Virus record (IMG/VR): IMGVR_UViG_3300047548_000772
Coordinates: 1-64,000 of that record
Strand: one strand, 5' to 3'
Source: a virus
DNA length: 64,000 nt
Shown here: in pieces, positions 1 to 64,000 of the stretch
How the letters are laid out: every line of letters begins with the position of its first letter
How positions within the stretch are numbered: position 1 is the first letter of the stretch
The notes under the pieces: model-generated
Database searches by the model: none
The model's input: only the letters and a program-made list of their open reading frames with translations
Told to the model about the DNA's origin: nothing
Translations under genes and position numbers: made by a program

Positions 1-42
1 GGGTGTGGTGTTGCTCTCAAAGAGCATTTTAATATCAAGTAA
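1..42 (+). CDS. C-terminal tail of a gene cut by the left edge
   Basis: Frame 1 is open from the window edge to a TAA at 40-42 and reads GCGVALKEHFNIK. The next gene starts on the following base, the spacing seen throughout this strand. Only 13 residues are visible, so no family can be named. It could also be a chance open frame. Confidence 0.4.
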   Translation, partial: GCGVALKEHFNIK

Positions 43-585
43 ATGAGCAGAAAATACGACATATTTGATGACGTCCCATTGCCAGCAAAATTGCTGCTTA
101 TGGTTCTTTGCGGCATTATATGTTGTTGGGGATTTGTTACCAATGCAATCTTATTAGTGTTTGGTAGCAAAATTGGGTTTCCAATTCCTGTGGCATTATG
201 TGCAATTTCCAATAACAAAAAACAAATATTCTATGTAACTGCTTATACCATTGGACTGGTCCTGGTAGGCTTTGTATATTTTTCTGTGCAAGGCGGCGTA
301 ATCGATCCAGGCACAATTGCCCGTTACGGCCCAAGCATAACTGATTTTATTATTGCCCTGGGCATAGGCTTAACTCTAAGTTATTTTTGGAATCATTTGC
401 TTAGAACCAATTCTATTGTTATGTGCGCTGGTGTTGCTAGTTTGTTACCTGCTTGTATAATGACAGGATATCATTTGCACACAGGTAATGTGCTTGGTGC
501 CATTGACAGCATTATGTTGTACTTTGAGTATGTCGTTGGTATTTCCTTGGGTGTTGTTATACTAGAAAAACTTGGAATTAAATAA
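43..585 (+). CDS. multi-pass membrane protein, unknown
   Basis: 180 residues, very hydrophobic, with about five likely membrane segments (roughly residues 17-40, 60-82, 102-120, 124-142 and 155-175) after a short charged N-terminus. An inner-membrane location is inferred. I do not recognise the family; it has the look of a small bacterial transporter-like or DUF membrane protein. It abuts the truncated gene before it and its TAA overlaps the next start (TAATG), so it is probably translationally coupled in the same transcript. Confidence 0.75.
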   Translation: MSRKYDIFDDVPLPAKLLLMVLCGIICCWGFVTNAILLVFGSKIGFPIPVALCAISNNKKQIFYVTAYTIGLVLVGFVYFSVQGGVIDPGTIARYGPSITDFIIALGIGLTLSYFWNHLLRTNSIVMCAGVASLLPACIMTGYHLHTGNVLGAIDSIMLYFEYVVGISLGVVILEKLGIK

Positions 586-821
586 TGAGGCATGATTACT
601 GGTACTACGAGCCCGACGAAGGTTACTTTATGCGTCGAGCAAATATGCAACTTTTATGGTCGATTTGGCCACGGCGTTGTTATGCATCCAAAAAATGGTT
701 ATGCTTTTGTTTGGCATACCGCGCTAGACGCATAATTACTGGACCCGGGGAGCCTGTAATCGAAGATCGCTGGTTCGGCCAAGTCGAAGGGTTAATGCAG
801 TTAATTAAGGTAAATTCATAA
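585..821 (+). CDS. small hypothetical protein, Trp/Tyr/Arg-rich
   Basis: 78 residues starting at an ATG that overlaps the previous stop (TAATG). The N-terminal half is rich in W, Y and R, with DYWYYEPDEGYFMRR near the start. No motif is recognised. It sits between two membrane protein genes with no gap to the next ATG at 822, which supports a real co-translated gene. Confidence 0.6.
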   Translation: MRHDYWYYEPDEGYFMRRANMQLLWSIWPRRCYASKKWLCFCLAYRARRIITGPGEPVIEDRWFGQVEGLMQLIKVNS

Positions 822-1175
822 ATGACGTTTGAACAAATACTATTCGCTAGTGCTGCATGGGCAACACTTATTGCAATCGCATATAATCACTCAGGATTGA
901 AAAAGATCCGGGATTGTTATAAAATGTGGTTTACACGTGCGTATTGGACCGACTACAACATTGTAGAATTTGCATCCTGGGGTGCCAAGGCTGTTATTAT
1001 TGTGCCCGGTCTGATTTTTGGCATACAGTTGTGGTGGTTGTACTTTTTTACACTATGCACTAGCTTGTCGTTAATATGGGCTAGTAATAAAAAACTACTA
1101 CCAACTCTTGTGGGTTTTAACACGCTTTGGGTTTGGATTAGTTGTATGGTATTATCACAGCACCTTATTAAGTAG
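822..1175 (+). CDS. small membrane protein, unknown
   Basis: 117 residues with about three or four hydrophobic helices (residues 4-20, 52-72, 74-88 and 98-115). It starts directly after the preceding stop. No recognised family. Together with the 43-585 gene it makes a pair of membrane proteins upstream of metK; a shared role is only suggested by position. Confidence 0.65.
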   Translation: MTFEQILFASAAWATLIAIAYNHSGLKKIRDCYKMWFTRAYWTDYNIVEFASWGAKAVIIVPGLIFGIQLWWLYFFTLCTSLSLIWASNKKLLPTLVGFNTLWVWISCMVLSQHLIK

Positions 1176-1183
1176 GAACTATT

Positions 1184-2290
1184 ATGAGTTATTTGTTTAC
1201 ATCAGAAAGCGTGTCAGAAGGACACCCAGATAAAGTAGCCGACGCTATTTCGGACGCAGTATTAGACTTGGTAATGGCGCACCAAGATCCTGCTATGCGC
1301 TGCGCATGCGAAACCATGGTTACCACAGACAACGTAATTGTTGCCGGCGAATACAAGGGCTTAGTGCTGCACCCAGAAGAAATTGAGTCGGCTGTGCGCA
1401 AAACAGTCAAACACATCGGCTACGAGCAAGATGGGTTTAACTGGCATACGCTTAGAGTTACTAACTTGTTGCACAGTCAATCCGCAGATATTGCGCTAGG
1501 TACAGACAACTTTGGTGCAGGTGATCAAGGACTTATGTTTGGTTATGCTACCAACGAAACAGAACACTACATGCCCGCAGCATTATACTGGAGCCATAGA
1601 ATACTACAAAAACTCGCAGAACTACGCCACACAGTAGATTTTGCTTGGTTAGGCCCAGATGCCAAAGCACAAGTAACATTTGAATATGATGAAGCAAATC
1701 GCCCAGTGAGTATTCGCAAAATTGTATGTTCAACACAACATCGCGACCATGTGCCCATTAATATTGTACGTGCAGTAGTAGAAGATATTATCACAGAATT
1801 ACTGCCCGCAGAATATATTATTCCGGGATTGACTGAGTTTTACATTAACCCAACTGGACGCTTTGTCATTGGCGGACCAGACGGTGACTGCGGACTTACA
1901 GGACGCAAAATCATTGTTGATACATATGGTGGATATGCTCCACACGGTGGTGGTGCGTTCTCTGGCAAGGATCCCACAAAGGTTGATCGTTCCGCAGCAT
2001 ACATGATGCGTTATATTGCTAAAAACATTGTGGCGTCAGGTCGGGCGCCATGGGCTACTTGCCAGGTCAGTTATGCCATTGGCGTCGCAGATCCTATGAG
2101 TTTTTACGTTGAAACCGAAGATAGTGATTTATCGCGTGAGTTAACCAATTGGGTTGCACAGCATGTAGATCTGACACCCAAGGGCATCATTGATCGTTTT
2201 AATCTTTTCCGCCCAATTTATTCATTAACTACTAATTACGGACACTTTGGTAAACCCGATTTACCATGGGAAAAGGTAGATTTATTCTAA
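1184..2290 (+). CDS. metK: S-adenosylmethionine synthetase
   Basis: Makes S-adenosylmethionine from ATP and methionine, a cytosolic tetrameric enzyme in bacteria. At 368 residues it is slightly shorter than the usual ~384. The N-terminus carries FTSESVSEGHPDKVAD with the catalytic His and Asp region. GAGDQGLMFGYA lies near residue 110, and GGGAFSGKDPTKVDRSAAY, the conserved ATP/phosphate loop, near residue 250. All three family signatures are intact, so it should be active. A start at 1184 follows an 8 nt gap with GGAAC as a weak ribosome site. SAM may feed the methyltransferase-like and radical SAM proteins elsewhere in this window; that link is inference. Confidence 0.97.
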   Translation: MSYLFTSESVSEGHPDKVADAISDAVLDLVMAHQDPAMRCACETMVTTDNVIVAGEYKGLVLHPEEIESAVRKTVKHIGYEQDGFNWHTLRVTNLLHSQSADIALGTDNFGAGDQGLMFGYATNETEHYMPAALYWSHRILQKLAELRHTVDFAWLGPDAKAQVTFEYDEANRPVSIRKIVCSTQHRDHVPINIVRAVVEDIITELLPAEYIIPGLTEFYINPTGRFVIGGPDGDCGLTGRKIIVDTYGGYAPHGGGAFSGKDPTKVDRSAAYMMRYIAKNIVASGRAPWATCQVSYAIGVADPMSFYVETEDSDLSRELTNWVAQHVDLTPKGIIDRFNLFRPIYSLTTNYGHFGKPDLPWEKVDLF

Positions 2291-2299
2291 GGAAGAATT

Positions 2300-2695
2300 A
2301 TGTTTGATTGGTTTAAAAAGAAACAGCCCGAGCCTGTAAAAGTAGAGCAGCCTAAAGAAGAACGCCGGCCAAAAAAGACTGCCAAAGAAATTGCCACCGA
2401 AAAGGGCGAACCCTACGTGGCTATACTAAGTTTGGATGTTGACCCTGATAATTTAAATGCTGGTGCATTTGAATTAGATTGGAACGATAAATTCGTAATG
2501 AATTTAATTCGTGCAGGTTATCAAGGCAGTCCCGATGATAAAGATTCTGACATTGTAGATCGTTGGTTTCAAAACGTGTGCCGTAATGTAGTCTTAGAAA
2601 CTTGGGAACAAGAGCAAGCAATAAATCCTGACCCAAATAGCCCACGTTATACACAATCACGTGATCTAGGCAACGGACGCAGAGAAGTAAGTTAA
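2300..2695 (+). CDS. hypothetical phage protein with charged N-terminus
   Basis: 131 residues. A short amphipathic start (MFDWFKKK) and a Lys/Glu/Pro-rich linker (residues 8-37) precede a compact domain with EPYVAILSLDVDPDN and GAFELDWNDKF. A ribosome site GGAAGA sits 4-9 nt upstream. Similar short proteins occur in myophage operons, but I cannot name a function. Its TAA overlaps the next ATG. Confidence 0.7.
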   Translation: MFDWFKKKQPEPVKVEQPKEERRPKKTAKEIATEKGEPYVAILSLDVDPDNLNAGAFELDWNDKFVMNLIRAGYQGSPDDKDSDIVDRWFQNVCRNVVLETWEQEQAINPDPNSPRYTQSRDLGNGRREVS

Positions 2696-3291
2696 TGCGC
2701 ATATTGGTTGCTGGCGACAGTTTTGCTGCTCAGTGGCCCGGTGAATATCTTGGGTGGAGCACGTTACTCAGTAATGACTATCAAGTAACAAATCGTGCAC
2801 AAGCAGGAGTAGGTGAATACAAGGTTTGGTTGCAATTAGCACAAGAAAACTTAAACAACTACGATTTAACCATTGTGTGTCACACTAGTGCATATCGTGT
2901 ATATGTACCCGAGCATCCTTTTCACAAACAAGGGCTACATAAAAACGCTGATTTAATCTACAGTGATGTTATGGCACGCCAGGATCACCCGGATCATCGG
3001 CATTTAGAATATTATTTCGAATCGATATTTGATTTAGACTATGCAGTAGACGTGCATAATCTAATCAAAGAGCGCATAATGTACTATACCATTGACAACC
3101 TAGTAATTCATTTAAGTTTTTTTCCTATACTTGACAATGAATTTGTTATTCGAAATGAATTAAATTTTCACGATATTTGGAAGCAACATCCCGGCGTAGT
3201 TAACCATTTAAGTGCAACGGGCAACGAATTAGTGTATAATAAACTCAAGGATCTAATCAATGAAACCCGAATTTCCACCCAAAACAATTAA
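2695..3291 (+). CDS. SGNH/GDSL-like hydrolase fold protein
   Basis: 198 residues. MRILVAGDSFAAQWPG at the N-terminus matches block I (GDS) of SGNH hydrolases, which include carbohydrate and lipid esterases. A convincing C-terminal DxxH block is not seen, so catalytic activity is uncertain. It starts by TAATG overlap with the preceding gene. It is one of four SGNH-like proteins in the window (also 4693, 44797 and 61473), which suggests a repeated role, perhaps in surface glycan or capsule modification. Confidence 0.7.
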   Translation: MRILVAGDSFAAQWPGEYLGWSTLLSNDYQVTNRAQAGVGEYKVWLQLAQENLNNYDLTIVCHTSAYRVYVPEHPFHKQGLHKNADLIYSDVMARQDHPDHRHLEYYFESIFDLDYAVDVHNLIKERIMYYTIDNLVIHLSFFPILDNEFVIRNELNFHDIWKQHPGVVNHLSATGNELVYNKLKDLINETRISTQNN

Positions 3292-3496
3292 AATATACCA
3301 GTTAATCAGACGTAATGCTGATCAACTGTACTTTACAGCCGCAGGAACAATGCCCGTAAACAACAGCATCGGCGGGGGCTTTTATCTCACACGTGAAGAA
3401 GCCGAGCACCAGCGCACCTTAGAAGTTTTAAAGTCAAAAACAGCCGACGAGTATTACTTGTTTGAATTAGAAATTCCCAATCCAATTTTAAAATGA
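3260..3496 (+). CDS. small hypothetical protein
   Basis: 78 residues, overlapping the end of the SGNH-like gene by 32 nt in another frame. AAGGA 8 nt upstream supports the ATG at 3260. It has a two-part look, IKIYQLIRRNADQLYFTAAG then GGGFYLTREEAEHQRTLEVL, reminiscent of small phage proteins with one beta-sheet and a helix. Function unknown. Confidence 0.6.
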   Translation: MKPEFPPKTIKIYQLIRRNADQLYFTAAGTMPVNNSIGGGFYLTREEAEHQRTLEVLKSKTADEYYLFELEIPNPILK

Positions 3497-3515
3497 TTCG
3501 AGCCCAACATAAATT

Positions 3516-4223
3516 ATGTCAAACGTTGAGAATGTAATAAATACTTGTATGAGTATAATTTACAAAACAACAAACACCAGTAATGGCAAAATTTATGTTG
3601 GCAAGGCAAAAATAAACGATCCAATGTACTTAGGATCTGGCATTATTCTTGCTCAAGCAATAAAAAAATATGGTCAGCAATCTTTTAAAAAAGAAGTACT
3701 AGAAGAATGTAACGATCATAATGTCGATGAGAGAGAAATATACTGGATTTCGAGACTCGACTCGACCAATCGCAAAATTGGATACAACATTGCATCTGGT
3801 GGCACCGGCGGAGACACTACTACACACCACCCCGATAAAAGTAGCATTATTAGTAAACGTGCACATGGCATAACATATTGGCATCAGACTCTGAGCGACG
3901 ACGAAAAAGAAAGAAGAAGTAAAAAAATTAGCAGTAGCAAAAAAGGAAAAAGCAACGGGCATGTTGGTTTTAAACACTCGGACCGAACTAAAGAGTTAAT
4001 AAGAAAAAATCAACCTAAAAAAACAGAAGTATGGCGGCAATCTCATGCTAGAGCAATGGCTAAACGAAGAGGGAAGCCATTTACACAGAAGTATAAACCT
4101 GTTATAATAAACGAAATCGAATATCCGTCAGTTAAACATGCTATGGAAGCATTAGGAATTCTGCACAGGGCAACTTTTTACAATCGTGTAAAAAAAGGAA
4201 TTATAACACTGGAATACAAATGA
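3516..4223 (+). CDS. GIY-YIG homing endonuclease
   Basis: 235 residues. A GIY-YIG nuclease domain (residues ~12-90) begins IIYKTTNTSNGKIYVG, followed by GSG, the catalytic R/E region and the motif NIASGGTGGD. A lysine-rich NUMOD3-like stretch (HSDRTKELIRKNQ) and a C-terminal helix-turn-helix-like NUMOD1 segment (SVKHAMEALGI) would bind DNA. These are free-standing mobile nucleases that invade phage genomes. The start could also be the ATG at 3549, directly before the domain. The stop overlaps the next start (ATGA). Confidence 0.88.
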   Translation: MSNVENVINTCMSIIYKTTNTSNGKIYVGKAKINDPMYLGSGIILAQAIKKYGQQSFKKEVLEECNDHNVDEREIYWISRLDSTNRKIGYNIASGGTGGDTTTHHPDKSSIISKRAHGITYWHQTLSDDEKERRSKKISSSKKGKSNGHVGFKHSDRTKELIRKNQPKKTEVWRQSHARAMAKRRGKPFTQKYKPVIINEIEYPSVKHAMEALGILHRATFYNRVKKGIITLEYK

Positions 4224-4696
4224 ATATTTTTAGTAAAGTTAAAGATCTTAAAGTCGAAGGCAAGAAAATTGGCATCGTATTTTCGGCGTTTGATATGTTT
4301 CACGCTGGACATATTGCCATGCTCAGCGAAGCAAAGAACCACTGCGATTATCTTATCTGTGGCTTACAAACAGATCCCACAATTGATCGTCCAGAAACTA
4401 AAAACAAACCTGTTCAAAGTATTGTAGAACGTCAAATACAACTAGCAGCATGTCGCTATGTTGACGAAATTGTGGTATATCAAACCGAACAAGATCTACG
4501 CGACTTGCTGTTAATATTACCTGTGGATGTGCGCATCTTGGGTGTAGAATATGCCGACAAGCATTTTTCAGGGCTCGACGAGTGTTATCAACGTAACATC
4601 GAGTTGATATTTAATAGCCGCGATCACAGTTTTAGTTCTAGTAGCCTACGTAAACGTGTGGCCGAAGCAGAAACCCTAAAAGCACTAAAACAATGA
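4220..4696 (+). CDS. cytidylyltransferase-like nucleotidyltransferase
   Basis: 158 residues of the adenylyl/cytidylyltransferase superfamily. GIVFSAFDMFHAGHIAML holds the HxGH active-site motif (HAGH near residue 30) and SSSSLRKRV near the C-terminus stands for the second ISTT-like motif. Closest in style to glycerol-3-phosphate or sugar-phosphate cytidylyltransferases, which activate a phosphate for transfer to a polymer. The substrate cannot be told. ATGA overlaps on both sides make it part of a coupled operon with SGNH-like genes. Confidence 0.85.
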   Translation: MNIFSKVKDLKVEGKKIGIVFSAFDMFHAGHIAMLSEAKNHCDYLICGLQTDPTIDRPETKNKPVQSIVERQIQLAACRYVDEIVVYQTEQDLRDLLLILPVDVRILGVEYADKHFSGLDECYQRNIELIFNSRDHSFSSSSLRKRVAEAETLKALKQ

Positions 4697-5388
4697 TTGT
4701 ATATGTAAATGGTGACAGCCATGCTGCGGCTGCAGAATGTGTAAACCCACATGCATTTGCCGAAGATGATGAATTTTTATGGGGGCTAGGTCGTCGACCG
4801 CATCCTGATAATTTACGTGCGAGCTTTGGCTGCGAATTAGCCAATCACTTATATGCGCTGCTAGACTGTGATGCAGAGAGTGCCAGTTCAAATGCTCGTA
4901 TTATGCGTACCACACGCGAGTACTTGGCCCGTGGTAACCAGCCTGATTTAATTGTCGTACAATGGTCCACATGGGAACGTGAAGAATGGGATATTGATGG
5001 CACAATGTATCAAATAAATGCATCAGGTGTAGATGATATACCCGATAGTCATAATGAACAATATAAAGAATTTGTTGTAAATGTCAATTGGGCTGCTAAA
5101 ACTCAACAAGCACATCAAGACATTTGGGAATTCCATAATGAAATTAAGGATATTCCACATGTGTTTTTTAATGGCAATAATCATTTTGAGAGTATTTTAG
5201 ACCGTAAAGATTGGGGTGCAAGTTATATTGGACCGTACGATAGTACATTAACATTTGATTTTATCCTTAAAAATCAAGGGTTTAAAACAGTAAACCCAAA
5301 TTCCTGGCATTTTGGTCCAGATGCCCATTGCTTTTGGGGCGAATATCTGTTACAATACTGTATTGATAACGAACTAGTAAAACAATGA
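4693..5388 (+). CDS. SGNH-like protein
   Basis: 231 residues. The N-terminus IVYVNGDSHAAAAE fits an SGNH block I with GDSH. Near the C-terminus NSWHFGPDAHCFWGEYLL supplies a D-x-H pair that could be the catalytic Asp/His. Weakly similar in layout to the 2695 and 61473 proteins. Coupled by ATGA to the nucleotidyltransferase before it and the exonuclease after it. A hydrolase or transferase acting on glycans is inferred only from fold and context. Confidence 0.65.
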   Translation: MIVYVNGDSHAAAAECVNPHAFAEDDEFLWGLGRRPHPDNLRASFGCELANHLYALLDCDAESASSNARIMRTTREYLARGNQPDLIVVQWSTWEREEWDIDGTMYQINASGVDDIPDSHNEQYKEFVVNVNWAAKTQQAHQDIWEFHNEIKDIPHVFFNGNNHFESILDRKDWGASYIGPYDSTLTFDFILKNQGFKTVNPNSWHFGPDAHCFWGEYLLQYCIDNELVKQ

Positions 5389-6389
5389 AATATCTACTAA
5401 TCGATACTGCTAACATGTTTTTCCGCGCACGTCACGTGGCTTATCGTGCAACCGACCCTTGGGAAAAGGTCGGCTATGCACTACACATCACACTGAGTTC
5501 AATTAACAAAGTGCATCGTGACTTTAAAGCAGATCACGTGGTATTTTGCTTAGAAGGGCGTTCGTGGCGCAAAGATGTTTACAAACCTTACAAAGCTAAT
5601 CGCGCCGAGGCTCGTGCTGCACTTACAGAAGCACAGCAAGAAGAAGACAAGATGTTTTGGGAAACCTACGATGCGCTGGTAACATACCTTGCTGACAAGA
5701 CTAACTGTAGTGTTATTCGCGAACCCAATGCCGAAGCTGATGACATTATTGCACGTTGGATTCATTTACATCCCAATGATCATCATATTATTGTTAGCTC
5801 AGACACAGACTTTGATCAATTAATTGCTGAAAATGTCGAACGCTATAATGGTATTTCGGGCGAATTAATTAATTTAAAAGGATATTTCGATGATAAAGGT
5901 CGAGCCATTACAGATAAAAAGACCAATGAGTTTAAGAAACTTCCGGACCCGAAGTGGATTCTTTTTGAAAAATGTATGCGCGGCGATGCGTCGGATAATG
6001 TATTTTCGGCTTATCCTGGTGTCAGAGTTAAAGGCACTAAGAATAAAACTGGACTCACTGAGGCATTTGCTGATCGAGAACATAAGGGTTATGCGTGGAA
6101 TAACTTAATGCTACAACGCTGGACTGATCACAACGGTGAAGAACATCGTGTGTTAGATGACTACAATCGCAACGTAAGCATTATTGACCTAACTGCGCAG
6201 CCCGAAGAAGTAAAGAATCGTGTGGATGCAGCAATAAAAGCACAAGTTAGTCACAAAGACTGTGGTCAAGTTGGTGCATACTTCATGAAATTTTGTGGTA
6301 AATATGAGTTGAACCGCGCTAGTGAAAACGCTAGTCAATACTCACAGTGGTTAAATGAAACATACAAAGGCGTGTTAAATGATAGTTGA
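5385..6389 (+). CDS. 5'-3' exonuclease / RNase H-like flap nuclease (T4 Rnh type)
   Basis: 334 residues. The PIN/FEN acidic residues are in order: LIDTANM (residue ~6), a basic KPYKANR arch region, EADDII, SSDTDFDQL, then GDASDNV leading into a helix-hairpin-helix-like region. This is the T4 RNase H / DNA polymerase I 5'-exonuclease family, which removes RNA primers and flaps at replication forks. Length is close to T4 Rnh (305 aa). ATGA overlap with the upstream gene. It is the only clear replication nuclease in the window. Confidence 0.92.
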   Translation: MKYLLIDTANMFFRARHVAYRATDPWEKVGYALHITLSSINKVHRDFKADHVVFCLEGRSWRKDVYKPYKANRAEARAALTEAQQEEDKMFWETYDALVTYLADKTNCSVIREPNAEADDIIARWIHLHPNDHHIIVSSDTDFDQLIAENVERYNGISGELINLKGYFDDKGRAITDKKTNEFKKLPDPKWILFEKCMRGDASDNVFSAYPGVRVKGTKNKTGLTEAFADREHKGYAWNNLMLQRWTDHNGEEHRVLDDYNRNVSIIDLTAQPEEVKNRVDAAIKAQVSHKDCGQVGAYFMKFCGKYELNRASENASQYSQWLNETYKGVLNDS

Positions 6390-7377
6390 TCGTGCTAAAT
6401 TTCTAAATTTAGTTTGCCAAGAAAAAATTTCTTGCTCAACAAAGTCATACTCTGACACCCTTTTATTCTATTACCTAGGTTATCTAGCTGCACAGCAAGC
6501 AGGAGATCTATTGGAAATAGGTGTTGGCGGCAGCACTTATGCACTAACAGAACTGTCCGAGCTAACACAAAAAACATTTTATATAGTAGATCAATCAATT
6601 GAGCGTTCTGCCATTTACACAGCCAACGAACATTGGCCCAATTCTAAATTAACAACAATCCTTGACGACAGTAGAAATTTGCACCAACGCACTAATATCA
6701 GTGCACTAGCATATTGTCATATTGATGGGGGCAAAGACTACGAAATTACAAAGTCCGATTTGGAGTTTTGCTTAAATCATTTAGCAGTCAATGGCATTAT
6801 ATGTCAAGACGACTATGGCAACAACAAATGGCCCACAGTAACCGACGCAGTAAAAGAACTTGAATACAACGACAAAATAAAGTTTGTTTTAGTTGGAGAT
6901 TCTAGTATTTGGATTACTTGCCCTGAGTACTACGATTATTGGATGAATTTACTAAAAAACGATTATGAATTTTTACTGCTCAGTGCACTATGTAATGTTG
7001 CTAGCTCAACACATCTAAACAAATATCCCGAGTATTTGCTGTTGCAATCTGCATATAACAAAAGCATAATCACTGATTACAACATAGACGAGCAAGATTA
7101 TTTTGATAAGCTTCTAAGCTGGTCAAATAGCAATTATTTAAAACTGCCGTATCCAAAACAAAGTACCCCCGGTACTATGATGCAGTATAATATTCACAGT
7201 GGTTATAGACTAACTACAATATACAACGACATACGAGGACAAGCATGGCCCGAGCAAGTCCCAGTATCCAAAGAAGATATTGAGTTGTTGCCCGATTGGG
7301 TCAAAGATGAACTTAAAAATATACATAATATTGATATATTTGATCGCATGGTAACTGTACCAGAAGGAGTAAGATAA
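6379..7377 (+). CDS. class I methyltransferase-like protein with WP-type C-terminal module
   Basis: 332 residues. Residues ~40-175 look like a Methyltransf_24-type Rossmann domain: LLEIGVGGSTYAL (SAM motif I), YIVDQS (acidic after beta2), CHIDGGKDYE and IICQDDYG. The C-terminal third is separate and carries YNDIRGQAWPE ... LLPDWVKDEL, a motif shared with the proteins at 27106 and 39544 that have unrelated cores. It overlaps the exonuclease by 11 nt. A sugar or small-molecule O-methyltransferase is plausible; the substrate is unknown. Confidence 0.75.
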   Translation: MIVDRAKFLNLVCQEKISCSTKSYSDTLLFYYLGYLAAQQAGDLLEIGVGGSTYALTELSELTQKTFYIVDQSIERSAIYTANEHWPNSKLTTILDDSRNLHQRTNISALAYCHIDGGKDYEITKSDLEFCLNHLAVNGIICQDDYGNNKWPTVTDAVKELEYNDKIKFVLVGDSSIWITCPEYYDYWMNLLKNDYEFLLLSALCNVASSTHLNKYPEYLLLQSAYNKSIITDYNIDEQDYFDKLLSWSNSNYLKLPYPKQSTPGTMMQYNIHSGYRLTTIYNDIRGQAWPEQVPVSKEDIELLPDWVKDELKNIHNIDIFDRMVTVPEGVR

Positions 7378-7824
7378 ATGACAATTCTAGCAAAACCAGT
7401 GGTAGCAAACAAGTATTGGATTCTCAAAGACGGCGACCAAAAGGTTGGTACAGTAGAGTCCAGTGCCAATGGATTTCGCGTAACAATTAAAAACGATAGT
7501 GCTGAATTTAAAACAATTAAAACACTGGCTAATAAGACCAATATTCGTTTTGAAGAAGCACCAGAGAAAAAGAAAGTCGACGCTACTTGGCAAGTCAATG
7601 GTTTTGCCACGGATTCGCAGCCATTTAATGCAGTTTACGATGTACAACGTAGACTACCAATGTACACTACCAAGCGCAAGTCTAAGTCATGGTACTGCGC
7701 TGGTTGGTATCAAATTTGCCTAGACGGGCAATGGGTTACCATGAACTGCCCTAAGTTAATTTTACTACAACGTTATGAATATCGCGGCCCTGCACACTCT
7801 GCAGAAGGCTTTAAGTATGAGTAA
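7378..7824 (+). CDS. hypothetical phage protein
   Basis: 148 residues beginning directly after the previous stop, with AAGGAG about 8 nt upstream. The N-terminal half is beta-rich with a repeated K-D-G-D-x-K-V-G-T-V pattern. The C-terminal half has SKSWYCAGWYQI and a final YEYRGPAHS. Shares a general style with the 8061 gene (short domain with a query-like WAVYFDDQPI strand). Function unknown. Confidence 0.7.
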   Translation: MTILAKPVVANKYWILKDGDQKVGTVESSANGFRVTIKNDSAEFKTIKTLANKTNIRFEEAPEKKKVDATWQVNGFATDSQPFNAVYDVQRRLPMYTTKRKSKSWYCAGWYQICLDGQWVTMNCPKLILLQRYEYRGPAHSAEGFKYE

Positions 7825-8020
7825 TTTATACATTCGTAAGTTCATCGAGCGTCTTGAACACTTAGAAGCACGTGGTCAAAAAGACTTTAATTGTTCTATT
7901 CAAGACGCTCGCCGACTGCGCTCAGAATTAACCACGTTGTTGTTAGATCTCGAAGAACTGCGTCGTACAGCACCGCTCAACGAGATTATTCATGTCGATA
8001 TCGCTGGCAGCTCATTTTAA
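7817..8020 (+). CDS. small helical protein
   Basis: 67 residues from the ATG at 7817, which overlaps the stop of the previous gene and has AGAAGG 7-12 nt upstream, making it a better start than upstream in-frame codons. Sequence is a leucine-rich alpha-helical hairpin or coiled coil (FIERLEHLEARG ... RRLRSELTTLLLDLEELR). Similar short proteins occur in T4-like operons; function unknown. Confidence 0.65.
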   Translation: MSNLYIRKFIERLEHLEARGQKDFNCSIQDARRLRSELTTLLLDLEELRRTAPLNEIIHVDIAGSSF

Positions 8021-8060
8021 TCTAGGTATATTATGGCATAAATAATCTTGAGAGATTATT

Positions 8061-8357
8061 ATGAGCCGACCTAAACCACAAGTGTTAGTTGAACTAACTA
8101 ACAAGACTACTTACAAAACTGAGCAAGTGCTACAGTCCGAAGGCATTTGGGCTGTGTACTTTGATGACCAACCTATTAACCTAAAGACCAGTAATTATCT
8201 AGTGCAGTATCCTGGTCCTAAGTATAAAAAAGTATCGTTTAGCAACAAGGGTCACGCAATTAACCTATGTAGAAAACTTAACGTCCAATTTAAAACCGAC
8301 AAATTCTCGGTTGTACTATTAAAAGCCGGGGAAAAGATATACCCCGATGCGAAATAA
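8061..8357 (+). CDS. hypothetical phage protein
   Basis: 98 residues with a GAGAG ribosome site 6-10 nt upstream. Contains VLQSEGIWAVYFDDQPINLK and KYKKVSFSNKGHAINLCRKL, a beta-rich domain followed by one helix. Similar in style to the 7378 protein. No function can be assigned. Confidence 0.65.
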   Translation: MSRPKPQVLVELTNKTTYKTEQVLQSEGIWAVYFDDQPINLKTSNYLVQYPGPKYKKVSFSNKGHAINLCRKLNVQFKTDKFSVVLLKAGEKIYPDAK

Positions 8358-8721
8358 AACAGAAATTACCGAAGCCATACTCGAGCAACTGCCCGAGGAA
8401 ATTCGTCTAGGATTTAAAGATCTCGACGATGCTATAATGTATTTCTGGATGAATATACGCAACGACGGCGGCCTGCGTTTAACTCTAAACGGTTATAATA
8501 TATTAACTAAAATATTAAAAATGACCGGGTACGAAGTTGATATTAATCCCGCACACATAACCAAACGAACTATATTACAATTGGATCGTCAATTGTCGGC
8601 ACCTTACTACATTTCTGTTAAAAAGGCTGGCGCACCCAAAGTGGTGTTCTTTTCGAGTCGCGAAGCAATGATGGCTAGTTTATATGGCGATATTCGCAGT
8701 TGGTTAGAGCGTGGCCAATAG
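8347..8721 (+). CDS. hypothetical protein
   Basis: 124 residues overlapping the previous gene by 11 nt, with GGGG/AAAAG upstream. YFWMNIRNDGGLRLTLNGYNIL is a pattern often seen in short myophage proteins of unknown function. The last 18 nt overlap the convergent gene on the minus strand. Confidence 0.65.
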   Translation: MRNKTEITEAILEQLPEEIRLGFKDLDDAIMYFWMNIRNDGGLRLTLNGYNILTKILKMTGYEVDINPAHITKRTILQLDRQLSAPYYISVKKAGAPKVVFFSSREAMMASLYGDIRSWLERGQ

Positions 8722-9678
8722 TTGTTGCTGCGCACGTTCACGTAGGCTGTCTGCATAGCCAGTCATTAACCAATCAAAGTTATGTTGAGTTTGCTCATGT
8801 ACAGCATCAACGTCAATGTTACCGGTTAACACACTTAAATTACGTTCAATGGCCGAATTCAATCGTGTGCCATTGGATTCCGAGTCGTAGCTCAAGTCAA
8901 ATAAGTTTTCAAACGTGCGAAATCCACGGTCACGAATTTGTTGATGGATTCCGCGGTGCCCTATACACATAAACGGATGTTGTGCTGCAATGGCAAATAG
9001 TGTTTTTTCTGTGATAATCCCGCCGACATCTTGATATAAACTTTCAGTTACTACGCTTACACGACAATTTTGATAAGCAGGCAGCAATCTAACAAAGTTA
9101 TCTATGTTATCGAAGTTATAATTATCGTAGGGATGCCAAGGTAAAGGACTGTGTATGTTATGCGTAAGTAATCCTTTGGGTGTGTCTTTTAATAAATCGT
9201 AGACTTGATTGCGATGCTCGCGAGGTCGTCCATTTAAACATAGCCAATTATAAAAATAATTCTTATTAATAACATGCTGCCAATTGCTGTATTGTTCTTT
9301 TAATCCGTGTGCTATTTCAAAACTATGACTGGCAAATTCTACACATTTAATTGGTCCCGAATATATTGAATTTAAATCATGGTCCCAATGTACGAATATA
9401 ACCTTAGGCAAATATTCTGGTTTTAAATTTTCTTCTAACCAATATAATTCAACACATAAATCACCGTGAAAATGAACAAAATCTTGTGCATGAACAACCA
9501 ATCTAAAATTAGGTTTATTCCAGGGCAATTGATCGATATTATCCGGTAATGTTATTGTCCAACGACTTTCTATTATAGGACGCTGTAATGCACAGGGCAT
9601 AATAAAGCAATCTAAACCTGCGCCTTTTAACATATAGTGCAGGGTTTTGTTAAAGTTAGTAACTACATGGGTTGACAT
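8704..9678 (-). CDS. glycosyltransferase-like protein
   Basis: 324 residues on the minus strand. The C-terminal half has VVTESLYQDVG ... ITEKTLFAIAAQHPFMCIG and GFRTFENLFDLSYD, the layout of the nucleotide-sugar half of GT10-type and related phage glycosyltransferases; the protein at 39544 shares this pattern. Sugar donor and acceptor are unknown. Convergent with 8347 and divergent from 9764, so it forms its own transcription unit. It may glycosylate phage or host surface components; that is inference. Confidence 0.65.
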   Translation of the reverse strand: MSTHVVTNFNKTLHYMLKGAGLDCFIMPCALQRPIIESRWTITLPDNIDQLPWNKPNFRLVVHAQDFVHFHGDLCVELYWLEENLKPEYLPKVIFVHWDHDLNSIYSGPIKCVEFASHSFEIAHGLKEQYSNWQHVINKNYFYNWLCLNGRPREHRNQVYDLLKDTPKGLLTHNIHSPLPWHPYDNYNFDNIDNFVRLLPAYQNCRVSVVTESLYQDVGGIITEKTLFAIAAQHPFMCIGHRGIHQQIRDRGFRTFENLFDLSYDSESNGTRLNSAIERNLSVLTGNIDVDAVHEQTQHNFDWLMTGYADSLRERAQQQLLATL

Positions 9679-9682
9679 TAGG

Positions 9683-9711
9683 TTGACTAGAAATTGTGTT
9701 TTTTGTATAAT
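9683..9711 (+). promoter_or_regulatory. sigma70-like promoter
   Basis: TTGACT, 17 nt spacer, TATAAT, lying in the 85 nt gap between divergent genes. The spacer begins AGAAAT, as in most other promoters of this window. Transcription would start near 9718 and serve the 9764 gene and the small-gene array behind it. Confidence 0.85.
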
Positions 9712-9763
9712 GTATGTATTCTAAATAGGAATCTAACCTTAAATAATAGTCTAAGAGACCAAA

Positions 9764-10219
9764 ATGGACATGCAATTCTTAAAGCGTTTCCCTAAATCAA
9801 AGCAGGAACAAATCTGCCAACTCATGGGCTATATCAGCCTACTGGGTGTTTCAGGCAAGGATTTGATCAGCATTGGTGGATATATCGAACGCTCAAAGAA
9901 AAAGGAACAAGCAGAACACATGCGTGATATTGCCTTGGGTTACAAACCACAGCATATTCGTGGTGACGCCGAAAGCCGCACTAACTTGTGCCGCCGTTTT
10001 AAAATCGAATATCAAGGTCGTTGGTATGCATTTGAAATGCGATATCATCGCGAATGGCAAATCACCAGCCGCCAAACTGGTAAGCGCATTACCCATCATA
10101 CTGCCTGGCGTGACTGGGGCACCTGGGCGCAACGCCGTGGTTATACTGCTCGCCTAGAGTTAACCATGTATGATGTTTTGCTAGACATCCACGATGGTCG
10201 CTTACAACTTAACTTTTAA
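9764..10219 (+). CDS. hypothetical basic protein
   Basis: 151 residues, first gene after the promoter at 9683. The N-terminal part is helical (FPKSKQEQICQLMGYISLLG). The C-terminal part is rich in Arg, Trp and His, with RRFKIEYQGRWYAFEMRYHREW. Basic and aromatic content would suit nucleic acid binding, but no family is recognised. Confidence 0.65.
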   Translation: MDMQFLKRFPKSKQEQICQLMGYISLLGVSGKDLISIGGYIERSKKKEQAEHMRDIALGYKPQHIRGDAESRTNLCRRFKIEYQGRWYAFEMRYHREWQITSRQTGKRITHHTAWRDWGTWAQRRGYTARLELTMYDVLLDIHDGRLQLNF

Positions 10220-10229
10220 GGAAAATAAA

Positions 10230-10400
10230 ATGGCTGATATTAAAGCAGAAGTAGCAACACTAATGACCGAGCAAGGACTTGATCCTAAGAGCATTCCTCT
10301 AGACACAATGACCACCGGTGCGTTAGAAAGTGTAAAAGAGCATTTGGAAACACACGACAACGTTACTAGTATCAAAGTTCAACCTGGCAAGCGTATCTAA
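10230..10400 (+). CDS. small acidic hypothetical protein
   Basis: 56 residues from the ATG at 10230, which has AAGGA 7-11 nt upstream and is preferred over the upstream codon at 10194. Reads MADIKAEVATLMTEQGL then a DTMTTGALESVKEHL helix. Function unknown. Confidence 0.65.
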   Translation: MADIKAEVATLMTEQGLDPKSIPLDTMTTGALESVKEHLETHDNVTSIKVQPGKRI

Positions 10401-10409
10401 GGAATTCAA

Positions 10410-10559
10410 ATGTACAAACTTCTCTTTGATGGCATGGTATTTCCGTTTAAAACATTGGACGAGGCTTTGCTGGCTAGTAAAAACCTTGTGGTTGAATGGA
10501 CTATACTTGATCCTCAAGGAGAAGTTGCATTTGATTGGGTAGATCGCGTAGGCCCCTAA
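10410..10559 (+). CDS. 49-residue hypothetical protein
   Basis: Starts MYKLLFDGMVFPFKTLDEA with AAGGA 7-11 nt upstream of the ATG at 10410 and ends at TAA 10557-10559. An FDGxxFPFKTLDEAL start is typical of tiny phage proteins with a beta-hairpin and a helix. Tight spacing to both neighbours supports it. Confidence 0.6.
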   Translation: MYKLLFDGMVFPFKTLDEALLASKNLVVEWTILDPQGEVAFDWVDRVGP

Positions 10560-10566
10560 GGAGAGT

Positions 10567-10755
10567 ATGATGCGTGAAGATCTAATGGAAGCAGTATTGC
10601 AAGGCACAGCAAGTCCTAGATTGCTTACTGATGCTGAACTCGACGAACTTGTTCGTCGCTGCGACAAAATTGTATTTGATGCTGCTATAGAAACAGCATA
10701 CCAACATAACCCCGCACAAACATTCAGCGGAACCACTAACCCTACTATACACTAA
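10567..10755 (+). CDS. small hypothetical protein
   Basis: 62 residues, mostly helical (LTDAELDELVRRCDKIVFDAAIETAY). AAGGAGAG lies just upstream of ATGATG. No family recognised. It directly precedes the first LRW-family gene. Confidence 0.6.
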   Translation: MMREDLMEAVLQGTASPRLLTDAELDELVRRCDKIVFDAAIETAYQHNPAQTFSGTTNPTIH

Positions 10756-10762
10756 CAAACCA

Positions 10763-10927
10763 GTGAAAACAGCACACGCTTGGCAATACAACGGTGTAGC
10801 CACTTGGACAGAACTGATTGAATGGTGTGGTGCTAACTTGTCGCCTCGCTGGCATACCAACTGCCGCGACACTTTTTACTTTTGCTGTGATGAGGACTAC
10901 GTTATATTTTTGTTGAGGTGGGCATGA
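10763..10927 (+). CDS. LRW-family protein, first of the array
   Basis: 54 residues from a GTG at 10763. It shows the family pattern in its shortest form: a W-x-E-L-I-E-W-C helix, an R-W turn, then YFCCDEDYVIFLLRWA at the C-terminus. The codons for the terminal L-R-W (TTG AGG TGG) double as the ribosome site of the next gene, whose ATG overlaps this stop. A GTG start and small size make it easy to miss. Family function unknown. Confidence 0.7.
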   Translation: MKTAHAWQYNGVATWTELIEWCGANLSPRWHTNCRDTFYFCCDEDYVIFLLRWA

Positions 10928-11202
10928 AATTAATTAAACTAGACCGCAGACATCACGGCCACCGCACTTGGACTCATGCCTTGCAATTTACTCAGCAAGA
11001 ATGCCATGTTCGTCACCGCAAATTTGCTCCGTATGTACAAGCCTTTAGTGAAATATACGGTGACGAACACTGGTACGATCATGCTGCAAATTGGCGTGAG
11101 TCTCTTAAATGGAATGAACACTGGCGTTACGATCGGCATCGCCGCAGAATCTACTTTAAAGATCCCAGCATACTAACCTTTGTGGAGTTGAAAATATCAT
11201 GA
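10924..11202 (+). CDS. LRW-family protein, divergent
   Basis: 92 residues from the ATG at 10924 (ATGA overlap). Rich in His, Arg and Trp, with YDRHRRRIYFKDPSILTFVELKIS at the end in place of the usual tail. The R-x-I-Y-F-K-D block aligns with the family; the last residues (LK-I-S) have drifted from LKW. Longest helix region is ECHVRHRKFAPYVQAF. Confidence 0.65.
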   Translation: MKLIKLDRRHHGHRTWTHALQFTQQECHVRHRKFAPYVQAFSEIYGDEHWYDHAANWRESLKWNEHWRYDRHRRRIYFKDPSILTFVELKIS

Positions 11203-11408
11203 CTATGAAATTACCTTGTGGTGGTGTTGCTTACTTTGATGAGGGTAGCGGAATTGGTTATCGTTGTGAGCATTGCATGGCTGTAGTAGGCAGCGTGGGT
11301 ATGCCCCGGTCATGTAAATCAGAAAAGGACAAGTATGACAAAGTGTTGCCTGCGTTAGGCAGCCGAGTTAAATGGAACTACGAAAAAGGATGTGAGGAAA
11401 CTGCATGA
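11199..11408 (+). CDS. small Cys-containing protein
   Basis: 69 residues, ATGA overlap at both ends. CEHC at residues ~24-27 and two single Cys (positions ~8 and ~41) could form a zinc site, and GIGYRCEHCMAVVG resembles a half zinc ribbon. It lacks the LRW tail although it sits inside the array. Function unknown. Confidence 0.6.
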   Translation: MTMKLPCGGVAYFDEGSGIGYRCEHCMAVVGSVGMPRSCKSEKDKYDKVLPALGSRVKWNYEKGCEETA

Positions 11409-11590
11409 GATTCCGCTATAAGCTCGACCCCGAGTCGGATCCGCGAAACAATTTCTACAACATGTTTACATGGTGTCAGCAACGGTTTGGGCAGTCCGGG
11501 TTAAAGAATAGTGCATGGACCTATAAGTACGGAACTTGGCACTTTCGTCGGCGTGAAGATTACGTAATGTTTATCCTGAGGTGGATATGA
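11405..11590 (+). CDS. LRW-family protein
   Basis: 61 residues. A compact clear member: FTWCQQRFGQSG, then AWTYKYGTWHF and REDYVMFILRWI at the C-terminus. The order WC-helix, FG, W-strand, aromatic strand, acidic-D-x-x-MF-x-LRW is the family core. ATGA overlaps at both ends; the terminal CTG AGG TGG carries the ribosome site of the next gene. Confidence 0.75.
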   Translation: MRFRYKLDPESDPRNNFYNMFTWCQQRFGQSGLKNSAWTYKYGTWHFRRREDYVMFILRWI

Positions 11591-11883
11591 AAATCGTAAA
11601 ATTAAATGGTAACTTTAACATTTACAAGACCCACGGGTTCGAAGTAGGTGTAAAGTTCGATCTTTGGGATACCAAAGCACGTAACTTTGAAGCAGTTGTA
11701 GCAGATTGCTTGGGCAAACGAGCCTGGGGCTGGAAATACTATCCTAGTCTGGAGGTCAGAGAAAACTGGGCCGGTGAGTTTGGCAAACGTGCTAGTGGAC
11801 AAACCACACCGTATTGGATTTACTTTCGCCGGGAAAGTATGCTAACATTAGTATTATTATCAATCAATCATCAAAAGGACTAA
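11587..11883 (+). CDS. LRW-family protein, degenerate tail
   Basis: 98 residues from the ATG at 11587 (overlap with previous stop; an in-frame GTG lies two codons upstream). Ends YWIYFRRESMLTLVLLSINHQKD: the Y-W-I-Y-F-R-R-E-S block fits the family but the LRW has become LLS and a short extension follows. Probably a member that lost the exact ending. Confidence 0.65.
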   Translation: MKIVKLNGNFNIYKTHGFEVGVKFDLWDTKARNFEAVVADCLGKRAWGWKYYPSLEVRENWAGEFGKRASGQTTPYWIYFRRESMLTLVLLSINHQKD

Positions 11884-11885
11884 AA

Positions 11886-12398
11886 ATGGTTACTATTAAA
11901 GACTTTATGGAATCGGTTAACTATCGCATTACCGAAGGCAGCGAATACTGCTGGTCGTGCTTTGGGCCATATGCTTACAGACTAGATTCTTGGAATGGCG
12001 AAACCGATGGCTATACTATTAGCCTACTATTTGATACACAATCGCAAGAAGTATATCAAGCCGAAGCATGGGATTATGCTCGTGAGCGTTACTATCGTTG
12101 GCAAAATCCTGCATACATTGATGCGCATGTTGCTGAAGCCAAGTCACGTGACATCGACCCCGACGAAGCCTGCGATGGTGCTAAGTTTATTGACTTGGAA
12201 GTCGCTGCTGACTTCTTAGACAAAGCACTTTCAATTGTACAAGGTGTAGACTACGATACTCGCGTACAAATTGAAGTTGAACTCGACGATGACGTTATCA
12301 ATGCTGCTATGCGTATTGCACACGAGCGTGATATTACTTTTAATCAACTTGTAGAACAAATTATTCAGGCTAAAATCAACGAATTAAAAGGTGTGTAG
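11886..12398 (+). CDS. hypothetical protein with ribbon-helix-helix-like C-terminus
   Basis: 170 residues from the ATG at 11886, preceded by AAAAGGAC. The N-terminal ~110 residues are acidic with WSCFGPYAYRLDSW. Residues ~125-170 (VQIEVELDDDVINAAMRIA then ITFNQLVEQIIQAKI) look like an Arc/MetJ ribbon-helix-helix DNA-binding domain. A DNA-binding regulator is plausible, though the same fold pattern appears in many phage proteins of unknown role. Not part of the LRW family. Confidence 0.7.
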   Translation: MVTIKDFMESVNYRITEGSEYCWSCFGPYAYRLDSWNGETDGYTISLLFDTQSQEVYQAEAWDYARERYYRWQNPAYIDAHVAEAKSRDIDPDEACDGAKFIDLEVAADFLDKALSIVQGVDYDTRVQIEVELDDDVINAAMRIAHERDITFNQLVEQIIQAKINELKGV

Positions 12399-12622
12399 TG
12401 TCATCTATCACCCAACAAGGTCCATTTTTCACTCCGTGGAAGCAGTGGTTTGCCTGGCGTCCTGTGCGCACACTTGGTGGTGAACTAGCGTGGATGCGTA
12501 AGATTTATCGTCGTGCTTACGAAAAGGACTATGTTACACACGACGACTGGACACGTTATCAATATGGTAGTTTGCTTGATGTAATCGCAAACCCAGATCG
12601 CCCACAGGCTTGGTGGTCATGA
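12398..12622 (+). CDS. small hypothetical protein, Trp-rich
   Basis: 74 residues from a GTG that overlaps the previous TAG. Contains PWKQWFAWRPVRTLGGELAW and ends RPQAWWS. Lacks the acidic-DA-F-LRW block, so it is probably not a family member, although its Trp-rich end occupies the same position. ATGA overlap with the next gene. Confidence 0.6.
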   Translation: MSSITQQGPFFTPWKQWFAWRPVRTLGGELAWMRKIYRRAYEKDYVTHDDWTRYQYGSLLDVIANPDRPQAWWS

Positions 12623-12936
12623 GCAAAACTGTACAAATACTGCAAGCAGCAAACCAAGCAGGCAAATCTTTTGGGTTCACTGCTGAACAACAGCAATATC
12701 TTAAAGATGCACTTGAACTGGCTACAATCAAAATGAATCAAAAATTCGAACTCATTGATCAGGGTCCTGTAGACGATGCTCCTTGGTACACAGTTAAAAT
12801 TCGCGACAAAGAAATTTGGTTTTGGCTTACACAGCAAGAAGGTCGGTGGCATCACTATATTTGTGAGCAAACCCGCATTCCACTAGTCGACATGGACGAG
12901 CCCACTTATCTAGCCTTGGTAATGCGTTGGTCATGA
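12619..12936 (+). CDS. LRW-family protein
   Basis: 105 residues. The N-terminal helix region (QILQAANQAGKSFGF) is followed by a strand-rich part, WYTVKIRDKEIWFWL, and the tail DEPTYLALVMRWS. MRW replaces LRW. ATGA overlaps at both ends. Confidence 0.7.
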   Translation: MSKTVQILQAANQAGKSFGFTAEQQQYLKDALELATIKMNQKFELIDQGPVDDAPWYTVKIRDKEIWFWLTQQEGRWHHYICEQTRIPLVDMDEPTYLALVMRWS

Positions 12937-13124
12937 TTCAGAAAACTGCCCTAGCCATAGATCGGCCAACATTTTATATCGATCTGAAACCTGCCTACAG
13001 TATTACTGCGGATATGCAAAAATGGCTAGAGGAAGAAGAAGGTGCAGGCTATTCTTTGGGTGGATGGGGCATTTACTTCTACGATAGCAAAGATGCTACA
13101 ATGTTTGCGTTGAAATGGTTATGA
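12933..13124 (+). CDS. LRW-family protein
   Basis: 63 residues ending GWGIYFYDSKDATMFALKWL, the cleanest form of the signature. The 3' end (GATGCTACAATGTTTGCGTT) is almost identical at the DNA level to the end of the 15587 gene, pointing to recent duplication or gene conversion. ATGA coupling on both sides. Confidence 0.75.
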   Translation: MIQKTALAIDRPTFYIDLKPAYSITADMQKWLEEEEGAGYSLGGWGIYFYDSKDATMFALKWL

Positions 13125-13390
13125 CAATTACTTATAAACGTCCTTTTAGTGATCGCAGTACTCGTGTGCCTATACATAAAGTTTACTACGGCGAGCCCGT
13201 GGTAGAAGCAGATCCATTCCTTGGAATTCCATTTAAACTCTACCCATCGCACGATGCAGCAGCGATCGAATGGTGTCAAGAAAACTGCAGGGCCGCTTGG
13301 TACAGAAGTCCCGGTTATTGTGATCAATGCTTTATTGAATTTGAAGACGATCAAGATGCTATGATGTTTTCTTTAAGGTGGAGCGAATGA
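13121..13390 (+). CDS. LRW-family protein
   Basis: 89 residues. AAAIEWCQENC helix, AWYRSPGYCDQCFIEF strand, tail DDQDAMMFSLRWSE. A CxxC within the strand region is unusual in the family. The stop overlaps the next ATG. Confidence 0.75.
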   Translation: MTITYKRPFSDRSTRVPIHKVYYGEPVVEADPFLGIPFKLYPSHDAAAIEWCQENCRAAWYRSPGYCDQCFIEFEDDQDAMMFSLRWSE

Positions 13391-13596
13391 CTGGTTATAA
13401 CGAAGCGTTTCCTTATATTGTTGCTGATGACTCATGGCTTAGTTATGTAGATGTACAATGGCAAGATATGTGTAAATGGTGCGATACTAACCTGCCCGGT
13501 GAGTGGGAGTACTTCAATGGCGAGTATAGATTTGCTACAGAACGTGCTAAAATGTTATTTTTGTTGAGATGGAGCAATGGACAACTATCTTATTAA
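13387..13596 (+). CDS. LRW-family protein
   Basis: 69 residues. QWQDMCKWCDTNLPGEWEYF, YRFATERAKMLFLLRW and then a short extra tail SNGQLSY. The extension arises because the next gene starts 20 nt before this stop, using GAGATGGAG (the L-R-W codons) as ribosome site. Confidence 0.75.
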   Translation: MTGYNEAFPYIVADDSWLSYVDVQWQDMCKWCDTNLPGEWEYFNGEYRFATERAKMLFLLRWSNGQLSY

Positions 13597-13819
13597 CTGT
13601 GTAAATGCAGTAGGCTGGACGAAATTCAGCCGGCATTGTGCTGACATTTACTCTAACAGCAAGATTGTATCAATTAATTCTGTTTACGATTATCAACTTG
13701 CACTACAGTTTGGCTTTGAATATCCCAGAGTGCGTGTTAAGAGTCCACGCACATATCCGCACTACCTACGGTTTCGTACAGAACAAGAATATCTAGCGTT
13801 TGCCTTGAGGTGGTCATGA
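13577..13819 (+). CDS. LRW-family protein
   Basis: 80 residues. The N-terminal part (NYLINCVNAVGWTKFSRHC) is divergent; the end HYLRFRTEQEYLAFALRWS is typical. Overlaps the previous gene by 20 nt. Terminal TTG AGG TGG TC ATG A couples to the next gene. Confidence 0.75.
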   Translation: MDNYLINCVNAVGWTKFSRHCADIYSNSKIVSINSVYDYQLALQFGFEYPRVRVKSPRTYPHYLRFRTEQEYLAFALRWS

Positions 13820-14031
13820 TCAAAGTTATTCTAAACGATTCAAAGATTCCCTACGCGAATGTCTATGCGCATTTTTCATGGATTGCTGGTTGGGCCAAAG
13901 CCAACTGCCCAAGTTATGTCACATACGAAACCATAGACGTTAGCGACTTTTCTGTGACCAATGATGTGTTAGCAGAATATACATTTGTTGATGAACGTGA
14001 TGCAACCTTGTTTAGGTTGAAATGGTCATGA
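13816..14031 (+). CDS. LRW-family protein
   Basis: 71 residues. WIAGWAKANCPSYVTYE followed by YTFVDERDATLFRLKWS. The helix-strand-strand-helix order and tail are clear. ATGA coupling at both ends, with GGTTGAAATGG as a weaker ribosome site for the next gene. Confidence 0.75.
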   Translation: MIKVILNDSKIPYANVYAHFSWIAGWAKANCPSYVTYETIDVSDFSVTNDVLAEYTFVDERDATLFRLKWS

Positions 14032-14261
14032 TTACATTTAACGTTAGCGAGAACACAGCCTTTGATCGCATGTACCATCATTACTGGTTTGACTCTAAGT
14101 TCATTGAGCAGACTCCGCATTTGACTACGTCAGTGGTTGAAACCTGGATGGACTATACATTGGAAAACTATGGAATTCGCCCGCTGGGTCCAACGGGCAA
14201 TGGCATTTGGGAAGTTGTTGATGAACAAAAATACGCACTGATGCTACTAAAATGGACATAA
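14028..14261 (+). CDS. LRW-family protein
   Basis: 77 residues ending IWEVVDEQKYALMLLKWT. Contains a VVETWMDYTLENYGI helix and a G-N-G-I-W strand. D-A is replaced by Y-A. The next gene starts 10 nt before its stop. Confidence 0.7.
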   Translation: MITFNVSENTAFDRMYHHYWFDSKFIEQTPHLTTSVVETWMDYTLENYGIRPLGPTGNGIWEVVDEQKYALMLLKWT

Positions 14262-14593
14262 AGATTCTATCACATAGAAAACCCAGCAATCGTTCAATGA
14301 TGATGTTTACCAACATCATTAGGTTCCAACCTCGGACCGACGACGATAAGTCTGATTACCCTTATGAGAATTCATTGAATCGTATTTGTTCGTGGATCTC
14401 ACTTAACTTCAAAGAAAACTTTGTTGTTTTAGAAAAAACCAGTAGTCGCATTGCTGGTGGTTGGGCTGACAATAAAAAAGGGTGGCAAGTTCAAAGGTAC
14501 GAAGTAGATCGACGAGAACACTCAACAACCGCAGTTTATGAACTACGCTGCATGGGGCCAGATGCTACACTATTCATGCTAAAGTGGGGCTAA
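14252..14593 (+). CDS. LRW-family protein
   Basis: 113 residues from the ATG at 14252, inside the codons for the previous K-W-T. LNRICSWISLNFKENFVVLEK gives the WC-like helix (S-W instead of W-C), and the tail is CMGPDATLFMLKWG. One of the longer members, with an Arg/Asp-rich middle. Confidence 0.7.
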   Translation: MDIKILSHRKPSNRSMMMFTNIIRFQPRTDDDKSDYPYENSLNRICSWISLNFKENFVVLEKTSSRIAGGWADNKKGWQVQRYEVDRREHSTTAVYELRCMGPDATLFMLKWG

Positions 14594-15012
14594 TGAGTTT
14601 CAACGGAGCTGCATTTTTAAAGGATAAAGTAAGCATGGCCAAGTGGGAAATACATCGCCGATTCGGGACTGTTAAAGCCTTGTGGTGGAAGTTTATGCCC
14701 GGGGTAAAAATCACTGTTAAATGGCCCGCTGGGCTTGTAGAGATCGACGACTCTATGCCACAATGGGATTGGACTATTGGACCAGCGAAGTACGTAGTTG
14801 CCAGTGCCGACCCGAACGATCACTATAGGCCTTGGTTAGAGCAGAATGTAGGTCGTCAAGGTTGGGATTGGGACTGGCGATTAGGTCCAATCACTGGTGC
14901 ACAGGGTAGCGCAAACGGCCCGACTTATCTAACTGGAGACTATTTGGAGATCAAGTTTCGCAAAGCCAAGGCAGAATATGCTACAATGTTTAAACTAATA
15001 TGGCCCGACTAA
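14593..15012 (+). CDS. LRW-family protein, long form
   Basis: 139 residues, TAATG overlap with the preceding gene. Very Trp-rich (WWKFMPGVKITVKWPAG, WDWDWRLGP). The tail KAEYATMFKLIWPD keeps A-T-M-F and W with two extra residues. Length suggests a duplicated or extended strand region. Confidence 0.7.
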   Translation: MSFNGAAFLKDKVSMAKWEIHRRFGTVKALWWKFMPGVKITVKWPAGLVEIDDSMPQWDWTIGPAKYVVASADPNDHYRPWLEQNVGRQGWDWDWRLGPITGAQGSANGPTYLTGDYLEIKFRKAKAEYATMFKLIWPD

Positions 15013-15013
15013 C

Positions 15014-15289
15014 ATGAATATACCTTTAGATGTTTTAGAATCCATGGAACAACAAGCAGCACAAAGTTTGCGTGAAAGCATTGACTTTGAAGTGTTGGCC
15101 GATGTGTTAGTTACTGGATGTGGATGGACCGATGTGGTCATTGATTTGATGTTTGCTGGCACAGATCGAGAAAAAGAAATAACACAATGGGCCGAGGATA
15201 ATTGTGCAGGACTACATAAACATCACTACGGACGTTGGGTATTTGAACTTGCCGCTGACGCTGTGCTGTTTAAACTAAAATGGGCTTAA
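15014..15289 (+). CDS. LRW-family protein
   Basis: 91 residues. Helical N-terminus (LESMEQQAAQSLRESI), then ITQWAEDNCAGLHKHHYGRW and VFELAADAVLFKLKWA. W-A-E-D-N-C parallels W-C in other members. Confidence 0.75.
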   Translation: MNIPLDVLESMEQQAAQSLRESIDFEVLADVLVTGCGWTDVVIDLMFAGTDREKEITQWAEDNCAGLHKHHYGRWVFELAADAVLFKLKWA

Positions 15290-15290
15290 T

Positions 15291-15590
15291 ATGCTGGTAT
15301 ATCGCAACGGACTACTACAATTACCTGATCACGAATATTCAGTATTTGATGGCGAAATTAGATTTAATCATGCCCTACAGTTAGGCGATCGCATACACGT
15401 TCAAGACGGCGTGTATCAACAAACGTTTTCCAGCGATGGACGAACTAATGTTTTTGTCGTTGACACCGAGGTTCAAGAAAACCTTGCTATTACCACGTTG
15501 TTAGAAAACTGTCTCAAGTACAAAGATAATCCTATGGTCATCGATGCACTAGAACGATTACAAGTAGCATTGTCATTGGTGCGAGAATGA
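15291..15590 (+). CDS. hypothetical protein with tail-fibre-like start
   Basis: 99 residues, not an LRW member. LVYRNGLLQLPDHEYSVFDG and LGDRIHVQDGV recall the small beta repeat often found at adhesin or tail-fibre edges. The C-terminal helix (NPMVIDALERLQVALSLV) is similar to the end of the 58569 protein (HPMVADAVASLKDA). Function unknown. Its stop overlaps the next start. Confidence 0.6.
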   Translation: MLVYRNGLLQLPDHEYSVFDGEIRFNHALQLGDRIHVQDGVYQQTFSSDGRTNVFVVDTEVQENLAITTLLENCLKYKDNPMVIDALERLQVALSLVRE

Positions 15591-15799
15591 TCGAAATTAA
15601 GTTTGGCCGGGAGAGGTTTCACGAAGCCCAAGAAATGAGTCTGTGGCTCATTGATCATTATGGTCGTGGTATGTGGTATCGATATGCAATGGTCGAAAAT
15701 AACGATTGCCGGTGGGCACAGGAAAGCGCCTTTGGTATTACTTGGTTTTACTTTCGCAACCAAGAAGATGCTACAATGTTTGCATTGAAGTGGCAATGA
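15587..15799 (+). CDS. LRW-family protein
   Basis: 70 residues. EMSLWLIDHYGRGMWYRYAM, then ITWFYFRNQEDATMFALKWQ: a textbook member. DNA of its last 30 nt nearly matches that of the 12933 gene. ATGA overlaps at both ends. Confidence 0.75.
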   Translation: MIEIKFGRERFHEAQEMSLWLIDHYGRGMWYRYAMVENNDCRWAQESAFGITWFYFRNQEDATMFALKWQ

Positions 15800-16194
15800 G
15801 CATTTGGGCAAAGATCAAAGATCGTTGGCTTACTTGGCGCACAGGCAAGGATGCTGAACAACGTGCATGGGACGCATGGTGCGATGTTAATGTGTGTCGC
15901 CGCGCCCATACAGTAGAAAATTACTACTACAAGTTTAAGCATATTATCGAAGTAGACCCAGCCAAAGTATTTGATACCACATGTCCATTTGGATGGACCT
16001 ATATCAAAGACTTTCAGCAATTTGCATTTCCAAACCGAGAACTAGGCAACAATACAATGTGCGAATGGTTTCGTTGTGTCAAGGACGACTACGATGGACA
16101 ATGGCATATCAATGAAATCGGCGGCTATGACCACCTTTTTGCTGCTACAAATTCCGACGCAGATGCCATAGTTATAGCGTTAAAATACACTTGA
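15796..16194 (+). CDS. LRW-family-like protein, long form
   Basis: 132 residues from the ATG at 15796 (ATGA overlap). AWDAWCDVNVCRRAH gives the WC helix; the tail is NSDADAIVIALKYT, with Y for the final W. Ends this sub-operon: the next gene has its own promoter whose -35 overlaps this stop. Confidence 0.65.
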   Translation: MSIWAKIKDRWLTWRTGKDAEQRAWDAWCDVNVCRRAHTVENYYYKFKHIIEVDPAKVFDTTCPFGWTYIKDFQQFAFPNRELGNNTMCEWFRCVKDDYDGQWHINEIGGYDHLFAATNSDADAIVIALKYT

Positions 16195-16219
16195 CCAGAA
16201 ATACCTATTTTGCTATAAT
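16191..16219 (+). promoter_or_regulatory. sigma70-like promoter giving a leaderless mRNA
   Basis: TTGACC, 17 nt, TATAAT at 16214-16219. The downstream ATG is at 16226, which is about where transcription would begin, so the message should have no leader. The -35 overlaps the stop of the preceding gene. Confidence 0.8.
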
Positions 16220-16225
16220 TATACT

Positions 16226-16453
16226 ATGGCTAAAATAGTACCCGTAAAAGAGTTAGAACCTGCATTTAGTAATGCCATGCGAGCGTTGATCGCCGAATGT
16301 GGTCCAGATATTATGACCATGGCTAATACAATGAACGCTTGGCAGAAACACTACGGGTCGTATATTTTACACGATGAAAATTTTGGTTGGGAAGTTGTAG
16401 CATTTAAATCAGAGCAAGATCAAGTTATGTTTATGTTAAAGTGGGGTAGTTAA
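16226..16453 (+). CDS. LRW-family protein with its own promoter
   Basis: 75 residues. AFSNAMRALIAEC, NAWQKHYGSY, then AFKSEQDQVMFMLKWGS. The only array member directly behind a strong promoter, 6 nt after the -10 box, with no ribosome site possible on a leaderless message. Its stop is followed at once by the GGQ gene. Confidence 0.75.
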   Translation: MAKIVPVKELEPAFSNAMRALIAECGPDIMTMANTMNAWQKHYGSYILHDENFGWEVVAFKSEQDQVMFMLKWGS

Positions 16454-16843
16454 GTGAGCAAGGAAAAGAAACTACTGTTTAGCGTCACTGCTAAAGACTG
16501 CGAATGGTCCTATACCAAGGGCACAGGTGCAGGCGGGCAAAAGCGCAACAAAACCAGCTCGGCTGTTCACTGTATGCATCGCCCCAGTGGTGCTCGTGGC
16601 TATAGCGAAGCAAGCCGGAGCCAAGCAGACAACAAGCGTGATGCGTTTGTTAAGATGGCTAATACTGTGGAGTTTCGTCGCTGGAACCAACTCGAAGCTA
16701 TGAAGAAGATGGGGCAACTTGAAGAACTCGAGCGTAAGCTAGAGGAAGATATGAAGCCCTGGAACCTACGTTACGAAACTAAAGTAGATGGTGTTTGGAC
16801 AGAAACAGCACCCGAGGATATGAGCCGTGATGAAAGCAATTAA
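16454..16843 (+). CDS. GGQ-domain release-factor-like protein
   Basis: 129 residues from a GTG directly after the previous stop. YTKGTGAGGQKRNKTSSAV is the GGQ catalytic loop of class I release factors (GGQ near residue 29), here without codon-recognition domains, as in ArfB/YaeJ (about 140 aa) and PrfH. Such proteins free peptidyl-tRNA from stalled ribosomes. Unlike ArfB, the C-terminal tail (residues ~100-129) is acidic rather than Arg/Lys-rich, so its way of entering the ribosome must differ. Co-transcribed with an LRW-family gene. Its likely partner system is the phage tmRNA at 46 kb. Confidence 0.88.
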   Translation: MSKEKKLLFSVTAKDCEWSYTKGTGAGGQKRNKTSSAVHCMHRPSGARGYSEASRSQADNKRDAFVKMANTVEFRRWNQLEAMKKMGQLEELERKLEEDMKPWNLRYETKVDGVWTETAPEDMSRDESN

Positions 16844-17135
16844 AATTCGACCAAACGATCAACGAGCATTTACTCGCAAGGGTCGACTGACTCCGCAGTA
16901 TAACTTACCTTACCACGCTCGTGGACGGAGCACGTTTTACGATTCGTTGCCGGTTAATCAACGCACCTTGATTAAGATCTTCGGTTACCTACACGGTTAC
17001 GCAGGTCATGGTACTCGGGTTATGCGACAGCGTTGGCGACCAGCAGAACATCGATTCCAAATGCGCCATATGCCAGTTACCTCCCGAAGTACCAGTCAAT
17101 TTGTTAATGAATACACCGCACACAGATGGATGTAA
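16830..17135 (+). CDS. small basic hypothetical protein
   Basis: 101 residues from the ATG at 16830 (a GTG lies one codon upstream), overlapping the GGQ gene by 14 nt. Strongly basic (RPNDQRAFTRKGRLTPQYN, GTRVMRQRWRPAEHRFQMRH). RNA or DNA binding is plausible from charge alone. No family recognised. Confidence 0.6.
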   Translation: MKAIKIRPNDQRAFTRKGRLTPQYNLPYHARGRSTFYDSLPVNQRTLIKIFGYLHGYAGHGTRVMRQRWRPAEHRFQMRHMPVTSRSTSQFVNEYTAHRWM

Positions 17136-17136
17136 A

Positions 17137-17643
17137 ATGGACGCACTAAAAGATCCTAATTTGTCCGCAGACGAAATCAAACTGCTTAATGGATTACAAG
17201 GCATTCAACGCATTGTAATTAACTCGTGTCACGGCGGATTTGGTTTAAGTGAGGCCGCCGTTCGACGTTATTTAGAACTTCGAGGCATTGAAGTTTGGGT
17301 CGAACCACGCACAGAAACATATATGTCGTTGGGACCATTGTATTGGCTTGTGCCGCCGGGGCCGCACAGAGCAACATATGATCCAAGTCCCGAAGCATGG
17401 TCACGCATGACCATGGCCGAACGTCAAGCCAACAACAAAATACTAGACTCGCAGTTATTTTATGCACGTGATATTGCTCGCGACGATCCTTTGTTGGTGC
17501 GTGTCGTTGAAGAACTTGGTTCACAGTCTTATGGACGCCACGCTGAACTCAAAGTAGTAGATGTTCCGTCTGACGTTGAATGGACTATTGAAGAATACGA
17601 TGGCTCGGAGTGGGTGGCGGAGGTACACAGGACTTGGCAATGA
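17137..17643 (+). CDS. hypothetical phage protein with IVINSCHGGF motif
   Basis: 168 residues from the ATG at 17137, one base after the previous stop; longer starts upstream would overlap heavily. RIVINSCHGGFGLSEAAVRRY is a motif seen in many large-phage proteins of unknown function. The rest has a Pro-rich middle and a helical DIARDDPLLVRVVEELG segment. Stop overlaps next ATG. Confidence 0.7.
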   Translation: MDALKDPNLSADEIKLLNGLQGIQRIVINSCHGGFGLSEAAVRRYLELRGIEVWVEPRTETYMSLGPLYWLVPPGPHRATYDPSPEAWSRMTMAERQANNKILDSQLFYARDIARDDPLLVRVVEELGSQSYGRHAELKVVDVPSDVEWTIEEYDGSEWVAEVHRTWQ

Positions 17644-17855
17644 TGGGAGAATTTTTCAAAATGGGCAATTATAGTTTTTGCAGCGACGAACGTGATATAC
17701 GCACTAGCAACAATTGGCTAGAAATTCGCAGTTGGTGCGCTGACAATCTCATTGCCGCAGAACAAATTATGACTGGACCGGGGATGCCTTTTAACGTTTG
17801 GCGGGTCAAAGACGAACATCAACGCACATGGTTTAAACTGCGATGGGAAATTTAG
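17640..17855 (+). CDS. LRW-family protein
   Basis: 71 residues. NNWLEIRSWCADNLIAAEQI, VWRVKDEHQRTWFKLRWEI. D-A is replaced by R-T. Starts in ATGA overlap and runs 13 nt into the next gene. Confidence 0.75.
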   Translation: MMGEFFKMGNYSFCSDERDIRTSNNWLEIRSWCADNLIAAEQIMTGPGMPFNVWRVKDEHQRTWFKLRWEI

Positions 17856-18031
17856 ATTACCTTATTGAAAGTAGATACCGCTGTATCATTCCCACAGGGT
17901 TTGATGCTGCCGAAACACTAGGCAATTGGGCACATGGGTATCCGGAAATGTACACGGTTTACACAACGGGCACAATATCGTATAATAACGAACAAGCACT
18001 CAGTTGGTTTATTCTAAAATGGCCACAATAA
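17843..18031 (+). CDS. LRW-family protein
   Basis: 62 residues from the ATG in the previous gene's R-W codons (CGATGGGA). Shortened core: AAETLGNWAHGYPEMYTVY, then ISYNNEQALSWFILKWPQ. Overlaps both neighbours. Confidence 0.7.
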   Translation: MGNLDYLIESRYRCIIPTGFDAAETLGNWAHGYPEMYTVYTTGTISYNNEQALSWFILKWPQ

Positions 18032-18249
18032 GCAATTACTATTCTGAAAATCTCAGTAATCATACTCGAGTAAAATTCCCAGAGTATAATCCAAGAAAGG
18101 TCTTGGAGTTTTTGCGTGAACACTTTGGCGATAACAATATCCATCAATCGGTTGAACAACGTCGTTGGGTTACTGTTGGGTATAGTGAATACATTTACTT
18201 TCGTGACGAGCGTGATGCTATGTGGTTTAAACTACGGTGGGACAAATGA
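18019..18249 (+). CDS. LRW-family protein
   Basis: 76 residues. VLEFLREHFGDNNIHQSVEQ, RWVTVGYSEYIYFRDERDAM and WFKLRWDK. One of the best examples for a helix, FG turn, two strands, helix layout. Starts inside the previous K-W codons. Confidence 0.75.
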   Translation: MATISNYYSENLSNHTRVKFPEYNPRKVLEFLREHFGDNNIHQSVEQRRWVTVGYSEYIYFRDERDAMWFKLRWDK

Positions 18250-18470
18250 TTGGCATTACTGTCCCGGAAAACATTGATATGTTTCGGCGTGCTTGGACCA
18301 CTGTGGCTGTGCCAAAGTATTGCCCAAACAGAGATACTAGTGTTGCAGAAAGCCAGCGCATATGGCTTGAGGAATTTGGGTGTAGAATGATCTTTGGCAA
18401 AACTGGCTTTTTAACAGCAGAGTTTGACAACGAAGCAGACTATACTGCATTTATATTGAGGTGGTCCTAG
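18246..18470 (+). CDS. LRW-family protein
   Basis: 74 residues. VAESQRIWLEEFGCRMIFG and TAEFDNEADYTAFILRWS. ATGA overlap upstream; its TAG overlaps a GTG start downstream. Confidence 0.75.
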   Translation: MIGITVPENIDMFRRAWTTVAVPKYCPNRDTSVAESQRIWLEEFGCRMIFGKTGFLTAEFDNEADYTAFILRWS

Positions 18471-18727
18471 TGAGCGGAAACAGTCGACAACGTAGACGTA
18501 GTGCCCGTCACTGGCGGCATGTCTATCACATAGAAAATACCAGTCCGCTGGGTATCAAGGCTTGGGCCATTCGTCAGTGGTGTGAACAACAGTATGGTCA
18601 AAAGAATTTTGCTCGTACTTGGGCAATTCAAACACAGTCCGAAGAAAACTGGCCTACACAATTTTTTGTAGCATTTAACAAGGACAAAGATGCGGCTTGG
18701 TTCGTATCTAAATGGTTATCACAATGA
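18470..18727 (+). CDS. LRW-family protein, basic N-terminus
   Basis: 85 residues from a GTG overlapping the previous stop. Arg-rich start (SGNSRQRRRSARHWRHVYHI), WAIRQWCEQQYGQKNFARTW, then FVAFNKDKDAAWFVSKWLSQ. SKW replaces LRW. Confidence 0.7.
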   Translation: MSGNSRQRRRSARHWRHVYHIENTSPLGIKAWAIRQWCEQQYGQKNFARTWAIQTQSEENWPTQFFVAFNKDKDAAWFVSKWLSQ

Positions 18728-18981
18728 AACATCGCTCGCGCACAGTATTTAAAAGCACTAACTTTATTATCGACAAGCGCACAAATAGTAAGGGCAGAGT
18801 TTATTACGAGCTTAGTCTAAACTCCTACGGTAGCATTGCATGGGATCCCGAGCGGTTTGATCTAGTTCGTAATATCGTTGACCCCACACGCAACAGATCC
18901 GGGCACTTTGGCAGATCTTGGAAATATCCTAACCGTGCTGCTGCTGAACGAGACTTGATGTTATTGGAACTAATGTTATGA
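18724..18981 (+). CDS. hypothetical protein in the LRW array
   Basis: 85 residues, ATGA overlap at both ends. Basic start (MKHRSRTVFKSTNFII) and end SWKYPNRAAAERDLMLLELML, which keeps an A-x-x-x-L-x-L pattern but no RW. Could be a diverged family member or an unrelated gene carried in the array. Confidence 0.6.
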   Translation: MKHRSRTVFKSTNFIIDKRTNSKGRVYYELSLNSYGSIAWDPERFDLVRNIVDPTRNRSGHFGRSWKYPNRAAAERDLMLLELML

Positions 18982-19217
18982 ACAACACGGTTAAGTTTAC
19001 TGCTATCCCTATCGATAAATGGTCATTGCAGGATCGTAAGGGGGCCATCACGTGGTTATTGGGATTATATGGGTTTGGTAACATCAAAACTTGGTACCTG
19101 GATACTCAACCAGCAGGGTGCGAAGATTTAATCATGCGCGACGATATCTATTTTATGTTTGCAGCAGCATTTGGAGAAGGTTATGGCACATCCAGAAAAT
19201 ACAATGAGAGCACTTAA
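18978..19217 (+). CDS. LRW-family-like protein, divergent tail
   Basis: 79 residues. GAITWLLGLYGFGNIKTWYL matches the helix, F-G and W of the family; IMRDDIYFMFAAAFGEGYG follows where the tail should be, then a short extension. Probably a diverged member. Confidence 0.6.
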   Translation: MNNTVKFTAIPIDKWSLQDRKGAITWLLGLYGFGNIKTWYLDTQPAGCEDLIMRDDIYFMFAAAFGEGYGTSRKYNEST

Positions 19218-19392
19218 AGATCAGCCACTGTTTGTTGATCGCTGGCAATGTCGCTGGGGACTACACCGTTGGACTCGCTGGTCAGATGGTAAAAAGGATG
19301 CTAGTTCACTGCACTTTACACAGCACCGCACTTGTGTAGACTGTGGCCGTCAAGAAATAAAAAAACTACTAGGTGATTCGAGGCCATTTTAA
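19183..19392 (+). CDS. small Trp/Arg/Cys protein
   Basis: 69 residues from the ATG at 19183 with GGAGAAGG 3-10 nt upstream. WQCRWGLHRWTRW and CVDCGRQEIKKL. One CxxC and a lone Cys could bind a metal. Not an LRW member. Confidence 0.6.
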   Translation: MAHPENTMRALKDQPLFVDRWQCRWGLHRWTRWSDGKKDASSLHFTQHRTCVDCGRQEIKKLLGDSRPF

Positions 19393-19393
19393 C

Positions 19394-19660
19394 ATGGGCT
19401 TACAAATTCCCCGTTATCCCGAGCCTATAGAGATGCGCACAGGCGAAGACTTTTTAAAGTCTTTTAGTTATTGGGCGCAACTTATTGGCGGACGTTTTAG
19501 CGATCGCACTGAACGCAATGAACTGGCCGGGCAGTGGTGTATGGAATACTTTGGCGTGCCCGATACCACTTGGGAAGGCGGCGTTTGGAACTTTAGCAAC
19601 GGTAAGTTTTATTTTAAAAACGAGTCAGACCGTAGCATGTTTGTGTTGAGGTGGTCGTGA
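19394..19660 (+). CDS. LRW-family protein
   Basis: 88 residues. ELAGQWCMEYFGVPDTTWEG, VWNFSNGKFYFKNESDRSMF and VLRWS. Classic core. TTG AGG TGG TC GTG A couples to a GTG-started neighbour. Confidence 0.75.
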   Translation: MGLQIPRYPEPIEMRTGEDFLKSFSYWAQLIGGRFSDRTERNELAGQWCMEYFGVPDTTWEGGVWNFSNGKFYFKNESDRSMFVLRWS

Positions 19661-19926
19661 TAATCGAAACAGATTCCGATCTATACTTTAACATACGCGG
19701 AAAATGGTTACGCGGAAACCCGCTACGTTGGCGCACTGAACTAACAGAGCAACGTGCCGCAGCATTTACCCAGTTTGTCAAAGATAACGGCGGTCAAATT
19801 AACGAGGACCGCATTGATAAAAATAAAATGTACGGCAGCGATTCTCTAGGAATAATCCCAGGCATTAGCACCATCGTGTTTAATGACGAAAAATTATACA
19901 CTATGTTTGTGTTGAGGTATGCATGA
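19657..19926 (+). CDS. LRW-family protein
   Basis: 89 residues from a GTG at 19657 in overlap. AAAFTQFVKDNGGQINED helix, ISTIVFNDEKLYTMFVLRYA tail, with Y-A replacing W-S. Confidence 0.7.
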   Translation: MIIETDSDLYFNIRGKWLRGNPLRWRTELTEQRAAAFTQFVKDNGGQINEDRIDKNKMYGSDSLGIIPGISTIVFNDEKLYTMFVLRYA

Positions 19927-20132
19927 TAGACTTAGAATATAAGCGATTAGAAAAAGGTGGGGCCAACGGTGTTGACCTACAAGCACTAGGACTGTGGCTT
20001 GATGAAAATATGCCTAATCCTCCGTTGCCCGAAGAACAGCGTTGGACTATTGGTCGTAGTGCTGATGGACGTATTGGTATTAGGTTTGCCAATGATCACG
20101 ATGCAACGTTATTTTCATTGAGGTGGGGATGA
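19923..20132 (+). CDS. LRW-family protein
   Basis: 69 residues. LQALGLWLDENMPNPPLPEE, RWTIGRSADGRIGIRFANDH and DATLFSLRWG. ATGA overlaps at both ends. Confidence 0.75.
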   Translation: MIDLEYKRLEKGGANGVDLQALGLWLDENMPNPPLPEEQRWTIGRSADGRIGIRFANDHDATLFSLRWG

Positions 20133-20329
20133 TAGTTGATTTAAACAACTTACCTTATCGACAAGCCAGAGAACTAATCTTATGGTGCGTGGCCAACGAC
20201 ATTGACAAAGAACGTGCCGATAAACTATACTTTGCTTGGTACGAGCCTGCAGGTTCAAAGAAAGAATATACTTGGGAACTAGACATTCCCGAAGAATATC
20301 TAACTTACTTTATGTTGAAGTGGCAATGA
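20129..20329 (+). CDS. LRW-family protein
   Basis: 66 residues. ARELILWCVANDIDKERADK, TWELDIPEEYLTYFMLKWQ. ATGA overlaps at both ends. Confidence 0.75.
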   Translation: MIVDLNNLPYRQARELILWCVANDIDKERADKLYFAWYEPAGSKKEYTWELDIPEEYLTYFMLKWQ

Positions 20330-20580
20330 AACCTCCGTTTACAGCCGTTCGCAAAGTTTATCACGTTCCTACCAACGACTTCAACGACCTTGTCTGGGGG
20401 TTGTGGCACGAGGTTAAACGCATTTCTCATGGTAAAGTTGAAATATTAGGTGGCCCGGGCATGGACGAACTTGATTGGTTGTTCGAAAGTCAAGACGATG
20501 CCATATGGTTTATGTTAAAGTATGGTGGTAAGGATGTTACTAACGAATTTAGGGCATGGCAAAACAATGGGCTGGACTAA
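20326..20580 (+). CDS. LRW-family protein with C-terminal extension
   Basis: 84 residues. LVWGLWHEVKRISHGKVEIL, WLFESQDDAIWFMLKYGGKD, then about 15 further residues. The usual signature is internal here. Starts by ATGA overlap; the next gene starts before its stop. Confidence 0.7.
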   Translation: MKPPFTAVRKVYHVPTNDFNDLVWGLWHEVKRISHGKVEILGGPGMDELDWLFESQDDAIWFMLKYGGKDVTNEFRAWQNNGLD

Positions 20581-20851
20581 CATACAATACGAAACAATTA
20601 ACTACGATCCAAACTTAAAGCCGACTCACAAAAGCATTTGGGACGGTGAGCAGTTTGTTACTCGCACAATTTATCACGTGCCTATTGTAATAGGCGATGC
20701 AAGCGAAAAAGCAAAGTGGCTAAACGAAACATTTGGACACGGACGTACCGGGCGTAACAGTTACGATGAAAATGGTTATTGGGCAGTTGGTCCTACCAGG
20801 ATCAGCATGGAAGAAAAAGTCTACATGATGTATCGACTGCGATGGGGCTAA
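20567..20851 (+). CDS. LRW-family protein
   Basis: 94 residues. AKWLNETFGHGRTGRNSYDE, YWAVGPTRISMEEKVYMMYR and LRWG. Both this and the previous protein contain a similar T-x-x-x-x-Y-H-V-P stretch near the N-terminal third (VRKVYHVPT and TRTIYHVPI), suggesting the two are sister copies. Confidence 0.75.
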   Translation: MGWTNIQYETINYDPNLKPTHKSIWDGEQFVTRTIYHVPIVIGDASEKAKWLNETFGHGRTGRNSYDENGYWAVGPTRISMEEKVYMMYRLRWG

Positions 20852-21117
20852 TTGAACTTCGTGAATGGCAATGGGAAATGATCCTTGCCCGGCTCAAAGA
20901 AGAATATGCTAGTACACCTAGTATGTTTTTAATGCGCGGCAAAATGCGCGACTGTTTGGGTTTTGTTCATCGCCATCATACACAATGGGTCAGCAAAGAA
21001 ACTCGAGGCTACTATCGCGAGTGTGTATGTATTGACTTTTATAACGCTGCTGCTGAATCAATGTTTCGACTAAAATATGCAGACATTCTTAACATGGAGA
21101 ACAAACACGGCTTATAG
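20842..21117 (+). CDS. LRW-family protein, last of the array
   Basis: 91 residues from the ATG in the previous R-W codons. WQWEMILARLKEEYASTPSM, CVCIDFYNAAAESMFRLKYA, then an 11-residue extension. End of the long array; the next gene is 125 nt away and unrelated. Confidence 0.7.
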   Translation: MGLIELREWQWEMILARLKEEYASTPSMFLMRGKMRDCLGFVHRHHTQWVSKETRGYYRECVCIDFYNAAAESMFRLKYADILNMENKHGL

Positions 21118-21241
21118 TGTTGTAAGTTTACAACATAATACTAAAAATTTCACCGTTTTCGTCGCTAAACCACGACATTTCTTGTATCATGCAATGCAAT
21201 ACTAACTAAGTATTAACCTATAAACAACTAAGGAGAAGCAC

Positions 21242-22459
21242 ATGAAGAAGAGTCTAGTCGCTCTATCAATCGCAGCAATGTCAACTGCTGCTCTCGCTCA
21301 AAGCAACGTTACCATTTATGGTGTTGCAGACGTGTCAGCACAAGGCACCAACGTAACACAAGGTGTTGGCGCACCAGGCGGTACAGAAGGTGGCGCATTT
21401 AATCTAAAGTCAAACGACTCATTGCTTGGCTTCAAGGGCACCGAAGCTCTTGGCAACGGTAACAAGGCATTGTTCCAATTGGAATCGTATGTTAACGTTA
21501 CTGGCAACAACCAAGGTCCATCATATGGCAACGGCAACAACCTATTTGGTGGTATGCGTGATTCATTTGTTGGCTTCGGCAGCAAGTACGGTACAATCCA
21601 AGGTGGTTACTTCTCAACTCCATACCGTGCTAGCCTACTAACATTTGATGTATTCCCAGGCGACCGTAGTGACTCGGTACTAATCAACACTATGGGCAAG
21701 CAACGCATCGGTTATCGTGGTCTTACTGATCAAGCCAGCACTGGCTACGTCCAAGCCGACAACGCAGTTCGTGCAACTGGTCTACAATATGCTATGCCAA
21801 CTCTTTATGGCATCAATGGTTCGATCGCTTACACCGGTTCAAATAACAACGGCACAAGCAACCAAACCAATAACACAGTTGGTCTGAACACACAAACAAG
21901 CCTAGCAGGTCAAAACGCACTATCAATGAACTTGGGCTGGACTGGCTACGGTGTTAACATTGCTGGTGCTTTTCAACAAACCAAGCTAAACTCAACTGTC
22001 AATGCTGACAACGGCTTCACATCAACAACCCCATTTAGCGGTTACACCAGCTACATGGTCGGTGCACAGTACACAGGCCTACCGGGTCTAAAGGCAGCAG
22101 TTGCCTACAACCGCAACAGCCTTGGTACTAACAACTCATCAGACCTAGGCGCAAGCAAGGGCAGCAACAACCAAATCTACGTTGGTGCAAGCTATCGCTT
22201 TGGTAACAACGAGCCACGTGCTTCTTACATCAGCACCAGCGACACATCAGGCTTTAACGTTGGCCAAGATGGTGGTACACAGTGGAACCTAGGTTGGGCT
22301 TACTATCTAAGCAAGCGCACCAACGTTTACGGCATGGTCACCCAGTACAAGAACAACGCTAACGGCGTATGGGCACCATATCAAACTGGTACTAACCTAA
22401 TGCCAACTGGTGGTCAAATGCTAACCACATACGGTGTTGGTCTACGTACAAACTTCTAA
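21242..22459 (+). CDS. outer membrane porin, betaproteobacterial type
   Basis: 405 residues. A Sec signal peptide (MKKSLVALSIAAMSTAALA, cut before QSNVTIYG) opens a Gram-negative porin of the Porin_4 class; SNVTIYGVAD, the alternating beta-strand pattern and a terminal Phe (GLRTNF), needed for BAM recognition, are all present. Such trimers form diffusion channels in the outer membrane of Burkholderiales and relatives. AAGGAGAAG lies just upstream. A full-length porin in a phage is rare. It may change uptake or block other phages; that is inference. Terminator-free junction with the OmpA-like gene, so co-transcribed. Confidence 0.93.
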   Translation: MKKSLVALSIAAMSTAALAQSNVTIYGVADVSAQGTNVTQGVGAPGGTEGGAFNLKSNDSLLGFKGTEALGNGNKALFQLESYVNVTGNNQGPSYGNGNNLFGGMRDSFVGFGSKYGTIQGGYFSTPYRASLLTFDVFPGDRSDSVLINTMGKQRIGYRGLTDQASTGYVQADNAVRATGLQYAMPTLYGINGSIAYTGSNNNGTSNQTNNTVGLNTQTSLAGQNALSMNLGWTGYGVNIAGAFQQTKLNSTVNADNGFTSTTPFSGYTSYMVGAQYTGLPGLKAAVAYNRNSLGTNNSSDLGASKGSNNQIYVGASYRFGNNEPRASYISTSDTSGFNVGQDGGTQWNLGWAYYLSKRTNVYGMVTQYKNNANGVWAPYQTGTNLMPTGGQMLTTYGVGLRTNF

Positions 22460-22469
22460 GGAGAACTAG

Positions 22470-23042
22470 ATGAAGCGATATCTACTAACGCTTCTTCTAG
22501 CAGTGACCACTGCGGCTTTTGCCCAACAAGGGCCGCAGGGTTATCTAACTGACACTAATGGTCAGGTCGTTAGAAGTGGCACAGGACTATGCTGGCACAC
22601 AGGTTATTGGACTCCGGCTAATGCAACTGTTGAAGGTTGCGACGGCTATGCCAAAGCTGCGCCAGCGGGTGCCAAAGTTACACTTCAGGCAGACACCTTG
22701 TTTGATTTTAACAAGGCAACACTAAAGCCCGAAGGTAAGACAGCACTTAATAATGTTATTAAGTCAGCACAAGGTACGAAGGTTGAAATCTTTGCAGTTG
22801 TTGGTTACACCGACCGCATCGGTTCAGACAAGTATAACCTTGCACTAAGTGAAAAGCGGGCTGCGGCTGTTAAGGCTTACTTTGTGAGTCAAGGCGTTCC
22901 AGCAGATGCTATTATCACCCAAGGTCGTGGCAAGGCTAACCCAGTTACAGGCGATTCCTGTAAGGGTCAAGTCAGTAGCAAACTAATTAGTTGCTTACAG
23001 CCAGACCGTCGTGCTGTTGTGGAAATCATCGGCACAAAGTAA
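22470..23042 (+). CDS. OmpA-family outer membrane / peptidoglycan-binding protein
   Basis: 190 residues. Signal peptide MKRYLLTLLLAVTTAAFA, a short Trp-containing linker, then an OmpA C-terminal domain (residues ~65-190) with LFDFNKATLKPEGKTAL, VGYTDRIGSDKYNLALSEKR and CLQPDRRAVVEI. This domain binds diaminopimelate in peptidoglycan. There is no N-terminal beta-barrel, so it is likely periplasmic or a lipoprotein-like anchor (no lipobox seen). AAGGAGA upstream; followed by a strong terminator. Forms a two-gene envelope operon with the porin. Confidence 0.92.
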   Translation: MKRYLLTLLLAVTTAAFAQQGPQGYLTDTNGQVVRSGTGLCWHTGYWTPANATVEGCDGYAKAAPAGAKVTLQADTLFDFNKATLKPEGKTALNNVIKSAQGTKVEIFAVVGYTDRIGSDKYNLALSEKRAAAVKAYFVSQGVPADAIITQGRGKANPVTGDSCKGQVSSKLISCLQPDRRAVVEIIGTK

Positions 23043-23061
23043 TTTAAACAATTACTAACAA

Positions 23062-23087
23062 AAAGGCACCTTTAAGGTGCCTTTTTT
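23062..23087 (+). terminator. intrinsic terminator after porin-ompA operon
   Basis: AAAGGCACC, loop TTTAA, GGTGCCTTT followed by a T run. Strong 9 bp hairpin. Confidence 0.92.
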
Positions 23088-23145
23088 ATTGCAACGCAAT
23101 AGCATTGACTAATAGACCTTATTAAAAAATACAATGGAAAATACC

Positions 23146-23174
23146 TTGTTTTTAGGAATTTTCTATGCTAAATT
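23146..23174 (+). promoter_or_regulatory. candidate promoter of the ahpC operon
   Basis: TTGTTT, 17 nt, TAAATT with an upstream TATGC like an extended -10. Weaker than the other promoters and overlapped by an inverted repeat, which would suit a regulated promoter. Confidence 0.5.
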
Positions 23175-23202
23175 ATAGCATGTAGAACAAAACAAGTTCT
23201 AC
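23165..23202 (+). promoter_or_regulatory. two adjacent inverted repeats upstream of ahpC
   Basis: ATGCTA-AATTA-TAGCAT (23165-23181) and GTAGAAC-AAAACAA-GTTCTAC (23182-23202), both perfect. The first overlaps the -10 box and contains CTAT/ATAG half-sites loosely like an OxyR operator; the second lies in the leader. An operator pair or a leader hairpin are both possible. Confidence 0.55.
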
Positions 23203-23233
23203 GTCATTTTCGTTCATAACATAGGAGATTTAA

Positions 23234-23779
23234 ATGAAAACAGTAGGACAAAATCTAGATCCATTTGTAGTAACCGGAGTTAAGCCAGGCCAACCAGATG
23301 ATGCTTTCTTTGACATTACCGAAAAGTCATTTGAAGGCAAATGGAAAGTAATCGTTTACTATCCAAAAGACTTTACATTCGTATGCCCAACAGAAATTGT
23401 TGCCTACGATAAACTAACACAAGATTTTGAAGATCGCGATGCTGTACTTCTAACTGGTTCAACAGACAACGAGTTTTGTAAGGTCAGTTGGCAAACAGCC
23501 CATCCAGATCTAAAGAACATCAAGCACGTTCAGTTTGCTGACACCCAACGCGGCGAACTAAGCCTAATCAATCAACTAGGCGTGTTCTATGCGCCAGCAG
23601 GTGCTGCTCTACGTGCTACATTTATTGTTGATCCCGACAATGAAATTCAGCACGTTACTATTAACAACCTAAACGTTGGTCGTAGCCCCGACGAAACACT
23701 TCGTGTGCTTGATGCTCTACAAACTGGCGAACTATGTGCTTGCAACCGCAAGGTTGGCGGCGATACTTTAAAGGTGTAA
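23234..23779 (+). CDS. ahpC: alkyl hydroperoxide reductase C (2-Cys peroxiredoxin)
   Basis: 181 residues. FVCPTEIVAYD holds the peroxidatic Cys (near residue 50), and LQTGELCACNRKVGG at the C-terminus holds two Cys, as in the AhpC group that pairs with AhpD (for example the mycobacterial enzyme). Reduces H2O2, organic peroxides and peroxynitrite in the cytosol. TAGGAG upstream. All catalytic residues are present. It is followed by a 51-codon gene and ahpD, a complete peroxide-detoxifying operon in a phage. Confidence 0.96.
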   Translation: MKTVGQNLDPFVVTGVKPGQPDDAFFDITEKSFEGKWKVIVYYPKDFTFVCPTEIVAYDKLTQDFEDRDAVLLTGSTDNEFCKVSWQTAHPDLKNIKHVQFADTQRGELSLINQLGVFYAPAGAALRATFIVDPDNEIQHVTINNLNVGRSPDETLRVLDALQTGELCACNRKVGGDTLKV

Positions 23780-23781
23780 TC

Positions 23782-23937
23782 ATGAGTTGTGGATGCGGAC
23801 GTAGCCCAACTGGCGAATGTATTGGGTGGCATGGATTAACTGAAGAAATGTATCAGGAAGCCCTTGCTGAATACCAAGCCTCAGAGCGTATGCAACAGGT
23901 TAACGACTTGTTTTACGATCAAGGAGAAGACAAGTGA
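23782..23937 (+). CDS. small Cys-rich protein between ahpC and ahpD
   Basis: 51 residues from the ATG at 23782, two bases after the ahpC stop. MSCGCGRSPTGECIGWHGL gives three Cys and a His, a possible metal or Fe-S site, then an acidic helix. Similar short CGCGRSPTGKCIGWH-type proteins exist in bacteria, but I know no assigned function. Coupled to ahpD by a GTGA overlap. Confidence 0.7.
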   Translation: MSCGCGRSPTGECIGWHGLTEEMYQEALAEYQASERMQQVNDLFYDQGEDK

Positions 23938-24443
23938 GTTGGGTACAAACACTCAAAGAAGCGTTACCAGATTACGCTAAAGATACTCGTTTAAATCTAG
24001 ACGGTGTTGTTAATCGAAGCACCTTAGACGCAGACGAAGCACAAGGTTGTGCTCTTGCTGCTGCTGTTGCTACAGGCAATGGTAAGATTGTTAGCATCAT
24101 TCTTGGCGGCATGGAAAATGCTGTCGAGCGCGATGCAGCAATGACTGCTGCTGCAACCATGGCCCAAAACAATACTTGGTATCCATATGTTGAAATGGTA
24201 GGCGGAGGCTTAGATGGTATTCCTCCGCAACTCAGAATGAACGCCATTGCCAGTCACGGTGGCACTACGAAGGCTCGATTCGAAGCATATAGTTTGGCGG
24301 CTTCGATCGTTGGTAAGTGCCACTTCTGTGTAAAGGCTCATTTTGATACATTGAAGGCAGAAGGATATACAACTGATCAACTACGCGACATTGGACGTAT
24401 TGCCGCAGTAATGACATCGGTGTGTAGAGTATTAGTGGGTTAA
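23934..24443 (+). CDS. ahpD: alkyl hydroperoxide reductase D (AhpD)
   Basis: 169 residues from a GTG in overlap with the small gene. GKCHFCVKAHFDTLKAEG contains the CxxC-x3-H active site (near residue 130) of AhpD, which re-reduces AhpC. An all-helical carboxymuconolactone decarboxylase fold is expected. Together with AhpC this gives a working peroxidase pair, apart from the upstream electron donor (lipoamide/SucB/Lpd in mycobacteria), which the host would supply. Confidence 0.92.
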   Translation: MSWVQTLKEALPDYAKDTRLNLDGVVNRSTLDADEAQGCALAAAVATGNGKIVSIILGGMENAVERDAAMTAAATMAQNNTWYPYVEMVGGGLDGIPPQLRMNAIASHGGTTKARFEAYSLAASIVGKCHFCVKAHFDTLKAEGYTTDQLRDIGRIAAVMTSVCRVLVG

Positions 24444-24445
24444 TC

Positions 24446-24469
24446 AAAAGCCCGCCGAAGCGGGCTTTT
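24446..24469 (+). terminator. intrinsic terminator after ahpD
   Basis: AAAAGCCCGC, CGAA tetraloop, GCGGGCTTTT: a perfect 10 bp hairpin starting 3 nt after the ahpD stop. Confidence 0.92.
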
Positions 24470-24506
24470 GTACGACCATTTTTGCTGCTATGCAATAAAT
24501 ATTTTC

Positions 24507-24707
24507 ATGTTCGCAAAAGTGCACGAGTCTTATTACGGCCCTGTTCGCAACCACTGGGGCTATGTTATTGAGTTGGCTATCATTGACGATACAATGATAA
24601 CCCGTACTCGTACACCTTATTCAAAGCGTTTAGACATACGTTACTTCTTTGACGAAGCAGATTTGTACGAATACATCCAAATGATCAATCAAGATCGCCG
24701 TTTTTAA
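24507..24707 (+). CDS. small hypothetical protein
   Basis: 66 residues from the ATG at 24507; an upstream in-frame start at 24468 would lie in the terminator. HWGYVIELAIIDDTMI then DIRYFFDEADLYEYIQMINQ: a strand followed by an acidic helix, loosely like the LRW family without the RW end. No clear ribosome site. Confidence 0.55.
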   Translation: MFAKVHESYYGPVRNHWGYVIELAIIDDTMITRTRTPYSKRLDIRYFFDEADLYEYIQMINQDRRF

Positions 24708-24716
24708 CCGAAATAC

Positions 24717-24744
24717 TTGCAGATAAGTTTTTTTCTGCTATACT
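24717..24744 (+). promoter_or_regulatory. promoter with leaderless start
   Basis: TTGCAG, 16 nt, TATACT preceded by TGC. The ATG at 24751 begins 7 nt after the -10 box, so the mRNA is probably leaderless, as at 16226. Confidence 0.65.
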
Positions 24745-24750
24745 TAAATT

Positions 24751-25278
24751 ATGGAATATAGCGGATACGTTTATCTAATTGGGTCTCCAGTATTTGGATG
24801 GTACAAGATCGGAAAATCAATTACACCCGAGGTACGAATTAAAGATCTGGGAATTCTATTACCATTTAAGATCCACGTAATCGGTGTTTGGGGTGCTAAA
24901 AACCATCATCAGTTAGAACGAGCACTACACGAGATTCATAAATCTCGGCGCATAAATGGTGAATGGTTTGAATTCTCTAAAAAGGAAGTATATGAAGAAG
25001 TATTTGGAAAAATACCAGAAGAAGTTAGAGTGTATCCGATTGAGAATGACGAACATTTTTTAGACAAATTTTCAAACATTGATGAAGATACTAAAGGTGT
25101 CCGAAAAGTCATTGGTGTTCGTACACAAAAACTTCGAGGTAATTTTACACCAGAAGAACGTGAGGCAAAACGTCTAGCAGCAATAGAAAAACAAAAAGAA
25201 AAGAAAAGACAACGTGATAACTTAAAAGAAATTAAGTCTAATATGGGTTTTAGTCGTATAGGGAGAAACAATATATAA
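24751..25278 (+). CDS. T5orf172 / MUG113-type GIY-YIG-like protein
   Basis: 175 residues. GYVYLIGSP, WYKIGKSITPEVRIKDLG and EIHKSRRINGEWFEFS are the ordered motifs of the T5orf172 domain, a GIY-YIG relative (K-I-G in place of Y-I-G, R and E conserved). A Lys/Arg-rich helical tail follows. Likely a DNA-binding nuclease-like protein; mobile behaviour is possible. Confidence 0.8.
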   Translation: MEYSGYVYLIGSPVFGWYKIGKSITPEVRIKDLGILLPFKIHVIGVWGAKNHHQLERALHEIHKSRRINGEWFEFSKKEVYEEVFGKIPEEVRVYPIENDEHFLDKFSNIDEDTKGVRKVIGVRTQKLRGNFTPEEREAKRLAAIEKQKEKKRQRDNLKEIKSNMGFSRIGRNNI

Positions 25279-25358
25279 ATACATTGTGTCAGGTGACACA
25301 CCAAACGGAGTTTAAATTTGGGCTCTTACTCTGTGAGCCGTTACAATTGGAGAAAAAT

Positions 25359-26198
25359 ATGATGTATCATTCGAAGTTCGCTGCGGCGATTAAAGTTAAT
25401 GGCAAGGTCTTACGTGAATTCAAGGACCAAGTATATGTTCCGTTTGCCTCGGAATACTCAGTACTATTAAAAAATCTAAACACTAAACGAGCCATTGTAA
25501 ATGTTTACATTGATGGTGAAAATCAGACGCCTGGCGGTTTAGTTATTGATGCAGGCCGTGAGTGCAATCTAGAGCGTAGCATTAAAAACAACAACCTCAA
25601 CGAAGGCAATAAGTTCAAGTTTATTGAACGTACCAGCAACATTGAAAACCATCGTGGCATTGGTGTAGAAGATGGTATTGTTCGCATCGAGTTTGAGTTT
25701 GAACGTGAACAACCACAGTGGTATATTAACAACTCTGTGACCAATGGGCTCGACCCAGGCCGTTATCCTTGGGATCAAACTAACACGCCATACTATGGAC
25801 CATACTATGGAGTAGCCCAGGGCGGGCTTGCTACAAATTCGGTGCTACGTGGCCGTGGCACTAGTGCTAGTTTAAACAATGTATCAATTGGTGCTCAAGG
25901 TGCGCCCATTGTTGATGTTACTAACGCTGTGGCACAGAATGTATCTTACAACGATGCTGGTATTACTGTAGCAGGCAGCAAGTCTGATCAAAAGTTTAGT
26001 ACTGTGTCAGGCGTTTATGGCGATGGCACCAAGCACAACATTGTGCTGAAGTTGCTAGGCGAAACGCCAAACAACAAACCTGTTATAAAGGAGGTTACAG
26101 TCAAAGCAAAGCAGAGATGTGATACTTGCGGGCGTCAGAACAAGCATACCGCCAAATTCTGCACCGAGTGCGGTACATCTTTGGAAATATTTGCTTGA
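25359..26198 (+). CDS. phage protein with C-terminal zinc ribbon
   Basis: 279 residues from ATGATG at 25359 with TTGGAG upstream; the longer open frame to 25284 lacks a ribosome site. The N-terminal ~120 residues form a beta domain (KVLREFKDQVYVPFASEYSV, IEFEFEREQP), then a Gly/Asn/Tyr-rich linker, then CDTCGRQN ... FCTECGTSL, a four-Cys zinc ribbon. A protein of this layout is common in large phages; its role is unknown, possibly virion-associated. Confidence 0.8.
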   Translation: MMYHSKFAAAIKVNGKVLREFKDQVYVPFASEYSVLLKNLNTKRAIVNVYIDGENQTPGGLVIDAGRECNLERSIKNNNLNEGNKFKFIERTSNIENHRGIGVEDGIVRIEFEFEREQPQWYINNSVTNGLDPGRYPWDQTNTPYYGPYYGVAQGGLATNSVLRGRGTSASLNNVSIGAQGAPIVDVTNAVAQNVSYNDAGITVAGSKSDQKFSTVSGVYGDGTKHNIVLKLLGETPNNKPVIKEVTVKAKQRCDTCGRQNKHTAKFCTECGTSLEIFA

Positions 26199-26201
26199 TC
26201 C

Positions 26202-26230
26202 AAAGGGCCTTGACAGGCCCTTTGTTTTTG
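26202..26230 (+). terminator. terminator whose loop is a promoter -35 box
   Basis: AAAGGGCC, loop TTGACA, GGCCCTTT, then GTTTTTG. An 8 bp perfect stem. The six-base loop is exactly the -35 hexamer of the promoter that drives the tRNA downstream. Confidence 0.88.
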
Positions 26231-26238
26231 TGTATAAT
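26210..26238 (+). promoter_or_regulatory. sigma70-like promoter for tRNA-Met and downstream genes
   Basis: TTGACA (26210-26215), 17 nt, TATAAT (26233-26238). The -35 forms the loop of the preceding terminator. Confidence 0.88.
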
Positions 26239-26250
26239 GTGTACTTGTTT

Positions 26251-26326
26251 AGGGTTGTAGCTTAAACAGTAAAGCAATCGACTCATAATCGATGGAGTGC
26301 GGGTGCAAGTCCTGCCAGCCCTACCA
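26251..26326 (+). tRNA. tRNA with CAT anticodon (Met or Ile2)
   Basis: Acceptor AGGGTTG/CAGCCCT, anticodon loop CTCATAA, encoded CCA. First pair is A-T, so not an initiator. T-loop is TGCAAGT, with G in place of the near-universal T55, which is odd. Could be elongator Met or a lysidine-dependent Ile2. Confidence 0.88.
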
Positions 26327-26344
26327 TTTAATTTAGGAACAACC

Positions 26345-26581
26345 ATGTCCGAAAAACCTTTGAAAGTTGTGTTTGAACCCGGATGTTTTGATAGTTTCGA
26401 AGGCACTCAGGAAGAACTTGACGAACTTATCAAACTAATCGAAACCCAAGTAGCATCGGGCGAATTCTTTGCTAACAGCACAGAAGTCACTGATGAAATG
26501 TTTGAAGAACTTGATCCTGCAGAGCAAGCAGCAATTTTACAGGCCTTAGAAAACAGTGAGCCAAAACGAAAACTCCAATAA
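26345..26581 (+). CDS. small acidic phage protein
   Basis: 78 residues from the ATG at 26345. VVFEPGCFDSFEGTQEELDE is a recurring start of short proteins in T4-like and larger phages; the rest is an acidic helix pair. Function unknown. Stop lies 26 nt inside the next gene. Confidence 0.7.
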   Translation: MSEKPLKVVFEPGCFDSFEGTQEELDELIKLIETQVASGEFFANSTEVTDEMFEELDPAEQAAILQALENSEPKRKLQ

Positions 26582-27101
26582 ACTAAGTTCTAGTCCGGAA
26601 CGGCATAGTTTCCAACGCCAAAGTAGGTTGGATCAACGCGAAGCCGTGGCTAAACAAGCACCCGAGGATCTTGATGTATGGGACCAAATTCGCATGGATG
26701 AGGAACTGCGAGAGCAAGATCCCGAATGGCAAAAGGACAACTTAGAGTACGATCTACGGTCAACTAATTGGATTTTACAAAAAGCACGTTTGAGCAGAAC
26801 TTACTCGCAAAACTTGTACGCTGCACTATGTAACAATGATTTTCAAAAGATCGACGTTATACCTATACTCAAGGATCAACGTTGGTCATGTTCTTGGCGT
26901 TATGCCGGCGGCATTGTTGCACACATGCGTCAAGAAGGCGATTACATTGATTGGTACTGTTCGGGTATCAACGGATCGTACGAAGACGAACCAGACACAC
27001 GCACACGAGGCGAAGTTGCCGAAGGTTATGTAACTGATGAGATACGCCAAGACCTCAAGGCACTAGGATGGATTGTCATAGATTATGACGCTAATAAATA
27101 G
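26556..27101 (+). CDS. hypothetical phage protein
   Basis: 181 residues from a GTG at 26556 overlapping the previous gene by 26 nt. A disordered Ser/Gln/Arg-rich N-terminus (to ~50) precedes NLYAALCNNDFQKIDVIPIL and RWSCSWRYAGGIVAHMRQEG, a domain shared by many myophages, of unknown function. Confidence 0.7.
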   Translation: MSQNENSNKLSSSPERHSFQRQSRLDQREAVAKQAPEDLDVWDQIRMDEELREQDPEWQKDNLEYDLRSTNWILQKARLSRTYSQNLYAALCNNDFQKIDVIPILKDQRWSCSWRYAGGIVAHMRQEGDYIDWYCSGINGSYEDEPDTRTRGEVAEGYVTDEIRQDLKALGWIVIDYDANK

Positions 27102-27105
27102 ATCT

Positions 27106-28173
27106 ATGATATCAAGCACCAAAGTTATTATTCCTCAAGTTGATTTTAACATTACCAATCAGTGCAATTTAAACTGCAACGGCTGTTATTCTCTTTCGAA
27201 TTATGATTTAACCGGGCACCAATTGTGGAATGACTACAAGGATTCTTGCCAAGAATTAAGTACAAAAGTACACATCAACGAATGGACATTATACGGCGGA
27301 GAACCCACTCTTAACCCAACCTACTTGGATTGGTTAAAAGGTTTGTCGGAACTATGGCCCAACAGCAATGGATATCTACTGACCAATGGATTCACGCTCA
27401 ATGATCGAAGTACTAAAAGCAAAAAGTTGTACGAGTTTTTAGCAGAGCACGCCGATAAAGTAAGTGTTAGAATAAGTTTGCACGATGTTCGTAAACTCAA
27501 TGATATGATTGCAAATGTCAAATCTTGGCTAAAGGATATTGTTGACACTAGCAGATATCCAGATATCGAAAAGGTTTTTAACAGCAAACAAAACTGGGCA
27601 GAGTCTTATGCTCGCATCAAAGATGCTAGTTGGCCCGATTGTAAATCGTGGGACGATTTTAAGAATTTACCGCAATGGATTCAAGATGAATGTGATTCGC
27701 AATTTAACTTCTCGGATGTTAAATTCAAAGATAATTTGCAAGGATACAAGTTTATCGACGTAAACGGAGTAACTGTGCAGCTCGACAAGATCCATTGGCA
27801 TGTTAGCGGACCTTTGCTGCCGCAAGCCGATTTGAAAACGTTTAAACTACATTCTAGTGACCCAGTGAAAGCCCACGATGTTTGTAACATTAAAAACTGT
27901 ACAGAATTTTATCAAGGTAAGCTGCACAAGTGTAATGCTGCTTCTCATTTTGGCGAGTTTAACCGTCAATACTATATAGAACTAACCGAAGAAGAAGAAC
28001 GAATCCTAAATGCTTACACACCGTGTGATGCCAGTTCTAGCATTGAAGAGATCCGGGATTTCTTAGAAATGATCAAACACCCGATACCTCAATGCAGATT
28101 TTGCAACGATTCCCCTATCCCGATCGAAACACAAGCTACTGTAAAACCGATTAAGTTCCAAAAGCGTATTTGA
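27106..28173 (+). CDS. radical SAM protein
   Basis: 355 residues from the ATG at 27106 (27085 is an alternative). FNITNQCNLNCNGCYSLS carries the CxxxCxxC iron-sulfur motif, and LYGGEPTLNP the SAM-binding G-G-E. C-terminal Cys pairs (CNIKNC, CRFCND) suggest an auxiliary cluster, SPASM-like. Inserted in the middle (about 27591-27710) is YARIKDASWPDCKSWDDF, the WP module also found at the ends of the 6379 and 39544 proteins. Substrate unknown; peptide or nucleoside modification are possible. Confidence 0.88.
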   Translation: MISSTKVIIPQVDFNITNQCNLNCNGCYSLSNYDLTGHQLWNDYKDSCQELSTKVHINEWTLYGGEPTLNPTYLDWLKGLSELWPNSNGYLLTNGFTLNDRSTKSKKLYEFLAEHADKVSVRISLHDVRKLNDMIANVKSWLKDIVDTSRYPDIEKVFNSKQNWAESYARIKDASWPDCKSWDDFKNLPQWIQDECDSQFNFSDVKFKDNLQGYKFIDVNGVTVQLDKIHWHVSGPLLPQADLKTFKLHSSDPVKAHDVCNIKNCTEFYQGKLHKCNAASHFGEFNRQYYIELTEEEERILNAYTPCDASSSIEEIRDFLEMIKHPIPQCRFCNDSPIPIETQATVKPIKFQKRI

Positions 28174-28203
28174 CAATATTTCGCCGATTTTAGTAGCTCT
28201 CGG

Positions 28204-28232
28204 TTGACAAGGTATAAATAAAATCGTACACT
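28204..28232 (+). promoter_or_regulatory. sigma70-like promoter
   Basis: TTGACA, 17 nt, TACACT. First of two promoters 82 nt apart ahead of the structured-RNA block. Confidence 0.75.
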
Positions 28233-28285
28233 ACATGTTGTAGTATAAGTAACAAGGTGTTAACGCAAGATGGATTCCGTCGAGG

Positions 28286-28314
28286 TTGACAACAAATAAA
28301 TAATTTCGTACAAT
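28286..28314 (+). promoter_or_regulatory. sigma70-like promoter
   Basis: TTGACA, 17 nt, TACAAT. Start expected near 28321, so an ATG at 28313 cannot be used from this transcript. Confidence 0.75.
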
Positions 28315-28351
28315 GCTTACATTGTATAATTTTAAGGAAGCAACAAAACAA

Positions 28352-28498
28352 ATGCAACTCTGTTCGTTACATACATCGTTTAGAAACATAGCCAAACAGG
28401 CTGGCACAATGCCGACCTATTGGTCAGTGTCTGGAAACGATCAAAGTAATGATCGCGGTCTAGAGATTAGCCTGGGTTCCACGGAGGAACAGAAGTAG
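28352..28498 (+). CDS. 48-residue hypothetical protein
   Basis: From the ATG at 28352 (AAGGAAG 12-18 nt upstream): MQLCSLHTSFRNIAKQAG then TYWSVSGNDQSND. It lies between two promoters and a terminator, a self-contained small unit. It may equally be a non-coding transcript with a chance frame. Confidence 0.45.
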   Translation: MQLCSLHTSFRNIAKQAGTMPTYWSVSGNDQSNDRGLEISLGSTEEQK

Positions 28499-28523
28499 AG
28501 TAATACTTCTAACTTATCCAAGG

Positions 28524-28556
28524 AACCCTAGAATCGAAAGAGACTAGGGTTTTTTG
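28524..28556 (+). terminator. intrinsic terminator
   Basis: AACCCTAG (28524-28531) pairs with CTAGGGTT (28544-28551), followed by TTTTTG. Confidence 0.85.
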
Positions 28557-28560
28557 TTTT

Positions 28561-28680
28561 GTACTGTAGTAAAGTGTAATAGGCAACGCGAGCCTGCTGG
28601 CACTATAAACATCGGCTATAATGAGGGCGGCCTACCGGATGAGAAGGTTACGGCGGTAACGTAACTGGTAAAAAGGTAGC
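28561..28680 (+). ncRNA. structured non-coding segment
   Basis: No credible reading frame. Contains AGGC-loop-GCCT, GTTAC-GGCG-GTAAC and an enclosing CTACC/GGTAG stem. Begins with GTAGTAAAG, a string repeated at 28681 and 29676. Part of the 2.3 kb RNA block. Confidence 0.5.
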
Positions 28681-28760
28681 GTAGTAAAGCAGATTGTAGT
28701 CGGTTCAACTCCGGCAGCATCTAGGACGCTAGATGCATAGTCAGCAGTCTGTTTTACTAC
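28681..28760 (+). ncRNA. long-stem hairpin with T-arm-like core
   Basis: GTAGTAAAGCAGATTG pairs with the end CAGTCTGTTTTACTAC over 16 bp (two G-U). Inside lie GTCGG-TTCAACT-CCGGC, shaped like a tRNA T-arm, and GCATCTAG-GACG-CTAGATGC, an 8 bp hairpin. Read as 3' half then 5' half, this resembles a circularly permuted tRNA without a recognisable anticodon. Function unknown. Confidence 0.55.
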
Positions 28761-28833
28761 ACACATTCTGGAACCAAATGGGAGTGAAAAGTCCGTGGCG
28801 GAGTGTGTTATAAATCAAGCAGTTACAACGTGG

Positions 28834-28862
28834 TTGACCAGAAATCACCATTTTGCTATAAT
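28834..28862 (+). promoter_or_regulatory. strong sigma70-like promoter
   Basis: TTGACC, 17 nt, TATAAT preceded by TTTTGC. Lies in the middle of the non-coding block and can only serve RNA genes. Confidence 0.88.
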
Positions 28863-28883
28863 GTAGTCATAGTAAGTAATAAA

Positions 28884-28896
28884 CGTTCATTAACAA
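28884..28896 (+). promoter_or_regulatory. boxA-like antitermination element
   Basis: CGTTCATTAACAA, 10 of 13 matches to the enterobacterial rRNA boxA TGCTCTTTAACAA, placed about 15 nt into the transcript from the 28834 promoter. Confidence 0.55.
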
Positions 28897-28936
28897 TTTG
28901 GAGAGTGCTAGTTAGTTGTTTACAACCTAGCTGGCA

Positions 28937-29016
28937 CCATAGTAAAGACTATTATAGATGGAGGGCGACCCGTCACTGGATAATCGACAGGAAGTCTATA
29001 GTGGTCTTCACTATGG
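28937..29016 (+). ncRNA. long-stem hairpin (CCATAG type)
   Basis: CCATAGTAAAGACTATTATA pairs with the end TATAGTGGTCTTCACTATGG with one A-C mismatch and two G-U, giving a stem of about 22 bp and a 35 nt apical region. Same arm start (CCATA) and end (TATGG) as the CCATATTGAAAC hairpins further on. Confidence 0.6.
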
Positions 29017-29142
29017 TAACCTGAAACTTGATACAGAGTAAGTGGGGGAGTAAAGACCCCCGGGCTGATCTGAGTCAAGCGGATAAGAGTTTAAGGTATG
29101 TTGGGCGTCTTGCTCCGATATACTACTCAGGAAATCTGAAGT

Positions 29143-29273
29143 CATTGTATAGTGTCATGGTTGCATATACCTTGGCTGAACGGTGGAACTACTCGAATGT
29201 GTGCGCACACAAGCTGAGACTATCACTAAGTAGGTTAGGACAAGGTGGTCTAGGTTCGATTCCTAGTACAATG
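29143..29273 (+). ncRNA. tRNA-like fold with insertion
   Basis: CATTGTA (29143-29149) pairs exactly with TACAATG (29267-29273) as an acceptor stem; CTAGG-TTCGATT-CCTAG is a perfect T-arm in the right place; a D-loop-like TCATGGTTG follows the first strand. The ~60 nt between is too long for an anticodon arm and holds TGTGT-GCGC-ACACA. No CCA. Either a tRNA with an inserted element or a tRNA mimic. Confidence 0.5.
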
Positions 29274-29361
29274 GCTATACTCAACATGAACGCAGACGTC
29301 TAATAGACTATCTGTAATTAGTGCAAACTAGTTTAGAGTTGGTCTAGCCAAAACCAACTCA

Positions 29362-29461
29362 CCATATTAAAGCACATTGGTCCGGAACTTGGTGGTTGGT
29401 TGAAGTCCAACGACGAGGCATCATTGGCAGCATGGTAAGATCCTAGTGTGTTCTAATATGG
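29362..29461 (+). repeat. CCATAT hairpin, copy 1
   Basis: CCATATTAAAGCACATT at the left pairs with the right end AGTGTGTTCTAATATGG. The core GTTGG-TTGAAGT-CCAAC is T-arm-like. The interior is homologous to the copy at 35622, about 80 per cent identical by eye. Confidence 0.75.
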
Positions 29462-29466
29462 TTTAC

Positions 29467-29538
29467 GAGTAGACCCAGGACGGGGTGTGGTGATTACCAT
29501 CATTCTAGATTCCTTGAGGTTCGAGTCCTCTGCTACTC
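29467..29538 (+). ncRNA. tRNA-like element without CCA
   Basis: GAGTAG(A) pairs with (G)CTACTC, with TGAGG-TTCGAGT-CCTCT as a good T-arm. The expected anticodon region is TGGT-GATT-ACCA, a 4 bp hairpin with four-base loop, so it cannot read codons. Followed by TCTGG, not CCA. A tRNA relic or mimic. Confidence 0.55.
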
Positions 29539-29636
29539 TCTGGGGCAAACAGCAGGGCCTGAGATGGCCAGCTCAACGGTTGTTAGTGACGATGGGTGGT
29601 ATCGGAACTATCAAGAACAATAAAGCCTAACCGGGC

Positions 29637-29665
29637 TTGACAACAAATAGCATTATTGCTATACT
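29637..29665 (+). promoter_or_regulatory. sigma70-like promoter
   Basis: TTGACA, 17 nt, TATACT. The -35 sits at the end of a small hairpin AAGCC-TAACCG-GGCTT, echoing the terminator/-35 overlap at 26210. Confidence 0.85.
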
Positions 29666-29690
29666 GTTGAAACTGTAGTAAAGCAATAAC

Positions 29691-29703
29691 TGATCTTTAA
29701 CAA
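29691..29703 (+). promoter_or_regulatory. boxA-like antitermination element
   Basis: TGATCTTTAACAA, 12 of 13 matches to the rRNA boxA TGCTCTTTAACAA, about 20 nt into the transcript from the promoter at 29637 and ahead of 1.2 kb of structured RNA. Confidence 0.7.
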
Positions 29704-29709
29704 TTTAGT

Positions 29710-29828
29710 AGATATACACATGCACACAAATGCGTAGGCCACGCAGATATGGCGGGTACATAGCAAAGTTCCCTGTAACAGGGCTTTGTTGGCAGGTTCG
29801 AGTCCTGTGAGTGTGCAGTTGTATATCT
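29710..29828 (+). ncRNA. tRNA-like fold inside an extended acceptor stem
   Basis: AGATATACACATGCACAC pairs with GTGTGCAGTTGTATATCT with a 2-nt internal loop. Inside: D-arm-like TGCGT-AGGCC-ACGCA, a 4 bp arm with seven-base loop GCGGGTA (position 33 is C, not T), a long variable arm CCCTG-TAA-CAGGG, and T-arm GCAGG-TTCGAGT-CCTGT. All tRNA arms are present, but the acceptor continues into flanking stem and no CCA is encoded. Confidence 0.6.
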
Positions 29829-29834
29829 ATTAAA

Positions 29835-29973
29835 CCATATTGAAGCATACTTTTGCCTAAATAGGGTGCCAACTTCACCCGAAGCACAAGGAAGTCTAGG
29901 AGTAGCTACCTAGCAGGATTGTGCGAAGTCACAGACGACATTGGCAATCGTTTGGGAGTGTGCTACAATATGG
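29835..29973 (+). repeat. CCATAT hairpin, copy 2 (long interior)
   Basis: CCATATTGAAGCATACT at left, AGTGTGCTACAATATGG at right. The 100 nt interior contains TGTGCGAAGTCAC, which recurs as TGTGCGAAATCAC at 34776-34788 in another non-coding stretch. Confidence 0.7.
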
Positions 29974-29984
29974 TTTAAAAGGAT

Positions 29985-30872
29985 TTGGGGGCATAGCCTC
30001 GTTAGAATAACTGTCGCGAGACAGCCAAAGCAGAGTCGTCCTACACGCCTGCGCCAGCAATGGTTCATCTATGCAAGCCTGCTCACTATGGCGACATAGC
30101 GTTCACTGATAAGACCGGTGGATGTAACAGTGAAGCAAGTGTATGGGGAAGAACGTTTGCTCAAGCGCCAGCAATGGTAACGCAAGTAGACGAAAAGTAA
30201 CAGGTGGTGCTGACTTCCATACAAACCAACTTGTCAACTGGTATGAGAAAGGGTAGTGTTCGTGTCCGAGGTGTCGCAGCCAAGGGCTAGAACGCAATGT
30301 TAGTGGTTAGTGGCAACTGCTGTGAAGCGTTGACATCGATCGCAAAACATGACTGAGTAGACCGCGAGTCAAAAGGTACTTGGTGTGTTGTATTGGGTAT
30401 TCCAAAAGAGTATTCAGCAACTGAGGCAGCACATCATCGTAGGTTGCAACTAGCTCATTGGTAGAGCATCTCAATGTTAATGAGACGGCAGTTGGTTCAA
30501 ATCCAACGTTGTTTACAAAAATGCAAAGTCTGCCTCTCGTGGTAACGAAAATGGCCTAATACTTGACACGTAAGTGAATCAAGTTACCTAAATGCCGCAA
30601 GCAAATAGGTATCGGTTAGAATAATTTCGTAAGGGTTTAGCGACCTTGAACTGCTCGCAAGGCAGACGGAATTTGAATAGTCGAGTAGTTATCACGGTAA
30701 CGAGAAAAGCAACTCGTAAAAATGCGGCCATGGTATTGGACTTATCTACCGCAAGGGGGTAAGTGGATGAGAAAGGAAAGTTTCCCGCAAGGAGATCATA
30801 ATCTTTCGAGGCAATACTAGGATTCCGTATAATCTCAGCGGCTTCACTTTAAAACAGCAGACTTTGCGTTTT
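29985..30872 (+). ncRNA. large structured RNA, about 0.9 kb
   Basis: No coding signal on either strand. Many stems with GNRA loops: CTGTC-GCGA-GACAG (30011), CTATG-GCGA-CATAG (30086), several hairpins closed by CC-GCAA-GG. TTCACTG/CAGTGAA (30102/30128) and a 16 bp stem AAAATGCAAAGTCTGC (30518) with GCAGACTTTGCGTTTT (30857) enclose about 320 nt. GCGCCAGCAATGG occurs twice (30050, 30166). A tRNA-Asn-like fold sits in the middle. Large ornate RNAs of phages such as GOLLD and ROOL share size, tRNA neighbourhood and, for GOLLD, embedded tRNAs; membership is inference. Ends are approximate. Confidence 0.7.
30444..30514 (+). tRNA. tRNA-Asn (GTT)-like domain inside the large RNA
   Basis: D-arm TAGCTCATTGGTAGAGCA, anticodon stem TCTCA/TGAGA with loop ATGTTAA, T-arm GTTGG-TTCAAAT-CCAAC. 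The acceptor TTGCAAC/GTTGTTT pairs only at positions 3-7, with A rather than C/T at 32, and no CCA follows. A normal tRNA-Asn is present at 44162. Best read as a tRNA-like module of the large RNA or a decayed tRNA. Confidence 0.6.
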
Positions 30873-30897
30873 GATAAATAAGTAGGCAGGAGAAATT

Positions 30898-31452
30898 ATG
30901 TTCTACTTATATCAGATCACAAACACTAAAAACGGTAAGATATACGTCGGAGTTCACAAGACAAGTAATCCAAACGATGATTATATGGGGTCAGGGCATT
31001 TAATAAAACGTGCAATTAACAAGTACGGTAAGGAAAACTTTACTAAGACTATACTTGCATCGTTTAAAAATAGAGAAGACGCATATAAAGCAGAGTCCGA
31101 AATAGTTACACCCGAATTCTTGTTACGCGAAGATGTGTATAACATTAATAAAGGCGGCGACGGTGGTTACTACCATGTAAACCAATCTAAAACCCCAGAA
31201 CAAAGAACAACTCATTCTCGTCTTGGTGCTGTAGCAATACACTCAAGAACTGAGGAAGAAAAACAAGCAACGTTTAGTAAAATCAGTGCAGCACTAACTG
31301 GTAAGAAATATAGAAAAGGTGTTATAACAACACCAGAAGAAACAAGTAGAAAACGTAAGGAAAAAATGGTAGGGAAGAAATTACACCCTATCACAAGAAA
31401 ATGGGTTAGTAGAGAAGAATATGATGCCTACATCAATTCAACAGCCTGCTAA
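30898..31452 (+). CDS. GIY-YIG homing endonuclease (Seg-like)
   Basis: 184 residues. YLYQITNTKNGKIYVGVHKT opens the GIY-YIG domain, with GSG, a catalytic Glu around residue 65-70 (YKAESEI) and NINKGGDGG. A Lys/Arg-rich C-terminus (GKKYRKG, RKRKEKMVGKK) with NUMOD3-like repeats would bind DNA. AGGAGA upstream. It lies directly after the large RNA and before hairpin/tRNA genes, typical of a mobile nuclease invading a tRNA region. Confidence 0.88.
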   Translation: MFYLYQITNTKNGKIYVGVHKTSNPNDDYMGSGHLIKRAINKYGKENFTKTILASFKNREDAYKAESEIVTPEFLLREDVYNINKGGDGGYYHVNQSKTPEQRTTHSRLGAVAIHSRTEEEKQATFSKISAALTGKKYRKGVITTPEETSRKRKEKMVGKKLHPITRKWVSREEYDAYINSTAC

Positions 31453-31455
31453 CTT

Positions 31456-31476
31456 ATGGTTCCGTAGCAATACGGG
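31456..31476 (+). other. GNRA hairpin
   Basis: CCGTA-GCAA-TACGG, enclosed by ATGG/CCAT, directly before the next long-stem hairpin. Confidence 0.55.
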
Positions 31477-31551
31477 CCATATTGAAACACACTAAAGATA
31501 AGCCGGTACTGGTTCGAAACAGGACGCCTCGTTTAGTGTGTTTCGATATGG
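31477..31551 (+). repeat. CCATAT hairpin, copy 3
   Basis: CCATATTGAAACACACTAAA pairs with the end TTTAGTGTGTTTCGATATGG, 20 bp with one mismatch/wobble: the most perfect copy. Short interior with ACTGGTTCGAAACAGG. Confidence 0.8.
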
Positions 31552-31614
31552 TAAAGAGGTGTACAACTCTTCCTTCCGGTGGTGGAAATTTACCTGTACA
31601 GGGAAAAACCGGTG

Positions 31615-31694
31615 CCATATTGAAACATACTGCATAAGTGACGGCGGGCAAACAGTTGAGTACGCAACTGTCGGCAAAGTGTGTTTCCATATGG
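31615..31694 (+). repeat. CCATAT hairpin, copy 4
   Basis: CCATATTGAAACATACT pairs with AGTGTGTTTCCATATGG. Interior carries ACAGTTG-AGTACG-CAACTGT. Confidence 0.78.
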
Positions 31695-31979
31695 TGAATA
31701 AACGGGGGATACGCTGACGATGTTTTGCGTATCTTAAACGACGGTAACATAACATCCGCGCCCCTTACGAGTTTTGCAAGTGTTAGCAAGAGAACGGCAC
31801 GTTAGCAAGGTGTTCGAAAACCGAGCTAATGTAAAGCAGTGGAGGGCGCGAATCCCTAGCAAAAAATAAGGGACACTGGCTTAGTACCCCAAGTAACGGA
31901 TCACCACCTGGCCCGGGCTTAATGCAATCAGGTGAATGGTAGAGATAAAGGTGACTCTACTACTTGCAAAATCTTTAAT
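31695..31979 (+). other. non-coding spacer with hairpins
   Basis: 285 nt with no credible gene. Short stems only, for example GGTAGAG-ataaaggtga-CTCTACT and CACCTG/CAGGTG just ahead of tRNA-Tyr. Probably leader or processing region of a tRNA transcript. Confidence 0.45.
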
Positions 31980-32064
31980 GGGTAGGTGGGTGAGTGGTTA
32001 AAACCATCAGACTGTAAATCTGACGCCTCCGGCTACGCTGGTTCGAATCCAGCCCTGCCCACCA
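31980..32064 (+). tRNA. tRNA-Tyr (GTA)
   Basis: Acceptor GGGTAGG/CCTGCCC, anticodon loop CTGTAAA, class II variable arm, T-loop TTCGAAT, encoded CCA. Confidence 0.95.
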
Positions 32065-32086
32065 CTTTGTAGCACAGCAAATTTTT

Positions 32087-32162
32087 GCTCCTATCGTCTA
32101 GAGGCCTAGGACACCACCCTTTCACGGTGGATACAGGGGTTCGAATCCCCTTGGGAGTGCCA
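32087..32162 (+). tRNA. tRNA-Glu (TTC)
   Basis: Acceptor GCTCCTA/TGGGAGT, anticodon loop CTTTCAC, T-loop TTCGAAT, encoded CCA. Confidence 0.95.
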
Positions 32163-32282
32163 GTTCCGGTCTGAGGTCGCTCCTCAGCGCAAACGTCAGC
32201 GTAGGCGTGACAGCCGAGGGAGAGTCCACGGACATATTCAAAAATATCTCAGTGCGCAATAACTCCTATTAAATAGAAAGTT

Positions 32283-33248
32283 ATGAAAAAAATATTAATT
32301 CTAGGCGCAGGCGGATTTATTGGAACACACTTAACCAATGATCTAAAAAACAAAGGTCACTATGTTATTGGAGCAGACTTAAAGTATCCTAAGTTTTCCA
32401 AAACAACTGCAGATGAGTTTTATATTGCCGACCTGCGCGACACAATCGCAGTAGAAAAATTAATTACGTCTGACATTGACATGATTTATCAACTAGCAGC
32501 CGACATGGGCGGCGCTGGATATATCTTTGTTGGCAACAATGACGCCGATATAATGCATAATTCAGCAAAGATTAATATCAATGTTGTAGAAGCAATGGTC
32601 AAGTCAGGTGTAAAAAATGTATTATTCACGTCCAGTGCATGTGTTTACCCACAGGGCAACCAAGAAAATTTAGATACACTTTGTATTACAGAATCATCAG
32701 CATACCCGGCCGATCCAGACAGTGATTATGGCTGGGAAAAATTGTTTAGTGAAAGATTGTATCTAGCATTTGCTCGTAACTACAATCTTAATGTTCGTGT
32801 TGTTAGATTACATAACGTGTTTGGTCCACTTTGTAGTTGGAACGACGGGCGTGAAAAGTCCCCAGCAGCATTGTGCCGTAAAGTTGCAATGGCCAAAAAC
32901 AACGACACCATTGACGTATGGGGTGATGGCACTCAAGTTAGAAGCTTTTTGTTCATTGATCAATGTTTAGAAGGAATTCAACGCATAGTCGATGGCAATT
33001 ATTGTCAACCTCTGAACTTAGGCAGCGATAGAATGATTTCTATCAATGACCTTGCTAAACTAATATCAACTATAGCCGAGAAGCAAATAACTATTAACAA
33101 TATTCCTGGTCCAAAAGGCGTTAACTTTAGAACCAGCGACAATACATTAATTAATGAACAATTGGGTTGGTGCCCAAAAGACAATCTAGAATACGGATTA
33201 CAAAAAACGTATTTCTGGATATTAGATCAAATTAAGGATTCTCAATGA
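32283..33248 (+). CDS. NAD-dependent epimerase, GDP-mannose 3,5-epimerase-like
   Basis: 321 residues, extended SDR. ILILGAGGFIGTHL is the NAD-binding loop, AADMGGAGYIF and TSSACVYP the active-site Ser region, and YGWEKL (near residue 149) the catalytic Tyr-x-x-x-Lys. SPAALCRKVAMAK and WGDGTQVRSFLFIDQCLEG are typical of GDP-mannose 3,5-epimerases rather than GalE. Would make GDP-L-galactose or a relative. Overlaps the next gene by 4 nt, giving a nucleotide-sugar operon. Confidence 0.88.
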   Translation: MKKILILGAGGFIGTHLTNDLKNKGHYVIGADLKYPKFSKTTADEFYIADLRDTIAVEKLITSDIDMIYQLAADMGGAGYIFVGNNDADIMHNSAKININVVEAMVKSGVKNVLFTSSACVYPQGNQENLDTLCITESSAYPADPDSDYGWEKLFSERLYLAFARNYNLNVRVVRLHNVFGPLCSWNDGREKSPAALCRKVAMAKNNDTIDVWGDGTQVRSFLFIDQCLEGIQRIVDGNYCQPLNLGSDRMISINDLAKLISTIAEKQITINNIPGPKGVNFRTSDNTLINEQLGWCPKDNLEYGLQKTYFWILDQIKDSQ

Positions 33249-34387
33249 ACGTAGGTATTATTGGTGTAGGTAAGTTAGGTCTTGCTTATGCATTGGTTTT
33301 TGAACAACTAGGTCACAATGTTGTGGCTAGTAGCTATAAACAAGATTATGTTGATCAGTTATTAAAAAAACAAATCGACAGTCCTGAGCCCGGCATCGAA
33401 GAGTCTCTAAAAAAATCAAACATCGATTTTACCATTGACAACCATCATGTTATCAACTTGTGTGATATAATTTATGTTATGGTTGCTACTCCGAGTACAC
33501 CTGAAGGTGACTACGATGTTTCTGCTGTTGATTTAGTAGTGCAAGATTTTATTAACCACCAAGGTCCAGTCGCTGGTAAGATTCTAATTGTAGGTAGTAC
33601 TGTTAACCCAGGAAACTGCCAAAAGATTCAAGAATTACTAAATCCATTTGGTGTTAATGTCGTATATTGTCCTACATTTGCAGCACAAGGAACTGTAATG
33701 CGTAACATTCGAGATCCAAAAAGTTTACTTTTAGGCACAAACAATGTCGAAGTTGCAGAACAATGTAGGAAACTATTTATCGAAGTGTGTGGCGAAGATA
33801 CACCTGTGCACATTGTTGAACCAACAACTGCTGAGATTTTAAAACTAGCAGGAAATTGCAAAGCCACACTCGAAATTAGTTTCTTTAACATGATTTCACA
33901 AATCGTAATTAATGCTGGATTAAAACACAATTTAGATCAAGTTGATAGATACTTAAATCTTGTCAAAACCAAACAACAATGGGGCCACGGATTTGGATTC
34001 GGCGGACCTTGTTTTCCCCGAGACAATCGCTCAATGGTGCATTACGCAAACAAGTTAGGCATCGACTTTCGATTAGGCAATACCATTGATGAATTCAATC
34101 AACAACACGTTAAATTCTTGACTAATTATTTCCTACAAGACAACATCAATGACTTGCCTTACTACTTTGAGTATATTACCTACAAACCAGGTGTTAACAT
34201 TCTCGAAGAAAGTCATCAACTAAAAGTCTGTAAGAAGTTACTCGAGGCTGGCAAACAAGTCTATGTCGAAAATACAAAGTTCTTGTTACCGTTTATCATT
34301 GACGAATTATCGGCGCAATATCCAAACATCGAGTTCGTTACCCTAGCAGAAAAAAACATTCCTGTATATAACGTAACCGCATACTAA
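33245..34387 (+). CDS. UDP-glucose/GDP-mannose dehydrogenase family
   Basis: 380 residues. VGIIGVGKLGLAYALVF is the NAD fold, and GFGFGGPCFPRDNRSM (Cys near residue 260) the catalytic thiol region, so oxidation of a nucleotide sugar to a uronic acid is expected. Slightly short for the family (usually 390-430) and with a divergent C-terminal domain. ATGA-coupled to the epimerase. Confidence 0.9.
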   Translation: MNVGIIGVGKLGLAYALVFEQLGHNVVASSYKQDYVDQLLKKQIDSPEPGIEESLKKSNIDFTIDNHHVINLCDIIYVMVATPSTPEGDYDVSAVDLVVQDFINHQGPVAGKILIVGSTVNPGNCQKIQELLNPFGVNVVYCPTFAAQGTVMRNIRDPKSLLLGTNNVEVAEQCRKLFIEVCGEDTPVHIVEPTTAEILKLAGNCKATLEISFFNMISQIVINAGLKHNLDQVDRYLNLVKTKQQWGHGFGFGGPCFPRDNRSMVHYANKLGIDFRLGNTIDEFNQQHVKFLTNYFLQDNINDLPYYFEYITYKPGVNILEESHQLKVCKKLLEAGKQVYVENTKFLLPFIIDELSAQYPNIEFVTLAEKNIPVYNVTAY

Positions 34388-34388
34388 A

Positions 34389-34556
34389 ATGTTTAGCTGG
34401 CCAGACTGGTTATACAAACTGTGGGCACTATTTCTAAGATGTATCTTAGTGCCCCTTAGTTTACCCGTTCGTGCAGTCGAGCGGTTGACAGGAAATACGT
34501 TTCCGCGCAATAATATTGAAAAATACAGAACAAGCACCGTTAGATCAGTTGGTTAG
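34389..34556 (+). CDS. possible small membrane peptide
   Basis: 55 residues from the ATG at 34389, one base after the dehydrogenase stop: MFSWPDWLYKLWALFLRCIL then VPLSLPVRAVERLTG. Hydrophobic start looks real, but the last third overlaps a promoter and tRNA-Asp, with the stop inside the tRNA. Three other genes here also end inside a tRNA, so this is not disqualifying. Confidence 0.4.
   Translation: MFSWPDWLYKLWALFLRCILVPLSLPVRAVERLTGNTFPRNNIEKYRTSTVRSVG
34485..34513 (+). promoter_or_regulatory. sigma70-like promoter for tRNA-Asp
   Basis: TTGACA then GGAAAT as in other promoters here, 17 nt, CAATAA (or AATAAT at 18 nt). Ends 20 nt before tRNA-Asp. Confidence 0.65.
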
Positions 34557-34610
34557 ATCGTCTGCCTGTCACGCAGAAGGCCAGGGGTTCGAGTCCCCTA
34601 CGGTGCGCCA
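34534..34610 (+). tRNA. tRNA-Asp (GTC)
   Basis: Acceptor GCACCGT/ACGGTGC, anticodon loop CTGTCAC, T-loop TTCGAGT, G73 and encoded CCA. Confidence 0.95.
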
Positions 34611-34684
34611 TAATTTAGTATAGACGCTGAGATCAGAAGGCAAACGAGTACCCAGGGCTCCGCAGTAATGGATCATGGTTTTAA

Positions 34685-34795
34685 GCCCGTAACGGTAGAA
34701 AACTCTCTCAAGCGAGACAATCCTGCAAGGGCTACCCAGGTAGCATAGCAGGGCGACTAAATCGCATTGGGGGGTGTGCGAAATCACCTCCCACC
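34685..34795 (+). ncRNA. structured spacer related to hairpin copy 2
   Basis: CTCTC-AAGC-GAGA-type and GGGGGGTG-TGCGAAAT-CACCTCCC hairpins. TGTGCGAAATCAC and a CTACCCAGGTAGCATAGCAGG stretch resemble the interior of the element at 29835. No gene. Confidence 0.45.
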
Positions 34796-34798
34796 AAT

Positions 34799-34883
34799 TA
34801 CCGGTTCGCATAGCGGCGATTGCAGCGGTCTCCAAAACCGCCGACGGAAGTCCACGGGGGTTCGAGTCCCTCACCGGTAGCCA
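34799..34883 (+). tRNA. tRNA with CCA anticodon (Trp) and long variable arm
   Basis: Acceptor TACCGGT/ACCGGTA, anticodon arm GCGGT-CTCCAAA-ACCGC as in bacterial tRNA-Trp, G73 and CCA. But the D-stem is only 3 bp and the variable region is 14 nt with GAC-GGAA-GTC, features of class II tRNAs such as Ser. Normal tRNA-Trp has a 5 nt variable loop. Charging identity is therefore uncertain. Confidence 0.82.
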
Positions 34884-34925
34884 AACAACTGTAATTGTCA
34901 GATGTGAGAGAAAGGAAAATTGACA

Positions 34926-35123
34926 ATGTATCGAATAGTATATGATGATCAAGAAGAAGTTTTTGCTAGCCTTGGGTTAGCAATGGAACGGGCACAAGCC
35001 ATTCCACACTTTGTAACCATTTCAGGTAATGGTTATGATATAGTAGGGCGTTTTGGTGTAGATGCTGTTGTAGCAGGAGTACTGCCTAATGGCACAGACT
35101 ACACTTGGCGTAAACGTAGATAA
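34926..35123 (+). CDS. small hypothetical phage protein
   Basis: 65 residues from the ATG at 34926 with GAGAAAGGA upstream. IVYDDQEEVFASLGLAMERA then GYDIVGRFGVDAVVAGVLPN. A compact alpha/beta protein of a kind common in myophages; function unknown. Confidence 0.65.
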   Translation: MYRIVYDDQEEVFASLGLAMERAQAIPHFVTISGNGYDIVGRFGVDAVVAGVLPNGTDYTWRKRR

Positions 35124-35134
35124 AGGAGAGTATT

Positions 35135-35269
35135 GTGGCACACAAGCAACAAGGTATCCGTACTCCGAGCCCTCAATGGTGGAAACACTTGCGAGATTGG
35201 AAGCGTGTGTTTTGGAAGGCAGAACGCCAAGCGCACAAAAAGGAAATGAATAAACAAAAAGGAGAGTAG
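35135..35269 (+). CDS. 44-residue basic protein
   Basis: GTG at 35135 with AAGGAGAG upstream. MAHKQQGIRTPSPQWWKHLR then WKRVFWKAERQAHKKEMN. Very basic and Trp-rich. Followed by another AAGGAGAG and the next tiny gene, so translation is likely. Confidence 0.55.
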   Translation: MAHKQQGIRTPSPQWWKHLRDWKRVFWKAERQAHKKEMNKQKGE

Positions 35270-35270
35270 C

Positions 35271-35390
35271 ATGAAGGCATGGTATCGCAAGTACAATGAT
35301 CGACAGTTAAACTCTAGTACATATCACAAAAAGGATGGCACAAATATTCGTGCTAAACTTAAACAATTTTATAAAAAGGAAATGACATGA
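35271..35390 (+). CDS. 39-residue basic protein
   Basis: ATG at 35271, GGAGAG upstream within the previous gene's end. MKAWYRKYNDRQLNSSTYHK then AKLKQFYKKEMT. Function unknown. Its TGA overlaps a further ATG that reads only six codons (MKRAKR). Confidence 0.55.
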   Translation: MKAWYRKYNDRQLNSSTYHKKDGTNIRAKLKQFYKKEMT

Positions 35391-35469
35391 AACGTGCGAA
35401 ACGTTAGTGTCGACTCTGGAACCCGTATGGTCCTTAGTCGGCACGTAAAATAAATTTACATACGACTAT

Positions 35470-35545
35470 CCCTTTCAGGTGTTGTTGGTAGCATACATGA
35501 CTCTTAATCATCGAGGGCAGAGTTCAAATCTCTGGGGAGGGACCA
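35470..35545 (+). tRNA. tRNA-Lys (CTT)
   Basis: Acceptor CCCTTTC/GGGAGGG with two G-U pairs, anticodon loop CTCTTAA on a 4 bp stem ATGA/TCAT, T-arm CAGAG-TTCAAAT-CTCTG, encoded CCA. Confidence 0.85.
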
Positions 35546-35548
35546 TAT

Positions 35549-35624
35549 GGGAGTATGGTGAAATGGTTATCACAGCAGACTTTTAATCTGCCAGTTCAGG
35601 GTTCGAGTCCCTGTGCTCCTACCA
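35549..35624 (+). tRNA. tRNA-Lys (TTT)
   Basis: Acceptor GGGAGTA/TGCTCCT, anticodon loop CTTTTAA, T-loop TTCGAGT. Its CCA (35622-35624) is also the first base triplet of hairpin copy 5. Confidence 0.93.
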
Positions 35625-35721
35625 TATAGAAACACATTAGTCCGGGTCATGTTGGTTGGTTGAAGTCCAACGAAAAGGCAGCATTGGCGACATGGTAAGA
35701 TCCTAGTGTGCTTCTATATGG
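35622..35721 (+). repeat. CCATAT hairpin, copy 5
   Basis: CCATATAGAAACACATTAG at left (starting in the tRNA-Lys CCA), CTAGTGTGCTTCTATATGG at right. Interior homologous to copy 1 at 29362, including GTTGGTTGAAGTCCAAC. A compensatory T-to-A change in both arms keeps the pairing. Confidence 0.8.
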
Positions 35722-35729
35722 TAAACAAT

Positions 35730-35804
35730 TCTCGTGTAGCTCAGTGGTAGAGCAGCGGCTTGATAAGCCGTTGGTCACAAGTTCAAATCTTGTCGCGAGA
35801 ACCA
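35730..35804 (+). tRNA. tRNA-Ile (GAT)
   Basis: Acceptor TCTCGTG/CGCGAGA, anticodon loop TTGATAA, T-loop TTCAAAT, encoded CCA. Confidence 0.94.
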
Positions 35805-35814
35805 TACAATTTGT

Positions 35815-35891
35815 TGGGGATTAGCCAAGTCTGGTAAGGCAGCGGATTTTGATTCCGCCATGCAGAGGTTCGAATCCTTTATCCCCAGCCA
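35815..35891 (+). tRNA. tRNA-Gln (TTG)
   Basis: Acceptor TGGGGAT/ATCCCCA, anticodon loop TTTTGAT, T-loop TTCGAAT, encoded CCA. Confidence 0.95.
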
Positions 35892-36023
35892 AACAGTTAA
35901 GCCTGGCGGGGGTATATCACTTGCTCGTAGTACCGTAGTTATATGGTGAGCAACATCGGTAGGGTGCGAGGCCCTATGGGTTTGCCGTTAATCCCAACAC
36001 GCCCCGGAGGTAACGGCACTAAT
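35892..36023 (+). other. structured tRNA spacer
   Basis: No gene. TGCCGTTA (35983) pairs with TAACGGCA (36012) and TTGCTC with GAGCAA. Spacer between tRNA-Gln and tRNA-His. Confidence 0.45.
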
Positions 36024-36098
36024 GGTGTTGTTAGTGTAGTGGTAACACGACGGATTGTGATTCCGTTATCACGAGTTCGAACCTCGTACGACACCCCA
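36024..36098 (+). tRNA. tRNA-His (GTG)
   Basis: Acceptor GTGTTGT/ACGACAC with the extra G-1 opposite C73, the His identity pair. Anticodon loop TTGTGAT, T-loop TTCGAAC, encoded CCA. Confidence 0.95.
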
Positions 36099-36201
36099 AA
36101 ATTCGGATAAATGTATCCAAAACTTGTCAACGAAACATAGCTCTCCTGCGTTAATAGTAGTGTAAGCACAACGCTTACAGTTCATTCTAAAGGAGACTAA
36201 C

Positions 36202-36417
36202 ATGAACAAGTTTGCCGTTATTGTAGCATCACTATTTGCTGTAACCGCTTTTGCTGCCGAGCCAGCTAAAACCGAAACCAAGGTCGAAGCCAAACCCGCT
36301 GTAACTGCTCCTGCTAAGGAAGTTAAAAAGGACGCAACGCCTGCAAAAAGCGAAAAGCCTGCTGTCAAGAACGAAAAAGCGGCAACTAAGCCTGCTGCTG
36401 ATAAGCCAGCAAAGTAA
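36202..36417 (+). CDS. exported Lys/Ala/Pro-rich peptide
   Basis: 71 residues. Signal peptide MNKFAVIVASLFAVTAFA, then a low-complexity Ala/Lys/Pro/Thr mature chain without Cys or aromatic residues. AAAGGAG upstream. Resembles periplasmic basic peptides (Asr-like, histone-tail-like) of proteobacteria. A third exported product of this phage after the porin and OmpA-like protein. Function unknown. Confidence 0.75.
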   Translation: MNKFAVIVASLFAVTAFAAEPAKTETKVEAKPAVTAPAKEVKKDATPAKSEKPAVKNEKAATKPAADKPAK

Positions 36418-36420
36418 TCA

Positions 36421-36616
36421 CGAGTTTGAACCTAGCAACGATGTTATACCTGATTCAGATGACTTAGATATACATCGTAGTTATAGTAGACCCAAACTTA
36501 TCACTGTTGATCCGGACGACAGTGATATTTCAGATCGCGTAAAACTCAGATTATTTCTTGCTCGACAAAAGGCTGTCGAAAAACACAGAGAGGTTTGGGG
36601 CACAACCGCCCTTTAA
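36421..36616 (+). CDS. protein-like reading frame lacking a standard start
   Basis: The +1 frame relative to the exported peptide reads HEFEPSNDVIPDSDDLDIH, PKLITVDPDDSDISDRVKLR and FLARQKAVEKHREVW to TAA at 36616. Composition is clearly protein-like. No ATG, GTG or TTG in frame before it; it follows directly from AAG TAA of the previous gene, so a +1 frameshift fusion, a rare start codon or a truncated gene are all possible. Confidence 0.4.
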
Positions 36617-36633
36617 CCTCTCTTCTATTTTAT

Positions 36634-36711
36634 GGTGCAGTGGCCGAGTGGACCAAGGCAACTGTCTGCAAAACAGTAAAACCACAAGTTCGAATCTTGT
36701 CTGCACCTCCA
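36634..36711 (+). tRNA. tRNA-Cys (GCA)
   Basis: Acceptor GGTGCAG/CTGCACC, anticodon loop CTGCAAA, T-loop TTCGAAT, T73 (Cys would have U73) and encoded CCA. Confidence 0.94.
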
Positions 36712-36714
36712 ACG

Positions 36715-36894
36715 CTAACGGTTGTGTCCTCGTATAAACCAGGATTCTTGATACAACTGTTTTCTAACTTCATCTTCGCTGTAATCAAACGTCTGGCTAC
36801 ACAGTGAAATAAATTTTTCGTGATCTTGCTCTATTTCGTGTAGACTTTGCCCTTGGCACCAACCGTGGTACAATGCTCTTGCATATTCTATCAT
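36715..36894 (-). CDS. small minus-strand hypothetical protein
   Basis: 59 residues from MIEYARALYHGWCQGQ (the ten-codon longer frame to 36924 is less likely). SLHEIEQDHEKFISLCSQTF and YSEDEVRKQLY read like a folded helical protein. Ends just after tRNA-Cys. One of few minus-strand genes. Confidence 0.55.
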   Translation of the reverse strand: MIEYARALYHGWCQGQSLHEIEQDHEKFISLCSQTFDYSEDEVRKQLYQESWFIRGHNR

Positions 36895-36950
36895 AGTATA
36901 AATATTTATAGTGCAACGCAGCATTTAAAAGCCCAGTTAAAGGAACTAGT

Positions 36951-37109
36951 ATGACTGATAAACAAAAGTTGTTAGCAGAAGTACTAAAACTCAAAATGTA
37001 CCTACTAGGTATATCAAATAAGCATCAACTCACTGTTTACACAGAAGATATGCTAGAGCGTGTCAACGACATAATTACAGCAGTAGAAGAATGTCGAGAC
37101 AATGATTGA
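36951..37109 (+). CDS. small helical protein
   Basis: 52 residues, AAAGGAAC upstream. MTDKQKLLAEVLKLKMYLLG, then VYTEDMLERVNDIITAVEEC. Two amphipathic helices. Overlaps the following radical SAM gene by 8 nt. Confidence 0.6.
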   Translation: MTDKQKLLAEVLKLKMYLLGISNKHQLTVYTEDMLERVNDIITAVEECRDND

Positions 37110-39213
37110 TATACTATTTTGTGCAATACCTTACAGTAATTTAGACCACATCTATAGCGCACCGGCAATCCTTAAAGGGGTTGTAACTGAAAACGGATAT
37201 ACTGCTAAAACTGTGGAATTTGGGCATGAGCTTTTTAAACTATGCAACAATGACGTTGACTTGTTTACCAGCGTCCAGCAGTACTTTATTTCGAACAAAA
37301 ACGAAGATAAAGTAGTCCTAGATATCGTTGAAAACTTTTACAACAACACTATATCTTATTTTAAAAATAACCCATCTCTCTATATTGGCATCAGCGTATT
37401 TTCAGTATGGACTCACAAGACCACGTGGGAGTTGCTAACACGTATCAAACAAGAAAATATTTCTAGCAAAATAATTATCGGTGGTACCGGTGCAAACGTT
37501 GGCCCTTATAGAATGTTTAACGATTTGTTTCAATTGCGTGGACTAGAAAAAACATTAAAGTATGGTAAGTTGTTAGAAAAAAGAAACTTAGCCGACTATG
37601 TAGTTCTTGGCGACGGCGAAGATGCAATTCTTAACATACTACAAAACAACAATGGCTTTGATACCAACGTTATCGACACTCAACATCGTAGTGAGTTTTT
37701 TAGGTCACCGATTCCAGATTATAGCGACTACGACTTTAGCTTTTATCGCTTTGCCGATGGAGAAATACGTTGGCCAATTACCGGCAGCAAGGGCTGTGTA
37801 AGAGATTGCGATTTTTGCGACATTGCTAAACAATTTGGAAAGTATCGTTATCGCGGTGGAAAAGACATAGCCAATGAAATGATTGAGATCGCTAACACCA
37901 AAGGTGCGAGAAAATTTAACTTTTCAGACAGTTTGGTCAATGGCGGGCTTAAACCGTTTAAAGAATTTTTAGAAATTGTTGGTGACTACAACGATTCAAA
38001 TCCATCTAAGGCTATCACTTGGTCTGGACAATATATATGTAGACCCGACGTTCCTGATGAAATGTATGATCTAATAAAACGCAGCGGTGGTGAAGGCCTA
38101 ACCATCGGCGCTGAAAGCGGAAGCAACGCTGTACTTGCAGCAATGAACAAAAAGACCACAGTAGAGGCACTATATGCCGAGCTTGAAAAATTTAGTAAAC
38201 GCAAGATCACTTGTGTCTTACTGCTCATGGTTGGACACTGGTCGGAAACATGGGACGACTTTGTTGACCATTGCCGAATGATTGTAAACATTGCGCCTTA
38301 TGTGCGTTCAGGTTGTGTGTCAGGTGTTCGTGCAGGATTGCCAATGATCATGCACGATCAAACACCGGCGTGGGAAAACAAAGAACAAAATCAAATTATT
38401 ATCAGTGATTTCGATCCGAATAATATTTGGTACTGCGGTATCAATCCTTCTAACACGTACAAAGAACGTATTTTTAGAAAATTATTGGTAGTAGATCTTT
38501 GCAAGAAGATGCGCATACCTTTGTTGGGCGAAACTGAAGATTACCTACAATGCTCAGCAGTTATGGGATCAAACAAAGAAAAAATTGTCGAGTTTTATCA
38601 ACAGTTTGGCATAGACTTTGATGAACCAACAGAAGCAGAAAAACATTTAGCTAACTTTGATCAATTTGTCAATGAACTAACTCATAAGAATTCGCTGGAA
38701 TTAGACTTAACTGTCGTTGCCAGCGAGTGCAATGGCATGCCTAATTTACAAATTCTCAAGGATGGCAATTTGATTTATAACAAGTTGCTGAACAATGGAA
38801 CTCATATTATTAAATTACAGTTACCACAATGCGATACTAATAACCTTAGTTTCAAAATGAGCAACAAAGATGCAGCAGCCGATACCAAGGTAATCAACGG
38901 CAACGTAGTAGAAGATAAATTTATAGAAATAAAATCTTTAAAAATTGACAACTACGACTTATGCGCAGACCCAGATTTTTTCCGCGGTCAGATTGAATAC
39001 GTTGACGATCTTGCTGGTAAAGTTGATGTCAAATTTGGATTTTGGAATAACGGCACAATGTCCTTAAGCTATCCTAAAGAGTTTCAGCTTTGGTACCAGC
39101 ATCAAAGTAGTAAATATGCATCTCCAGAATCCGAGTCGGCGTATCGAGAATTCTTAAACACCGCATCAACTTCAACCAGAGAAAAGTTAGTAAAATTAGT
39201 AACATCAAAATAA
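37102..39213 (+). CDS. large radical SAM protein with B12-binding-like N-terminus
   Basis: 703 residues. The N-terminal ~200 residues have the Rossmann layout of cobalamin-binding domains (IGISVFSVWTHKTTWELL, KIIIGGTGANVG, YVVLGDGEDAILNIL). GCVRDCDFCDIAKQFGKYRY carries the CxxxCxxC cluster motif (near residue 235), and FNFSDSLVNGG and GLTIGAESGS follow as in MiaB/B12-type enzymes. The C-terminal ~200 residues form an extra domain not recognised. Could methylate or rearrange a substrate; which one is unknown. Confidence 0.85.
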   Translation: MIDILFCAIPYSNLDHIYSAPAILKGVVTENGYTAKTVEFGHELFKLCNNDVDLFTSVQQYFISNKNEDKVVLDIVENFYNNTISYFKNNPSLYIGISVFSVWTHKTTWELLTRIKQENISSKIIIGGTGANVGPYRMFNDLFQLRGLEKTLKYGKLLEKRNLADYVVLGDGEDAILNILQNNNGFDTNVIDTQHRSEFFRSPIPDYSDYDFSFYRFADGEIRWPITGSKGCVRDCDFCDIAKQFGKYRYRGGKDIANEMIEIANTKGARKFNFSDSLVNGGLKPFKEFLEIVGDYNDSNPSKAITWSGQYICRPDVPDEMYDLIKRSGGEGLTIGAESGSNAVLAAMNKKTTVEALYAELEKFSKRKITCVLLLMVGHWSETWDDFVDHCRMIVNIAPYVRSGCVSGVRAGLPMIMHDQTPAWENKEQNQIIISDFDPNNIWYCGINPSNTYKERIFRKLLVVDLCKKMRIPLLGETEDYLQCSAVMGSNKEKIVEFYQQFGIDFDEPTEAEKHLANFDQFVNELTHKNSLELDLTVVASECNGMPNLQILKDGNLIYNKLLNNGTHIIKLQLPQCDTNNLSFKMSNKDAAADTKVINGNVVEDKFIEIKSLKIDNYDLCADPDFFRGQIEYVDDLAGKVDVKFGFWNNGTMSLSYPKEFQLWYQHQSSKYASPESESAYREFLNTASTSTREKLVKLVTSK

Positions 39214-39220
39214 GATTATA

Positions 39221-39310
39221 GGAAGTGTGGCAGAGTCCGGTTTATTGCAACAGTCTTGAAAACTGTCGATCAGAAATGGTCCGTGAGTTCGAATCTCACC
39301 GCTTCCGCCA
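39221..39310 (+). tRNA. tRNA-Ser (TGA)
   Basis: Acceptor GGAAGTG/CGCTTCC, anticodon loop CTTGAAA, class II variable arm, T-loop TTCGAAT, G73, encoded CCA. Confidence 0.95.
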
Positions 39311-39322
39311 ATAAATAAGTTT

Positions 39323-39496
39323 ATGACACAAGTTATTAACTTTCACCAAGCAAAATCACAGCGCCAACGTGAAGCTGTTGTTCGTAGTTTTTACGACATG
39401 TTTAACTACGCAATTGACTTTTTTATTCACTACTGGTTTTACCCATTGGTTGCTGCTGTAGAAACAGTACGCCGTAGACAACTAGTAGTGCTTTAA
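39323..39496 (+). CDS. 57-residue hypothetical protein
   Basis: MTQVINFHQAKSQRQREAVV then a hydrophobic aromatic segment (FNYAIDFFIHYWFYPLVAAV) and RRRQLVVL. May be membrane-associated. Weak ribosome site (ATAAGT). Confidence 0.5.
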   Translation: MTQVINFHQAKSQRQREAVVRSFYDMFNYAIDFFIHYWFYPLVAAVETVRRRQLVVL

Positions 39497-39519
39497 CACT
39501 ATTTCGTCCCATCGACGTT

Positions 39520-39543
39520 GGTGTGATCAATAAATATCACACC
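39520..39543 (+). promoter_or_regulatory. perfect inverted repeat before a start codon
   Basis: GGTGTGAT-CAATAAAT-ATCACACC, 8 bp arms, ending immediately before ATG 39544. An operator or translation-blocking hairpin. Confidence 0.55.
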
Positions 39544-40848
39544 ATGAGTAGCTACGCACATATTGTACTAGACCGAAGTTGTTTAAACTTCCAAAGTATT
39601 AGTGCGAATCAAGTTGTAACCGATATTTGTGCAAAATATTGCAATCAAGATAATTTGGTGTTGATACTAAACATAATCTATGAGTGTGCGATTCATGAAA
39701 ACTTCTTAGACAAAGTCGCTGAGACAATCGAAAAATTAAAAAAAGCACAGCCGACATGGAAAGTTTTGTTGTTGTGTAATACTTGGCATCAATCACAGAA
39801 AAAAACTTTTCTTGCCGATGGTGTGTTGTACATAGATTTTTTTCTATACAGAATCTATAGAGAATCTATTGTTTTTCGACGCAATAGTCAACCAAGTCCT
39901 TGGAACCACAATGCATCAAAGTTTTTGTTTTTAACTGGCGTACCAACGTCGGAAAACAGAGTTAAGTTGTTGTACAAATTACAACAAGCAAATTTATTAA
40001 AAGATTGCAAATGGTCTTTGTTTGGTTTTGGACAGCACAGAGAAGAAAATATTGCTCATGTGTGCAATCAAATTCCAGAACTTAGCAGAGACGAGATTAT
40101 AAAATTTGTCGACGAGCATGAGCAAACACTCGATGATATAACAATACCTGCTATTGATGATTTAGCAGAACCCACGTACAATGGCATTATGTACGATGTG
40201 AACTTTTATGCTCAAACAAAGTTTTCAATAGTGCCAGAAACACTTTACTCAAATCCATGGAACAGTCAAACTATCGCTGATAATCCATGGCTTACTGAAA
40301 AAACGTGGAGAACAATCCTTAACAATCATCCTTTTATAATGGCGTCGACTCCAAACACATTAAAAAAGCTCAACTCAATGTCTTTTCAAACATACGAGCA
40401 CACGTTGCCGTTTCCTGATTACGACAGCACACAAGACAAAGAAGATCGACTTGCTAAGATTGTTGCAAATGCTGAATACTGGACACATAACATTGTATCT
40501 CATACTAACGATATCAACAACATGGTCAAATACAATGCTGACTTGGTTCGTACAATGTATTTTCAAAATTTAGATAAAATTAACAATTTTATCAAGCAAC
40601 ATAACTTATCAATGTCATGTGACGATCTTGTTAACACTGGGTCGGATCACCAACGTTTTTATACCGGCGATCAAATACGCCAATTTGAAGCTGACAATCA
40701 TTTTAAAAACTTTTATAATGACATACGCGATCCATCGTGGCCCGAGTGTGCCAAGGAATCGGATTTCTTTTTATTGCCAAAGCACGTTCAGCAAGAGTGC
40801 ACCGACACATTTGGTTATAAACCAAACACAAATGTAATTATGCCCTAG
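39544..40848 (+). CDS. glycosyltransferase-like protein with WP-type C-terminal module
   Basis: 434 residues from the ATG at 39544 (a GTG seven codons upstream lies in the inverted repeat). SIVPETLYSNPW, WLTEKTWRTILNNHPFIMAS and SFQTYEHTLPFPDYDS match the layout of the 8704 protein and of phage GT10-like enzymes. Residues ~385-425 (FYNDIRDPSWPECAKESDFF) are the WP module shared with the 6379 and 27106 proteins. The TAG stop is supplied by the acceptor stem of tRNA-Leu. Confidence 0.7.
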   Translation: MSSYAHIVLDRSCLNFQSISANQVVTDICAKYCNQDNLVLILNIIYECAIHENFLDKVAETIEKLKKAQPTWKVLLLCNTWHQSQKKTFLADGVLYIDFFLYRIYRESIVFRRNSQPSPWNHNASKFLFLTGVPTSENRVKLLYKLQQANLLKDCKWSLFGFGQHREENIAHVCNQIPELSRDEIIKFVDEHEQTLDDITIPAIDDLAEPTYNGIMYDVNFYAQTKFSIVPETLYSNPWNSQTIADNPWLTEKTWRTILNNHPFIMASTPNTLKKLNSMSFQTYEHTLPFPDYDSTQDKEDRLAKIVANAEYWTHNIVSHTNDINNMVKYNADLVRTMYFQNLDKINNFIKQHNLSMSCDDLVNTGSDHQRFYTGDQIRQFEADNHFKNFYNDIRDPSWPECAKESDFFLLPKHVQQECTDTFGYKPNTNVIMP

Positions 40849-40921
40849 TGGCGGAACTGTGGAAGACGCATCTGCTTAAGAGGCAGACACATTGCGGGTT
40901 CGAATCCCGCCTAGGGTACCA
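40842..40921 (+). tRNA. tRNA-Leu (AAG)
   Basis: Acceptor GCCCTAG/CTAGGGT, anticodon loop TTAAGAG, T-loop TTCGAAT, A73, encoded CCA. An A at position 34 is uncommon for bacterial Leu, which normally uses GAG. Overlaps the end of the preceding gene. Confidence 0.9.
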
Positions 40922-40922
40922 T

Positions 40923-40996
40923 GCTCCTATAGTATAATGGCATTACACTACATTGGTAATGTAGCAACCCTGGATCGTAACCAGGTGGGAGCACCA
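40923..40996 (+). tRNA. tRNA-Thr (GGT)
   Basis: Acceptor GCTCCTA/TGGGAGC, anticodon arm CTACA-TTGGTAA-TGTAG, encoded CCA. T-arm CCTGG-ATCGTAA-CCAGG has a non-standard loop (A54). Starts one base after tRNA-Leu. Confidence 0.88.
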
Positions 40997-40997
40997 A

Positions 40998-41236
40998 TTA
41001 CTTTTTGCTAAATTGTCGGCTAATAGTGTTACGACGATGTTTTAAGTAACTGTCAGTTGAGTTAACTCGACCGTCGTTATTGATATCCGAGTCTTCATGT
41101 CCAACTGGGTCTAAGTTTTCACCAACTTTGCCCCAACCAGATTTAGCACGAATAGCAAACGCAAGTTCACGCATACGCCTGACATCATGTGGTTTTCAAG
41201 CAAGATATTTTTAAATTTTCTAATTGGATCGTTCAT
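40998..41236 (-). pseudogene. frameshifted phage gene
   Basis: On the minus strand AAAGGAG precedes ATG 41236, reading [16 protein letters not shown]. The sequence then continues in the -1 frame as [18 protein letters not shown], then [20 protein letters not shown] to TAA at 40998, ending in QFSKK. The two parts join into one sensible protein of a type common in T4-like phages (with a DINNDG dockerin/EF-like loop). The break is near 41188 around CCACATGATG. No canonical slippery heptamer is obvious, so a disrupted gene is more likely than programmed frameshifting. Confidence 0.65.
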
Positions 41237-41302
41237 CTGTTACTCCTTTAAAAGTACTTAACGGTTGACAAGAAATACAGTACTGTACTAAAGTTATATG
41301 AT

Positions 41303-41380
41303 GCGCCCGTAGCTCAGTCGGATTAGAGTATCACGCTACGAACGTGAGGGTCGGAGGTTCAAGTCCTTCCGGGTGCGCCA
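41303..41380 (+). tRNA. tRNA-Arg (ACG)
   Basis: Acceptor GCGCCCG/CGGGTGC, anticodon loop CTACGAA, T-loop TTCAAGT, encoded CCA. A34 would need conversion to inosine by host TadA. Confidence 0.95.
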
Positions 41381-41389
41381 AAATAGAGG

Positions 41390-41418
41390 TTGACCACTAA
41401 TTAAATTGTTGCTATAAT
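41390..41418 (+). promoter_or_regulatory. sigma70-like promoter for the second tRNA cluster
   Basis: TTGACC, 17 nt, TATAAT preceded by TTGC. Lies between tRNA-Arg and tRNA-Leu. Confidence 0.88.
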
Positions 41419-41438
41419 AGTGGCTTAATAAGTAGTAC

Positions 41439-41451
41439 TGTTCATTAACAA
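41439..41451 (+). promoter_or_regulatory. boxA-like antitermination element
   Basis: TGTTCATTAACAA, 11 of 13 matches to rRNA boxA, about 15 nt into the transcript and 12 nt before tRNA-Leu. Confidence 0.6.
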
Positions 41452-41462
41452 TTTAGAACAAT

Positions 41463-41547
41463 GCCCCGGTGGCGAAATTGGTAGACGCACCAGATTTAGG
41501 TTCTGGCGCAGAAATGTGTGTCGGTTCGAGTCCGACCTGGGGCACCA
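41463..41547 (+). tRNA. tRNA-Leu (TAG)
   Basis: Acceptor GCCCCGG/CTGGGGC, anticodon loop TTTAGGT, class II variable arm, T-loop TTCGAGT, encoded CCA shared with hairpin copy 6. Confidence 0.95.
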
Positions 41548-41615
41548 TATTGAAATACGTTTCGAGTCCATGTCTCCTCCGCCTAGGTAAGGAGGGTTAG
41601 CGTATTTCAATATGG
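41545..41615 (+). repeat. CCATAT hairpin, copy 6
   Basis: CCATATTGAAATACG (starting in the tRNA-Leu CCA) pairs perfectly with CGTATTTCAATATGG. Inner hairpin CTCCT/AGGAG. Confidence 0.8.
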
Positions 41616-41701
41616 TTGTAAACGCAGTTGGTACTAACCAAAGTTGCCTGTTGGCGCAAGCAGGTGGGATTCCTGCAACTGCTAGAACTTTATAACCATA
41701 T
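41610..41701 (+). ncRNA. alternative hairpin sharing an arm with copy 6
   Basis: ATATGGTTGTAAA pairs with TTTATAACCATAT (41689-41701), enclosing CGCAGTTG/CAACTGC and CCTG/CAGG stems. Its left arm reuses the ATATGG of copy 6, so the two folds exclude each other. Confidence 0.6.
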
Positions 41702-41745
41702 GACGTTGGAAAGACAACTATGGCTCATGATTAAATCTGTGAACG

Positions 41746-41800
41746 ATATTGGGGTTGGGCCGTTCCCAATATGCCGGATGTTTACACGTAACCGGCACGA
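41746..41800 (+). other. two spacer hairpins
   Basis: ATATTGGG/CCCAATAT and TGCCGG/CCGGCA lie between the alternative hairpin and tRNA-Leu(TAA). No gene in 41702-41805. Confidence 0.45.
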
Positions 41801-41805
41801 ATTAT

Positions 41806-41890
41806 GCGAGTGTGGTGAAATAGGTAAACACAGCAGACTTAAAATCTGCCGGCGAAGGCCTTGGCGGTTCGATTCCGCCCACTCGCACCA
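41806..41890 (+). tRNA. tRNA-Leu (TAA)
   Basis: Acceptor GCGAGTG/CACTCGC, anticodon loop CTTAAAA, class II variable arm, T-loop TTCGATT, encoded CCA. Confidence 0.95.
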
Positions 41891-41910
41891 AATTTTGTAT
41901 TGGATTTAAA

Positions 41911-42594
41911 ATGTCTACAACCGTACAGACTAAAATATTGCACAATGTCTACAGCGAAGATACGCTAAACTATCTCAGATCAGAAGTGGATAAGCGTGGC
42001 GTCGAAACAAAAAGTTTTCACGAATGGGAAGGACCAAAGTTAGGTCAACTACTAAGTGTTCGTTATAGACTTGCTTTAGATGAGCATCAAGATCTAAGAA
42101 ACATGGTGCTGTCACCATTGCCCGGCGATATCTCAACTGATCTTATTACGCATAGCTTTTCTCATTTGCGTTCATTTTCGCCATATGAAATTCATTCTGA
42201 TTGTGGATGGATTGAATGCAACGATGACGAAAGCCCATTTTACGCATTTGTTATTCCTTTGGAAACATGTGTGGCAAAAACAATTCTACTAAACCAAATG
42301 CACGAAGGTTTACACTTTGTAGATTATAAAAAGTCATACGGTCCATTACCAAAAGATCAACAAATCTCAGACGAGGACTTTCAAAAGTATTTTAGTCATT
42401 GTTGGCCGCACGAACAAGAGTATATTTCTATTCAAAATGTGTTTGACTGGACTGCTGGTTCAGTCCTTATGTTTGATACTAGATTTTTACACGCTAGCGA
42501 CAATTACATTTTAAATGGACTGCAAGAAAAAAACGCTTTTATTTTGTTCAGCAAAGTAAAAACTAAAAATTTATCAAAGTACTACCAATATTAG
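41911..42594 (+). CDS. 2-oxoglutarate/Fe(II) oxygenase-like protein
   Basis: 227 residues. SPYEIHSDCGWIE gives the His-x-Asp (near residue 95) and MFDTRFLHASDN the distal His (near 192) in a double-stranded beta-helix layout (VIPLETCVAKTILL between). Hydroxylases of this type act on proteins, nucleobases or small molecules. A second member is at 53068. Target unknown. Confidence 0.72.
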   Translation: MSTTVQTKILHNVYSEDTLNYLRSEVDKRGVETKSFHEWEGPKLGQLLSVRYRLALDEHQDLRNMVLSPLPGDISTDLITHSFSHLRSFSPYEIHSDCGWIECNDDESPFYAFVIPLETCVAKTILLNQMHEGLHFVDYKKSYGPLPKDQQISDEDFQKYFSHCWPHEQEYISIQNVFDWTAGSVLMFDTRFLHASDNYILNGLQEKNAFILFSKVKTKNLSKYYQY

Positions 42595-42603
42595 GAGATC
42601 ACC

Positions 42604-42801
42604 ATGGCATTAAAAATTCCTGTTCGAACAGACAGACTCGACGTTGAAAAGTGCGCAGTTAACGCCGGCGGACGATTTAATTTGGTATTACTTGCTGCGC
42701 ATCGCGCAAGACAAATTGCTCGTAACAATCGCGGCAGCGACAAGTTTGAACACATACATCCAGCGGTAACTGCATTGCTGGAGATCCAAGAAGGTAAGTA
42801 A
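42604..42801 (+). CDS. rpoZ: RNA polymerase omega subunit homologue
   Basis: 65 residues with TAGGAGA upstream. DVEKCAVNAGGRFNLVLLAA, then HRARQIARN, HPAVTALLEIQEGK. This matches the omega core (x-x-x-NRFDLVLLAAxRARQ ... TVxALREI-x-x-G) in order and spacing; betaproteobacterial omega is about the same size. Omega folds against the RNA polymerase beta-prime subunit and affects sigma choice and ppGpp response. A phage copy could replace host omega. Asn-Arg-Phe has become Gly-Arg-Phe. Confidence 0.85.
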   Translation: MALKIPVRTDRLDVEKCAVNAGGRFNLVLLAAHRARQIARNNRGSDKFEHIHPAVTALLEIQEGK

Positions 42802-42808
42802 GTTTTAA

Positions 42809-42847
42809 CGGAGTATAGCACAGTCTGGTAGTGCACCTGGTTTGGGA
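42809..42847 (+). pseudogene. 5' part of an interrupted tRNA-Pro (TGG)
   Basis: CGGAGTA acceptor strand, D-arm GCACAGTCTGGTAGTGC, anticodon stem 5' strand CCTGG and loop TTTGGGA, then the sequence breaks off into an HNH gene. The missing acceptor strand TACTCCG with CCA is found 590 nt downstream at 43464. Confidence 0.75.
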
Positions 42848-42883
42848 AATTCTCGTTTTTAACACGCTAGCATAAATAATAGT

Positions 42884-43369
42884 ATGAAAAACAGAGTTAC
42901 ACGACCCGGACTTGTTGCAATGAATCGCAAGATTGCTTGCCAGTATTGCAGTAAGGAAACTACCTTAGGAAACATTAAAAAACATGAAGATTCGTGTTAC
43001 CTGAATCCTAAGAATATAGTAAGTTGTAAAAATTGTGGTAGCCCAATTAAAAACTATAAGTCATCAAAAGGCACTTGTAGTCGCAGTTGTGCTAACACCC
43101 ATTTTAAAAGCGGCGAGAATAATGGAAATTGGAAAGGCACACAATACCAAACACTTTGCTTCTCGCAGCACAAGAAAGAGTGCATAATTTGCGGCGAGGA
43201 TAAAATAGTTGCGGTCCATCATTTAAATGAAGACCACAACGATAACAGAATTGAAAATTTAGTTCCGTTATGTCCTACGCATCATCAATATATGCACAGC
43301 AGATATAAATCAGAAATTCAACACAAAGTTGATGAGTATGTTAAGCAGTTTATTCTCAGTGTCGCTTAG
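42884..43369 (+). CDS. HNH homing endonuclease inserted in tRNA-Pro
   Basis: 161 residues. N-terminal Cys-rich zinc-finger-like part (CQYCSKETTLGNIKKHEDSC, CKNCGSPIKN, GTCSRSCANTHF), then CIICGEDKIVAVHHLNEDHN and NLVPLCPTHHQYMH, a beta-beta-alpha-metal HNH with two CxxC. Its stop (TAG) lies in the following intact tRNA-Pro. Inserted between the two parts of another tRNA-Pro. Confidence 0.88.
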   Translation: MKNRVTRPGLVAMNRKIACQYCSKETTLGNIKKHEDSCYLNPKNIVSCKNCGSPIKNYKSSKGTCSRSCANTHFKSGENNGNWKGTQYQTLCFSQHKKECIICGEDKIVAVHHLNEDHNDNRIENLVPLCPTHHQYMHSRYKSEIQHKVDEYVKQFILSVA

Positions 43370-43435
43370 CCTGGCCGATAGCACCTGCTTTGGGAGCAGG
43401 AATCACCGTAGGTTCGAATCCTACCACTGAGACCA
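43355..43435 (+). tRNA. tRNA-Pro (TGG), intact
   Basis: Acceptor CTCAGTG/CACTGAG, anticodon arm CCTGC-TTTGGGA-GCAGG, T-loop TTCGAAT, encoded CCA. Overlaps the end of the HNH gene by 15 nt. Probably the functional replacement for the interrupted copy. Confidence 0.93.
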
Positions 43436-43473
43436 ATTTGGAGCATAAGGTTCGAATCCTACTACTCCGACCA
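43436..43473 (+). pseudogene. 3' part of the interrupted tRNA-Pro
   Basis: AAGG-TTCGAAT-CCT T-arm remnant, acceptor TACTCCG and ACCA; TACTCCG is the exact partner of CGGAGTA at 42809. The anticodon-stem 3' strand is not recognisable. Confidence 0.72.
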
Positions 43474-43485
43474 AGTTTAATTGTT

Positions 43486-44187
43486 ATGAACTATCATTAT
43501 AATCATGTTGTTATATTTTTTCTCCCCGGAGCAGCAGGGAACTTCATAGGTCGTTGTTTAAATTTACTAAACAACGTAAACTGTTTCGTCGACAGTAAGT
43601 TGTTAACTTTTCCAAAAACCATAGAAGAAAAGTTAGAACTTCTGTCCTATCGAGAAGTTGTAAATAGAACTTCCACAGAATCAAATTGGATCGATTTTGA
43701 ACGTAAGATTGGTTTATTTTATAATGTTAGCCAATGGCACGAGCAAATTAGTCATGGCCAATATGTAGTGCAACTTCGTCATCCTGACAGCAACAATCAC
43801 CATAACAACGTTCGTTCCAAAAATGACAGAAATTTTCTAGTTTACATTGATCCTACTGAGGTTTATGAGTGGCACTTTTTAAACTGTTTATATAAAAATA
43901 GTTTTCCAAATGTAAACTATTTTATCGGATCCAAAGAAATTATTCAGGACCCGGATGTGTTTCAACTTAAACTCAAAGGTATAATCACTAACATCGAAAC
44001 ATTTTGGTACGAATTTATTAGACTTTGCAATCACATTGAGTGCAAAGTTAGCCCAGAAGAAGAACAAGCAATTAGAACTTTATACAATCAATGGATCACA
44101 ACAACACTACCCGAAAATAAGTTCGAAGAATTTAAGAATCAAATCGGGTTAAATATACAATTCCCCAGTAGCTCAGCGGTAGAGTAG
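43486..44187 (+). CDS. hypothetical protein with P-loop-like start
   Basis: 233 residues from the ATG at 43486. HVVIFFLPGAAGNFIGRCL resembles the nucleotide-loop of sulfotransferase-like phage proteins (small-G-x-x-G-N-F) but lacks Lys. The rest has VVQLRHPDSNNHH and YFIGSKEIIQDP. Its last nine codons and stop run into tRNA-Asn. Function unknown. Confidence 0.65.
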   Translation: MNYHYNHVVIFFLPGAAGNFIGRCLNLLNNVNCFVDSKLLTFPKTIEEKLELLSYREVVNRTSTESNWIDFERKIGLFYNVSQWHEQISHGQYVVQLRHPDSNNHHNNVRSKNDRNFLVYIDPTEVYEWHFLNCLYKNSFPNVNYFIGSKEIIQDPDVFQLKLKGIITNIETFWYEFIRLCNHIECKVSPEEEQAIRTLYNQWITTTLPENKFEEFKNQIGLNIQFPSSSAVE

Positions 44188-44236
44188 ATGACTGTTAATC
44201 ATTTGGTCCGTGGTTCGATCCCACGCTGGGGAGCCA
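44162..44236 (+). tRNA. tRNA-Asn (GTT)
   Basis: Acceptor TCCCCAG/CTGGGGA, anticodon loop CTGTTAA, T-loop TTCGATC, encoded CCA. Overlaps the preceding CDS end. Confidence 0.94.
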
Positions 44237-44256
44237 AACATAAATAGTAGTTCAAT

Positions 44257-44332
44257 GGGGGTATAGCTCAGCTGGGAGAGCAGTAGCTTTGCAAGCTAAA
44301 GGTCATCGGTTCGATCCCGTTTACCTCCACCA
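44257..44332 (+). tRNA. tRNA-Ala (TGC)
   Basis: Acceptor GGGGGTA/TACCTCC, anticodon loop TTTGCAA, T-loop TTCGATC, encoded CCA. The G3-T70 (G-U) pair, the Ala identity element, is present. Confidence 0.95.
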
Positions 44333-44340
44333 AGTTTTTC

Positions 44341-44416
44341 GCTGCCTTAGCTCAGTTGGTAGAGCAACTGATTTGTAATCAGTAGGTCGTCAGTTCGAAT
44401 CCGACAGGCAGCGCCA
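44341..44416 (+). tRNA. tRNA-Thr (TGT), copy 1
   Basis: Acceptor GCTGCCT/AGGCAGC, anticodon loop TTTGTAA, T-loop TTCGAAT, encoded CCA. Nearly identical to the copy at 49964. Confidence 0.95.
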
Positions 44417-44422
44417 CAATTA

Positions 44423-44498
44423 GGGTCTTTAGCTCAGTTGGTAGAGCATCTGCCTTACAAGCAGAATGTCATCAGTTCGAACCTGGTAGGACCCACCA
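44423..44498 (+). tRNA. tRNA-Val (TAC)
   Basis: Acceptor GGGTCTT/AGGACCC, anticodon loop CTTACAA, T-loop TTCGAAC, encoded CCA. Confidence 0.95.
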
Positions 44499-44572
44499 AG
44501 GTACTCCTTATTCGCGTCTTGCACAATAGCGGGTAAGGGAAAGGCGATGTGCAAGTCGCCTGAGAGTTTTAT

Positions 44573-44648
44573 GCGGCAGTAGCTCAGTTGGTAGAGCGAT
44601 ACCTTGCCAAGGTATAGGTCGAGAGTTCGAGACTCTTCTGCCGCTCCA
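44573..44648 (+). tRNA. tRNA-Gly (GCC)
   Basis: Acceptor GCGGCAG/CTGCCGC, anticodon loop TTGCCAA, T-loop TTCGAGA, encoded CCA. The spacer before it holds CTTGCACA/TGTGCAAG. Confidence 0.95.
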
Positions 44649-44719
44649 GTAATATGTCCCAGTCCTCTGTAGTTTAAACCTCTTTGAATGTTTAGACGCA
44701 CGGCTGGGATCTCTTTTAA

Positions 44720-44795
44720 GGTTAGGTAGCTCAGTAGGTAGAGCAGCGGATTGAAAATCCGCGTGTCGACAGTTCGATTCTGTCCCTGACCACCA
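44720..44795 (+). tRNA. tRNA-Phe (GAA)
   Basis: Acceptor GGTTAGG/CCTGACC, anticodon loop TTGAAAA, T-loop TTCGATT, encoded CCA. Converges on the minus-strand SGNH gene. Confidence 0.95.
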
Positions 44796-44796
44796 A

Positions 44797-45585
44797 TTAA
44801 ACATAATTGTGTTTTTTTAAAAATTCATATAGTTTATAATGAGATAATTTGTTAGGATGGTTGCCGTCAGGCCAAAAATATATACCGCTAGCATGCACAA
44901 AGTCGTTTCTTTCGAAACCGCGCTCTATATTTTTTAATAATTGTTCCATTCCACTGATCGGCAATGTCTGCTTTAATTTTTCAATTAATCCTTCGATCTG
45001 AGACGTGTACCAACTATAAAGTGGGCGTTCGATATTAGGATTACCAGTGGTAACAAGCTGCAATAAACTTTGACAAGCAATGTTTACGCCCGGGTATTTA
45101 AAGTTTGTTGGATCTACAGTATCCGACACTCCCCCAATGATGTACACAGGAGAACGTATTTGTAATGCTATACGAGACAGCTCTCTATAAAAATGATCCA
45201 GCCAGCGGTTAATTAACTCATCTTCTGAATCAAGGTTGTAAAAATCTTCGTTGGTGCTATGTTTGTAATCTCGATTATATTCAGTCTGAAAAACAAATAT
45301 TTTGCTAGGCCTAATACCGGGATTGTGCGCTATCCAGCAGTTGATCTTAGCAATAATATCTTTGTTTGATGAGCCAAGAATTGATATATTGGCTGTTTCG
45401 TAACCGTCTTCATTTAAAAACTGAGCTAGGCCACCGTGAATTAGCACACCTCGGTCAAGTTCTTCTTTTACATAAGAAAATGAATCGAGTTTATCTCGAG
45501 AAGCAGAGTAAGGAAAAGGACGTTTTTCATGTTCTTCCCAAACACCGCAACCCCAACTACATCCTGCTATTAAAATCATAAACAT
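44797..45585 (-). CDS. SGNH-like hydrolase
   Basis: 262 residues on the minus strand from ATG 45585. ILIAGCSWGCGVWEE gives block I with Ser in G-x-S-W-G, and FWPDGNHPNKLSHYKLYEFL the D-x-x-H of block V, so the catalytic set looks complete. IFVFQTEYNRDY and VYIIGGVSDT fit middle strands. Esterase on a glycan is a reasonable guess. One of four SGNH-like proteins here. Confidence 0.75.
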   Translation of the reverse strand: MFMILIAGCSWGCGVWEEHEKRPFPYSASRDKLDSFSYVKEELDRGVLIHGGLAQFLNEDGYETANISILGSSNKDIIAKINCWIAHNPGIRPSKIFVFQTEYNRDYKHSTNEDFYNLDSEDELINRWLDHFYRELSRIALQIRSPVYIIGGVSDTVDPTNFKYPGVNIACQSLLQLVTTGNPNIERPLYSWYTSQIEGLIEKLKQTLPISGMEQLLKNIERGFERNDFVHASGIYFWPDGNHPNKLSHYKLYEFLKKHNYV

Positions 45586-45785
45586 ATTTATAGTTAAAGG
45601 TGTGAGCGAAAGACTGACTCTCGCCAAGTTAAATCCCAACTGCTAGGGAAGAACACCACCCACAGCCTCTGCCGCCGTTTGAGCGGGTCGTTGGCTACGA
45701 CTTTACACGTTGAATTGGGGAGTCGCGCAATGTGCAAGCATTGTACAGGACTCTTAAACATACAGCAGTACCTTTAACTATAATT
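45586..45785 (+). other. non-coding spacer with one clear stem
   Basis: 200 nt with no gene. GAGTC (45720) pairs with GACTC (45750), enclosing CAATG-TGCAAG-CATTG. Confidence 0.4.
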
Positions 45786-45861
45786 CTGCTCGTAGCTCAA
45801 TGGATAGAGCAAGTGGCTTCTACCCACTAGGTTGGGAGTTCGACCCTCTCCGAGCAGGCCA
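45786..45861 (+). tRNA. tRNA-Arg (TCT)
   Basis: Acceptor CTGCTCG/CGAGCAG, anticodon loop CTTCTAC, T-loop TTCGACC, G73, encoded CCA. Confidence 0.94.
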
Positions 45862-45865
45862 ATTC

Positions 45866-45940
45866 GGTAATGTAGGACAATGGTAGTCTACCACCCTCAT
45901 AAGGTGTCTGTTGCTGGTTCGAGTCCAGCCATTACCACCA
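45866..45940 (+). tRNA. tRNA-Met elongator (CAT)
   Basis: Acceptor GGTAATG/CATTACC, anticodon loop CTCATAA, T-loop TTCGAGT, A73, encoded CCA. Could be Ile2 if lysidine-modified. Confidence 0.92.
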
Positions 45941-45943
45941 ATT

Positions 45944-46020
45944 CGGCTCTTACGTCAACTGGATAGACTATCACGCTTCGAACGTGAAGGTTGTGGGTTC
46001 GAGTCCTGCAGAGCCGGCCA
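45944..46020 (+). tRNA. tRNA-Arg (TCG)
   Basis: Acceptor CGGCTCT/AGAGCCG, anticodon loop CTTCGAA, T-loop TTCGAGT, G73, encoded CCA. Confidence 0.94.
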
Positions 46021-46048
46021 GATAAATACCCAATTATCGGAGATTAAC

Positions 46049-46147
46049 ATGATGTATGGGGTATTTTTTCTAGTGCTAGCGGGCATAATATTGTACGCAC
46101 AAATAGCAGCGGAACGTGAGTTCCAAGAGCGTAACAAAAAGAAGTAA
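46049..46147 (+). CDS. 32-residue membrane peptide
   Basis: MMYGVFFLVLAGIILYAQIA followed by AEREFQERNKKK: one membrane helix and a charged cytosolic tail. CGGAGAT upstream. Sits between tRNA-Arg and the tmRNA. Confidence 0.55.
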   Translation: MMYGVFFLVLAGIILYAQIAAEREFQERNKKK

Positions 46148-46149
46148 AG

Positions 46150-46445
46150 AATTGTTGTAATTCCTTCGTAGTGAAGGCGTCGTGGACGGCGGTTCGATTC
46201 CGCCCTGCTCCACCAAAAGCATGATCGACCATACACTAGTAATGGTGACATATAACAGATTGTGCTTCTGATGGGGCAGACCTGGTTTCGACAGGGCGAG
46301 ATAGCGAAAGAGGCAACACGAGAGTTGACTGACGTAATCAGCAAACAAAAAGTAAACGCAAACGATGAAGTTTACGCACTAGCTGCCTAAGATTAGGTAA
46401 GCAGGAGTTTTCTGCCGCTTTTCTTGACAACAGAATAAAGCGGCA
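46150..46445 (+). ncRNA. ssrA: permuted two-piece tmRNA
   Basis: The acceptor piece comes first (about 46150-46215): CCTTC/GAAGG hairpin, T-arm GGCGG-TTCGATT-CCGCC, strand CTGCTCC, then ACCA. After a ~57 nt intervening segment, the coding piece starts at 46273 with GGGGCAG, which pairs fully with CTGCTCC (one G-U). It continues with a D-loop-like region and a resume codon GCA at 46358, and the tag frame reads ANDEVYALAA with TAA at 46388-46390. Tag start (AND) and end (ALAA) match the proteobacterial consensus. Circularly permuted ssrA genes are known in Alphaproteobacteria, Cyanobacteria and a betaproteobacterial lineage. It would rescue stalled ribosomes with host SmpB. Confidence 0.93.
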
Positions 46446-46450
46446 ATTTT
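46414..46450 (+). terminator. hairpin ending the tmRNA transcript
   Basis: GCCGCTTT (46414-46421) pairs with AAAGCGGC (46437-46444), followed by AATTTTA. Also serves the convergent minus-strand gene. Confidence 0.65.
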
Positions 46451-47282
46451 ATCCGTAGACTCGATCTAAAATTTCTTGTGTTATTCCGTATTTTAATAAC
46501 ATAGATTTGGTAACATCTAAGCATCGGGGATCTTCGAGTTTACGACTGTGCTTCCAAACAATACGGTCTTCCCATTGATCAAATTCTTTAACCTGTTGAA
46601 GTATCCCTTCGTAGGTCTGGTGTGTCCATCCACCAGCAAACATCAATGGTGTTTCTTCCGGTCCTAAAAACTCAACCGACTGCATAGGGTCTTTAAGGGC
46701 GAAAAGATAATAAGAATAAATTTCACATAACCCTGGATATATTTTCCAAGTAGAACAATCACCAAATTTTGTATTCAAGTGTGTCCACAAACGGCTAAGA
46801 AGAGCAACGTTCCACAACCAAGGTCTAATGTTTGAAATAGCAGGGTAATGATCAATAGGGCCGTCGACTATCTCGTCGAGATCATAGCCCATCTTAGATA
46901 TTTTTTGATCTAACAACACATAGGTATGTCGATATTTGTTACCTTTTTTAAACGCAGATATATCGCAAGGACGCAGTAAAAAATCCTTGCAATCCCACAC
47001 AAGTATATCGTCGGCACCCGAGTTAACACTATAATGCAAGGTATTAACCTGTTGTTCAGTAGGACCGCACCCATAAGCATGTAGTGTAGGTTTAATTTCA
47101 ATTTTCCACGACGAGTCAAACACCTCATCGGTAATTTTCTTGAACGCCGATTCGTCGTCGTTTTTACCTAAGCATACAATTAAATCTTTGTTACCTTGCC
47201 AATTTTTTGCCAAGCAATAACAAAACATATGAAACTGTTTAATATCATCTTTAAAAGTGGTTACTAACATTCGATAGTTCAT
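46449..47282 (-). CDS. glycosyltransferase-like protein (DUF6492 style)
   Basis: 277 residues, minus strand. MLVTTFKDDIKQFHMFCYCL opens like DUF6492-type glycosyltransferases; DDILVWDCKDFLLRP resembles a D-x-D-containing loop, and GWTHQTYEGILQQV follows near the end. No signal peptide. Donor and acceptor unknown. Isolated between tmRNA and a tRNA promoter. Confidence 0.6.
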   Translation of the reverse strand: MNYRMLVTTFKDDIKQFHMFCYCLAKNWQGNKDLIVCLGKNDDESAFKKITDEVFDSSWKIEIKPTLHAYGCGPTEQQVNTLHYSVNSGADDILVWDCKDFLLRPCDISAFKKGNKYRHTYVLLDQKISKMGYDLDEIVDGPIDHYPAISNIRPWLWNVALLSRLWTHLNTKFGDCSTWKIYPGLCEIYSYYLFALKDPMQSVEFLGPEETPLMFAGGWTHQTYEGILQQVKEFDQWEDRIVWKHSRKLEDPRCLDVTKSMLLKYGITQEILDRVYG

Positions 47283-47299
47283 AACTACTACTTATAAGG

Positions 47300-47328
47300 T
47301 TGACAAAAAACTAAAAATAAACTATAAT
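47300..47328 (+). promoter_or_regulatory. sigma70-like promoter for tRNA-fMet
   Basis: TTGACA, 17 nt, TATAAT. Transcription start near 47335, a few bases before the tRNA. Confidence 0.88.
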
Positions 47329-47340
47329 TACATTTTTAAT

Positions 47341-47416
47341 CGCGGGGTAGAGAAGTTGGTATCTCGTCAGGCTCATAACCTGAAGATCGGCGGTTCGAGT
47401 CCGTCCCCCGCAACCA
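47341..47416 (+). tRNA. initiator tRNA-fMet (CAT)
   Basis: Acceptor CGCGGGG/CCCCGCA: the C1-A72 mismatch is the bacterial initiator hallmark. Anticodon arm TCAGG-CTCATAA-CCTGA has two rather than three G-C pairs next to the loop. T-loop TTCGAGT, encoded CCA. Confidence 0.88.
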
Positions 47417-47421
47417 AACAC

Positions 47422-47495
47422 GCGGAGTTGGCATATTGGTTGTGTCCCAGCCTTCCAAGCTGGTCAAAGGAGTTCGATTCTCCTACTCCGCTCCA
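47422..47495 (+). tRNA. tRNA-Gly (TCC)
   Basis: Acceptor GCGGAGT/ACTCCGC, anticodon loop CTTCCAA, T-loop TTCGATT, encoded CCA. Confidence 0.95.
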
Positions 47496-47561
47496 TTAAC
47501 CCTCCTGTAGTTTTCTAATGTTGAACCCACAACCATAAATAATTGTATATGGGGGTTCGAT

Positions 47562-48074
47562 ATGGGTAGAAAACATCAAACAAAGACATGTCCAAAATGT
47601 AAAAATAGTCATAACAAGTCTGGGGTATATTGCTCTAGGACATGTGCGAATAGTAGAATTTTTACAGAAGAATCGAGAAAAAAGAAAAGCAACGCCAATA
47701 AAACTTTTTGGAGTTCACTTAGCAACGACGAAAAGGAACACAAAAAACAACTTCTTAAAGAGATTTCTCCCAATTCTGTTAAAAATTATTTAGAATCGTT
47801 ATTGACCCAAGATTGGGATGTATTAGGAATTGCAGCAAAACGGTTGAGAGTTATCATAGAACAAAAAGGAAAATGTAACAAGTGCGGAATTTCTCACTGG
47901 AACGAGGAACGAATTACATTAGAATACGAACACATTGATGGCAACAACGGAAATAATTTAAGAGAGAATGTCGAAGTGCTTTGTCCAAATTGTCACAGCC
48001 AAACTAAAACTTGGCGCGGCAGAAAAAACAAGTCTCGACAAAAGAGGGTCGAAAACTTATTAGAGACACTCTAA
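47562..48074 (+). CDS. HNH endonuclease
   Basis: 170 residues. N-terminal zinc-finger-like CPKCKNSHNKSGVYCSRTC, a Lys/Ser linker, then CNKCGISHWNEERITLEYEH and NVEVLCPNCHSQT, an HNH with two CxxC pairs and the EHIDG core. Placed between tRNA-Gly and a tRNA-like gene, typical of homing nucleases. No close match to the HNH at 42884 beyond the shared fold. Confidence 0.88.
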   Translation: MGRKHQTKTCPKCKNSHNKSGVYCSRTCANSRIFTEESRKKKSNANKTFWSSLSNDEKEHKKQLLKEISPNSVKNYLESLLTQDWDVLGIAAKRLRVIIEQKGKCNKCGISHWNEERITLEYEHIDGNNGNNLRENVEVLCPNCHSQTKTWRGRKNKSRQKRVENLLETL

Positions 48075-48083
48075 CATATTTGC

Positions 48084-48178
48084 GGTAGATGGCGCTGGTG
48101 CGCGGCTGAGACTTATAAACTCGGGAGACTGGCTAGATGGGCTGGAACGGGAGGGATCGTAACCCTCGTCTACTACCA
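48084..48178 (+). tRNA. unusual tRNA, apparent TAT anticodon
   Basis: Acceptor GGTAGAT/GTCTACT with G-U at both ends, A73 and encoded CCA. T-arm GAGGG-ATCGTAA-CCCTC shares the odd loop of tRNA-Thr(GGT). Anticodon arm TGAG(A)-CTTATAA-(A)CTCG has one mismatch and would read AUA (Ile). Very short D-loop and a long ~26 nt variable region. May be functional tRNA-Ile(TAT) or a decayed class II tRNA. Confidence 0.55.
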
Positions 48179-48179
48179 T

Positions 48180-48208
48180 TTGACCAATAAATCACTATTT
48201 GTTATAAT
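48180..48208 (+). promoter_or_regulatory. sigma70-like promoter
   Basis: TTGACC, 17 nt, TATAAT. Drives the phosphatase gene at 48231. Confidence 0.87.
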
Positions 48209-48230
48209 AGTACTTTACTAGGAGATTAGT

Positions 48231-48713
48231 ATGTGGATCCAAAACGTACCGTTAGCAGATATTCCAAAAGGCCATCACATCGATGTTGGCGCTAACGCCA
48301 TGCTGATCCAGATAGTTGATCCTGCAACAGAGTTTCCTGTGCCCAAGCACGAGTTTAAGGAAATTCATCAGTTTGAATTTCTAGATCTGGAAAACGAAGA
48401 CGACATGCCAGATGCAGTTGAGTTTATGGTCACTGACAAGCAAGCTGCGCAACTTGTGGCTCTGCTACAACGTGCTTTGGATAAACACATGAACGTCATT
48501 GTTCATTGCCACGCTGGCATTTGCCGTAGTGGTGCAGTAGCAGAAGTTGGTGTTATGATGGGGTTTGAAGATGCCAAGGCATTTCGTGCGCCTAACTTGC
48601 GTGTCAAACACAAGATGATGCAAGTCTTAGGGTGGACTTATGACGCCGATGAAAAACCACAAGACAACTGGATGGCCTATTATGACTATCTAGAATCCAA
48701 GGGCGATATTTAA
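48231..48713 (+). CDS. dual-specificity/tyrosine phosphatase-like protein
   Basis: 160 residues with TAGGAGA upstream. VIVHCHAGICRSGAVAEV contains H-C-x2-G-x2-R-S, the phosphocysteine loop (Cys near residue 93). An upstream Asp/Glu-rich segment (LDLENEDDM) may carry the general acid. Could act on phosphoproteins, RNA caps or nucleotides. The 5' gene of an operon with an LRW-family gene and a metallophosphoesterase. Confidence 0.88.
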   Translation: MWIQNVPLADIPKGHHIDVGANAMLIQIVDPATEFPVPKHEFKEIHQFEFLDLENEDDMPDAVEFMVTDKQAAQLVALLQRALDKHMNVIVHCHAGICRSGAVAEVGVMMGFEDAKAFRAPNLRVKHKMMQVLGWTYDADEKPQDNWMAYYDYLESKGDI

Positions 48714-48950
48714 ATGATGTTCAACATCCGAGGTGACTATACTTCCGATGAGTTAGTTAACTGGTTAGAAAAACATATTGGTTATCGAACATTTGAGAAG
48801 CACTCATTAATACAAGGTCCCGGATGGTCAATATCACCAGCAAGTCTTCCAATGGAAGGGTTTGTTAGTGGTATCCGTATTCAGCACGAGTGGGTGGTCA
48901 GGATCGACGACGAAAAAACTGCTGTAATGTTTAAACTAAAATGGATGTAA
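48714..48950 (+). CDS. LRW-family protein outside the array
   Basis: 78 residues starting directly after the phosphatase stop. ELVNWLEKHIGYRTFEKHSL, then WVVRIDDEKTAVMFKLKWM. Shows that the family is dispersed, not confined to one array. Confidence 0.72.
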   Translation: MMFNIRGDYTSDELVNWLEKHIGYRTFEKHSLIQGPGWSISPASLPMEGFVSGIRIQHEWVVRIDDEKTAVMFKLKWM

Positions 48951-48969
48951 TTTAAAAAGGAGAACCGCA

Positions 48970-49149
48970 ATGAGCGAACGTGACGAAGTAAACAACTACT
49001 TCGACGGCGTCATTGAGGGCATGGCAAGATTTGCATGGTGGGCAGAAGGCACACAGTATGTTGGAACTTGCGGAAAGACCTTAAAGGACGCGATTCTAGA
49101 AGTAGAAAACGAGCGTAGCAAAGTGCTGCGCGATATAGCATTTAATTAA
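48970..49149 (+). CDS. 59-residue acidic protein
   Basis: AAGGAGAA upstream of ATG 48970. MSERDEVNNYFDGVIEGMAR, then GTCGKTLKDAILEVENERSK. Helical, function unknown. Confidence 0.62.
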   Translation: MSERDEVNNYFDGVIEGMARFAWWAEGTQYVGTCGKTLKDAILEVENERSKVLRDIAFN

Positions 49150-49163
49150 GAAAGGAGGCGACT

Positions 49164-49766
49164 ATGCCAGCAACTTGGTTAGTAAGTGACACACATTTTG
49201 GTCATGCCGGCGTGTGTCGCTTTATGGGTCCAGATGGTTTTACTAAGTTAAGACCCTGGGATGATCCCGACGAAATGGACGAATTTATGATTAAGGCGTG
49301 GAACGAACGTGTTCGTCCACAAGACAAGGTTTACCACTTAGGTGATGTTGTTATTAATCGTAGATGTCTAAAGACACTAGACCGTCTAAACGGCGATAAG
49401 GTGTTAATTCGTGGCAATCACGATATCTTTAGAGACGACGAATACCGTCGTTACTTTAGAGAACTACGTGCATACCACGTACTGAATGGAATGATTCTAA
49501 GTCATATTCCCATTCACGCAGATAGCCTAGGACGTTTTGGTGTTAACATTCACGGACACTTACATGCTCACCGTGTAAAGCGGGCACGTGGTGTTGATGC
49601 TAAAACAGGTACAATCTTATACAGTGATGAGATTGACTCGCGTTACCACTGTGTTTGCGTAGAGCACACAGACTTCGCTCCAATACTTCTTGAAGATGTT
49701 TACAAGCGTATCGAAGCAGAGGGCGGCAAGATGGGTTTCCGCAACGGTAACGGTCCTGCTATGTAA
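49164..49766 (+). CDS. calcineurin-like metallophosphoesterase
   Basis: 200 residues with AAGGAGG upstream. SDTHFGH, YHLGDVVIN, IRGNHDIFRDD, LSHIPIHAD and NIHGHLHAHR: all five metal-binding blocks of the family in order. Phage members act on nucleotides, RNA ends or 2',3'-cyclic phosphates; the substrate is unknown. Confidence 0.93.
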   Translation: MPATWLVSDTHFGHAGVCRFMGPDGFTKLRPWDDPDEMDEFMIKAWNERVRPQDKVYHLGDVVINRRCLKTLDRLNGDKVLIRGNHDIFRDDEYRRYFRELRAYHVLNGMILSHIPIHADSLGRFGVNIHGHLHAHRVKRARGVDAKTGTILYSDEIDSRYHCVCVEHTDFAPILLEDVYKRIEAEGGKMGFRNGNGPAM

Positions 49767-49963
49767 TATAGGTGACCTACAGCCTAGACCGCTAAACCAT
49801 GTAGTTTAAGTAATTAGATAATTTATCGGTTTATGTCAACATGTCGGGGTGATTGGCAATATTATACTGTATTGTGGAGCCGTTGGAACCAAAGGTCAAC
49901 GCCAGATCCGGTAACTGGCACAATTTTTTAGCACAGGCAATAGTCAGTGCTATATAGATGTAC
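49767..49963 (+). other. non-coding interval with terminator-like hairpin
   Basis: 197 nt without a gene. GCCAG (49901) and CTGGC (49915) form a stem followed by ACAATTTTTT, a likely terminator near 49930. Confidence 0.5.
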
Positions 49964-50039
49964 GCTGCTTTAGCTCAGTTGGTAGAGCAACTGATTTGTA
50001 ATCAGTAGGTCGTCAGTTCGAATCCGACAAGCAGCACCA
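49964..50039 (+). tRNA. tRNA-Thr (TGT), copy 2
   Basis: Acceptor GCTGCTT/AAGCAGC with compensatory C-to-T and G-to-A changes relative to the copy at 44341; the body is the same. Encoded CCA. Confidence 0.95.
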
Positions 50040-50054
50040 AATTCAAGAGGAAAT

Positions 50055-50225
50055 ATGGCTAGCCTTAAAGACTTAGTAAAAAAAGCACTAGACAAAAAGC
50101 AAGGAGTTAAGACCGACGACGGTCACGATGCAGTAGCACATGCCCAACAAACAGTTGGTTCAAATGCTCGTAGTGTTAAGGGAGGGGCAAAGCCTACTAC
50201 ACGAACCACTGGTCGTGGACGATAA
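50055..50225 (+). CDS. small basic protein
   Basis: 56 residues, AGAGGAAA upstream. MASLKDLVKKALDKKQG helix, then a Gly/Thr/Arg tail ending TTRTTGRGR. Unknown; nucleic acid binding is possible. Confidence 0.6.
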   Translation: MASLKDLVKKALDKKQGVKTDDGHDAVAHAQQTVGSNARSVKGGAKPTTRTTGRGR

Positions 50226-50226
50226 T

Positions 50227-50805
50227 ATGATTTACTTCCGATACGCATTAATGGCAGTATTTTCATTGATTATTACTGCGATTGCATTTATTATTGCTCC
50301 TATGCTTCCTTTTTTTGCCGGTGTGCAAGATGGTCCTTTAAACAATGCAACAGCATACGGTGCCGGGCGAAGGCTGCCTAGTTGGTTAAACTGGTTTATG
50401 ACTCCAGACAATAGTCTCGAAGGCGATGGCGGATGGCAAACCGAACACTGGCAATGGCGTTTTAAATTTCCGTTACTGGTGGCTACCTATGTTGGTGAAG
50501 TTGGTTGGCTGTGGCGCAATCCAGCATATTCGTTTGGAATGGAGTACATTGATGGCAATGTTGAACCAACATACAGCGGCGACCCGGGTATCAAGGACAA
50601 TGCCAATGCCAAAGAAGGATATCTGCTAGTACACGAAGATCGCTTGTTTCAGTTTGTATATGTTAAACGTATATTCAACTCTCAAAAATGTTTATATGTT
50701 AACCTCGGATGGAACATACGTGCACTAATCGATGCAGGCAATCGACGAACCCCATACCGAGCAACATTTGTTTTTTCACCCAGAATTTCTGGTTTTAACA
50801 ACTAA
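50227..50805 (+). CDS. single-pass membrane-anchored phage protein
   Basis: 192 residues from the ATG at 50227. One N-terminal helix (YALMAVFSLIITAIAFIIAP), then a Trp-rich extracytoplasmic-like domain with WLNWFMTPDNSLEGDGGW, VGWLWRNPAYSFGMEY. Similar one-helix Trp-rich proteins (DUF7338-like) are common in phages. Function unknown. Confidence 0.7.
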   Translation: MIYFRYALMAVFSLIITAIAFIIAPMLPFFAGVQDGPLNNATAYGAGRRLPSWLNWFMTPDNSLEGDGGWQTEHWQWRFKFPLLVATYVGEVGWLWRNPAYSFGMEYIDGNVEPTYSGDPGIKDNANAKEGYLLVHEDRLFQFVYVKRIFNSQKCLYVNLGWNIRALIDAGNRRTPYRATFVFSPRISGFNN

Positions 50806-50814
50806 GGACACACA

Positions 50815-51009
50815 ATGATAAGAGTAACTCGTAAAAAGACAGGACACTTGATTGAGATTACCCGCGACGACGGCACTAAAGATGTTAGTTGGGACTGGGA
50901 TCAATTGTTAGCAGATGTTCGAGCTGCCACCGACGGAAAGGTTGCTGTAGTAACTGAAAAAGCAGAAAAGAAACCTGCTGCTAAAAAGGCACCTGCTAAG
51001 AAAAAGTAA
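50815..51009 (+). CDS. small protein with histone H1-like tail
   Basis: 64 residues. A beta-hairpin start (IRVTRKKTGHLIEITRDDGT) and a Lys/Ala/Pro tail (EKKPAAKKAPAKKK) like bacterial histone H1 tails and the 59012 protein. Probably DNA or RNA binding by charge. Confidence 0.65.
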   Translation: MIRVTRKKTGHLIEITRDDGTKDVSWDWDQLLADVRAATDGKVAVVTEKAEKKPAAKKAPAKKK

Positions 51010-51015
51010 CACAAC

Positions 51016-51106
51016 GGATAGTTGGCCGAGTGGTCGAAGGCACTCCCCTGCTAAGGGAGCATACCCCAAAAGGGTATCATTGGTTCGAATCCAATACTGT
51101 CCGCCA
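51016..51106 (+). tRNA. tRNA-Ser (GCT)
   Basis: Acceptor GGATAGT/ACTGTCC, anticodon loop CTGCTAA, long variable arm TACCC/GGGTA, T-loop TTCGAAT, G73, encoded CCA. Confidence 0.95.
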
Positions 51107-51124
51107 AACATTTTAAGGAACATT

Positions 51125-51295
51125 ATGAAAACCCCAGCATCATTTAAACTATCAAAATCAACCAAACGTTTTTTAGCCTGCATCGACAATAAAGCAAGCC
51201 GCGCCGAAGTTCGTAAATTATTCATTGACGCAGAATACACCAAAGCAATCATGGCCAATCGTCGTGTTCGTGAAAAAACAGTTAATAACGATTAA
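51125..51295 (+). CDS. small basic helical protein
   Basis: 56 residues from ATG 51125 with AAGGAAC upstream. FKLSKSTKRFLACIDNKASR and IMANRRVREKTVNND. Function unknown. Confidence 0.62.
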   Translation: MKTPASFKLSKSTKRFLACIDNKASRAEVRKLFIDAEYTKAIMANRRVREKTVNND

Positions 51296-51444
51296 TTAAT
51301 AAATATCAATGCAACGCCAGCAAGTGCTGACGTCGGATTAACAGTGACGCCTAGGGTGTTTGCCCTTTTACTGACACGTTATGCTCAGAACGCCGCTCCG
51401 TATGTAGACAATCTACTAGCTCTTAAAGTAAAATTGCAGTAACA
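51296..51444 (+). other. protein-like frame without a start codon
   Basis: In frame after the previous stop the sequence reads NATPASADVGLTVTPRVFAL and LLTRYAQNAAPYVDNLLALK to TAA at 51442. Composition is protein-like but there is no ATG; a GTG at 51344 could start a 32-residue piece. May be a remnant. Confidence 0.3.
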
Positions 51445-51469
51445 ACGATTAAATCTTTAGGAGAAAAAA

Positions 51470-51919
51470 TTGAAACTAATCGAAAAACATCCACGTACCT
51501 TGGTCAAGGTAGTTTCGTGGCGAGTATTATTGACCATTAGCCATTTTATCAATGGATTAATTGTAACAGGTAGCATTGCTATCGGTTTACAAATTGCCGG
51601 TTGGAGCGCATTAATTAACAGCGTTCTTTACTGGCTTCACGAACGTGCCTGGAACTGGCTACAATGGAATAAAAAACCCAAAGACGGATGGCTATTCCTA
51701 GACGGGCATCCAAGAACTACAACAAAAATGCTTACATGGCGAGCAATTGTAAATGGCAGCAACTTCCTCATTCCTTATTTCATGACAGGTTCATGGGGCC
51801 AAGCAACTGCATTCTTTACTATCGCAGTCTTTGTTAACATGTCACTATTTTATATCCACGAACGCTTGTGGAATCGCGTTAAATGGGGCAAGCAAGTTAA
51901 GGATGCGGTGCCTGCATAA
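51470..51919 (+). CDS. DUF2061 membrane protein, two repeats
   Basis: 149 residues from a TTG with TAGGAG upstream. Two copies of the DUF2061 unit: HPRTLVKVVSWRVLLTISHF ... YWLHERAWNWLQW and HPRTTTKMLTWRAIVNGSNF ... FYIHERLWNRVKW. Four membrane helices. Small membrane proteins of unknown role in bacteria and phages. Confidence 0.85.
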   Translation: MKLIEKHPRTLVKVVSWRVLLTISHFINGLIVTGSIAIGLQIAGWSALINSVLYWLHERAWNWLQWNKKPKDGWLFLDGHPRTTTKMLTWRAIVNGSNFLIPYFMTGSWGQATAFFTIAVFVNMSLFYIHERLWNRVKWGKQVKDAVPA

Positions 51920-53055
51920 TGACACAATACATGTACCACAACAAGGGTGTCTATACCTGCAACGGTAAGCCATTCTTTAACAAACTCGAAGCGATCTTCG
52001 AAGCTAATCAAAGTGGAAAACATGTCGAATGGGATTACCACGATGCTGTGTTTAAGCAGCATCGTTGGGACCTCGAACCTTTAGTTGGGTTGGACGAACT
52101 GTACAAACAACGTGCATTACAACTACGCGAAGCCTATGATCACCTTGTGTTATTCTTTAGTGGCGGTGTTGATAGTTGGAATATCCTACATGCTTTTGTT
52201 AAAAACAACATTCGACTCGACGAAATTTATATGTTCGGCGCTTTTGAAGCTGAAGAAAACGCAGATCAAACCCTAGGACTCGATAGAGACCCAGGTTACT
52301 ATACTCGAGAACTCAAACAAGCACTACCTGTAGTTAAAAAACTTGTTCAAGACAAAAATGTCAAGGTTAATGTGTTTGACTGGACAAGACATATTATTAG
52401 TGCAGCAGATGACCGCGATTGGTTTTATACTGCTGGTGTTCGATTCGATCCTACTTGCATGGTTAGATCAAAGTTTCACAAGATTTTCAGAGAACACAAT
52501 GACTTATTACACAAAGGCAAGAAAGTAGGATTTGTTTACGGGGTAGATAAACCTAGACTGCTTCGCGACGACGATAACATTTACTTTGCATTCTTAGATG
52601 TTATTATGACCACAGGTACATTACCTAGCAACGACATATTAGGCGAGTACTGGGAAAACGACGAATACTTCTATTGGACTCCTAATATGCCCGAATTAGC
52701 AATTAAACAAAGTCATGTTGTGGTTAATTGGTTACGATCTAATAACAAACTTGATCTAATCAAACACATGTCTAATTTAAGTTCGTTCCACGATGAATTG
52801 TATTACAAAGAAGTAAACTTTAGTGTATATCCGGAGTGGGATCACACAACATGGCAAGTTAAAAAGCCAACTGGTGCAATTTACAACGAGTTAAGCAAAT
52901 GGTTTTTTGAAGGGCAGTTAGAAGCACGTATGAAGTGGGAATCTAGTCTCTGGGAACTAGAACGATTGTGTGGTAAGCAATGGTTCAATGAGAATACGGT
53001 TACCAAAGGTTTACGAGGACATTTGAGCCCGCTATATAAAGTAGCTTCGTACTAA
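51919..53055 (+). CDS. PP-loop ATP-pyrophosphatase-like protein
   Basis: 378 residues, 1 nt overlap with the DUF2061 gene. LVLFFSGGVDSWNILHAF is the PP-loop SGGxDS (near residue 82) of N-type ATP pyrophosphatases (asparagine synthase, QueC, TilS, ThiI). The rest does not match any one of these. Likely adenylates a substrate for amidation or thiolation. Followed by a 2OG oxygenase gene. Confidence 0.82.
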   Translation: MTQYMYHNKGVYTCNGKPFFNKLEAIFEANQSGKHVEWDYHDAVFKQHRWDLEPLVGLDELYKQRALQLREAYDHLVLFFSGGVDSWNILHAFVKNNIRLDEIYMFGAFEAEENADQTLGLDRDPGYYTRELKQALPVVKKLVQDKNVKVNVFDWTRHIISAADDRDWFYTAGVRFDPTCMVRSKFHKIFREHNDLLHKGKKVGFVYGVDKPRLLRDDDNIYFAFLDVIMTTGTLPSNDILGEYWENDEYFYWTPNMPELAIKQSHVVVNWLRSNNKLDLIKHMSNLSSFHDELYYKEVNFSVYPEWDHTTWQVKKPTGAIYNELSKWFFEGQLEARMKWESSLWELERLCGKQWFNENTVTKGLRGHLSPLYKVASY

Positions 53056-53067
53056 CAAGGAAACAAT

Positions 53068-53832
53068 ATGCCAACAATTACCAAATCTGGAACTTATAGA
53101 TTAGAAGTTCACGACAACGAAATCGACACAGAGTTGCAAAAAGATGTGCTAAACTTTTTATTAGACAGCGAGTATTGTGTAAACTTCTACGATCAACCTT
53201 ATAGTTTATATAAGCCTAGGTTAGATACGTATATCACTCCTCGAGATTTTCCAGCACAGCCAAAATTACCAATAGCATGGGATGAGGAAAGTCTTGCAGA
53301 ACGTTCACCAGTTGTTTACAAACTATGGTCGGCTATTAACAATCAATTAGGTAATACTTTGGCAATCGACGGTGTTCCAGAAAGCATGAACTATATGCTT
53401 GGAATTAGTCCAGTCCAAGGAATTACTAAAAGCGATGGGTCTCCTGGTCGACCAAATAGTGGGTGGCGTGTATATGGTAACGGCAACGAACGAGAACCCG
53501 GTGCCCGCACTAAAGCAATTCATCGCGACAATCCGTTTATTGATGACGACACTTGTGTCAATATTGTTTATTTTGCTAACGATGAATGGCATCCTAGTTG
53601 GTATGGTGAAACCCTATTTCACGGTAACAACAATACCACCGGTGACGTAACTGGCAGGTTTCACCCCGATCAACCACGTAGTCAACCAATTGGTGATATT
53701 GAAAATGTTGTAGAAGTTCGCCCTGGGCGTTTTATGGTATTTGATGCAAGATACTTGCATCAATACAAACCAGTTTACGAACATTTAAATGTTCCTTTGT
53801 TAGGAATAGTTTTTAGATGTAGGCTAAAATAA
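53068..53832 (+). CDS. 2-oxoglutarate/Fe(II) oxygenase, prolyl hydroxylase-like
   Basis: 254 residues, AAGGAAAC upstream. KAIHRDNPFID gives His-x-Asp (near residue 151), and RFMVFDARYLHQYKPV the distal His (near 230), with VNIVYFANDEW between. Layout fits P4H-type phage dioxygenases. Substrate unknown. Confidence 0.82.
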   Translation: MPTITKSGTYRLEVHDNEIDTELQKDVLNFLLDSEYCVNFYDQPYSLYKPRLDTYITPRDFPAQPKLPIAWDEESLAERSPVVYKLWSAINNQLGNTLAIDGVPESMNYMLGISPVQGITKSDGSPGRPNSGWRVYGNGNEREPGARTKAIHRDNPFIDDDTCVNIVYFANDEWHPSWYGETLFHGNNNTTGDVTGRFHPDQPRSQPIGDIENVVEVRPGRFMVFDARYLHQYKPVYEHLNVPLLGIVFRCRLK

Positions 53833-53843
53833 CTACGCAAAGC

Positions 53844-53868
53844 CCGCTATATGCGGGATTTTTTTATG
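53844..53868 (+). terminator. intrinsic terminator
   Basis: CCCGC-TATAT-GCGGG followed by ATTTTTTT, directly ahead of the next promoter. Confidence 0.88.
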
Positions 53869-53869
53869 G

Positions 53870-53898
53870 TTGACCGGAAATTACCATTTTGCTATAAT
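53870..53898 (+). promoter_or_regulatory. strong sigma70-like promoter
   Basis: TTGACC, then GGAAAT, 17 nt in all, TATAAT preceded by TTTTGC. Drives the gene at 53929. Confidence 0.9.
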
Positions 53899-53928
53899 AT
53901 GGGTATAGTAAGTAAACAGGAGCAGCAA

Positions 53929-54315
53929 ATGGCATACGTTAGTCAAGAACTTAAAGCAAAGTTAGCCCCTAAAATCAAAGCAATTTGTAAGAAGTATGGC
54001 GTCAAGGCTAGCCTTGCAGTTCGTAACCACAGCGTTCTGTGCCTGAACATCAAGTCAGGCAAGATCGACTTTCTAGACAACTTTGCTCGCAACTTTAAAG
54101 AAGCCAATCCTCAGCGCACCTACCTTGACGTTAACCCTTACTGGTACCAGGACCACTTTGATGGTGTTGCACGTGACTTCTTGAGCGAAGTTATTCCTGC
54201 TATGAATGCAGGCAACCATGACCGCAGCGACATCCAAGCTGACTACGTTGACGTAGGCTGGTATATTGACGTCAATGTTGGACATTGGAACAAGCCTTAC
54301 ACGGTTGACCAGTAA
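53929..54315 (+). CDS. conserved phage protein
   Basis: 128 residues from ATG 53929 with CAGGAGCA upstream; longer frames would include the promoter. KAICKKYGVKASLAVRNHSV, DVNPYWYQDHFDGVARDFLS, and DIQADYVDVGWYIDVNVGHW. A family found widely in phages and some bacteria, without known function. Confidence 0.78.
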   Translation: MAYVSQELKAKLAPKIKAICKKYGVKASLAVRNHSVLCLNIKSGKIDFLDNFARNFKEANPQRTYLDVNPYWYQDHFDGVARDFLSEVIPAMNAGNHDRSDIQADYVDVGWYIDVNVGHWNKPYTVDQ

Positions 54316-54333
54316 TTCATTAATTCGTATAAT
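54305..54333 (+). promoter_or_regulatory. sigma70-like promoter for the AAA gene
   Basis: TTGACC, 17 nt, TATAAT. The -35 lies inside the last codons of the preceding gene. Confidence 0.85.
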
Positions 54334-54376
54334 ACAGTTTTAGTAGTAAACTTTAATCACATCTAAAGGAAGCCCT

Positions 54377-55471
54377 ATGTCAGTTGAACATCGTACAGTT
54401 ACCGCACCAGAAGCCAAGAAGGCAATTCTTAAATGCTTTAATAAGAAGCGTCCTCTGTTCTTGTGGGGTCCTCCAGGTATCGGCAAGTCAGAAGTCGTTG
54501 CTGGTATCACAGAAGAAATGCAAGGTCTAATGATCGACCTTCGTTTGGGCCAAATGGACCCAACCGATATCCGTGGTATCCCGTTTTATAACAAAGAAAA
54601 AGGCGTTATGGATTGGGCTCCCCCAATCGATCTACCAGACGCCGAAACTGCTAGCCAGTACCCAGTTGTTGTTTTGTTCATGGACGAAATGAACTCGGCT
54701 GCACCTGCTGTTCAAGCTGCTGCATATCAACTAGTTCTTAACCGTCGAATCGGTAAGTACATCCTGCCAGACAATGTTGTTATGATCGCTGCTGGTAACC
54801 GCGAGTCAGACAAGGGTGTTACATATCGTATGCCAACTCCGCTGGCAAACCGTTTTGTTCACTTGGAAATGCGTGTTGATTTCCCAGCATGGCAAGAGTG
54901 GGCAGTTGGCAGCGGCATTCACAAGGACGTTGTTGGTTATCTAACCTTTGCCAAGCAGGACCTGTATGACTTTGATGCTAAGTCTGCATCGCGTTCGTTT
55001 GCTACACCGCGTTCGTGGACCTTTGTTAGCGAACTGCTAGAAGATGAAGACATTGACGATCGTACAGCCACTGACTTGATTTCAGGTGCTATCGGCGAAG
55101 GTCTTGCTGTCAAGTTCATGCAACACCGCAAGGTTGCCGGTAAGATGCCTAAGCCCGAAGACATCTTGTCAGGTAAGGTCAAGGATCTTAACATCAAAGA
55201 AGTTTCAGCAATGTACTCGCTGGTTATTTCCATGTGCTACGAACTGCGTGAAGCAGTCGAAAAGAAGATTCCCGAAAAGGACTTCCATGCAATGGCAGAT
55301 AACTTCTTCCGTTACATGATGGATAACTTTGAAACCGAACTGGTTGTTATGGGTGCTCGTATTGCCCTTACCACATACAACCTGCCCTTCCAACCAACGA
55401 AGTTGAAGAACTTCGACGAGTTCCACCAACGTTACGCCAAGTACATTCTACAGGCTACGCAAAACTCGTAA
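54377..55471 (+). CDS. MoxR-type AAA+ ATPase
   Basis: 364 residues, AAAGGAAG upstream. LFLWGPPGIGKSEVV (Walker A near residue 32), VVLFMDEMNSAAPAV (Walker B), AAGNRESDKG (sensor) and MPTPLANRFVHLEM (arginine region). The group works with VWA-domain partners to remodel proteins or insert metals; the VWA partner gene follows at 55821. Common as a pair in T4-like and larger phages. Confidence 0.93.
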   Translation: MSVEHRTVTAPEAKKAILKCFNKKRPLFLWGPPGIGKSEVVAGITEEMQGLMIDLRLGQMDPTDIRGIPFYNKEKGVMDWAPPIDLPDAETASQYPVVVLFMDEMNSAAPAVQAAAYQLVLNRRIGKYILPDNVVMIAAGNRESDKGVTYRMPTPLANRFVHLEMRVDFPAWQEWAVGSGIHKDVVGYLTFAKQDLYDFDAKSASRSFATPRSWTFVSELLEDEDIDDRTATDLISGAIGEGLAVKFMQHRKVAGKMPKPEDILSGKVKDLNIKEVSAMYSLVISMCYELREAVEKKIPEKDFHAMADNFFRYMMDNFETELVVMGARIALTTYNLPFQPTKLKNFDEFHQRYAKYILQATQNS

Positions 55472-55503
55472 CAGGTTAGGGGCTGTGTTCCGTTAAGGAC
55501 ATA

Positions 55504-55533
55504 GGGCTATGTTTGGTGCATAGCCCCTATTTT
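55504..55533 (+). terminator. intrinsic terminator after the AAA gene
   Basis: GGGCTATG-TTTGGTG-CATAGCCC followed by CTATTTTTT. Confidence 0.9.
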
Positions 55534-55535
55534 TT

Positions 55536-55766
55536 ATGTCAACTACAGTTACAAAAACATACGATCCATATGTTTGGAAGAATGTTGCTAAAATACACAG
55601 CGACATGACTAGGGACTTTGGAAAGATTGGTGTCAAATGGTCTTTAAAGATCTTAACTCCAACAAGTTTTACATCGTCAGATCTACCTAGAACTTATGAA
55701 TATACGTTTAATGACCCGCACGATGCTATGATCTACGCTATTAAATACGCAGAACGCCAAGGTTGA
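55536..55766 (+). CDS. LRW-family-like protein
   Basis: 76 residues, ATG immediately after the terminator T run and without a clear ribosome site. VWKNVAKIHSDMTRDFGKIG, then YEYTFNDPHDAMIYAIKYAE and RQG. The acidic D-A block is kept; LRW has become I-K-Y with extension. Confidence 0.6.
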   Translation: MSTTVTKTYDPYVWKNVAKIHSDMTRDFGKIGVKWSLKILTPTSFTSSDLPRTYEYTFNDPHDAMIYAIKYAERQG

Positions 55767-55791
55767 CCGGTAATTCGATATTTGCTATAAT
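55763..55791 (+). promoter_or_regulatory. sigma70-like promoter for the VWA gene
   Basis: TTGACC, 17 nt, TATAAT preceded by TTTGC. The -35 overlaps the stop of the preceding gene. Confidence 0.88.
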
Positions 55792-55820
55792 ATTACATAA
55801 AGTTAAGAAATGGAGCATTT

Positions 55821-57101
55821 ATGACTGCTGCAAATTCCGCTGTTGAGAACAAAGATGATGCCAAGCGTTTTGCTAATCTCCTTGGCCCAACAGACCCTAA
55901 ACTAGATCGCGAAGTTCGCGAAATTCTAATCACAGCCCGTGTTGGTCTGTTGCTTCGTGCAAGTTTCTTTGGTAACCTGGCAACTCGTCTTAAACTAATC
56001 AACGCCGACGAATGGTGTTCAACTGCTGCTACAGACGGTCGCAATTTTTACTATAACACTCGCTTTATCAAGATGCTCAAGCCCAAAGAGGTTGAGTTCT
56101 TGTTTGGCCACGAAGTTCTTCACTGTGTTTACGACCATATGGGTCGCCGCGGTGATCGCCATCCACAGATTTGGAACATTGCCAACGATTACTGCGTCAA
56201 CGCTGACCTTAAAAAGCATCGCGTTGGTGAGTTTATTACAAGTGTTCCGTGTTTATACGATCCCAAGTATGAAGGCAAGTCGTCAGAAGAAGTCTACGAA
56301 GATCTAATGGCTAATGCCCAAAAGATTAGCCTAGACGATCTTATCAACCAAGTTCTCGACGAACACTTGGATGGTAAAGGCGGTGACGGCGAAGACGGTC
56401 AAAACAACAAAGATGGCAAAGGCAGTGGTCGTCCACAGTTGACCGAAGAAGAAAAGCAACAAATCCGCGACGAAATCAAAGAAGCCATGATGGCTGCTGC
56501 ACAAGCATCGGACCCGGGTTCGGTTCCAGCAGGTGTTAAGCGTCTAATCCAAGATCTAACTGATCCTAAGATGAACTGGCGCGAACTGTTGCGTATGCAA
56601 TTGGAATCGACTATCAAGAGCGATTACACTTGGGCTCGTCCTAGCCGTCGTGCTTGGCACATGGATGCTGTTTTGCCTGGTATGAAGAACACCGATGCCA
56701 TTGACATTGCTGTCGCAATTGATATGTCAGGTTCTATCAGCGTCGAGCAAGGCAAGGACTTCTTAAGCGAAATCAAAGGCATTATGGAAACGTTTGATTC
56801 GTATCGTATCCATGTTTTCTGCTTTGATACAGACTACTACAATCCGCAGATCTATACCAGCGATAACCTAGAAACTATCGAGGACTATGAACTAGCAGGT
56901 GGTGGCGGTACTGATTTTGATGCTATCTTCCGTCATCTCAAAGACGAAGAAGTTGAGCCCAAGCGGTTAGTTGTTTTCACTGACGGTTATCCGTTTGGTT
57001 CGTGGGGTGATCCTAACTACTGCGATACTGTTTGGATTATCCATGGTGATCGTAATCCAAACCCACCGTTTGGTCAGTGGGCACTATACGAAGCAGAGTA
57101 A
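55821..57101 (+). CDS. VWA-domain metalloprotein, MoxR partner
   Basis: 426 residues, TGGAGC upstream. N-terminal domain with FLFGHEVLHCVYDHMGRR (H-E-x-x-H near residue 98, a zinc-protease-like motif, DUF2201 type), an acidic Gly/Asp/Lys linker (residues ~185-215), then a VWA domain with AVAIDMSGSISVEQG (MIDAS D-x-S-x-S), GGGTDFD and FTDGYP. Works with the AAA protein at 54377; cellular role unproven. Confidence 0.92.
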   Translation: MTAANSAVENKDDAKRFANLLGPTDPKLDREVREILITARVGLLLRASFFGNLATRLKLINADEWCSTAATDGRNFYYNTRFIKMLKPKEVEFLFGHEVLHCVYDHMGRRGDRHPQIWNIANDYCVNADLKKHRVGEFITSVPCLYDPKYEGKSSEEVYEDLMANAQKISLDDLINQVLDEHLDGKGGDGEDGQNNKDGKGSGRPQLTEEEKQQIRDEIKEAMMAAAQASDPGSVPAGVKRLIQDLTDPKMNWRELLRMQLESTIKSDYTWARPSRRAWHMDAVLPGMKNTDAIDIAVAIDMSGSISVEQGKDFLSEIKGIMETFDSYRIHVFCFDTDYYNPQIYTSDNLETIEDYELAGGGGTDFDAIFRHLKDEEVEPKRLVVFTDGYPFGSWGDPNYCDTVWIIHGDRNPNPPFGQWALYEAE

Positions 57102-57104
57102 TCG

Positions 57105-57263
57105 ATGTTGTACCGAGCAAAGATGCCCGAGGCTTGGGCACGTATGGAGTGGTGCAAAGCTCATTTTGGGCAGCAGAGTTTCAAACGCTGGTGGCGAGAC
57201 CGTGGGTATCTTTGCTTCGTCAACGAAAAGGATTACTTGTTTTACTTGCTGAGGTGGGCATAG
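57105..57263 (+). CDS. LRW-family protein, minimal form
   Basis: 52 residues, the shortest member: MLYRAKMPEAWARMEWCKAH, FGQQSFKRWWRDRGYLCFVN, EKDYLFYLLRWA. It is essentially the bare core helix-FG-strand-strand-helix, useful for defining the domain. Its TAG overlaps a GTG start. Confidence 0.72.
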   Translation: MLYRAKMPEAWARMEWCKAHFGQQSFKRWWRDRGYLCFVNEKDYLFYLLRWA

Positions 57264-57487
57264 TGACAGAACTAGAGATTCCAACATCTAACTGGGCTCA
57301 CGTAGATGCGCCACCAAGTTGGTGGGAAAACTTTTTCTATAGTTGCGGCGACTGGCAAGAAGTTCAACGTGTGTTAAAAGAAGATTGGAATGCTGAGGCA
57401 GTTCCTAGTTCTAGACTGGGAGAAGTTGGAACCATTGTATTCGAAAATGAGCAGGATGCTACTATGTTTATGTTGAGGTGGACATGA
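57263..57487 (+). CDS. LRW-family protein
   Basis: 74 residues from a GTG in overlap. VQRVLKEDWNAEAVPSSRLG, TIVFENEQDATMFMLRWT. ATGA coupling downstream with TTG AGG TGG as ribosome site. Confidence 0.75.
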   Translation: MTELEIPTSNWAHVDAPPSWWENFFYSCGDWQEVQRVLKEDWNAEAVPSSRLGEVGTIVFENEQDATMFMLRWT

Positions 57488-57681
57488 TTACTGTGAACAC
57501 TTATCCAAAAATCCAAACGTCCCACGATATGATTCCAGTAAACGAATGGCTAAGACACAACGCTACCAGTAAGTGGAACTGGCGATCCTCAAAAGAGTGG
57601 TATCCTGGGTGGGGTCATCCTATGTTGTTAGATTTTGAGGACGAAAACGATGCAGTATTGTTTGCATTGAGGTGGTTGTGA
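57484..57681 (+). CDS. LRW-family protein
   Basis: 65 residues. PVNEWLRHNATSKWNWRSSK, LLDFEDENDAVLFALRWL. Start and stop overlap neighbours. Confidence 0.75.
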   Translation: MITVNTYPKIQTSHDMIPVNEWLRHNATSKWNWRSSKEWYPGWGHPMLLDFEDENDAVLFALRWL

Positions 57682-57947
57682 TGATAGAAGCCTGGACATT
57701 TATTGACGGTATGAAGGTTAGTGTTCCGCTAGATCGTTGCGATGCTGTTAGGTATGGCTGGCATCTGGGCACAGAGTTTAGACGCTGGCACCCTTTAGTA
57801 GATGTGGCGGCAGAAATCCTTAGAGAAAATTCAATTCGTGATTGGTGCCGCAACACCGTTGGACAAAATTGCTACAAAACATTTCACGATAGCGTATATT
57901 TTTATCGTGAAGCAGATGCAGTACTTTGCAAGTTGAGGTGGTCATAA
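57681..57947 (+). CDS. LRW-family protein
   Basis: 88 residues, TGATG overlap. SIRDWCRNTVGQNCYKTFHD, SVYFYREADAVLCKLRWS. Cys replaces Phe in the tail. Its stop overlaps the next start. Confidence 0.75.
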   Translation: MIEAWTFIDGMKVSVPLDRCDAVRYGWHLGTEFRRWHPLVDVAAEILRENSIRDWCRNTVGQNCYKTFHDSVYFYREADAVLCKLRWS

Positions 57948-58249
57948 TGGAAATCAAACAAGTTTATATCTGTAGTGTATGTGAAACTATTCACGAAGAT
58001 GAATATGCAGCAGAAGAATGTTGCCCGCCAGAAGTATGGCACATGTGGCAATGTCCTGTCTGTGAGGAAACACACGACACAGAGCAAGAAGCCATTGAGT
58101 GTTACAATAAGTGCTGCAACGGCGAAGACGAAATTGATGTCGATGAAGGGTCTTATCGCAAGTATCCAGAGATATTCTGGAACAGAAGTCAACGGATTTA
58201 CATCGATGAATTCTGTCGACTCAATCATTTACATAAAGGTGAAGAATGA
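57947..58249 (+). CDS. duplicated zinc-finger-like protein
   Basis: 100 residues. Two copies of a C-x2-C ... E-C-C unit: ICSVCETIHEDEYAAEECC and CPVCEETHDTEQEAIECYNK, followed by KCC. Likely binds two metals. Directly follows LRW-family genes and could be their partner by position. Function unknown. Confidence 0.72.
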   Translation: MEIKQVYICSVCETIHEDEYAAEECCPPEVWHMWQCPVCEETHDTEQEAIECYNKCCNGEDEIDVDEGSYRKYPEIFWNRSQRIYIDEFCRLNHLHKGEE

Positions 58250-58572
58250 ATTGGTTGCGTAAAAAAGTAATTAAGTGGGTGCGTGAGGATTGGGAAAACG
58301 AAGGTTCTAAGAAACGTAGTCGCAGTAATCTAATTGGTTATCCCGACGAGCCTGAACCAGTACTCAGACGCGAGTACCAAACCCCCGAAGTACCCGGTAT
58401 GGATATCCGTGTACAAAATGTCACCGGTGGCATGATTGTTTCTATTACCAGATTCAATAACTATTCCGACAGAGTTGATTATCCACGTGCACAAGTGTAC
58501 CTACTTCGTGAAGAAGAAAATCTCGGCGAAGCATTGGCCAAGATTATCACACAAGAAAGCCTGCGTGGATGA
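58246..58572 (+). CDS. hypothetical phage protein
   Basis: 108 residues, ATGA overlap. Basic start (NWLRKKVIKWVREDW), then GMDIRVQNVTGGMIVSITRF, a strand-rich segment found in other large-phage proteins. Function unknown. Confidence 0.68.
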   Translation: MNWLRKKVIKWVREDWENEGSKKRSRSNLIGYPDEPEPVLRREYQTPEVPGMDIRVQNVTGGMIVSITRFNNYSDRVDYPRAQVYLLREEENLGEALAKIITQESLRG

Positions 58573-58919
58573 GCATTGTAAATATTACGTCTGGCAGTCC
58601 GTTTATTAGTGTAAATCAATACACAGGATCGTATGTTGGTAATAATGGTGCAAGTGCTGGCATGGTTAGATACAACACTGGTACACAATGCCTCGAAGCA
58701 TACGATGGCAGCACATGGGTCAACATTAGTCAAAACCTAAGCATTGAACTAAACTACGGTGCTATCGATACACTACATTGGGCAATGAAAAAGATGACCG
58801 AAGAAAAGCGCATACAGGAACTTGCTAGAGAACACCCAATGGTTGCTGACGCTGTTGCCTCGCTTAAAGATGCATCAGAAAGACTTGAAGTAGCACTAGC
58901 ATTAACTGAAAAAGGTTAA
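58569..58919 (+). CDS. hypothetical protein with fibre-like repeat
   Basis: 116 residues, ATGA overlap. GMVRYNTGTQCLEAYDGSTW is a short beta repeat typical of tail-fibre and collar proteins. The C-terminal helix region (HPMVADAVASLKDASERLEV) resembles the end of the 15291 protein. Possible minor virion protein. Confidence 0.65.
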   Translation: MSIVNITSGSPFISVNQYTGSYVGNNGASAGMVRYNTGTQCLEAYDGSTWVNISQNLSIELNYGAIDTLHWAMKKMTEEKRIQELAREHPMVADAVASLKDASERLEVALALTEKG

Positions 58920-58941
58920 ATTGATGCTAAACCTACAATTA

Positions 58942-58968
58942 AACCGCCGCTATGGCGGTTTTTTTGTG
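58942..58968 (+). terminator. intrinsic terminator
   Basis: AACCGCC-GCTA-TGGCGGTT followed by a T run; ends the operon begun at 55821. Confidence 0.92.
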
Positions 58969-59011
58969 GCTATAAACTACGCCTATATCTTTTTATGCTG
59001 TAAATAACTGC

Positions 59012-59290
59012 ATGGAAAACACTAATCAAAACCCACCATCACTTACGCTCAACGACCTAGCGGTCTTGCGTAACGTTATCGAAGTTGCTATTAGCCGAGG
59101 CACATTCAAGGCCGACGAAATTACTGTTGTAGGACAAACCTATGACAAATTAAAGGCATGGCTGGATTCCGTTGCTGCACAACAAGCAGCAGAACAGCCA
59201 GCAGCAGAAGAAGTACCTGCTGAACAACCAAAGCCTGCTAAGAAAGCAGCAACCAAATCAACTGCTGTCAAGCAGAAAGGAAAGAAGTAA
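59012..59290 (+). CDS. phage protein with Ala/Lys-rich tail
   Basis: 92 residues. LTLNDLAVLRNVIEVAISRG and VGQTYDKLKAWLDSV form a helical domain, then an Ala/Glu/Pro and Lys tail (AKKAATKSTAVKQKGKK). A TGCTGTAAAT sits just upstream of ATG, so a leaderless start is possible. Domain common in T4-like phages; unknown role. Confidence 0.7.
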   Translation: MENTNQNPPSLTLNDLAVLRNVIEVAISRGTFKADEITVVGQTYDKLKAWLDSVAAQQAAEQPAAEEVPAEQPKPAKKAATKSTAVKQKGKK

Positions 59291-60003
59291 TGGCATTTCT
59301 AAAACACGTAGGCAAGCATGGCGACCGTCGAGTTGCAATCATCTTCCGCGAAATCCCAGGCGACGAGCACATGTGCTTAGTTGTTTACCCAGAGATCATG
59401 CAAACTGCTTGGCACGATGCGCTAATGAAGGCAATCGAATCGCCAGAAGCACAAACATCTGATCACCTTGGTGAAGCACTATCACGTGCGTTATTCCCCG
59501 ATGGTCGTGTAATGCTACAAGCAATGCACACCGAAGGATTACTAAAGAAGGTACAAACAGAAAACGTTATTGTTACTCCAACTCCAACTAGTAGTTGCAA
59601 ACTAGCAGAGATCAATAACATTCTTCGCGAAATGAAACTCGGCGAAGAAGCAATTAAAAAGATGGCCGAAGTCGACAAGAATTCGGGCATGACTGGCAAG
59701 GTTCGTCCACGTGATGACTTTGGTCGTGAAGTTGGTGGTCCACCACCTGCTGCTCGCGGACCACTTGCTGGATCAAACAATCCACCACAAGCAGGCATGA
59801 ACAACGCTCTAGGCGACGATGCTATTGCTAACAATCTTCGCCAACAAGCAGAACGCATGGCTGCAGAAGCCAAAGGTTTGCTTGCTGAAAGCGATCGCAT
59901 GATGAGAGAAGCCGCTTCGTTAATGGGTACAACAATCCCAGACCCTGCTGCTCCTAAGAAGCGTGGTCGTCCAGCCAAGGCGAAGGTGGGTAATGCTGCT
60001 TAA
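59290..60003 (+). CDS. phage protein with AT-hook-like C-terminus
   Basis: 237 residues, TAATG overlap. N-terminal domain GDRRVAIIFREIPGDEHMCL ... ALFPDGRVMLQAM, a Gly/Pro-rich linker, a coiled-coil helix (NNLRQQAERMAAEAKGLLAE) and KKRGRPAKAK, an AT-hook core (RGRP) that would bind AT-rich DNA minor grooves. Function unknown. Confidence 0.72.
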   Translation: MAFLKHVGKHGDRRVAIIFREIPGDEHMCLVVYPEIMQTAWHDALMKAIESPEAQTSDHLGEALSRALFPDGRVMLQAMHTEGLLKKVQTENVIVTPTPTSSCKLAEINNILREMKLGEEAIKKMAEVDKNSGMTGKVRPRDDFGREVGGPPPAARGPLAGSNNPPQAGMNNALGDDAIANNLRQQAERMAAEAKGLLAESDRMMREAASLMGTTIPDPAAPKKRGRPAKAKVGNAA

Positions 60004-60295
60004 AATTGATCGTATCAGTCAGTGGAATGAGGTACTCGAGTCCATCGAGAAAGATCACATTCCTATCGACTGTGTAAAGAAAGTTTTACTCAAACTAGAA
60101 GGCGGCCGGCAAAAAACAATCAATCTAGAAAACCTTCGCAAGAATGGTTTAGACTTAGAAGAAATTGAAACAGTAGTTAGCCGTCATATGCGCGAACTTG
60201 GTAGACAAATTGCCAACATTGAGTTTATAATTGATGTTAAAGCAGTCGAAAAACACGTTCAACCCATTACAGATAAATTTTTAAGCAACATATGA
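59993..60295 (+). CDS. hypothetical helical protein
   Basis: 100 residues from ATG 59993, 11 nt overlap. IDRISQWNEVLESIEKDHIP and ETVVSRHMRELGRQIANIEF. Mostly helical. Coupled to thyX. Confidence 0.62.
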   Translation: MLLKIDRISQWNEVLESIEKDHIPIDCVKKVLLKLEGGRQKTINLENLRKNGLDLEEIETVVSRHMRELGRQIANIEFIIDVKAVEKHVQPITDKFLSNI

Positions 60296-60978
60296 AAGTT
60301 AAACTAATCAACTCTTCGGCACCATCTGAAGAACTGCTAGCACAGGGCATTGACAATGCGCAAGAACTAATTGCGTTTTGTGCCCGTGTTAGCAATCCTA
60401 GCAATCAACTTAACACAGAAACCAGTGAAAAGTTAATTCGTTATCTAATCAAGCACAAGCACTGGAGTCCTTTAGAAATGGTTAGTGCTTGTTTAGAAAT
60501 CGAAACTACACGTGATATTGCTCGTCAAATTCTGCGCCATCGTAGTTTTAGTTTCCAAGAGTTTAGTCAGCGTTATGCCGACCCAACCAAGGATCTAAAC
60601 TTTGAAATTCGCGAAACACGACTACAGGATACTAAGAATCGTCAAAACTCAGTAGAGTTAGATGTTAGTGTTCCTGAAAATCGCGAACTTGTTCGTATTT
60701 GGGAAGAAAAGCAACATGCGGTTATCAAAGCCGCTCGCGATGCATATGAGTGGGCAGTAACAAATAGCATTGCCAAGGAACAAGCCCGTGCTGTATTGCC
60801 CGAAGGTTTAATGGGCAGTCGTTTGTATATGAATGGCACACTACGTTCGTGGATTCACTTTATCGAGTTACGTAGTGCCAACGGTACACAAAAAGAGCAT
60901 CAAGAAGTTGCTATTGCGTGTGCTCGTGCTATTGCTAACATCTTTCCAATGGCGGATGAGTTTGTAACCACAAACTAA
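60292..60978 (+). CDS. thyX: flavin-dependent thymidylate synthase
   Basis: 228 residues. ILRHRSFSFQEFSQRYADP carries the ThyX motif R-H-R-x7-S-x-R (near residue 82), and NGTLRSWIHFIELRS and TQKEHQEVA the substrate-binding end. Makes dTMP from dUMP using FAD and methylene-tetrahydrofolate. Common in large phages to supply thymidine. ATGA overlap on the 5' side, 1 nt overlap on the 3' side. Confidence 0.96.
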   Translation: MKVKLINSSAPSEELLAQGIDNAQELIAFCARVSNPSNQLNTETSEKLIRYLIKHKHWSPLEMVSACLEIETTRDIARQILRHRSFSFQEFSQRYADPTKDLNFEIRETRLQDTKNRQNSVELDVSVPENRELVRIWEEKQHAVIKAARDAYEWAVTNSIAKEQARAVLPEGLMGSRLYMNGTLRSWIHFIELRSANGTQKEHQEVAIACARAIANIFPMADEFVTTN

Positions 60979-61211
60979 TGCAACGCATCGTATTTGCTAC
61001 ATTTAATTTAGGCGACGTAGAGGATCCAGAAATCTACGCCGCCTTTCCTATTTACAAATTCAAAGAAACACCCAAAGGCCAGTGGATGATGGAAAACTGC
61101 AAGGATCCGGTTTATGATATTCACATGTGTTACGATACATACGGGTATCGTGTTGTTATCCACGGCAAAGTAGAAGATCAACTTGCTACAGAGTTTTACC
61201 TACGATGGTAG
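60978..61211 (+). CDS. LRW-family protein ending exactly at W
   Basis: 77 residues. Acidic N-terminal half, then YGYRVVIHGKVEDQLATEFY and LRW followed by TAG. Next gene starts inside its R-W codons. Confidence 0.68.
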   Translation: MQRIVFATFNLGDVEDPEIYAAFPIYKFKETPKGQWMMENCKDPVYDIHMCYDTYGYRVVIHGKVEDQLATEFYLRW

Positions 61212-61486
61212 AACCACTTCAAGCCTTGGTTTGGCGACTACCCGGTGGTATGGCTGCTAACTTTTACGCACATAGGCTTAACCAAGAAGTAGGACAATGG
61301 GCCGAAACGCACCATGTTGATCCAAAATTGCTTAAATGGACTAACGTCAATTGGTATCGAGGCCAAAAAGCCCACTTTAGAATGTTGACTATGCCCAAGA
61401 AGTATGCTACAATATTTCTATTATCGTGGACTGGCAAGCCGCCAACTTACATAGACGAATACGTACATCCGGATGAACCAAATTAA
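61205..61486 (+). CDS. LRW-family protein with C-terminal extension
   Basis: 93 residues from ATG 61205. EVGQWAETHHVDPKLLKWTN, KKYATIFLLSWTGKPPTYID. LSW replaces LRW and about 17 residues follow. Overlaps the SGNH gene by 14 nt. Confidence 0.68.
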   Translation: MVEPLQALVWRLPGGMAANFYAHRLNQEVGQWAETHHVDPKLLKWTNVNWYRGQKAHFRMLTMPKKYATIFLLSWTGKPPTYIDEYVHPDEPN

Positions 61487-62471
61487 TCTTTGCAATTTAA
61501 CTTTAGAACAAACATACATGTCGCATTTATCCAATCGACAATGGTATTTTGAACGATCGCTAAATCGAGACTCGCTGGTTATTTCAGTTGGGGATTCATG
61601 GAGTTGGGGAATGGGACTACAATCTGACAACAACAGCGATAACATAGAATATCGCACTAACCATTGTTATGGAAGTATTGTTGCAAAGAGCACAAACAGC
61701 GATTTTATTAATATTGGATTTCCCGGGTACAGCAATATGCTCCACATCAATTATGCATTTGATGTTTTAAACAGACTAGTGAAGCCTTATAAAAAAATTT
61801 TTGTACTTTTAACCCTTAGCGAGTCTGGCAGAGACATATCAGACGATTTTTATAAACGTCCCGAATACTACAACTTATTGCGCGGCGGCTCTTGGCCTAC
61901 ATTCAATGACATTGTAACCGGTAGTGTTAAGTTCAACGAATTAAGATTTGCACTCAAAGAATTAAAGAGCAATAACATATACTTTGAGTACCCTCTTAAA
62001 GCATTTCTAAGAGCTAAGAATTTTTTCAATACCTTCGACATTGTTAAGTCACTAGAAAAAACTAGTTTTAAAATGCTCGTTGACAAAATCAAACAACAAG
62101 GTAAAAATATTCACTACGTTGTTGGTCGAACTTATGTAGACACGTTCAAAGAAAATGTTAGCATACTGGATTCAAATTTTTGCCTTTTATCAAAAAAATG
62201 GGTCGATATATTGGCCGAGCACACCAACAATCTGTATCCAACAAACGTGTATAACGTCACTCAGATCGGCATTGACACTTTGTTTGACTTTGATAATTTT
62301 GTACATTCAACTGCGGACCTAAGATCAAGGACCGAACTAATCGAATCATCTTTATCTGCTATCCATTGGTTAGAATCGTGTTCGTTGACTCGTGGCGAAG
62401 TGCCGTATCCCACAGAGCAAGGGCATCAACTGTGGGCCAATTATATACTTGAGAATATTAAACATGTCTAA
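61473..62471 (+). CDS. SGNH-like hydrolase
   Basis: 332 residues. LVISVGDSWSWGMGL gives block I (GDS), GFPGYSNMLH a possible oxyanion Gly/Asn, and PTEQGHQLWANYIL the C-terminal His block, so catalysis is plausible. LRGGSWPTFNDI resembles the core of the WP module. Precedes an epimerase and a DegT gene, suggesting a role in glycan synthesis. Confidence 0.75.
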   Translation: MNQINLCNLTLEQTYMSHLSNRQWYFERSLNRDSLVISVGDSWSWGMGLQSDNNSDNIEYRTNHCYGSIVAKSTNSDFINIGFPGYSNMLHINYAFDVLNRLVKPYKKIFVLLTLSESGRDISDDFYKRPEYYNLLRGGSWPTFNDIVTGSVKFNELRFALKELKSNNIYFEYPLKAFLRAKNFFNTFDIVKSLEKTSFKMLVDKIKQQGKNIHYVVGRTYVDTFKENVSILDSNFCLLSKKWVDILAEHTNNLYPTNVYNVTQIGIDTLFDFDNFVHSTADLRSRTELIESSLSAIHWLESCSLTRGEVPYPTEQGHQLWANYILENIKHV

Positions 62472-63420
62472 CATACTTGTTACCGGTGGTCTAGGATTTA
62501 TTGGACACAATGTTGTCCAATTGCTCGAACAACAAGGACATAATGTGCTTGTTGTAGACAACGAAACTACCTATGGCGTTATTCCGCAAGACGAGTTATC
62601 CAAACTTATACTAGAACGTAAACAAAAAATAAAAACCAACTCACTCTACTTCTGTGACATTGCTGACCCGCTTGCTGCAAAAATATTTGAACAGTTTAAT
62701 CCAAATACAGTTATACATCTTGCTAGCTTTCCTCGACAAAAAGTAGTTAATAATGATCCTGTATTAGGAAGCGCAACAATGAGTACCGGATTGCTCAATT
62801 TGTTGGAAGCAAGTGTAAGGTATAATGTTAAAAAGTTTGTGTACATTAGTTCAAGCATGGTGTATGGTGAATTCTCAGATGGGGTGCGCGAAGATGCTGT
62901 GTGTAATCCACTGGGACAATATGGAATTTTAAAGTTAGCAGGCGAATGGTTAGTGCGCGACTATACACACCGCACAGGATTAACACATACCATCATTCGC
63001 CCGAGTGCAGTTTATGGTCCGCGTGATGTTGAGGATCGTGTGATTAGCAAGTTTTTTGCTGCGGCAATGCGCAACGAAACTATTCATGTCAAAGGTGCCG
63101 ATGAATGCTTAGACTTTACCTACGTAGAAGATATTGCACGTGGTATCGTCAAGGCTACACTCACAGATTCTACTAACAACAAAACATACAACGTCACACG
63201 TGGACGAGCGCACTCGCTATTAGACGCTGCCAAACTTGTACAAAAGATTGTAGGGCAAGGTACTATCGAAGTTGAAGAACGCGACACAAACTTTCCATCG
63301 CGTGGTGCATTAAATATAGAAGCGGCATGTAGAGATTTTCTTTACACGCCATTGGTTGATATCGAACAAGGTTTTAAATTGTATTATGACTGGCTTGACC
63401 ATACCTTTCACAGGTCTTAA
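62464..63420 (+). CDS. NAD-dependent epimerase/dehydratase
   Basis: 318 residues from ATG 62464 (8 nt overlap). NILVTGGLGFIGHNVV (NAD loop), YISSSMVYGE, and YGILKLAGE (Y-x-x-x-K). Extended SDR of the GalE / dTDP-glucose dehydratase group. YVEDIARGIVKATL and YNVTRGRAHSLLDAAK are typical. Would supply the keto-sugar or epimer for the DegT aminotransferase next to it. Confidence 0.9.
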   Translation: MSNILVTGGLGFIGHNVVQLLEQQGHNVLVVDNETTYGVIPQDELSKLILERKQKIKTNSLYFCDIADPLAAKIFEQFNPNTVIHLASFPRQKVVNNDPVLGSATMSTGLLNLLEASVRYNVKKFVYISSSMVYGEFSDGVREDAVCNPLGQYGILKLAGEWLVRDYTHRTGLTHTIIRPSAVYGPRDVEDRVISKFFAAAMRNETIHVKGADECLDFTYVEDIARGIVKATLTDSTNNKTYNVTRGRAHSLLDAAKLVQKIVGQGTIEVEERDTNFPSRGALNIEAACRDFLYTPLVDIEQGFKLYYDWLDHTFHRS

Positions 63421-64000
63421 AAAGCAGTACAACAATCTACGTTCAGAAATCCTTGATGTTACAGACGAGGTTCTTCGCAGTGGCCAACTGATGAATGGCA
63501 ATTGGACTGCGGAGTTTGAAAACTGGCTGGCTAAAAAGAATCGCACAGCACATGCAGTTACTTGCCACTCTGGCACACAAGCACTAGAAATACTAGCAGC
63601 ATTTTACAAACATTTGTTGGCCATGGATAGTCCAACTGTTGTTATGCCTACGTTTACCTATGCGGCAACTGCCAATGCATTTATTCGCGCAGGATGGGAT
63701 GTGCACTTTGTTGACACAGATTATTACGGTGTACTAGATCCCAAACACATACCAAACATTGAGTACCAAGCAATTATCTTAGTAGGCTTATATGGTGCTG
63801 CTCTTTCACAACTAGAGCACACACATCACTGGTTGGATTGGTCATTAAACGACAAGTATCTTATTGAAGATGCAGCACAACATTGGTTAGCAGCGGCTAG
63901 TCGACGCATTGGACCTACTGCTATTAGTTTTGACCCAATGAAGAACTTACCTTGCTATGGCAATGGCGGTGCTATTGTCACCGATGCTGCGGATCTCGCA
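63386..64000 (+). CDS. DegT/DnrJ/EryC1-type sugar aminotransferase, 5' part
   Basis: Open to the right edge, 205 residues seen, so it is truncated by the window. LTIPFTGLKKQYNNLRSEIL, SGQLMNGNWTAEFENWLAKK, HAVTCHSGTQALEIL, VVMPTFTYAATANAFIRAGW, and SFDPMKNLPCYGNGGAIVTD with the PLP-binding Lys. Transfers an amino group to a nucleotide keto-sugar (perosamine synthase-like). Overlaps the epimerase by 35 nt; a LOS, capsule or virion glycan pathway is inferred. Confidence 0.92.
   Translation, partial: MTGLTIPFTGLKKQYNNLRSEILDVTDEVLRSGQLMNGNWTAEFENWLAKKNRTAHAVTCHSGTQALEILAAFYKHLLAMDSPTVVMPTFTYAATANAFIRAGWDVHFVDTDYYGVLDPKHIPNIEYQAIILVGLYGAALSQLEHTHHWLDWSLNDKYLIEDAAQHWLAAASRRIGPTAISFDPMKNLPCYGNGGAIVTDAADLA

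Follow-up and report, generated by a model that had tools for sequence, protein, structure and literature searches.

A tandem family of small proteins in a T4-like phage whose shared ending is predicted to double as the next gene's ribosome-binding site

Why should many tiny, consecutive phage genes begin so differently and end in the same few residues? The question is raised by the first 64,000 bases (hereafter the window) of a 192,074-base IMG/VR virus record, in which the initial annotation, made from the letters alone, described a large tandem family of proteins ending in LRW, with no recognised function. The record is that of a T4-like phage, judging from the gp23 that it encodes (Table 1), and the window contains 32 tRNAs and a tmRNA. 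A Gram-negative porin, OmpA and AhpC are among the other genes encoded in the window.

Extent of the family

Membership was assessed with an HMM built from 614 relatives on other phage contigs, without any window sequence, and run on 513 window ORFs. Thirty-four of these matched at E<0.02, 28 of them at E<1e-3 and the best at 6e-17, confirming a large tandem family that shares one ending. Twenty-six of the 34 lie within positions 10763 to 21117, all on the plus strand; some genes in the region are non-members. The remaining eight members (ORF ends 48950, 55766, 57263, 57487, 57681, 57947, 61211 and 61486) account for every copy previously named outside the array (48714, 55536, 57105-57947, 60978 and 61205), the weakest being those at 55536 (E 0.017) and 61205 (ORF 61127-61486, E 0.018). 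No minus-strand ORF of the window matched at E<1, and a search of the remaining 128 kb of the record yielded no extra members. Gene starts, all of which are predictions, had often been placed too far upstream: leaders such as "MVM" and "MDM" result from reading the LRW codons of the preceding gene out of frame, and the usual true start is the ATG within an ATGA overlap.

A seed alignment of eight window members led to at least 63 IMG/VR loci, an iterated profile search gave at least 715 members (window plus the loci listed), and further scans raised the number of unique relatives, which come from uncultivated phages, to about 800 (786 excluding the window). These loci were picked for carrying the family, and the counts therefore give no prevalence. 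Searches of isolate phages (tblastn) returned no relevant match, a KDRYH-type scan of bacterial and archaeal genomes found no relative, and we found no described counterpart of such an array in the literature. This is an unnamed, very large protein family belonging to uncultivated large phages.

Table 1. Positions of family members and associated genes (window coordinates, except for gp23; LRW, LRW-domain protein; E values from the outside-only HMM unless stated)
Position	Strand	Feature	Evidence
10763-21117	+	Tandem array, 26 members at E<0.02, mostly ATGA/GTGA/TAATG overlaps	Outside-only HMM, coupling table
10763-10927	+	LRW, end TTG AGG TGG GCA TGA, overlapped by next start	E 3.6e-11
11405-11590	+	LRW, best-scoring window member	E 6.4e-17
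11886-12398		170-aa protein, non-member inside main array	
12619-12936	+	LRW-ended protein, relative of other phages' P-loop-headed proteins	Alignment seed
12933-13124	+	LRW	E 5.3e-12
13115-13390	+	LRW, start uncertain, probably ATG at 13121	E 3.8e-14
13387-13596	+	LRW	E 3.5e-12
13816-14031	+	LRW	E 2.3e-8
14593-15012	+	LRW, "SADPNDHYRPWLE" orthogroup (orthogroup 23)	E 5e-6
15014-15289	+	LRW, orthogroup 1 (gp23 segment B head, decayed here)	E 8e-9
15587-15799	+	LRW, KDRYH type, most widespread orthogroup (38 loci)	E 5e-15; AlphaFold pLDDT 94.9
16454-16843		RF-1/GGQ protein, non-member inside main array	
18246-18470	+	LRW; AGGTGG then TCCTAGTG, next gene from GTG 18470	E 3.9e-8
19394-20329	+	Four successive LRW: 19394-19660, 19657-19926, 19923-20132, 20129-20329	Starts overlap preceding stops
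48714-48950	+	Solitary uncoupled LRW	E 6.8e-10
57105-57947	+	Second coupled array, four genes: 57105-57263, 57263-57487, 57484-57681, 57681-57947	E 6e-12 to 3e-10
60978-61211	+	Distant member, "LGDVEDPEIYAA" type	E 2e-3
61127-61486	+	Distant member	E 1.8e-2
136892-137914 of record		Major capsid protein gp23	Pfam Gp23 E 8e-101

A common small domain

The AlphaFold model of 15587-15799, supported by 82 homologues, shows a b-a-b-b-a fold (pLDDT 94.9), and one small domain of this predicted form, the body, is common to the family, bearing out the earlier impression of an ending like half of an RRM or ferredoxin fold. Membership of the RRM family proper was not indicated, as none of 82 members matched the Pfam RRM (babbab, RNP1/RNP2), and a PDB structure search with the model returned no significant relative (best E 0.81, TM 0.42). 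Useful scores in BFVD were reached only by uncharacterised uncultured Caudovirales proteins, of which A0A6J5L980 is likely a member of the same family. Searches of the body against Pfam, PHROGs, NCBIfam and PDB sequences gave nothing convincing, the sole matches being the gp23 heads described below, and PADLOC gave nothing convincing either, which says little because that library holds defence and not anti-defence proteins. As initially described, the body is placed by these profile searches in no functionally assigned family.

Codons of the shared ending

Gene ends in the family are strikingly uniform, reading TTG AGG TGG TCA TGA with the stop overlapped by the ATG of the following gene. The GAGGTG within this ending pairs with the 16S anti-Shine-Dalgarno at normal spacing, forming a duplex of about -8.8 to -10.1 kcal/mol at the junctions. 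When codons were counted in genes with at most one residue after LRW and a stop overlapped by the following start, AGG made up 82% (ATGA), 85% (GTGA) and 92% (TRATG) of tail arginine codons, compared with 13% in uncoupled genes and a background AGG share of 6.6% in long ORFs and 7.7% within family genes. As any arginine codon would do if conservation were at the protein level only, this codon bias indicates that the LRW codons TTG AGG TGG of coupled genes double as the Shine-Dalgarno of the next, overlapping gene. Arginine also outnumbers lysine in the tails of ATGA-coupled genes (297 vs 63) and not in those of uncoupled genes (53 vs 64), which indicates that the RNA site has a say in which residue is encoded, and that much of the conservation of the tail arginine stems from the ribosome-binding site of the next gene. 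The tryptophan and the F-x-L pattern are kept in uncoupled genes and are part of the fold. Both situations are present in the window: all four genes of the array at 57105-57947 combine AGG TGG with an overlapping next start, and the solitary gene at 48714-48950 encodes LKW as CTA AAA TGG, with no Shine-Dalgarno.

The ending had originally been interpreted as a docking tail, and a docking signal for one shared partner would fit the retention of the tryptophan where coupling is absent, as in solitary genes like 48714-48950. The C-terminus, however, lies within the last helix of the folded domain, and the arginine and its codon track coupling rather than protein context, and on these grounds docking is rejected as the chief reason why LRW is conserved. 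No relative of the candidate partner, the zinc protein at 57947-58249, turned up in the relative-bearing loci that were tested. We regard a common docking signal as very unlikely.

Reshuffling of units between phages

Relatives cluster into orthogroups, several of which occur about once per phage in 20-38 of the loci listed, and these orthogroups are old. N-termini do differ among the paralogues of the window, as had been noted, yet most large orthogroups are conserved from phage to phage. In locus comparisons, adjacent LRW orthologues remained adjacent in 23% of cases, versus 76% for other genes, and the difference was maintained at 50-65% identity (30% vs 68%) and at 65-80% identity (36% vs 82%), indicating that the order of LRW genes has been scrambled between phages. 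The right-ends of HSPs fell at LRW stops in 51% vs 4%, and in 24% vs 3% for other genes; because the excess is proportionally similar in other genes, this measure is not specific enough to prove recombination at unit boundaries, and reshuffling is argued here from adjacency. The proposed strong selection for diversity is thus upheld only for the diversity, which comes about by reassortment, whereas the orthogroups are old and the heads, as considered below, are under purifying selection.

Heads derived from core phage proteins

The N-terminal heads of orthogroups 2 and 3 match gp23 segment A (about 52-98 of the own-gp23 profile), and those of orthogroup 1 match segment B (about 151-218); these three orthogroups comprise about 90 members, and in some of them the head is lost or not clearly present. 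Matches extend down to E 2.7e-12 for Pfam Gp23 and E 5.4e-13 for the PHROG major head protein, and array genes of nine other phages pass the curated gp23 cut-off (PF07068, >24.4 bits), with head matches covering about 2-60 or 129-190 of that profile. At E<0.01, gp23 was matched by 22 of 814 heads versus 0 of 8140 shuffles, and hhalign against gp23 gave E 9e-8 (orthogroup 1) and 7.8e-8. Several genomes with gp23 heads also encode a full-length gp23 elsewhere, and both A and B heads are often present in array phages. These profile comparisons indicate that the heads of some relatives derive from the phage's own gp23. Only one window gene, 15014-15289, represents a gp23-headed orthogroup, and its decayed head has drifted too far for the single sequence to match gp23 by itself, as its orthogroup does.

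A few relatives likely carry heads derived from DnaB and NrdA, both of which exceed the shuffled control and are individually weak in Pfam and PHROGs. The P-loop heads match the phages' DnaB-like helicase, a protein itself confirmed as DnaB_C (best E 1.3e-5; E<0.1 in 6 of 814 heads vs 0 of 8140 shuffles), and the "SNLCKEI" heads (E<0.1 in 4 of 814 vs 0 of 8140) resemble "SNLCTEI" of the phages' own NrdA, the ribonucleotide reductase active site. The protein at 12619-12936, with relatives in nine loci (L063 and L064 among them), may retain a decayed P-loop in its head "AANQAGKS", read by eye. Heads with PolB motif A/B did not rise above the shuffled control by profile, and motif A, chosen after looking, was seen 3 times vs 0.05 expected. 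This motif and the gp23 C-terminal "CPYIP" in heads are weak leads, the motif counts having been chosen after looking. Most heads resemble no recognisable protein piece, and the list of parents is biased, since a fragment of a core gene has to be conserved to be recognisable as a head. The initial idea of a mosaic assembly has nonetheless gained unexpected substance, as the heads of some relatives appear to be pieces of core phage proteins.

Alignments further indicate that heads and bodies have recombined. The "kykFSRAKWY" subfamily carries gp23-A heads in some phages and P-loop/SNLC heads in others; between loci L135 and L136 the head is 67% identical (pS 0.76) and the body 96% identical (pS 0.25), and L143 and L141 show the reverse pattern (approximate, post hoc Fisher tests, 1e-5 to 6e-5). 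Estimates of dN/dS were about 0.12-0.16 for gp23 heads, where dS was estimable, and about 0.24-0.5 for P-loop heads, which indicates purifying selection at the protein level. This selection acts on the protein and not the DNA, since synonymous sites in gp23 heads vary freely (pS 0.48-0.85, pN 0.10-0.25). In the model of a gp23-headed chimera, pLDDT is about 90 for the body and about 47-56 for the head, and the gp23 head is probably a flexible extension.

The synonymous changes also bear on a further reading, in which the heads act as decoy DNA or are remnants of homing-endonuclease sites. Inteins and introns typically insert at P-loop and NrdA active-site motifs, and P-loop, SNLCxEI and by-eye PolB motifs all occur in heads. 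The free synonymous variation of gp23 heads, with the protein kept, largely refutes this reading, which we consider highly improbable.

Possible functions of the array

A recombination-prone operon could capture gene fragments as N-termini and turn them to separate takeover roles, with no purpose common to the heads. Such an operon would account for fragments from different genes and positions and for the high reassortment, and the apparent preference for key motifs may be ascertainment bias, as only conserved pieces are recognisable. However, orthogroups with gp23 heads extend over 20-31 of the loci listed, and these heads keep their low dN/dS and so are not passive debris; we consider this account somewhat unlikely. 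It is quite unlikely, in our estimation, that gp23, DnaB and NrdA heads occupy the corresponding interface of their parent complexes while the body modulates assembly or activity. The resemblance of heads to the phage's own proteins, under purifying selection, and the frequent joint presence of gp23 A and B heads are consistent with partners of this kind, but most units carry no such head, the heads span only short pieces, and head exchange and unit reshuffling would be unusual for dedicated core-assembly factors.

By analogy, we tentatively favor a modular host-takeover or anti-defence polycistron, in which heads mimic conserved phage proteins toward host factors. From the sequence, each unit encodes a single b-a-b-b-a domain, and in coupled genes its end, L-R-W-S/A (TTG AGG TGG TCA TGA), serves the next unit as Shine-Dalgarno site and start-stop overlap; as each would take its start from the preceding unit and give a ribosome-binding site to the following one, units could be gained, lost or reordered without breaking expression. 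The body would serve as a stable carrier, and the heads, as mimics of conserved phage proteins, would engage factors by which the host recognises those proteins. The Gol region of T4 gp23, placed in the first quarter and most conserved region of that protein, binds EF-Tu, with activation of Lit (PMC3014915), and other defences are set off by capsid proteins (PMC9712102), so that a free head resembling gp23 could act as a competitor for factors of this kind. A PDB profile match, noted for the heads of orthogroups 2 and 3, falls on T4 gp23 residues 95-132 (E 0.44-0.48, weak alone). Segment A, as carried by these heads, seems to span the Gol region, at what we in part presume to be its position. 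As only orthogroups 1-3 tie to gp23, such mimicry cannot account for every member of the family. The broader proposal of a self-coupling, reorderable arsenal of one-domain carriers, presenting pieces of the phage's own most conserved proteins to factors of the host that sense or exploit them, is rather unlikely.

Where a protein ending is also the ribosome-binding site of the next gene, genes would become interchangeable units. Should the heads be mimics, these phages would be using fragments of their core proteins as a counter-measure, and what hosts recognise could be read from the motifs that heads retain.

Comparison with known systems

The body has the b-a-b-b-a order of RRM and ferredoxin-like folds, but its model is without their last strand. 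The uncultured Caudovirales proteins in BFVD share its fold (A0A6J5L980, E 9e-5, TM 0.81) and come without a name, function or array in any description. In the T4 Gol/Lit/EF-Tu exclusion system (PMC3014915), Gol sits within the capsid protein itself; the heads of orthogroups 2 and 3 match the same first-quarter gp23 segment, whereas in the array, as read from sequence, that segment forms the N-terminal head of a small protein of its own. ATGA-type overlaps with Shine-Dalgarno sites inside the upstream gene are a general phenomenon (PMC6728339), and the LRW genes likewise combine a stop/start overlap with such an internal site. What is unusual here is that one family reuses these overlaps across many successive genes, with one fixed ending that serves each following gene and appears to shape the C-terminal residues of the proteins themselves.

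Genes accompanying the LRW array

The initial annotation suggested checking whether a partner, for example the Cys-rich zinc protein, co-occurs with the LRW family, the tiny paralogues ending in L-R-W. Its gene is translationally coupled to the preceding LRW gene; co-occurrence was not borne out, as the protein has no counterpart in any of the tested loci of other phages that bear LRW-family relatives. Relatives of the 170-aa protein, with best identities of ~50-55%, are present in 15 of these loci, and this protein is a companion that recurs in LRW-bearing loci. As a research target, it merits attention ahead of the zinc protein.

Genes other than LRW-family members (window positions unless a locus is named)
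Feature	Position	Match or remark
170-aa protein	11886-12398	weak Arc/HicB-like match at C-terminus
RF-1/GGQ-domain protein	16454-16843	PF00472, E 2e-14; inside LRW array
Gram-negative porin, OmpA domain protein, AhpC peroxiredoxin, CMD/AhpD-type protein	21242-24443	host-like genes in a row
tmRNA gene	46123-46481	
Cys-rich protein	57947-58249	phrog_32948, E 3e-16
Hsp20-like, ClpS-like, PstS-like genes	L073 510-953, 1006-1320, 2200-3240	adjoining array of another phage; by eye

The RF-1/GGQ-domain gene is possibly a ribosome-rescue or release-factor-like gene, and the window also has the tmRNA gene listed above; a relative is present in the LRW-bearing locus L032. In the array genes of two large phages (L161 and L162; frames of 107 aa), the variable N-terminal heads 'RKMQLNSVYGTNLCKEIMAP' and 'RKIQLNSIYGLNLCKEIVAP' resemble, by eye only, a PolB motif-B-like piece fused to an NrdA-like piece.

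Because the phage carries porin (PF13609, E 2e-30) and oxidative-stress genes, a Gram-negative, perhaps Burkholderiales, host is suggested.
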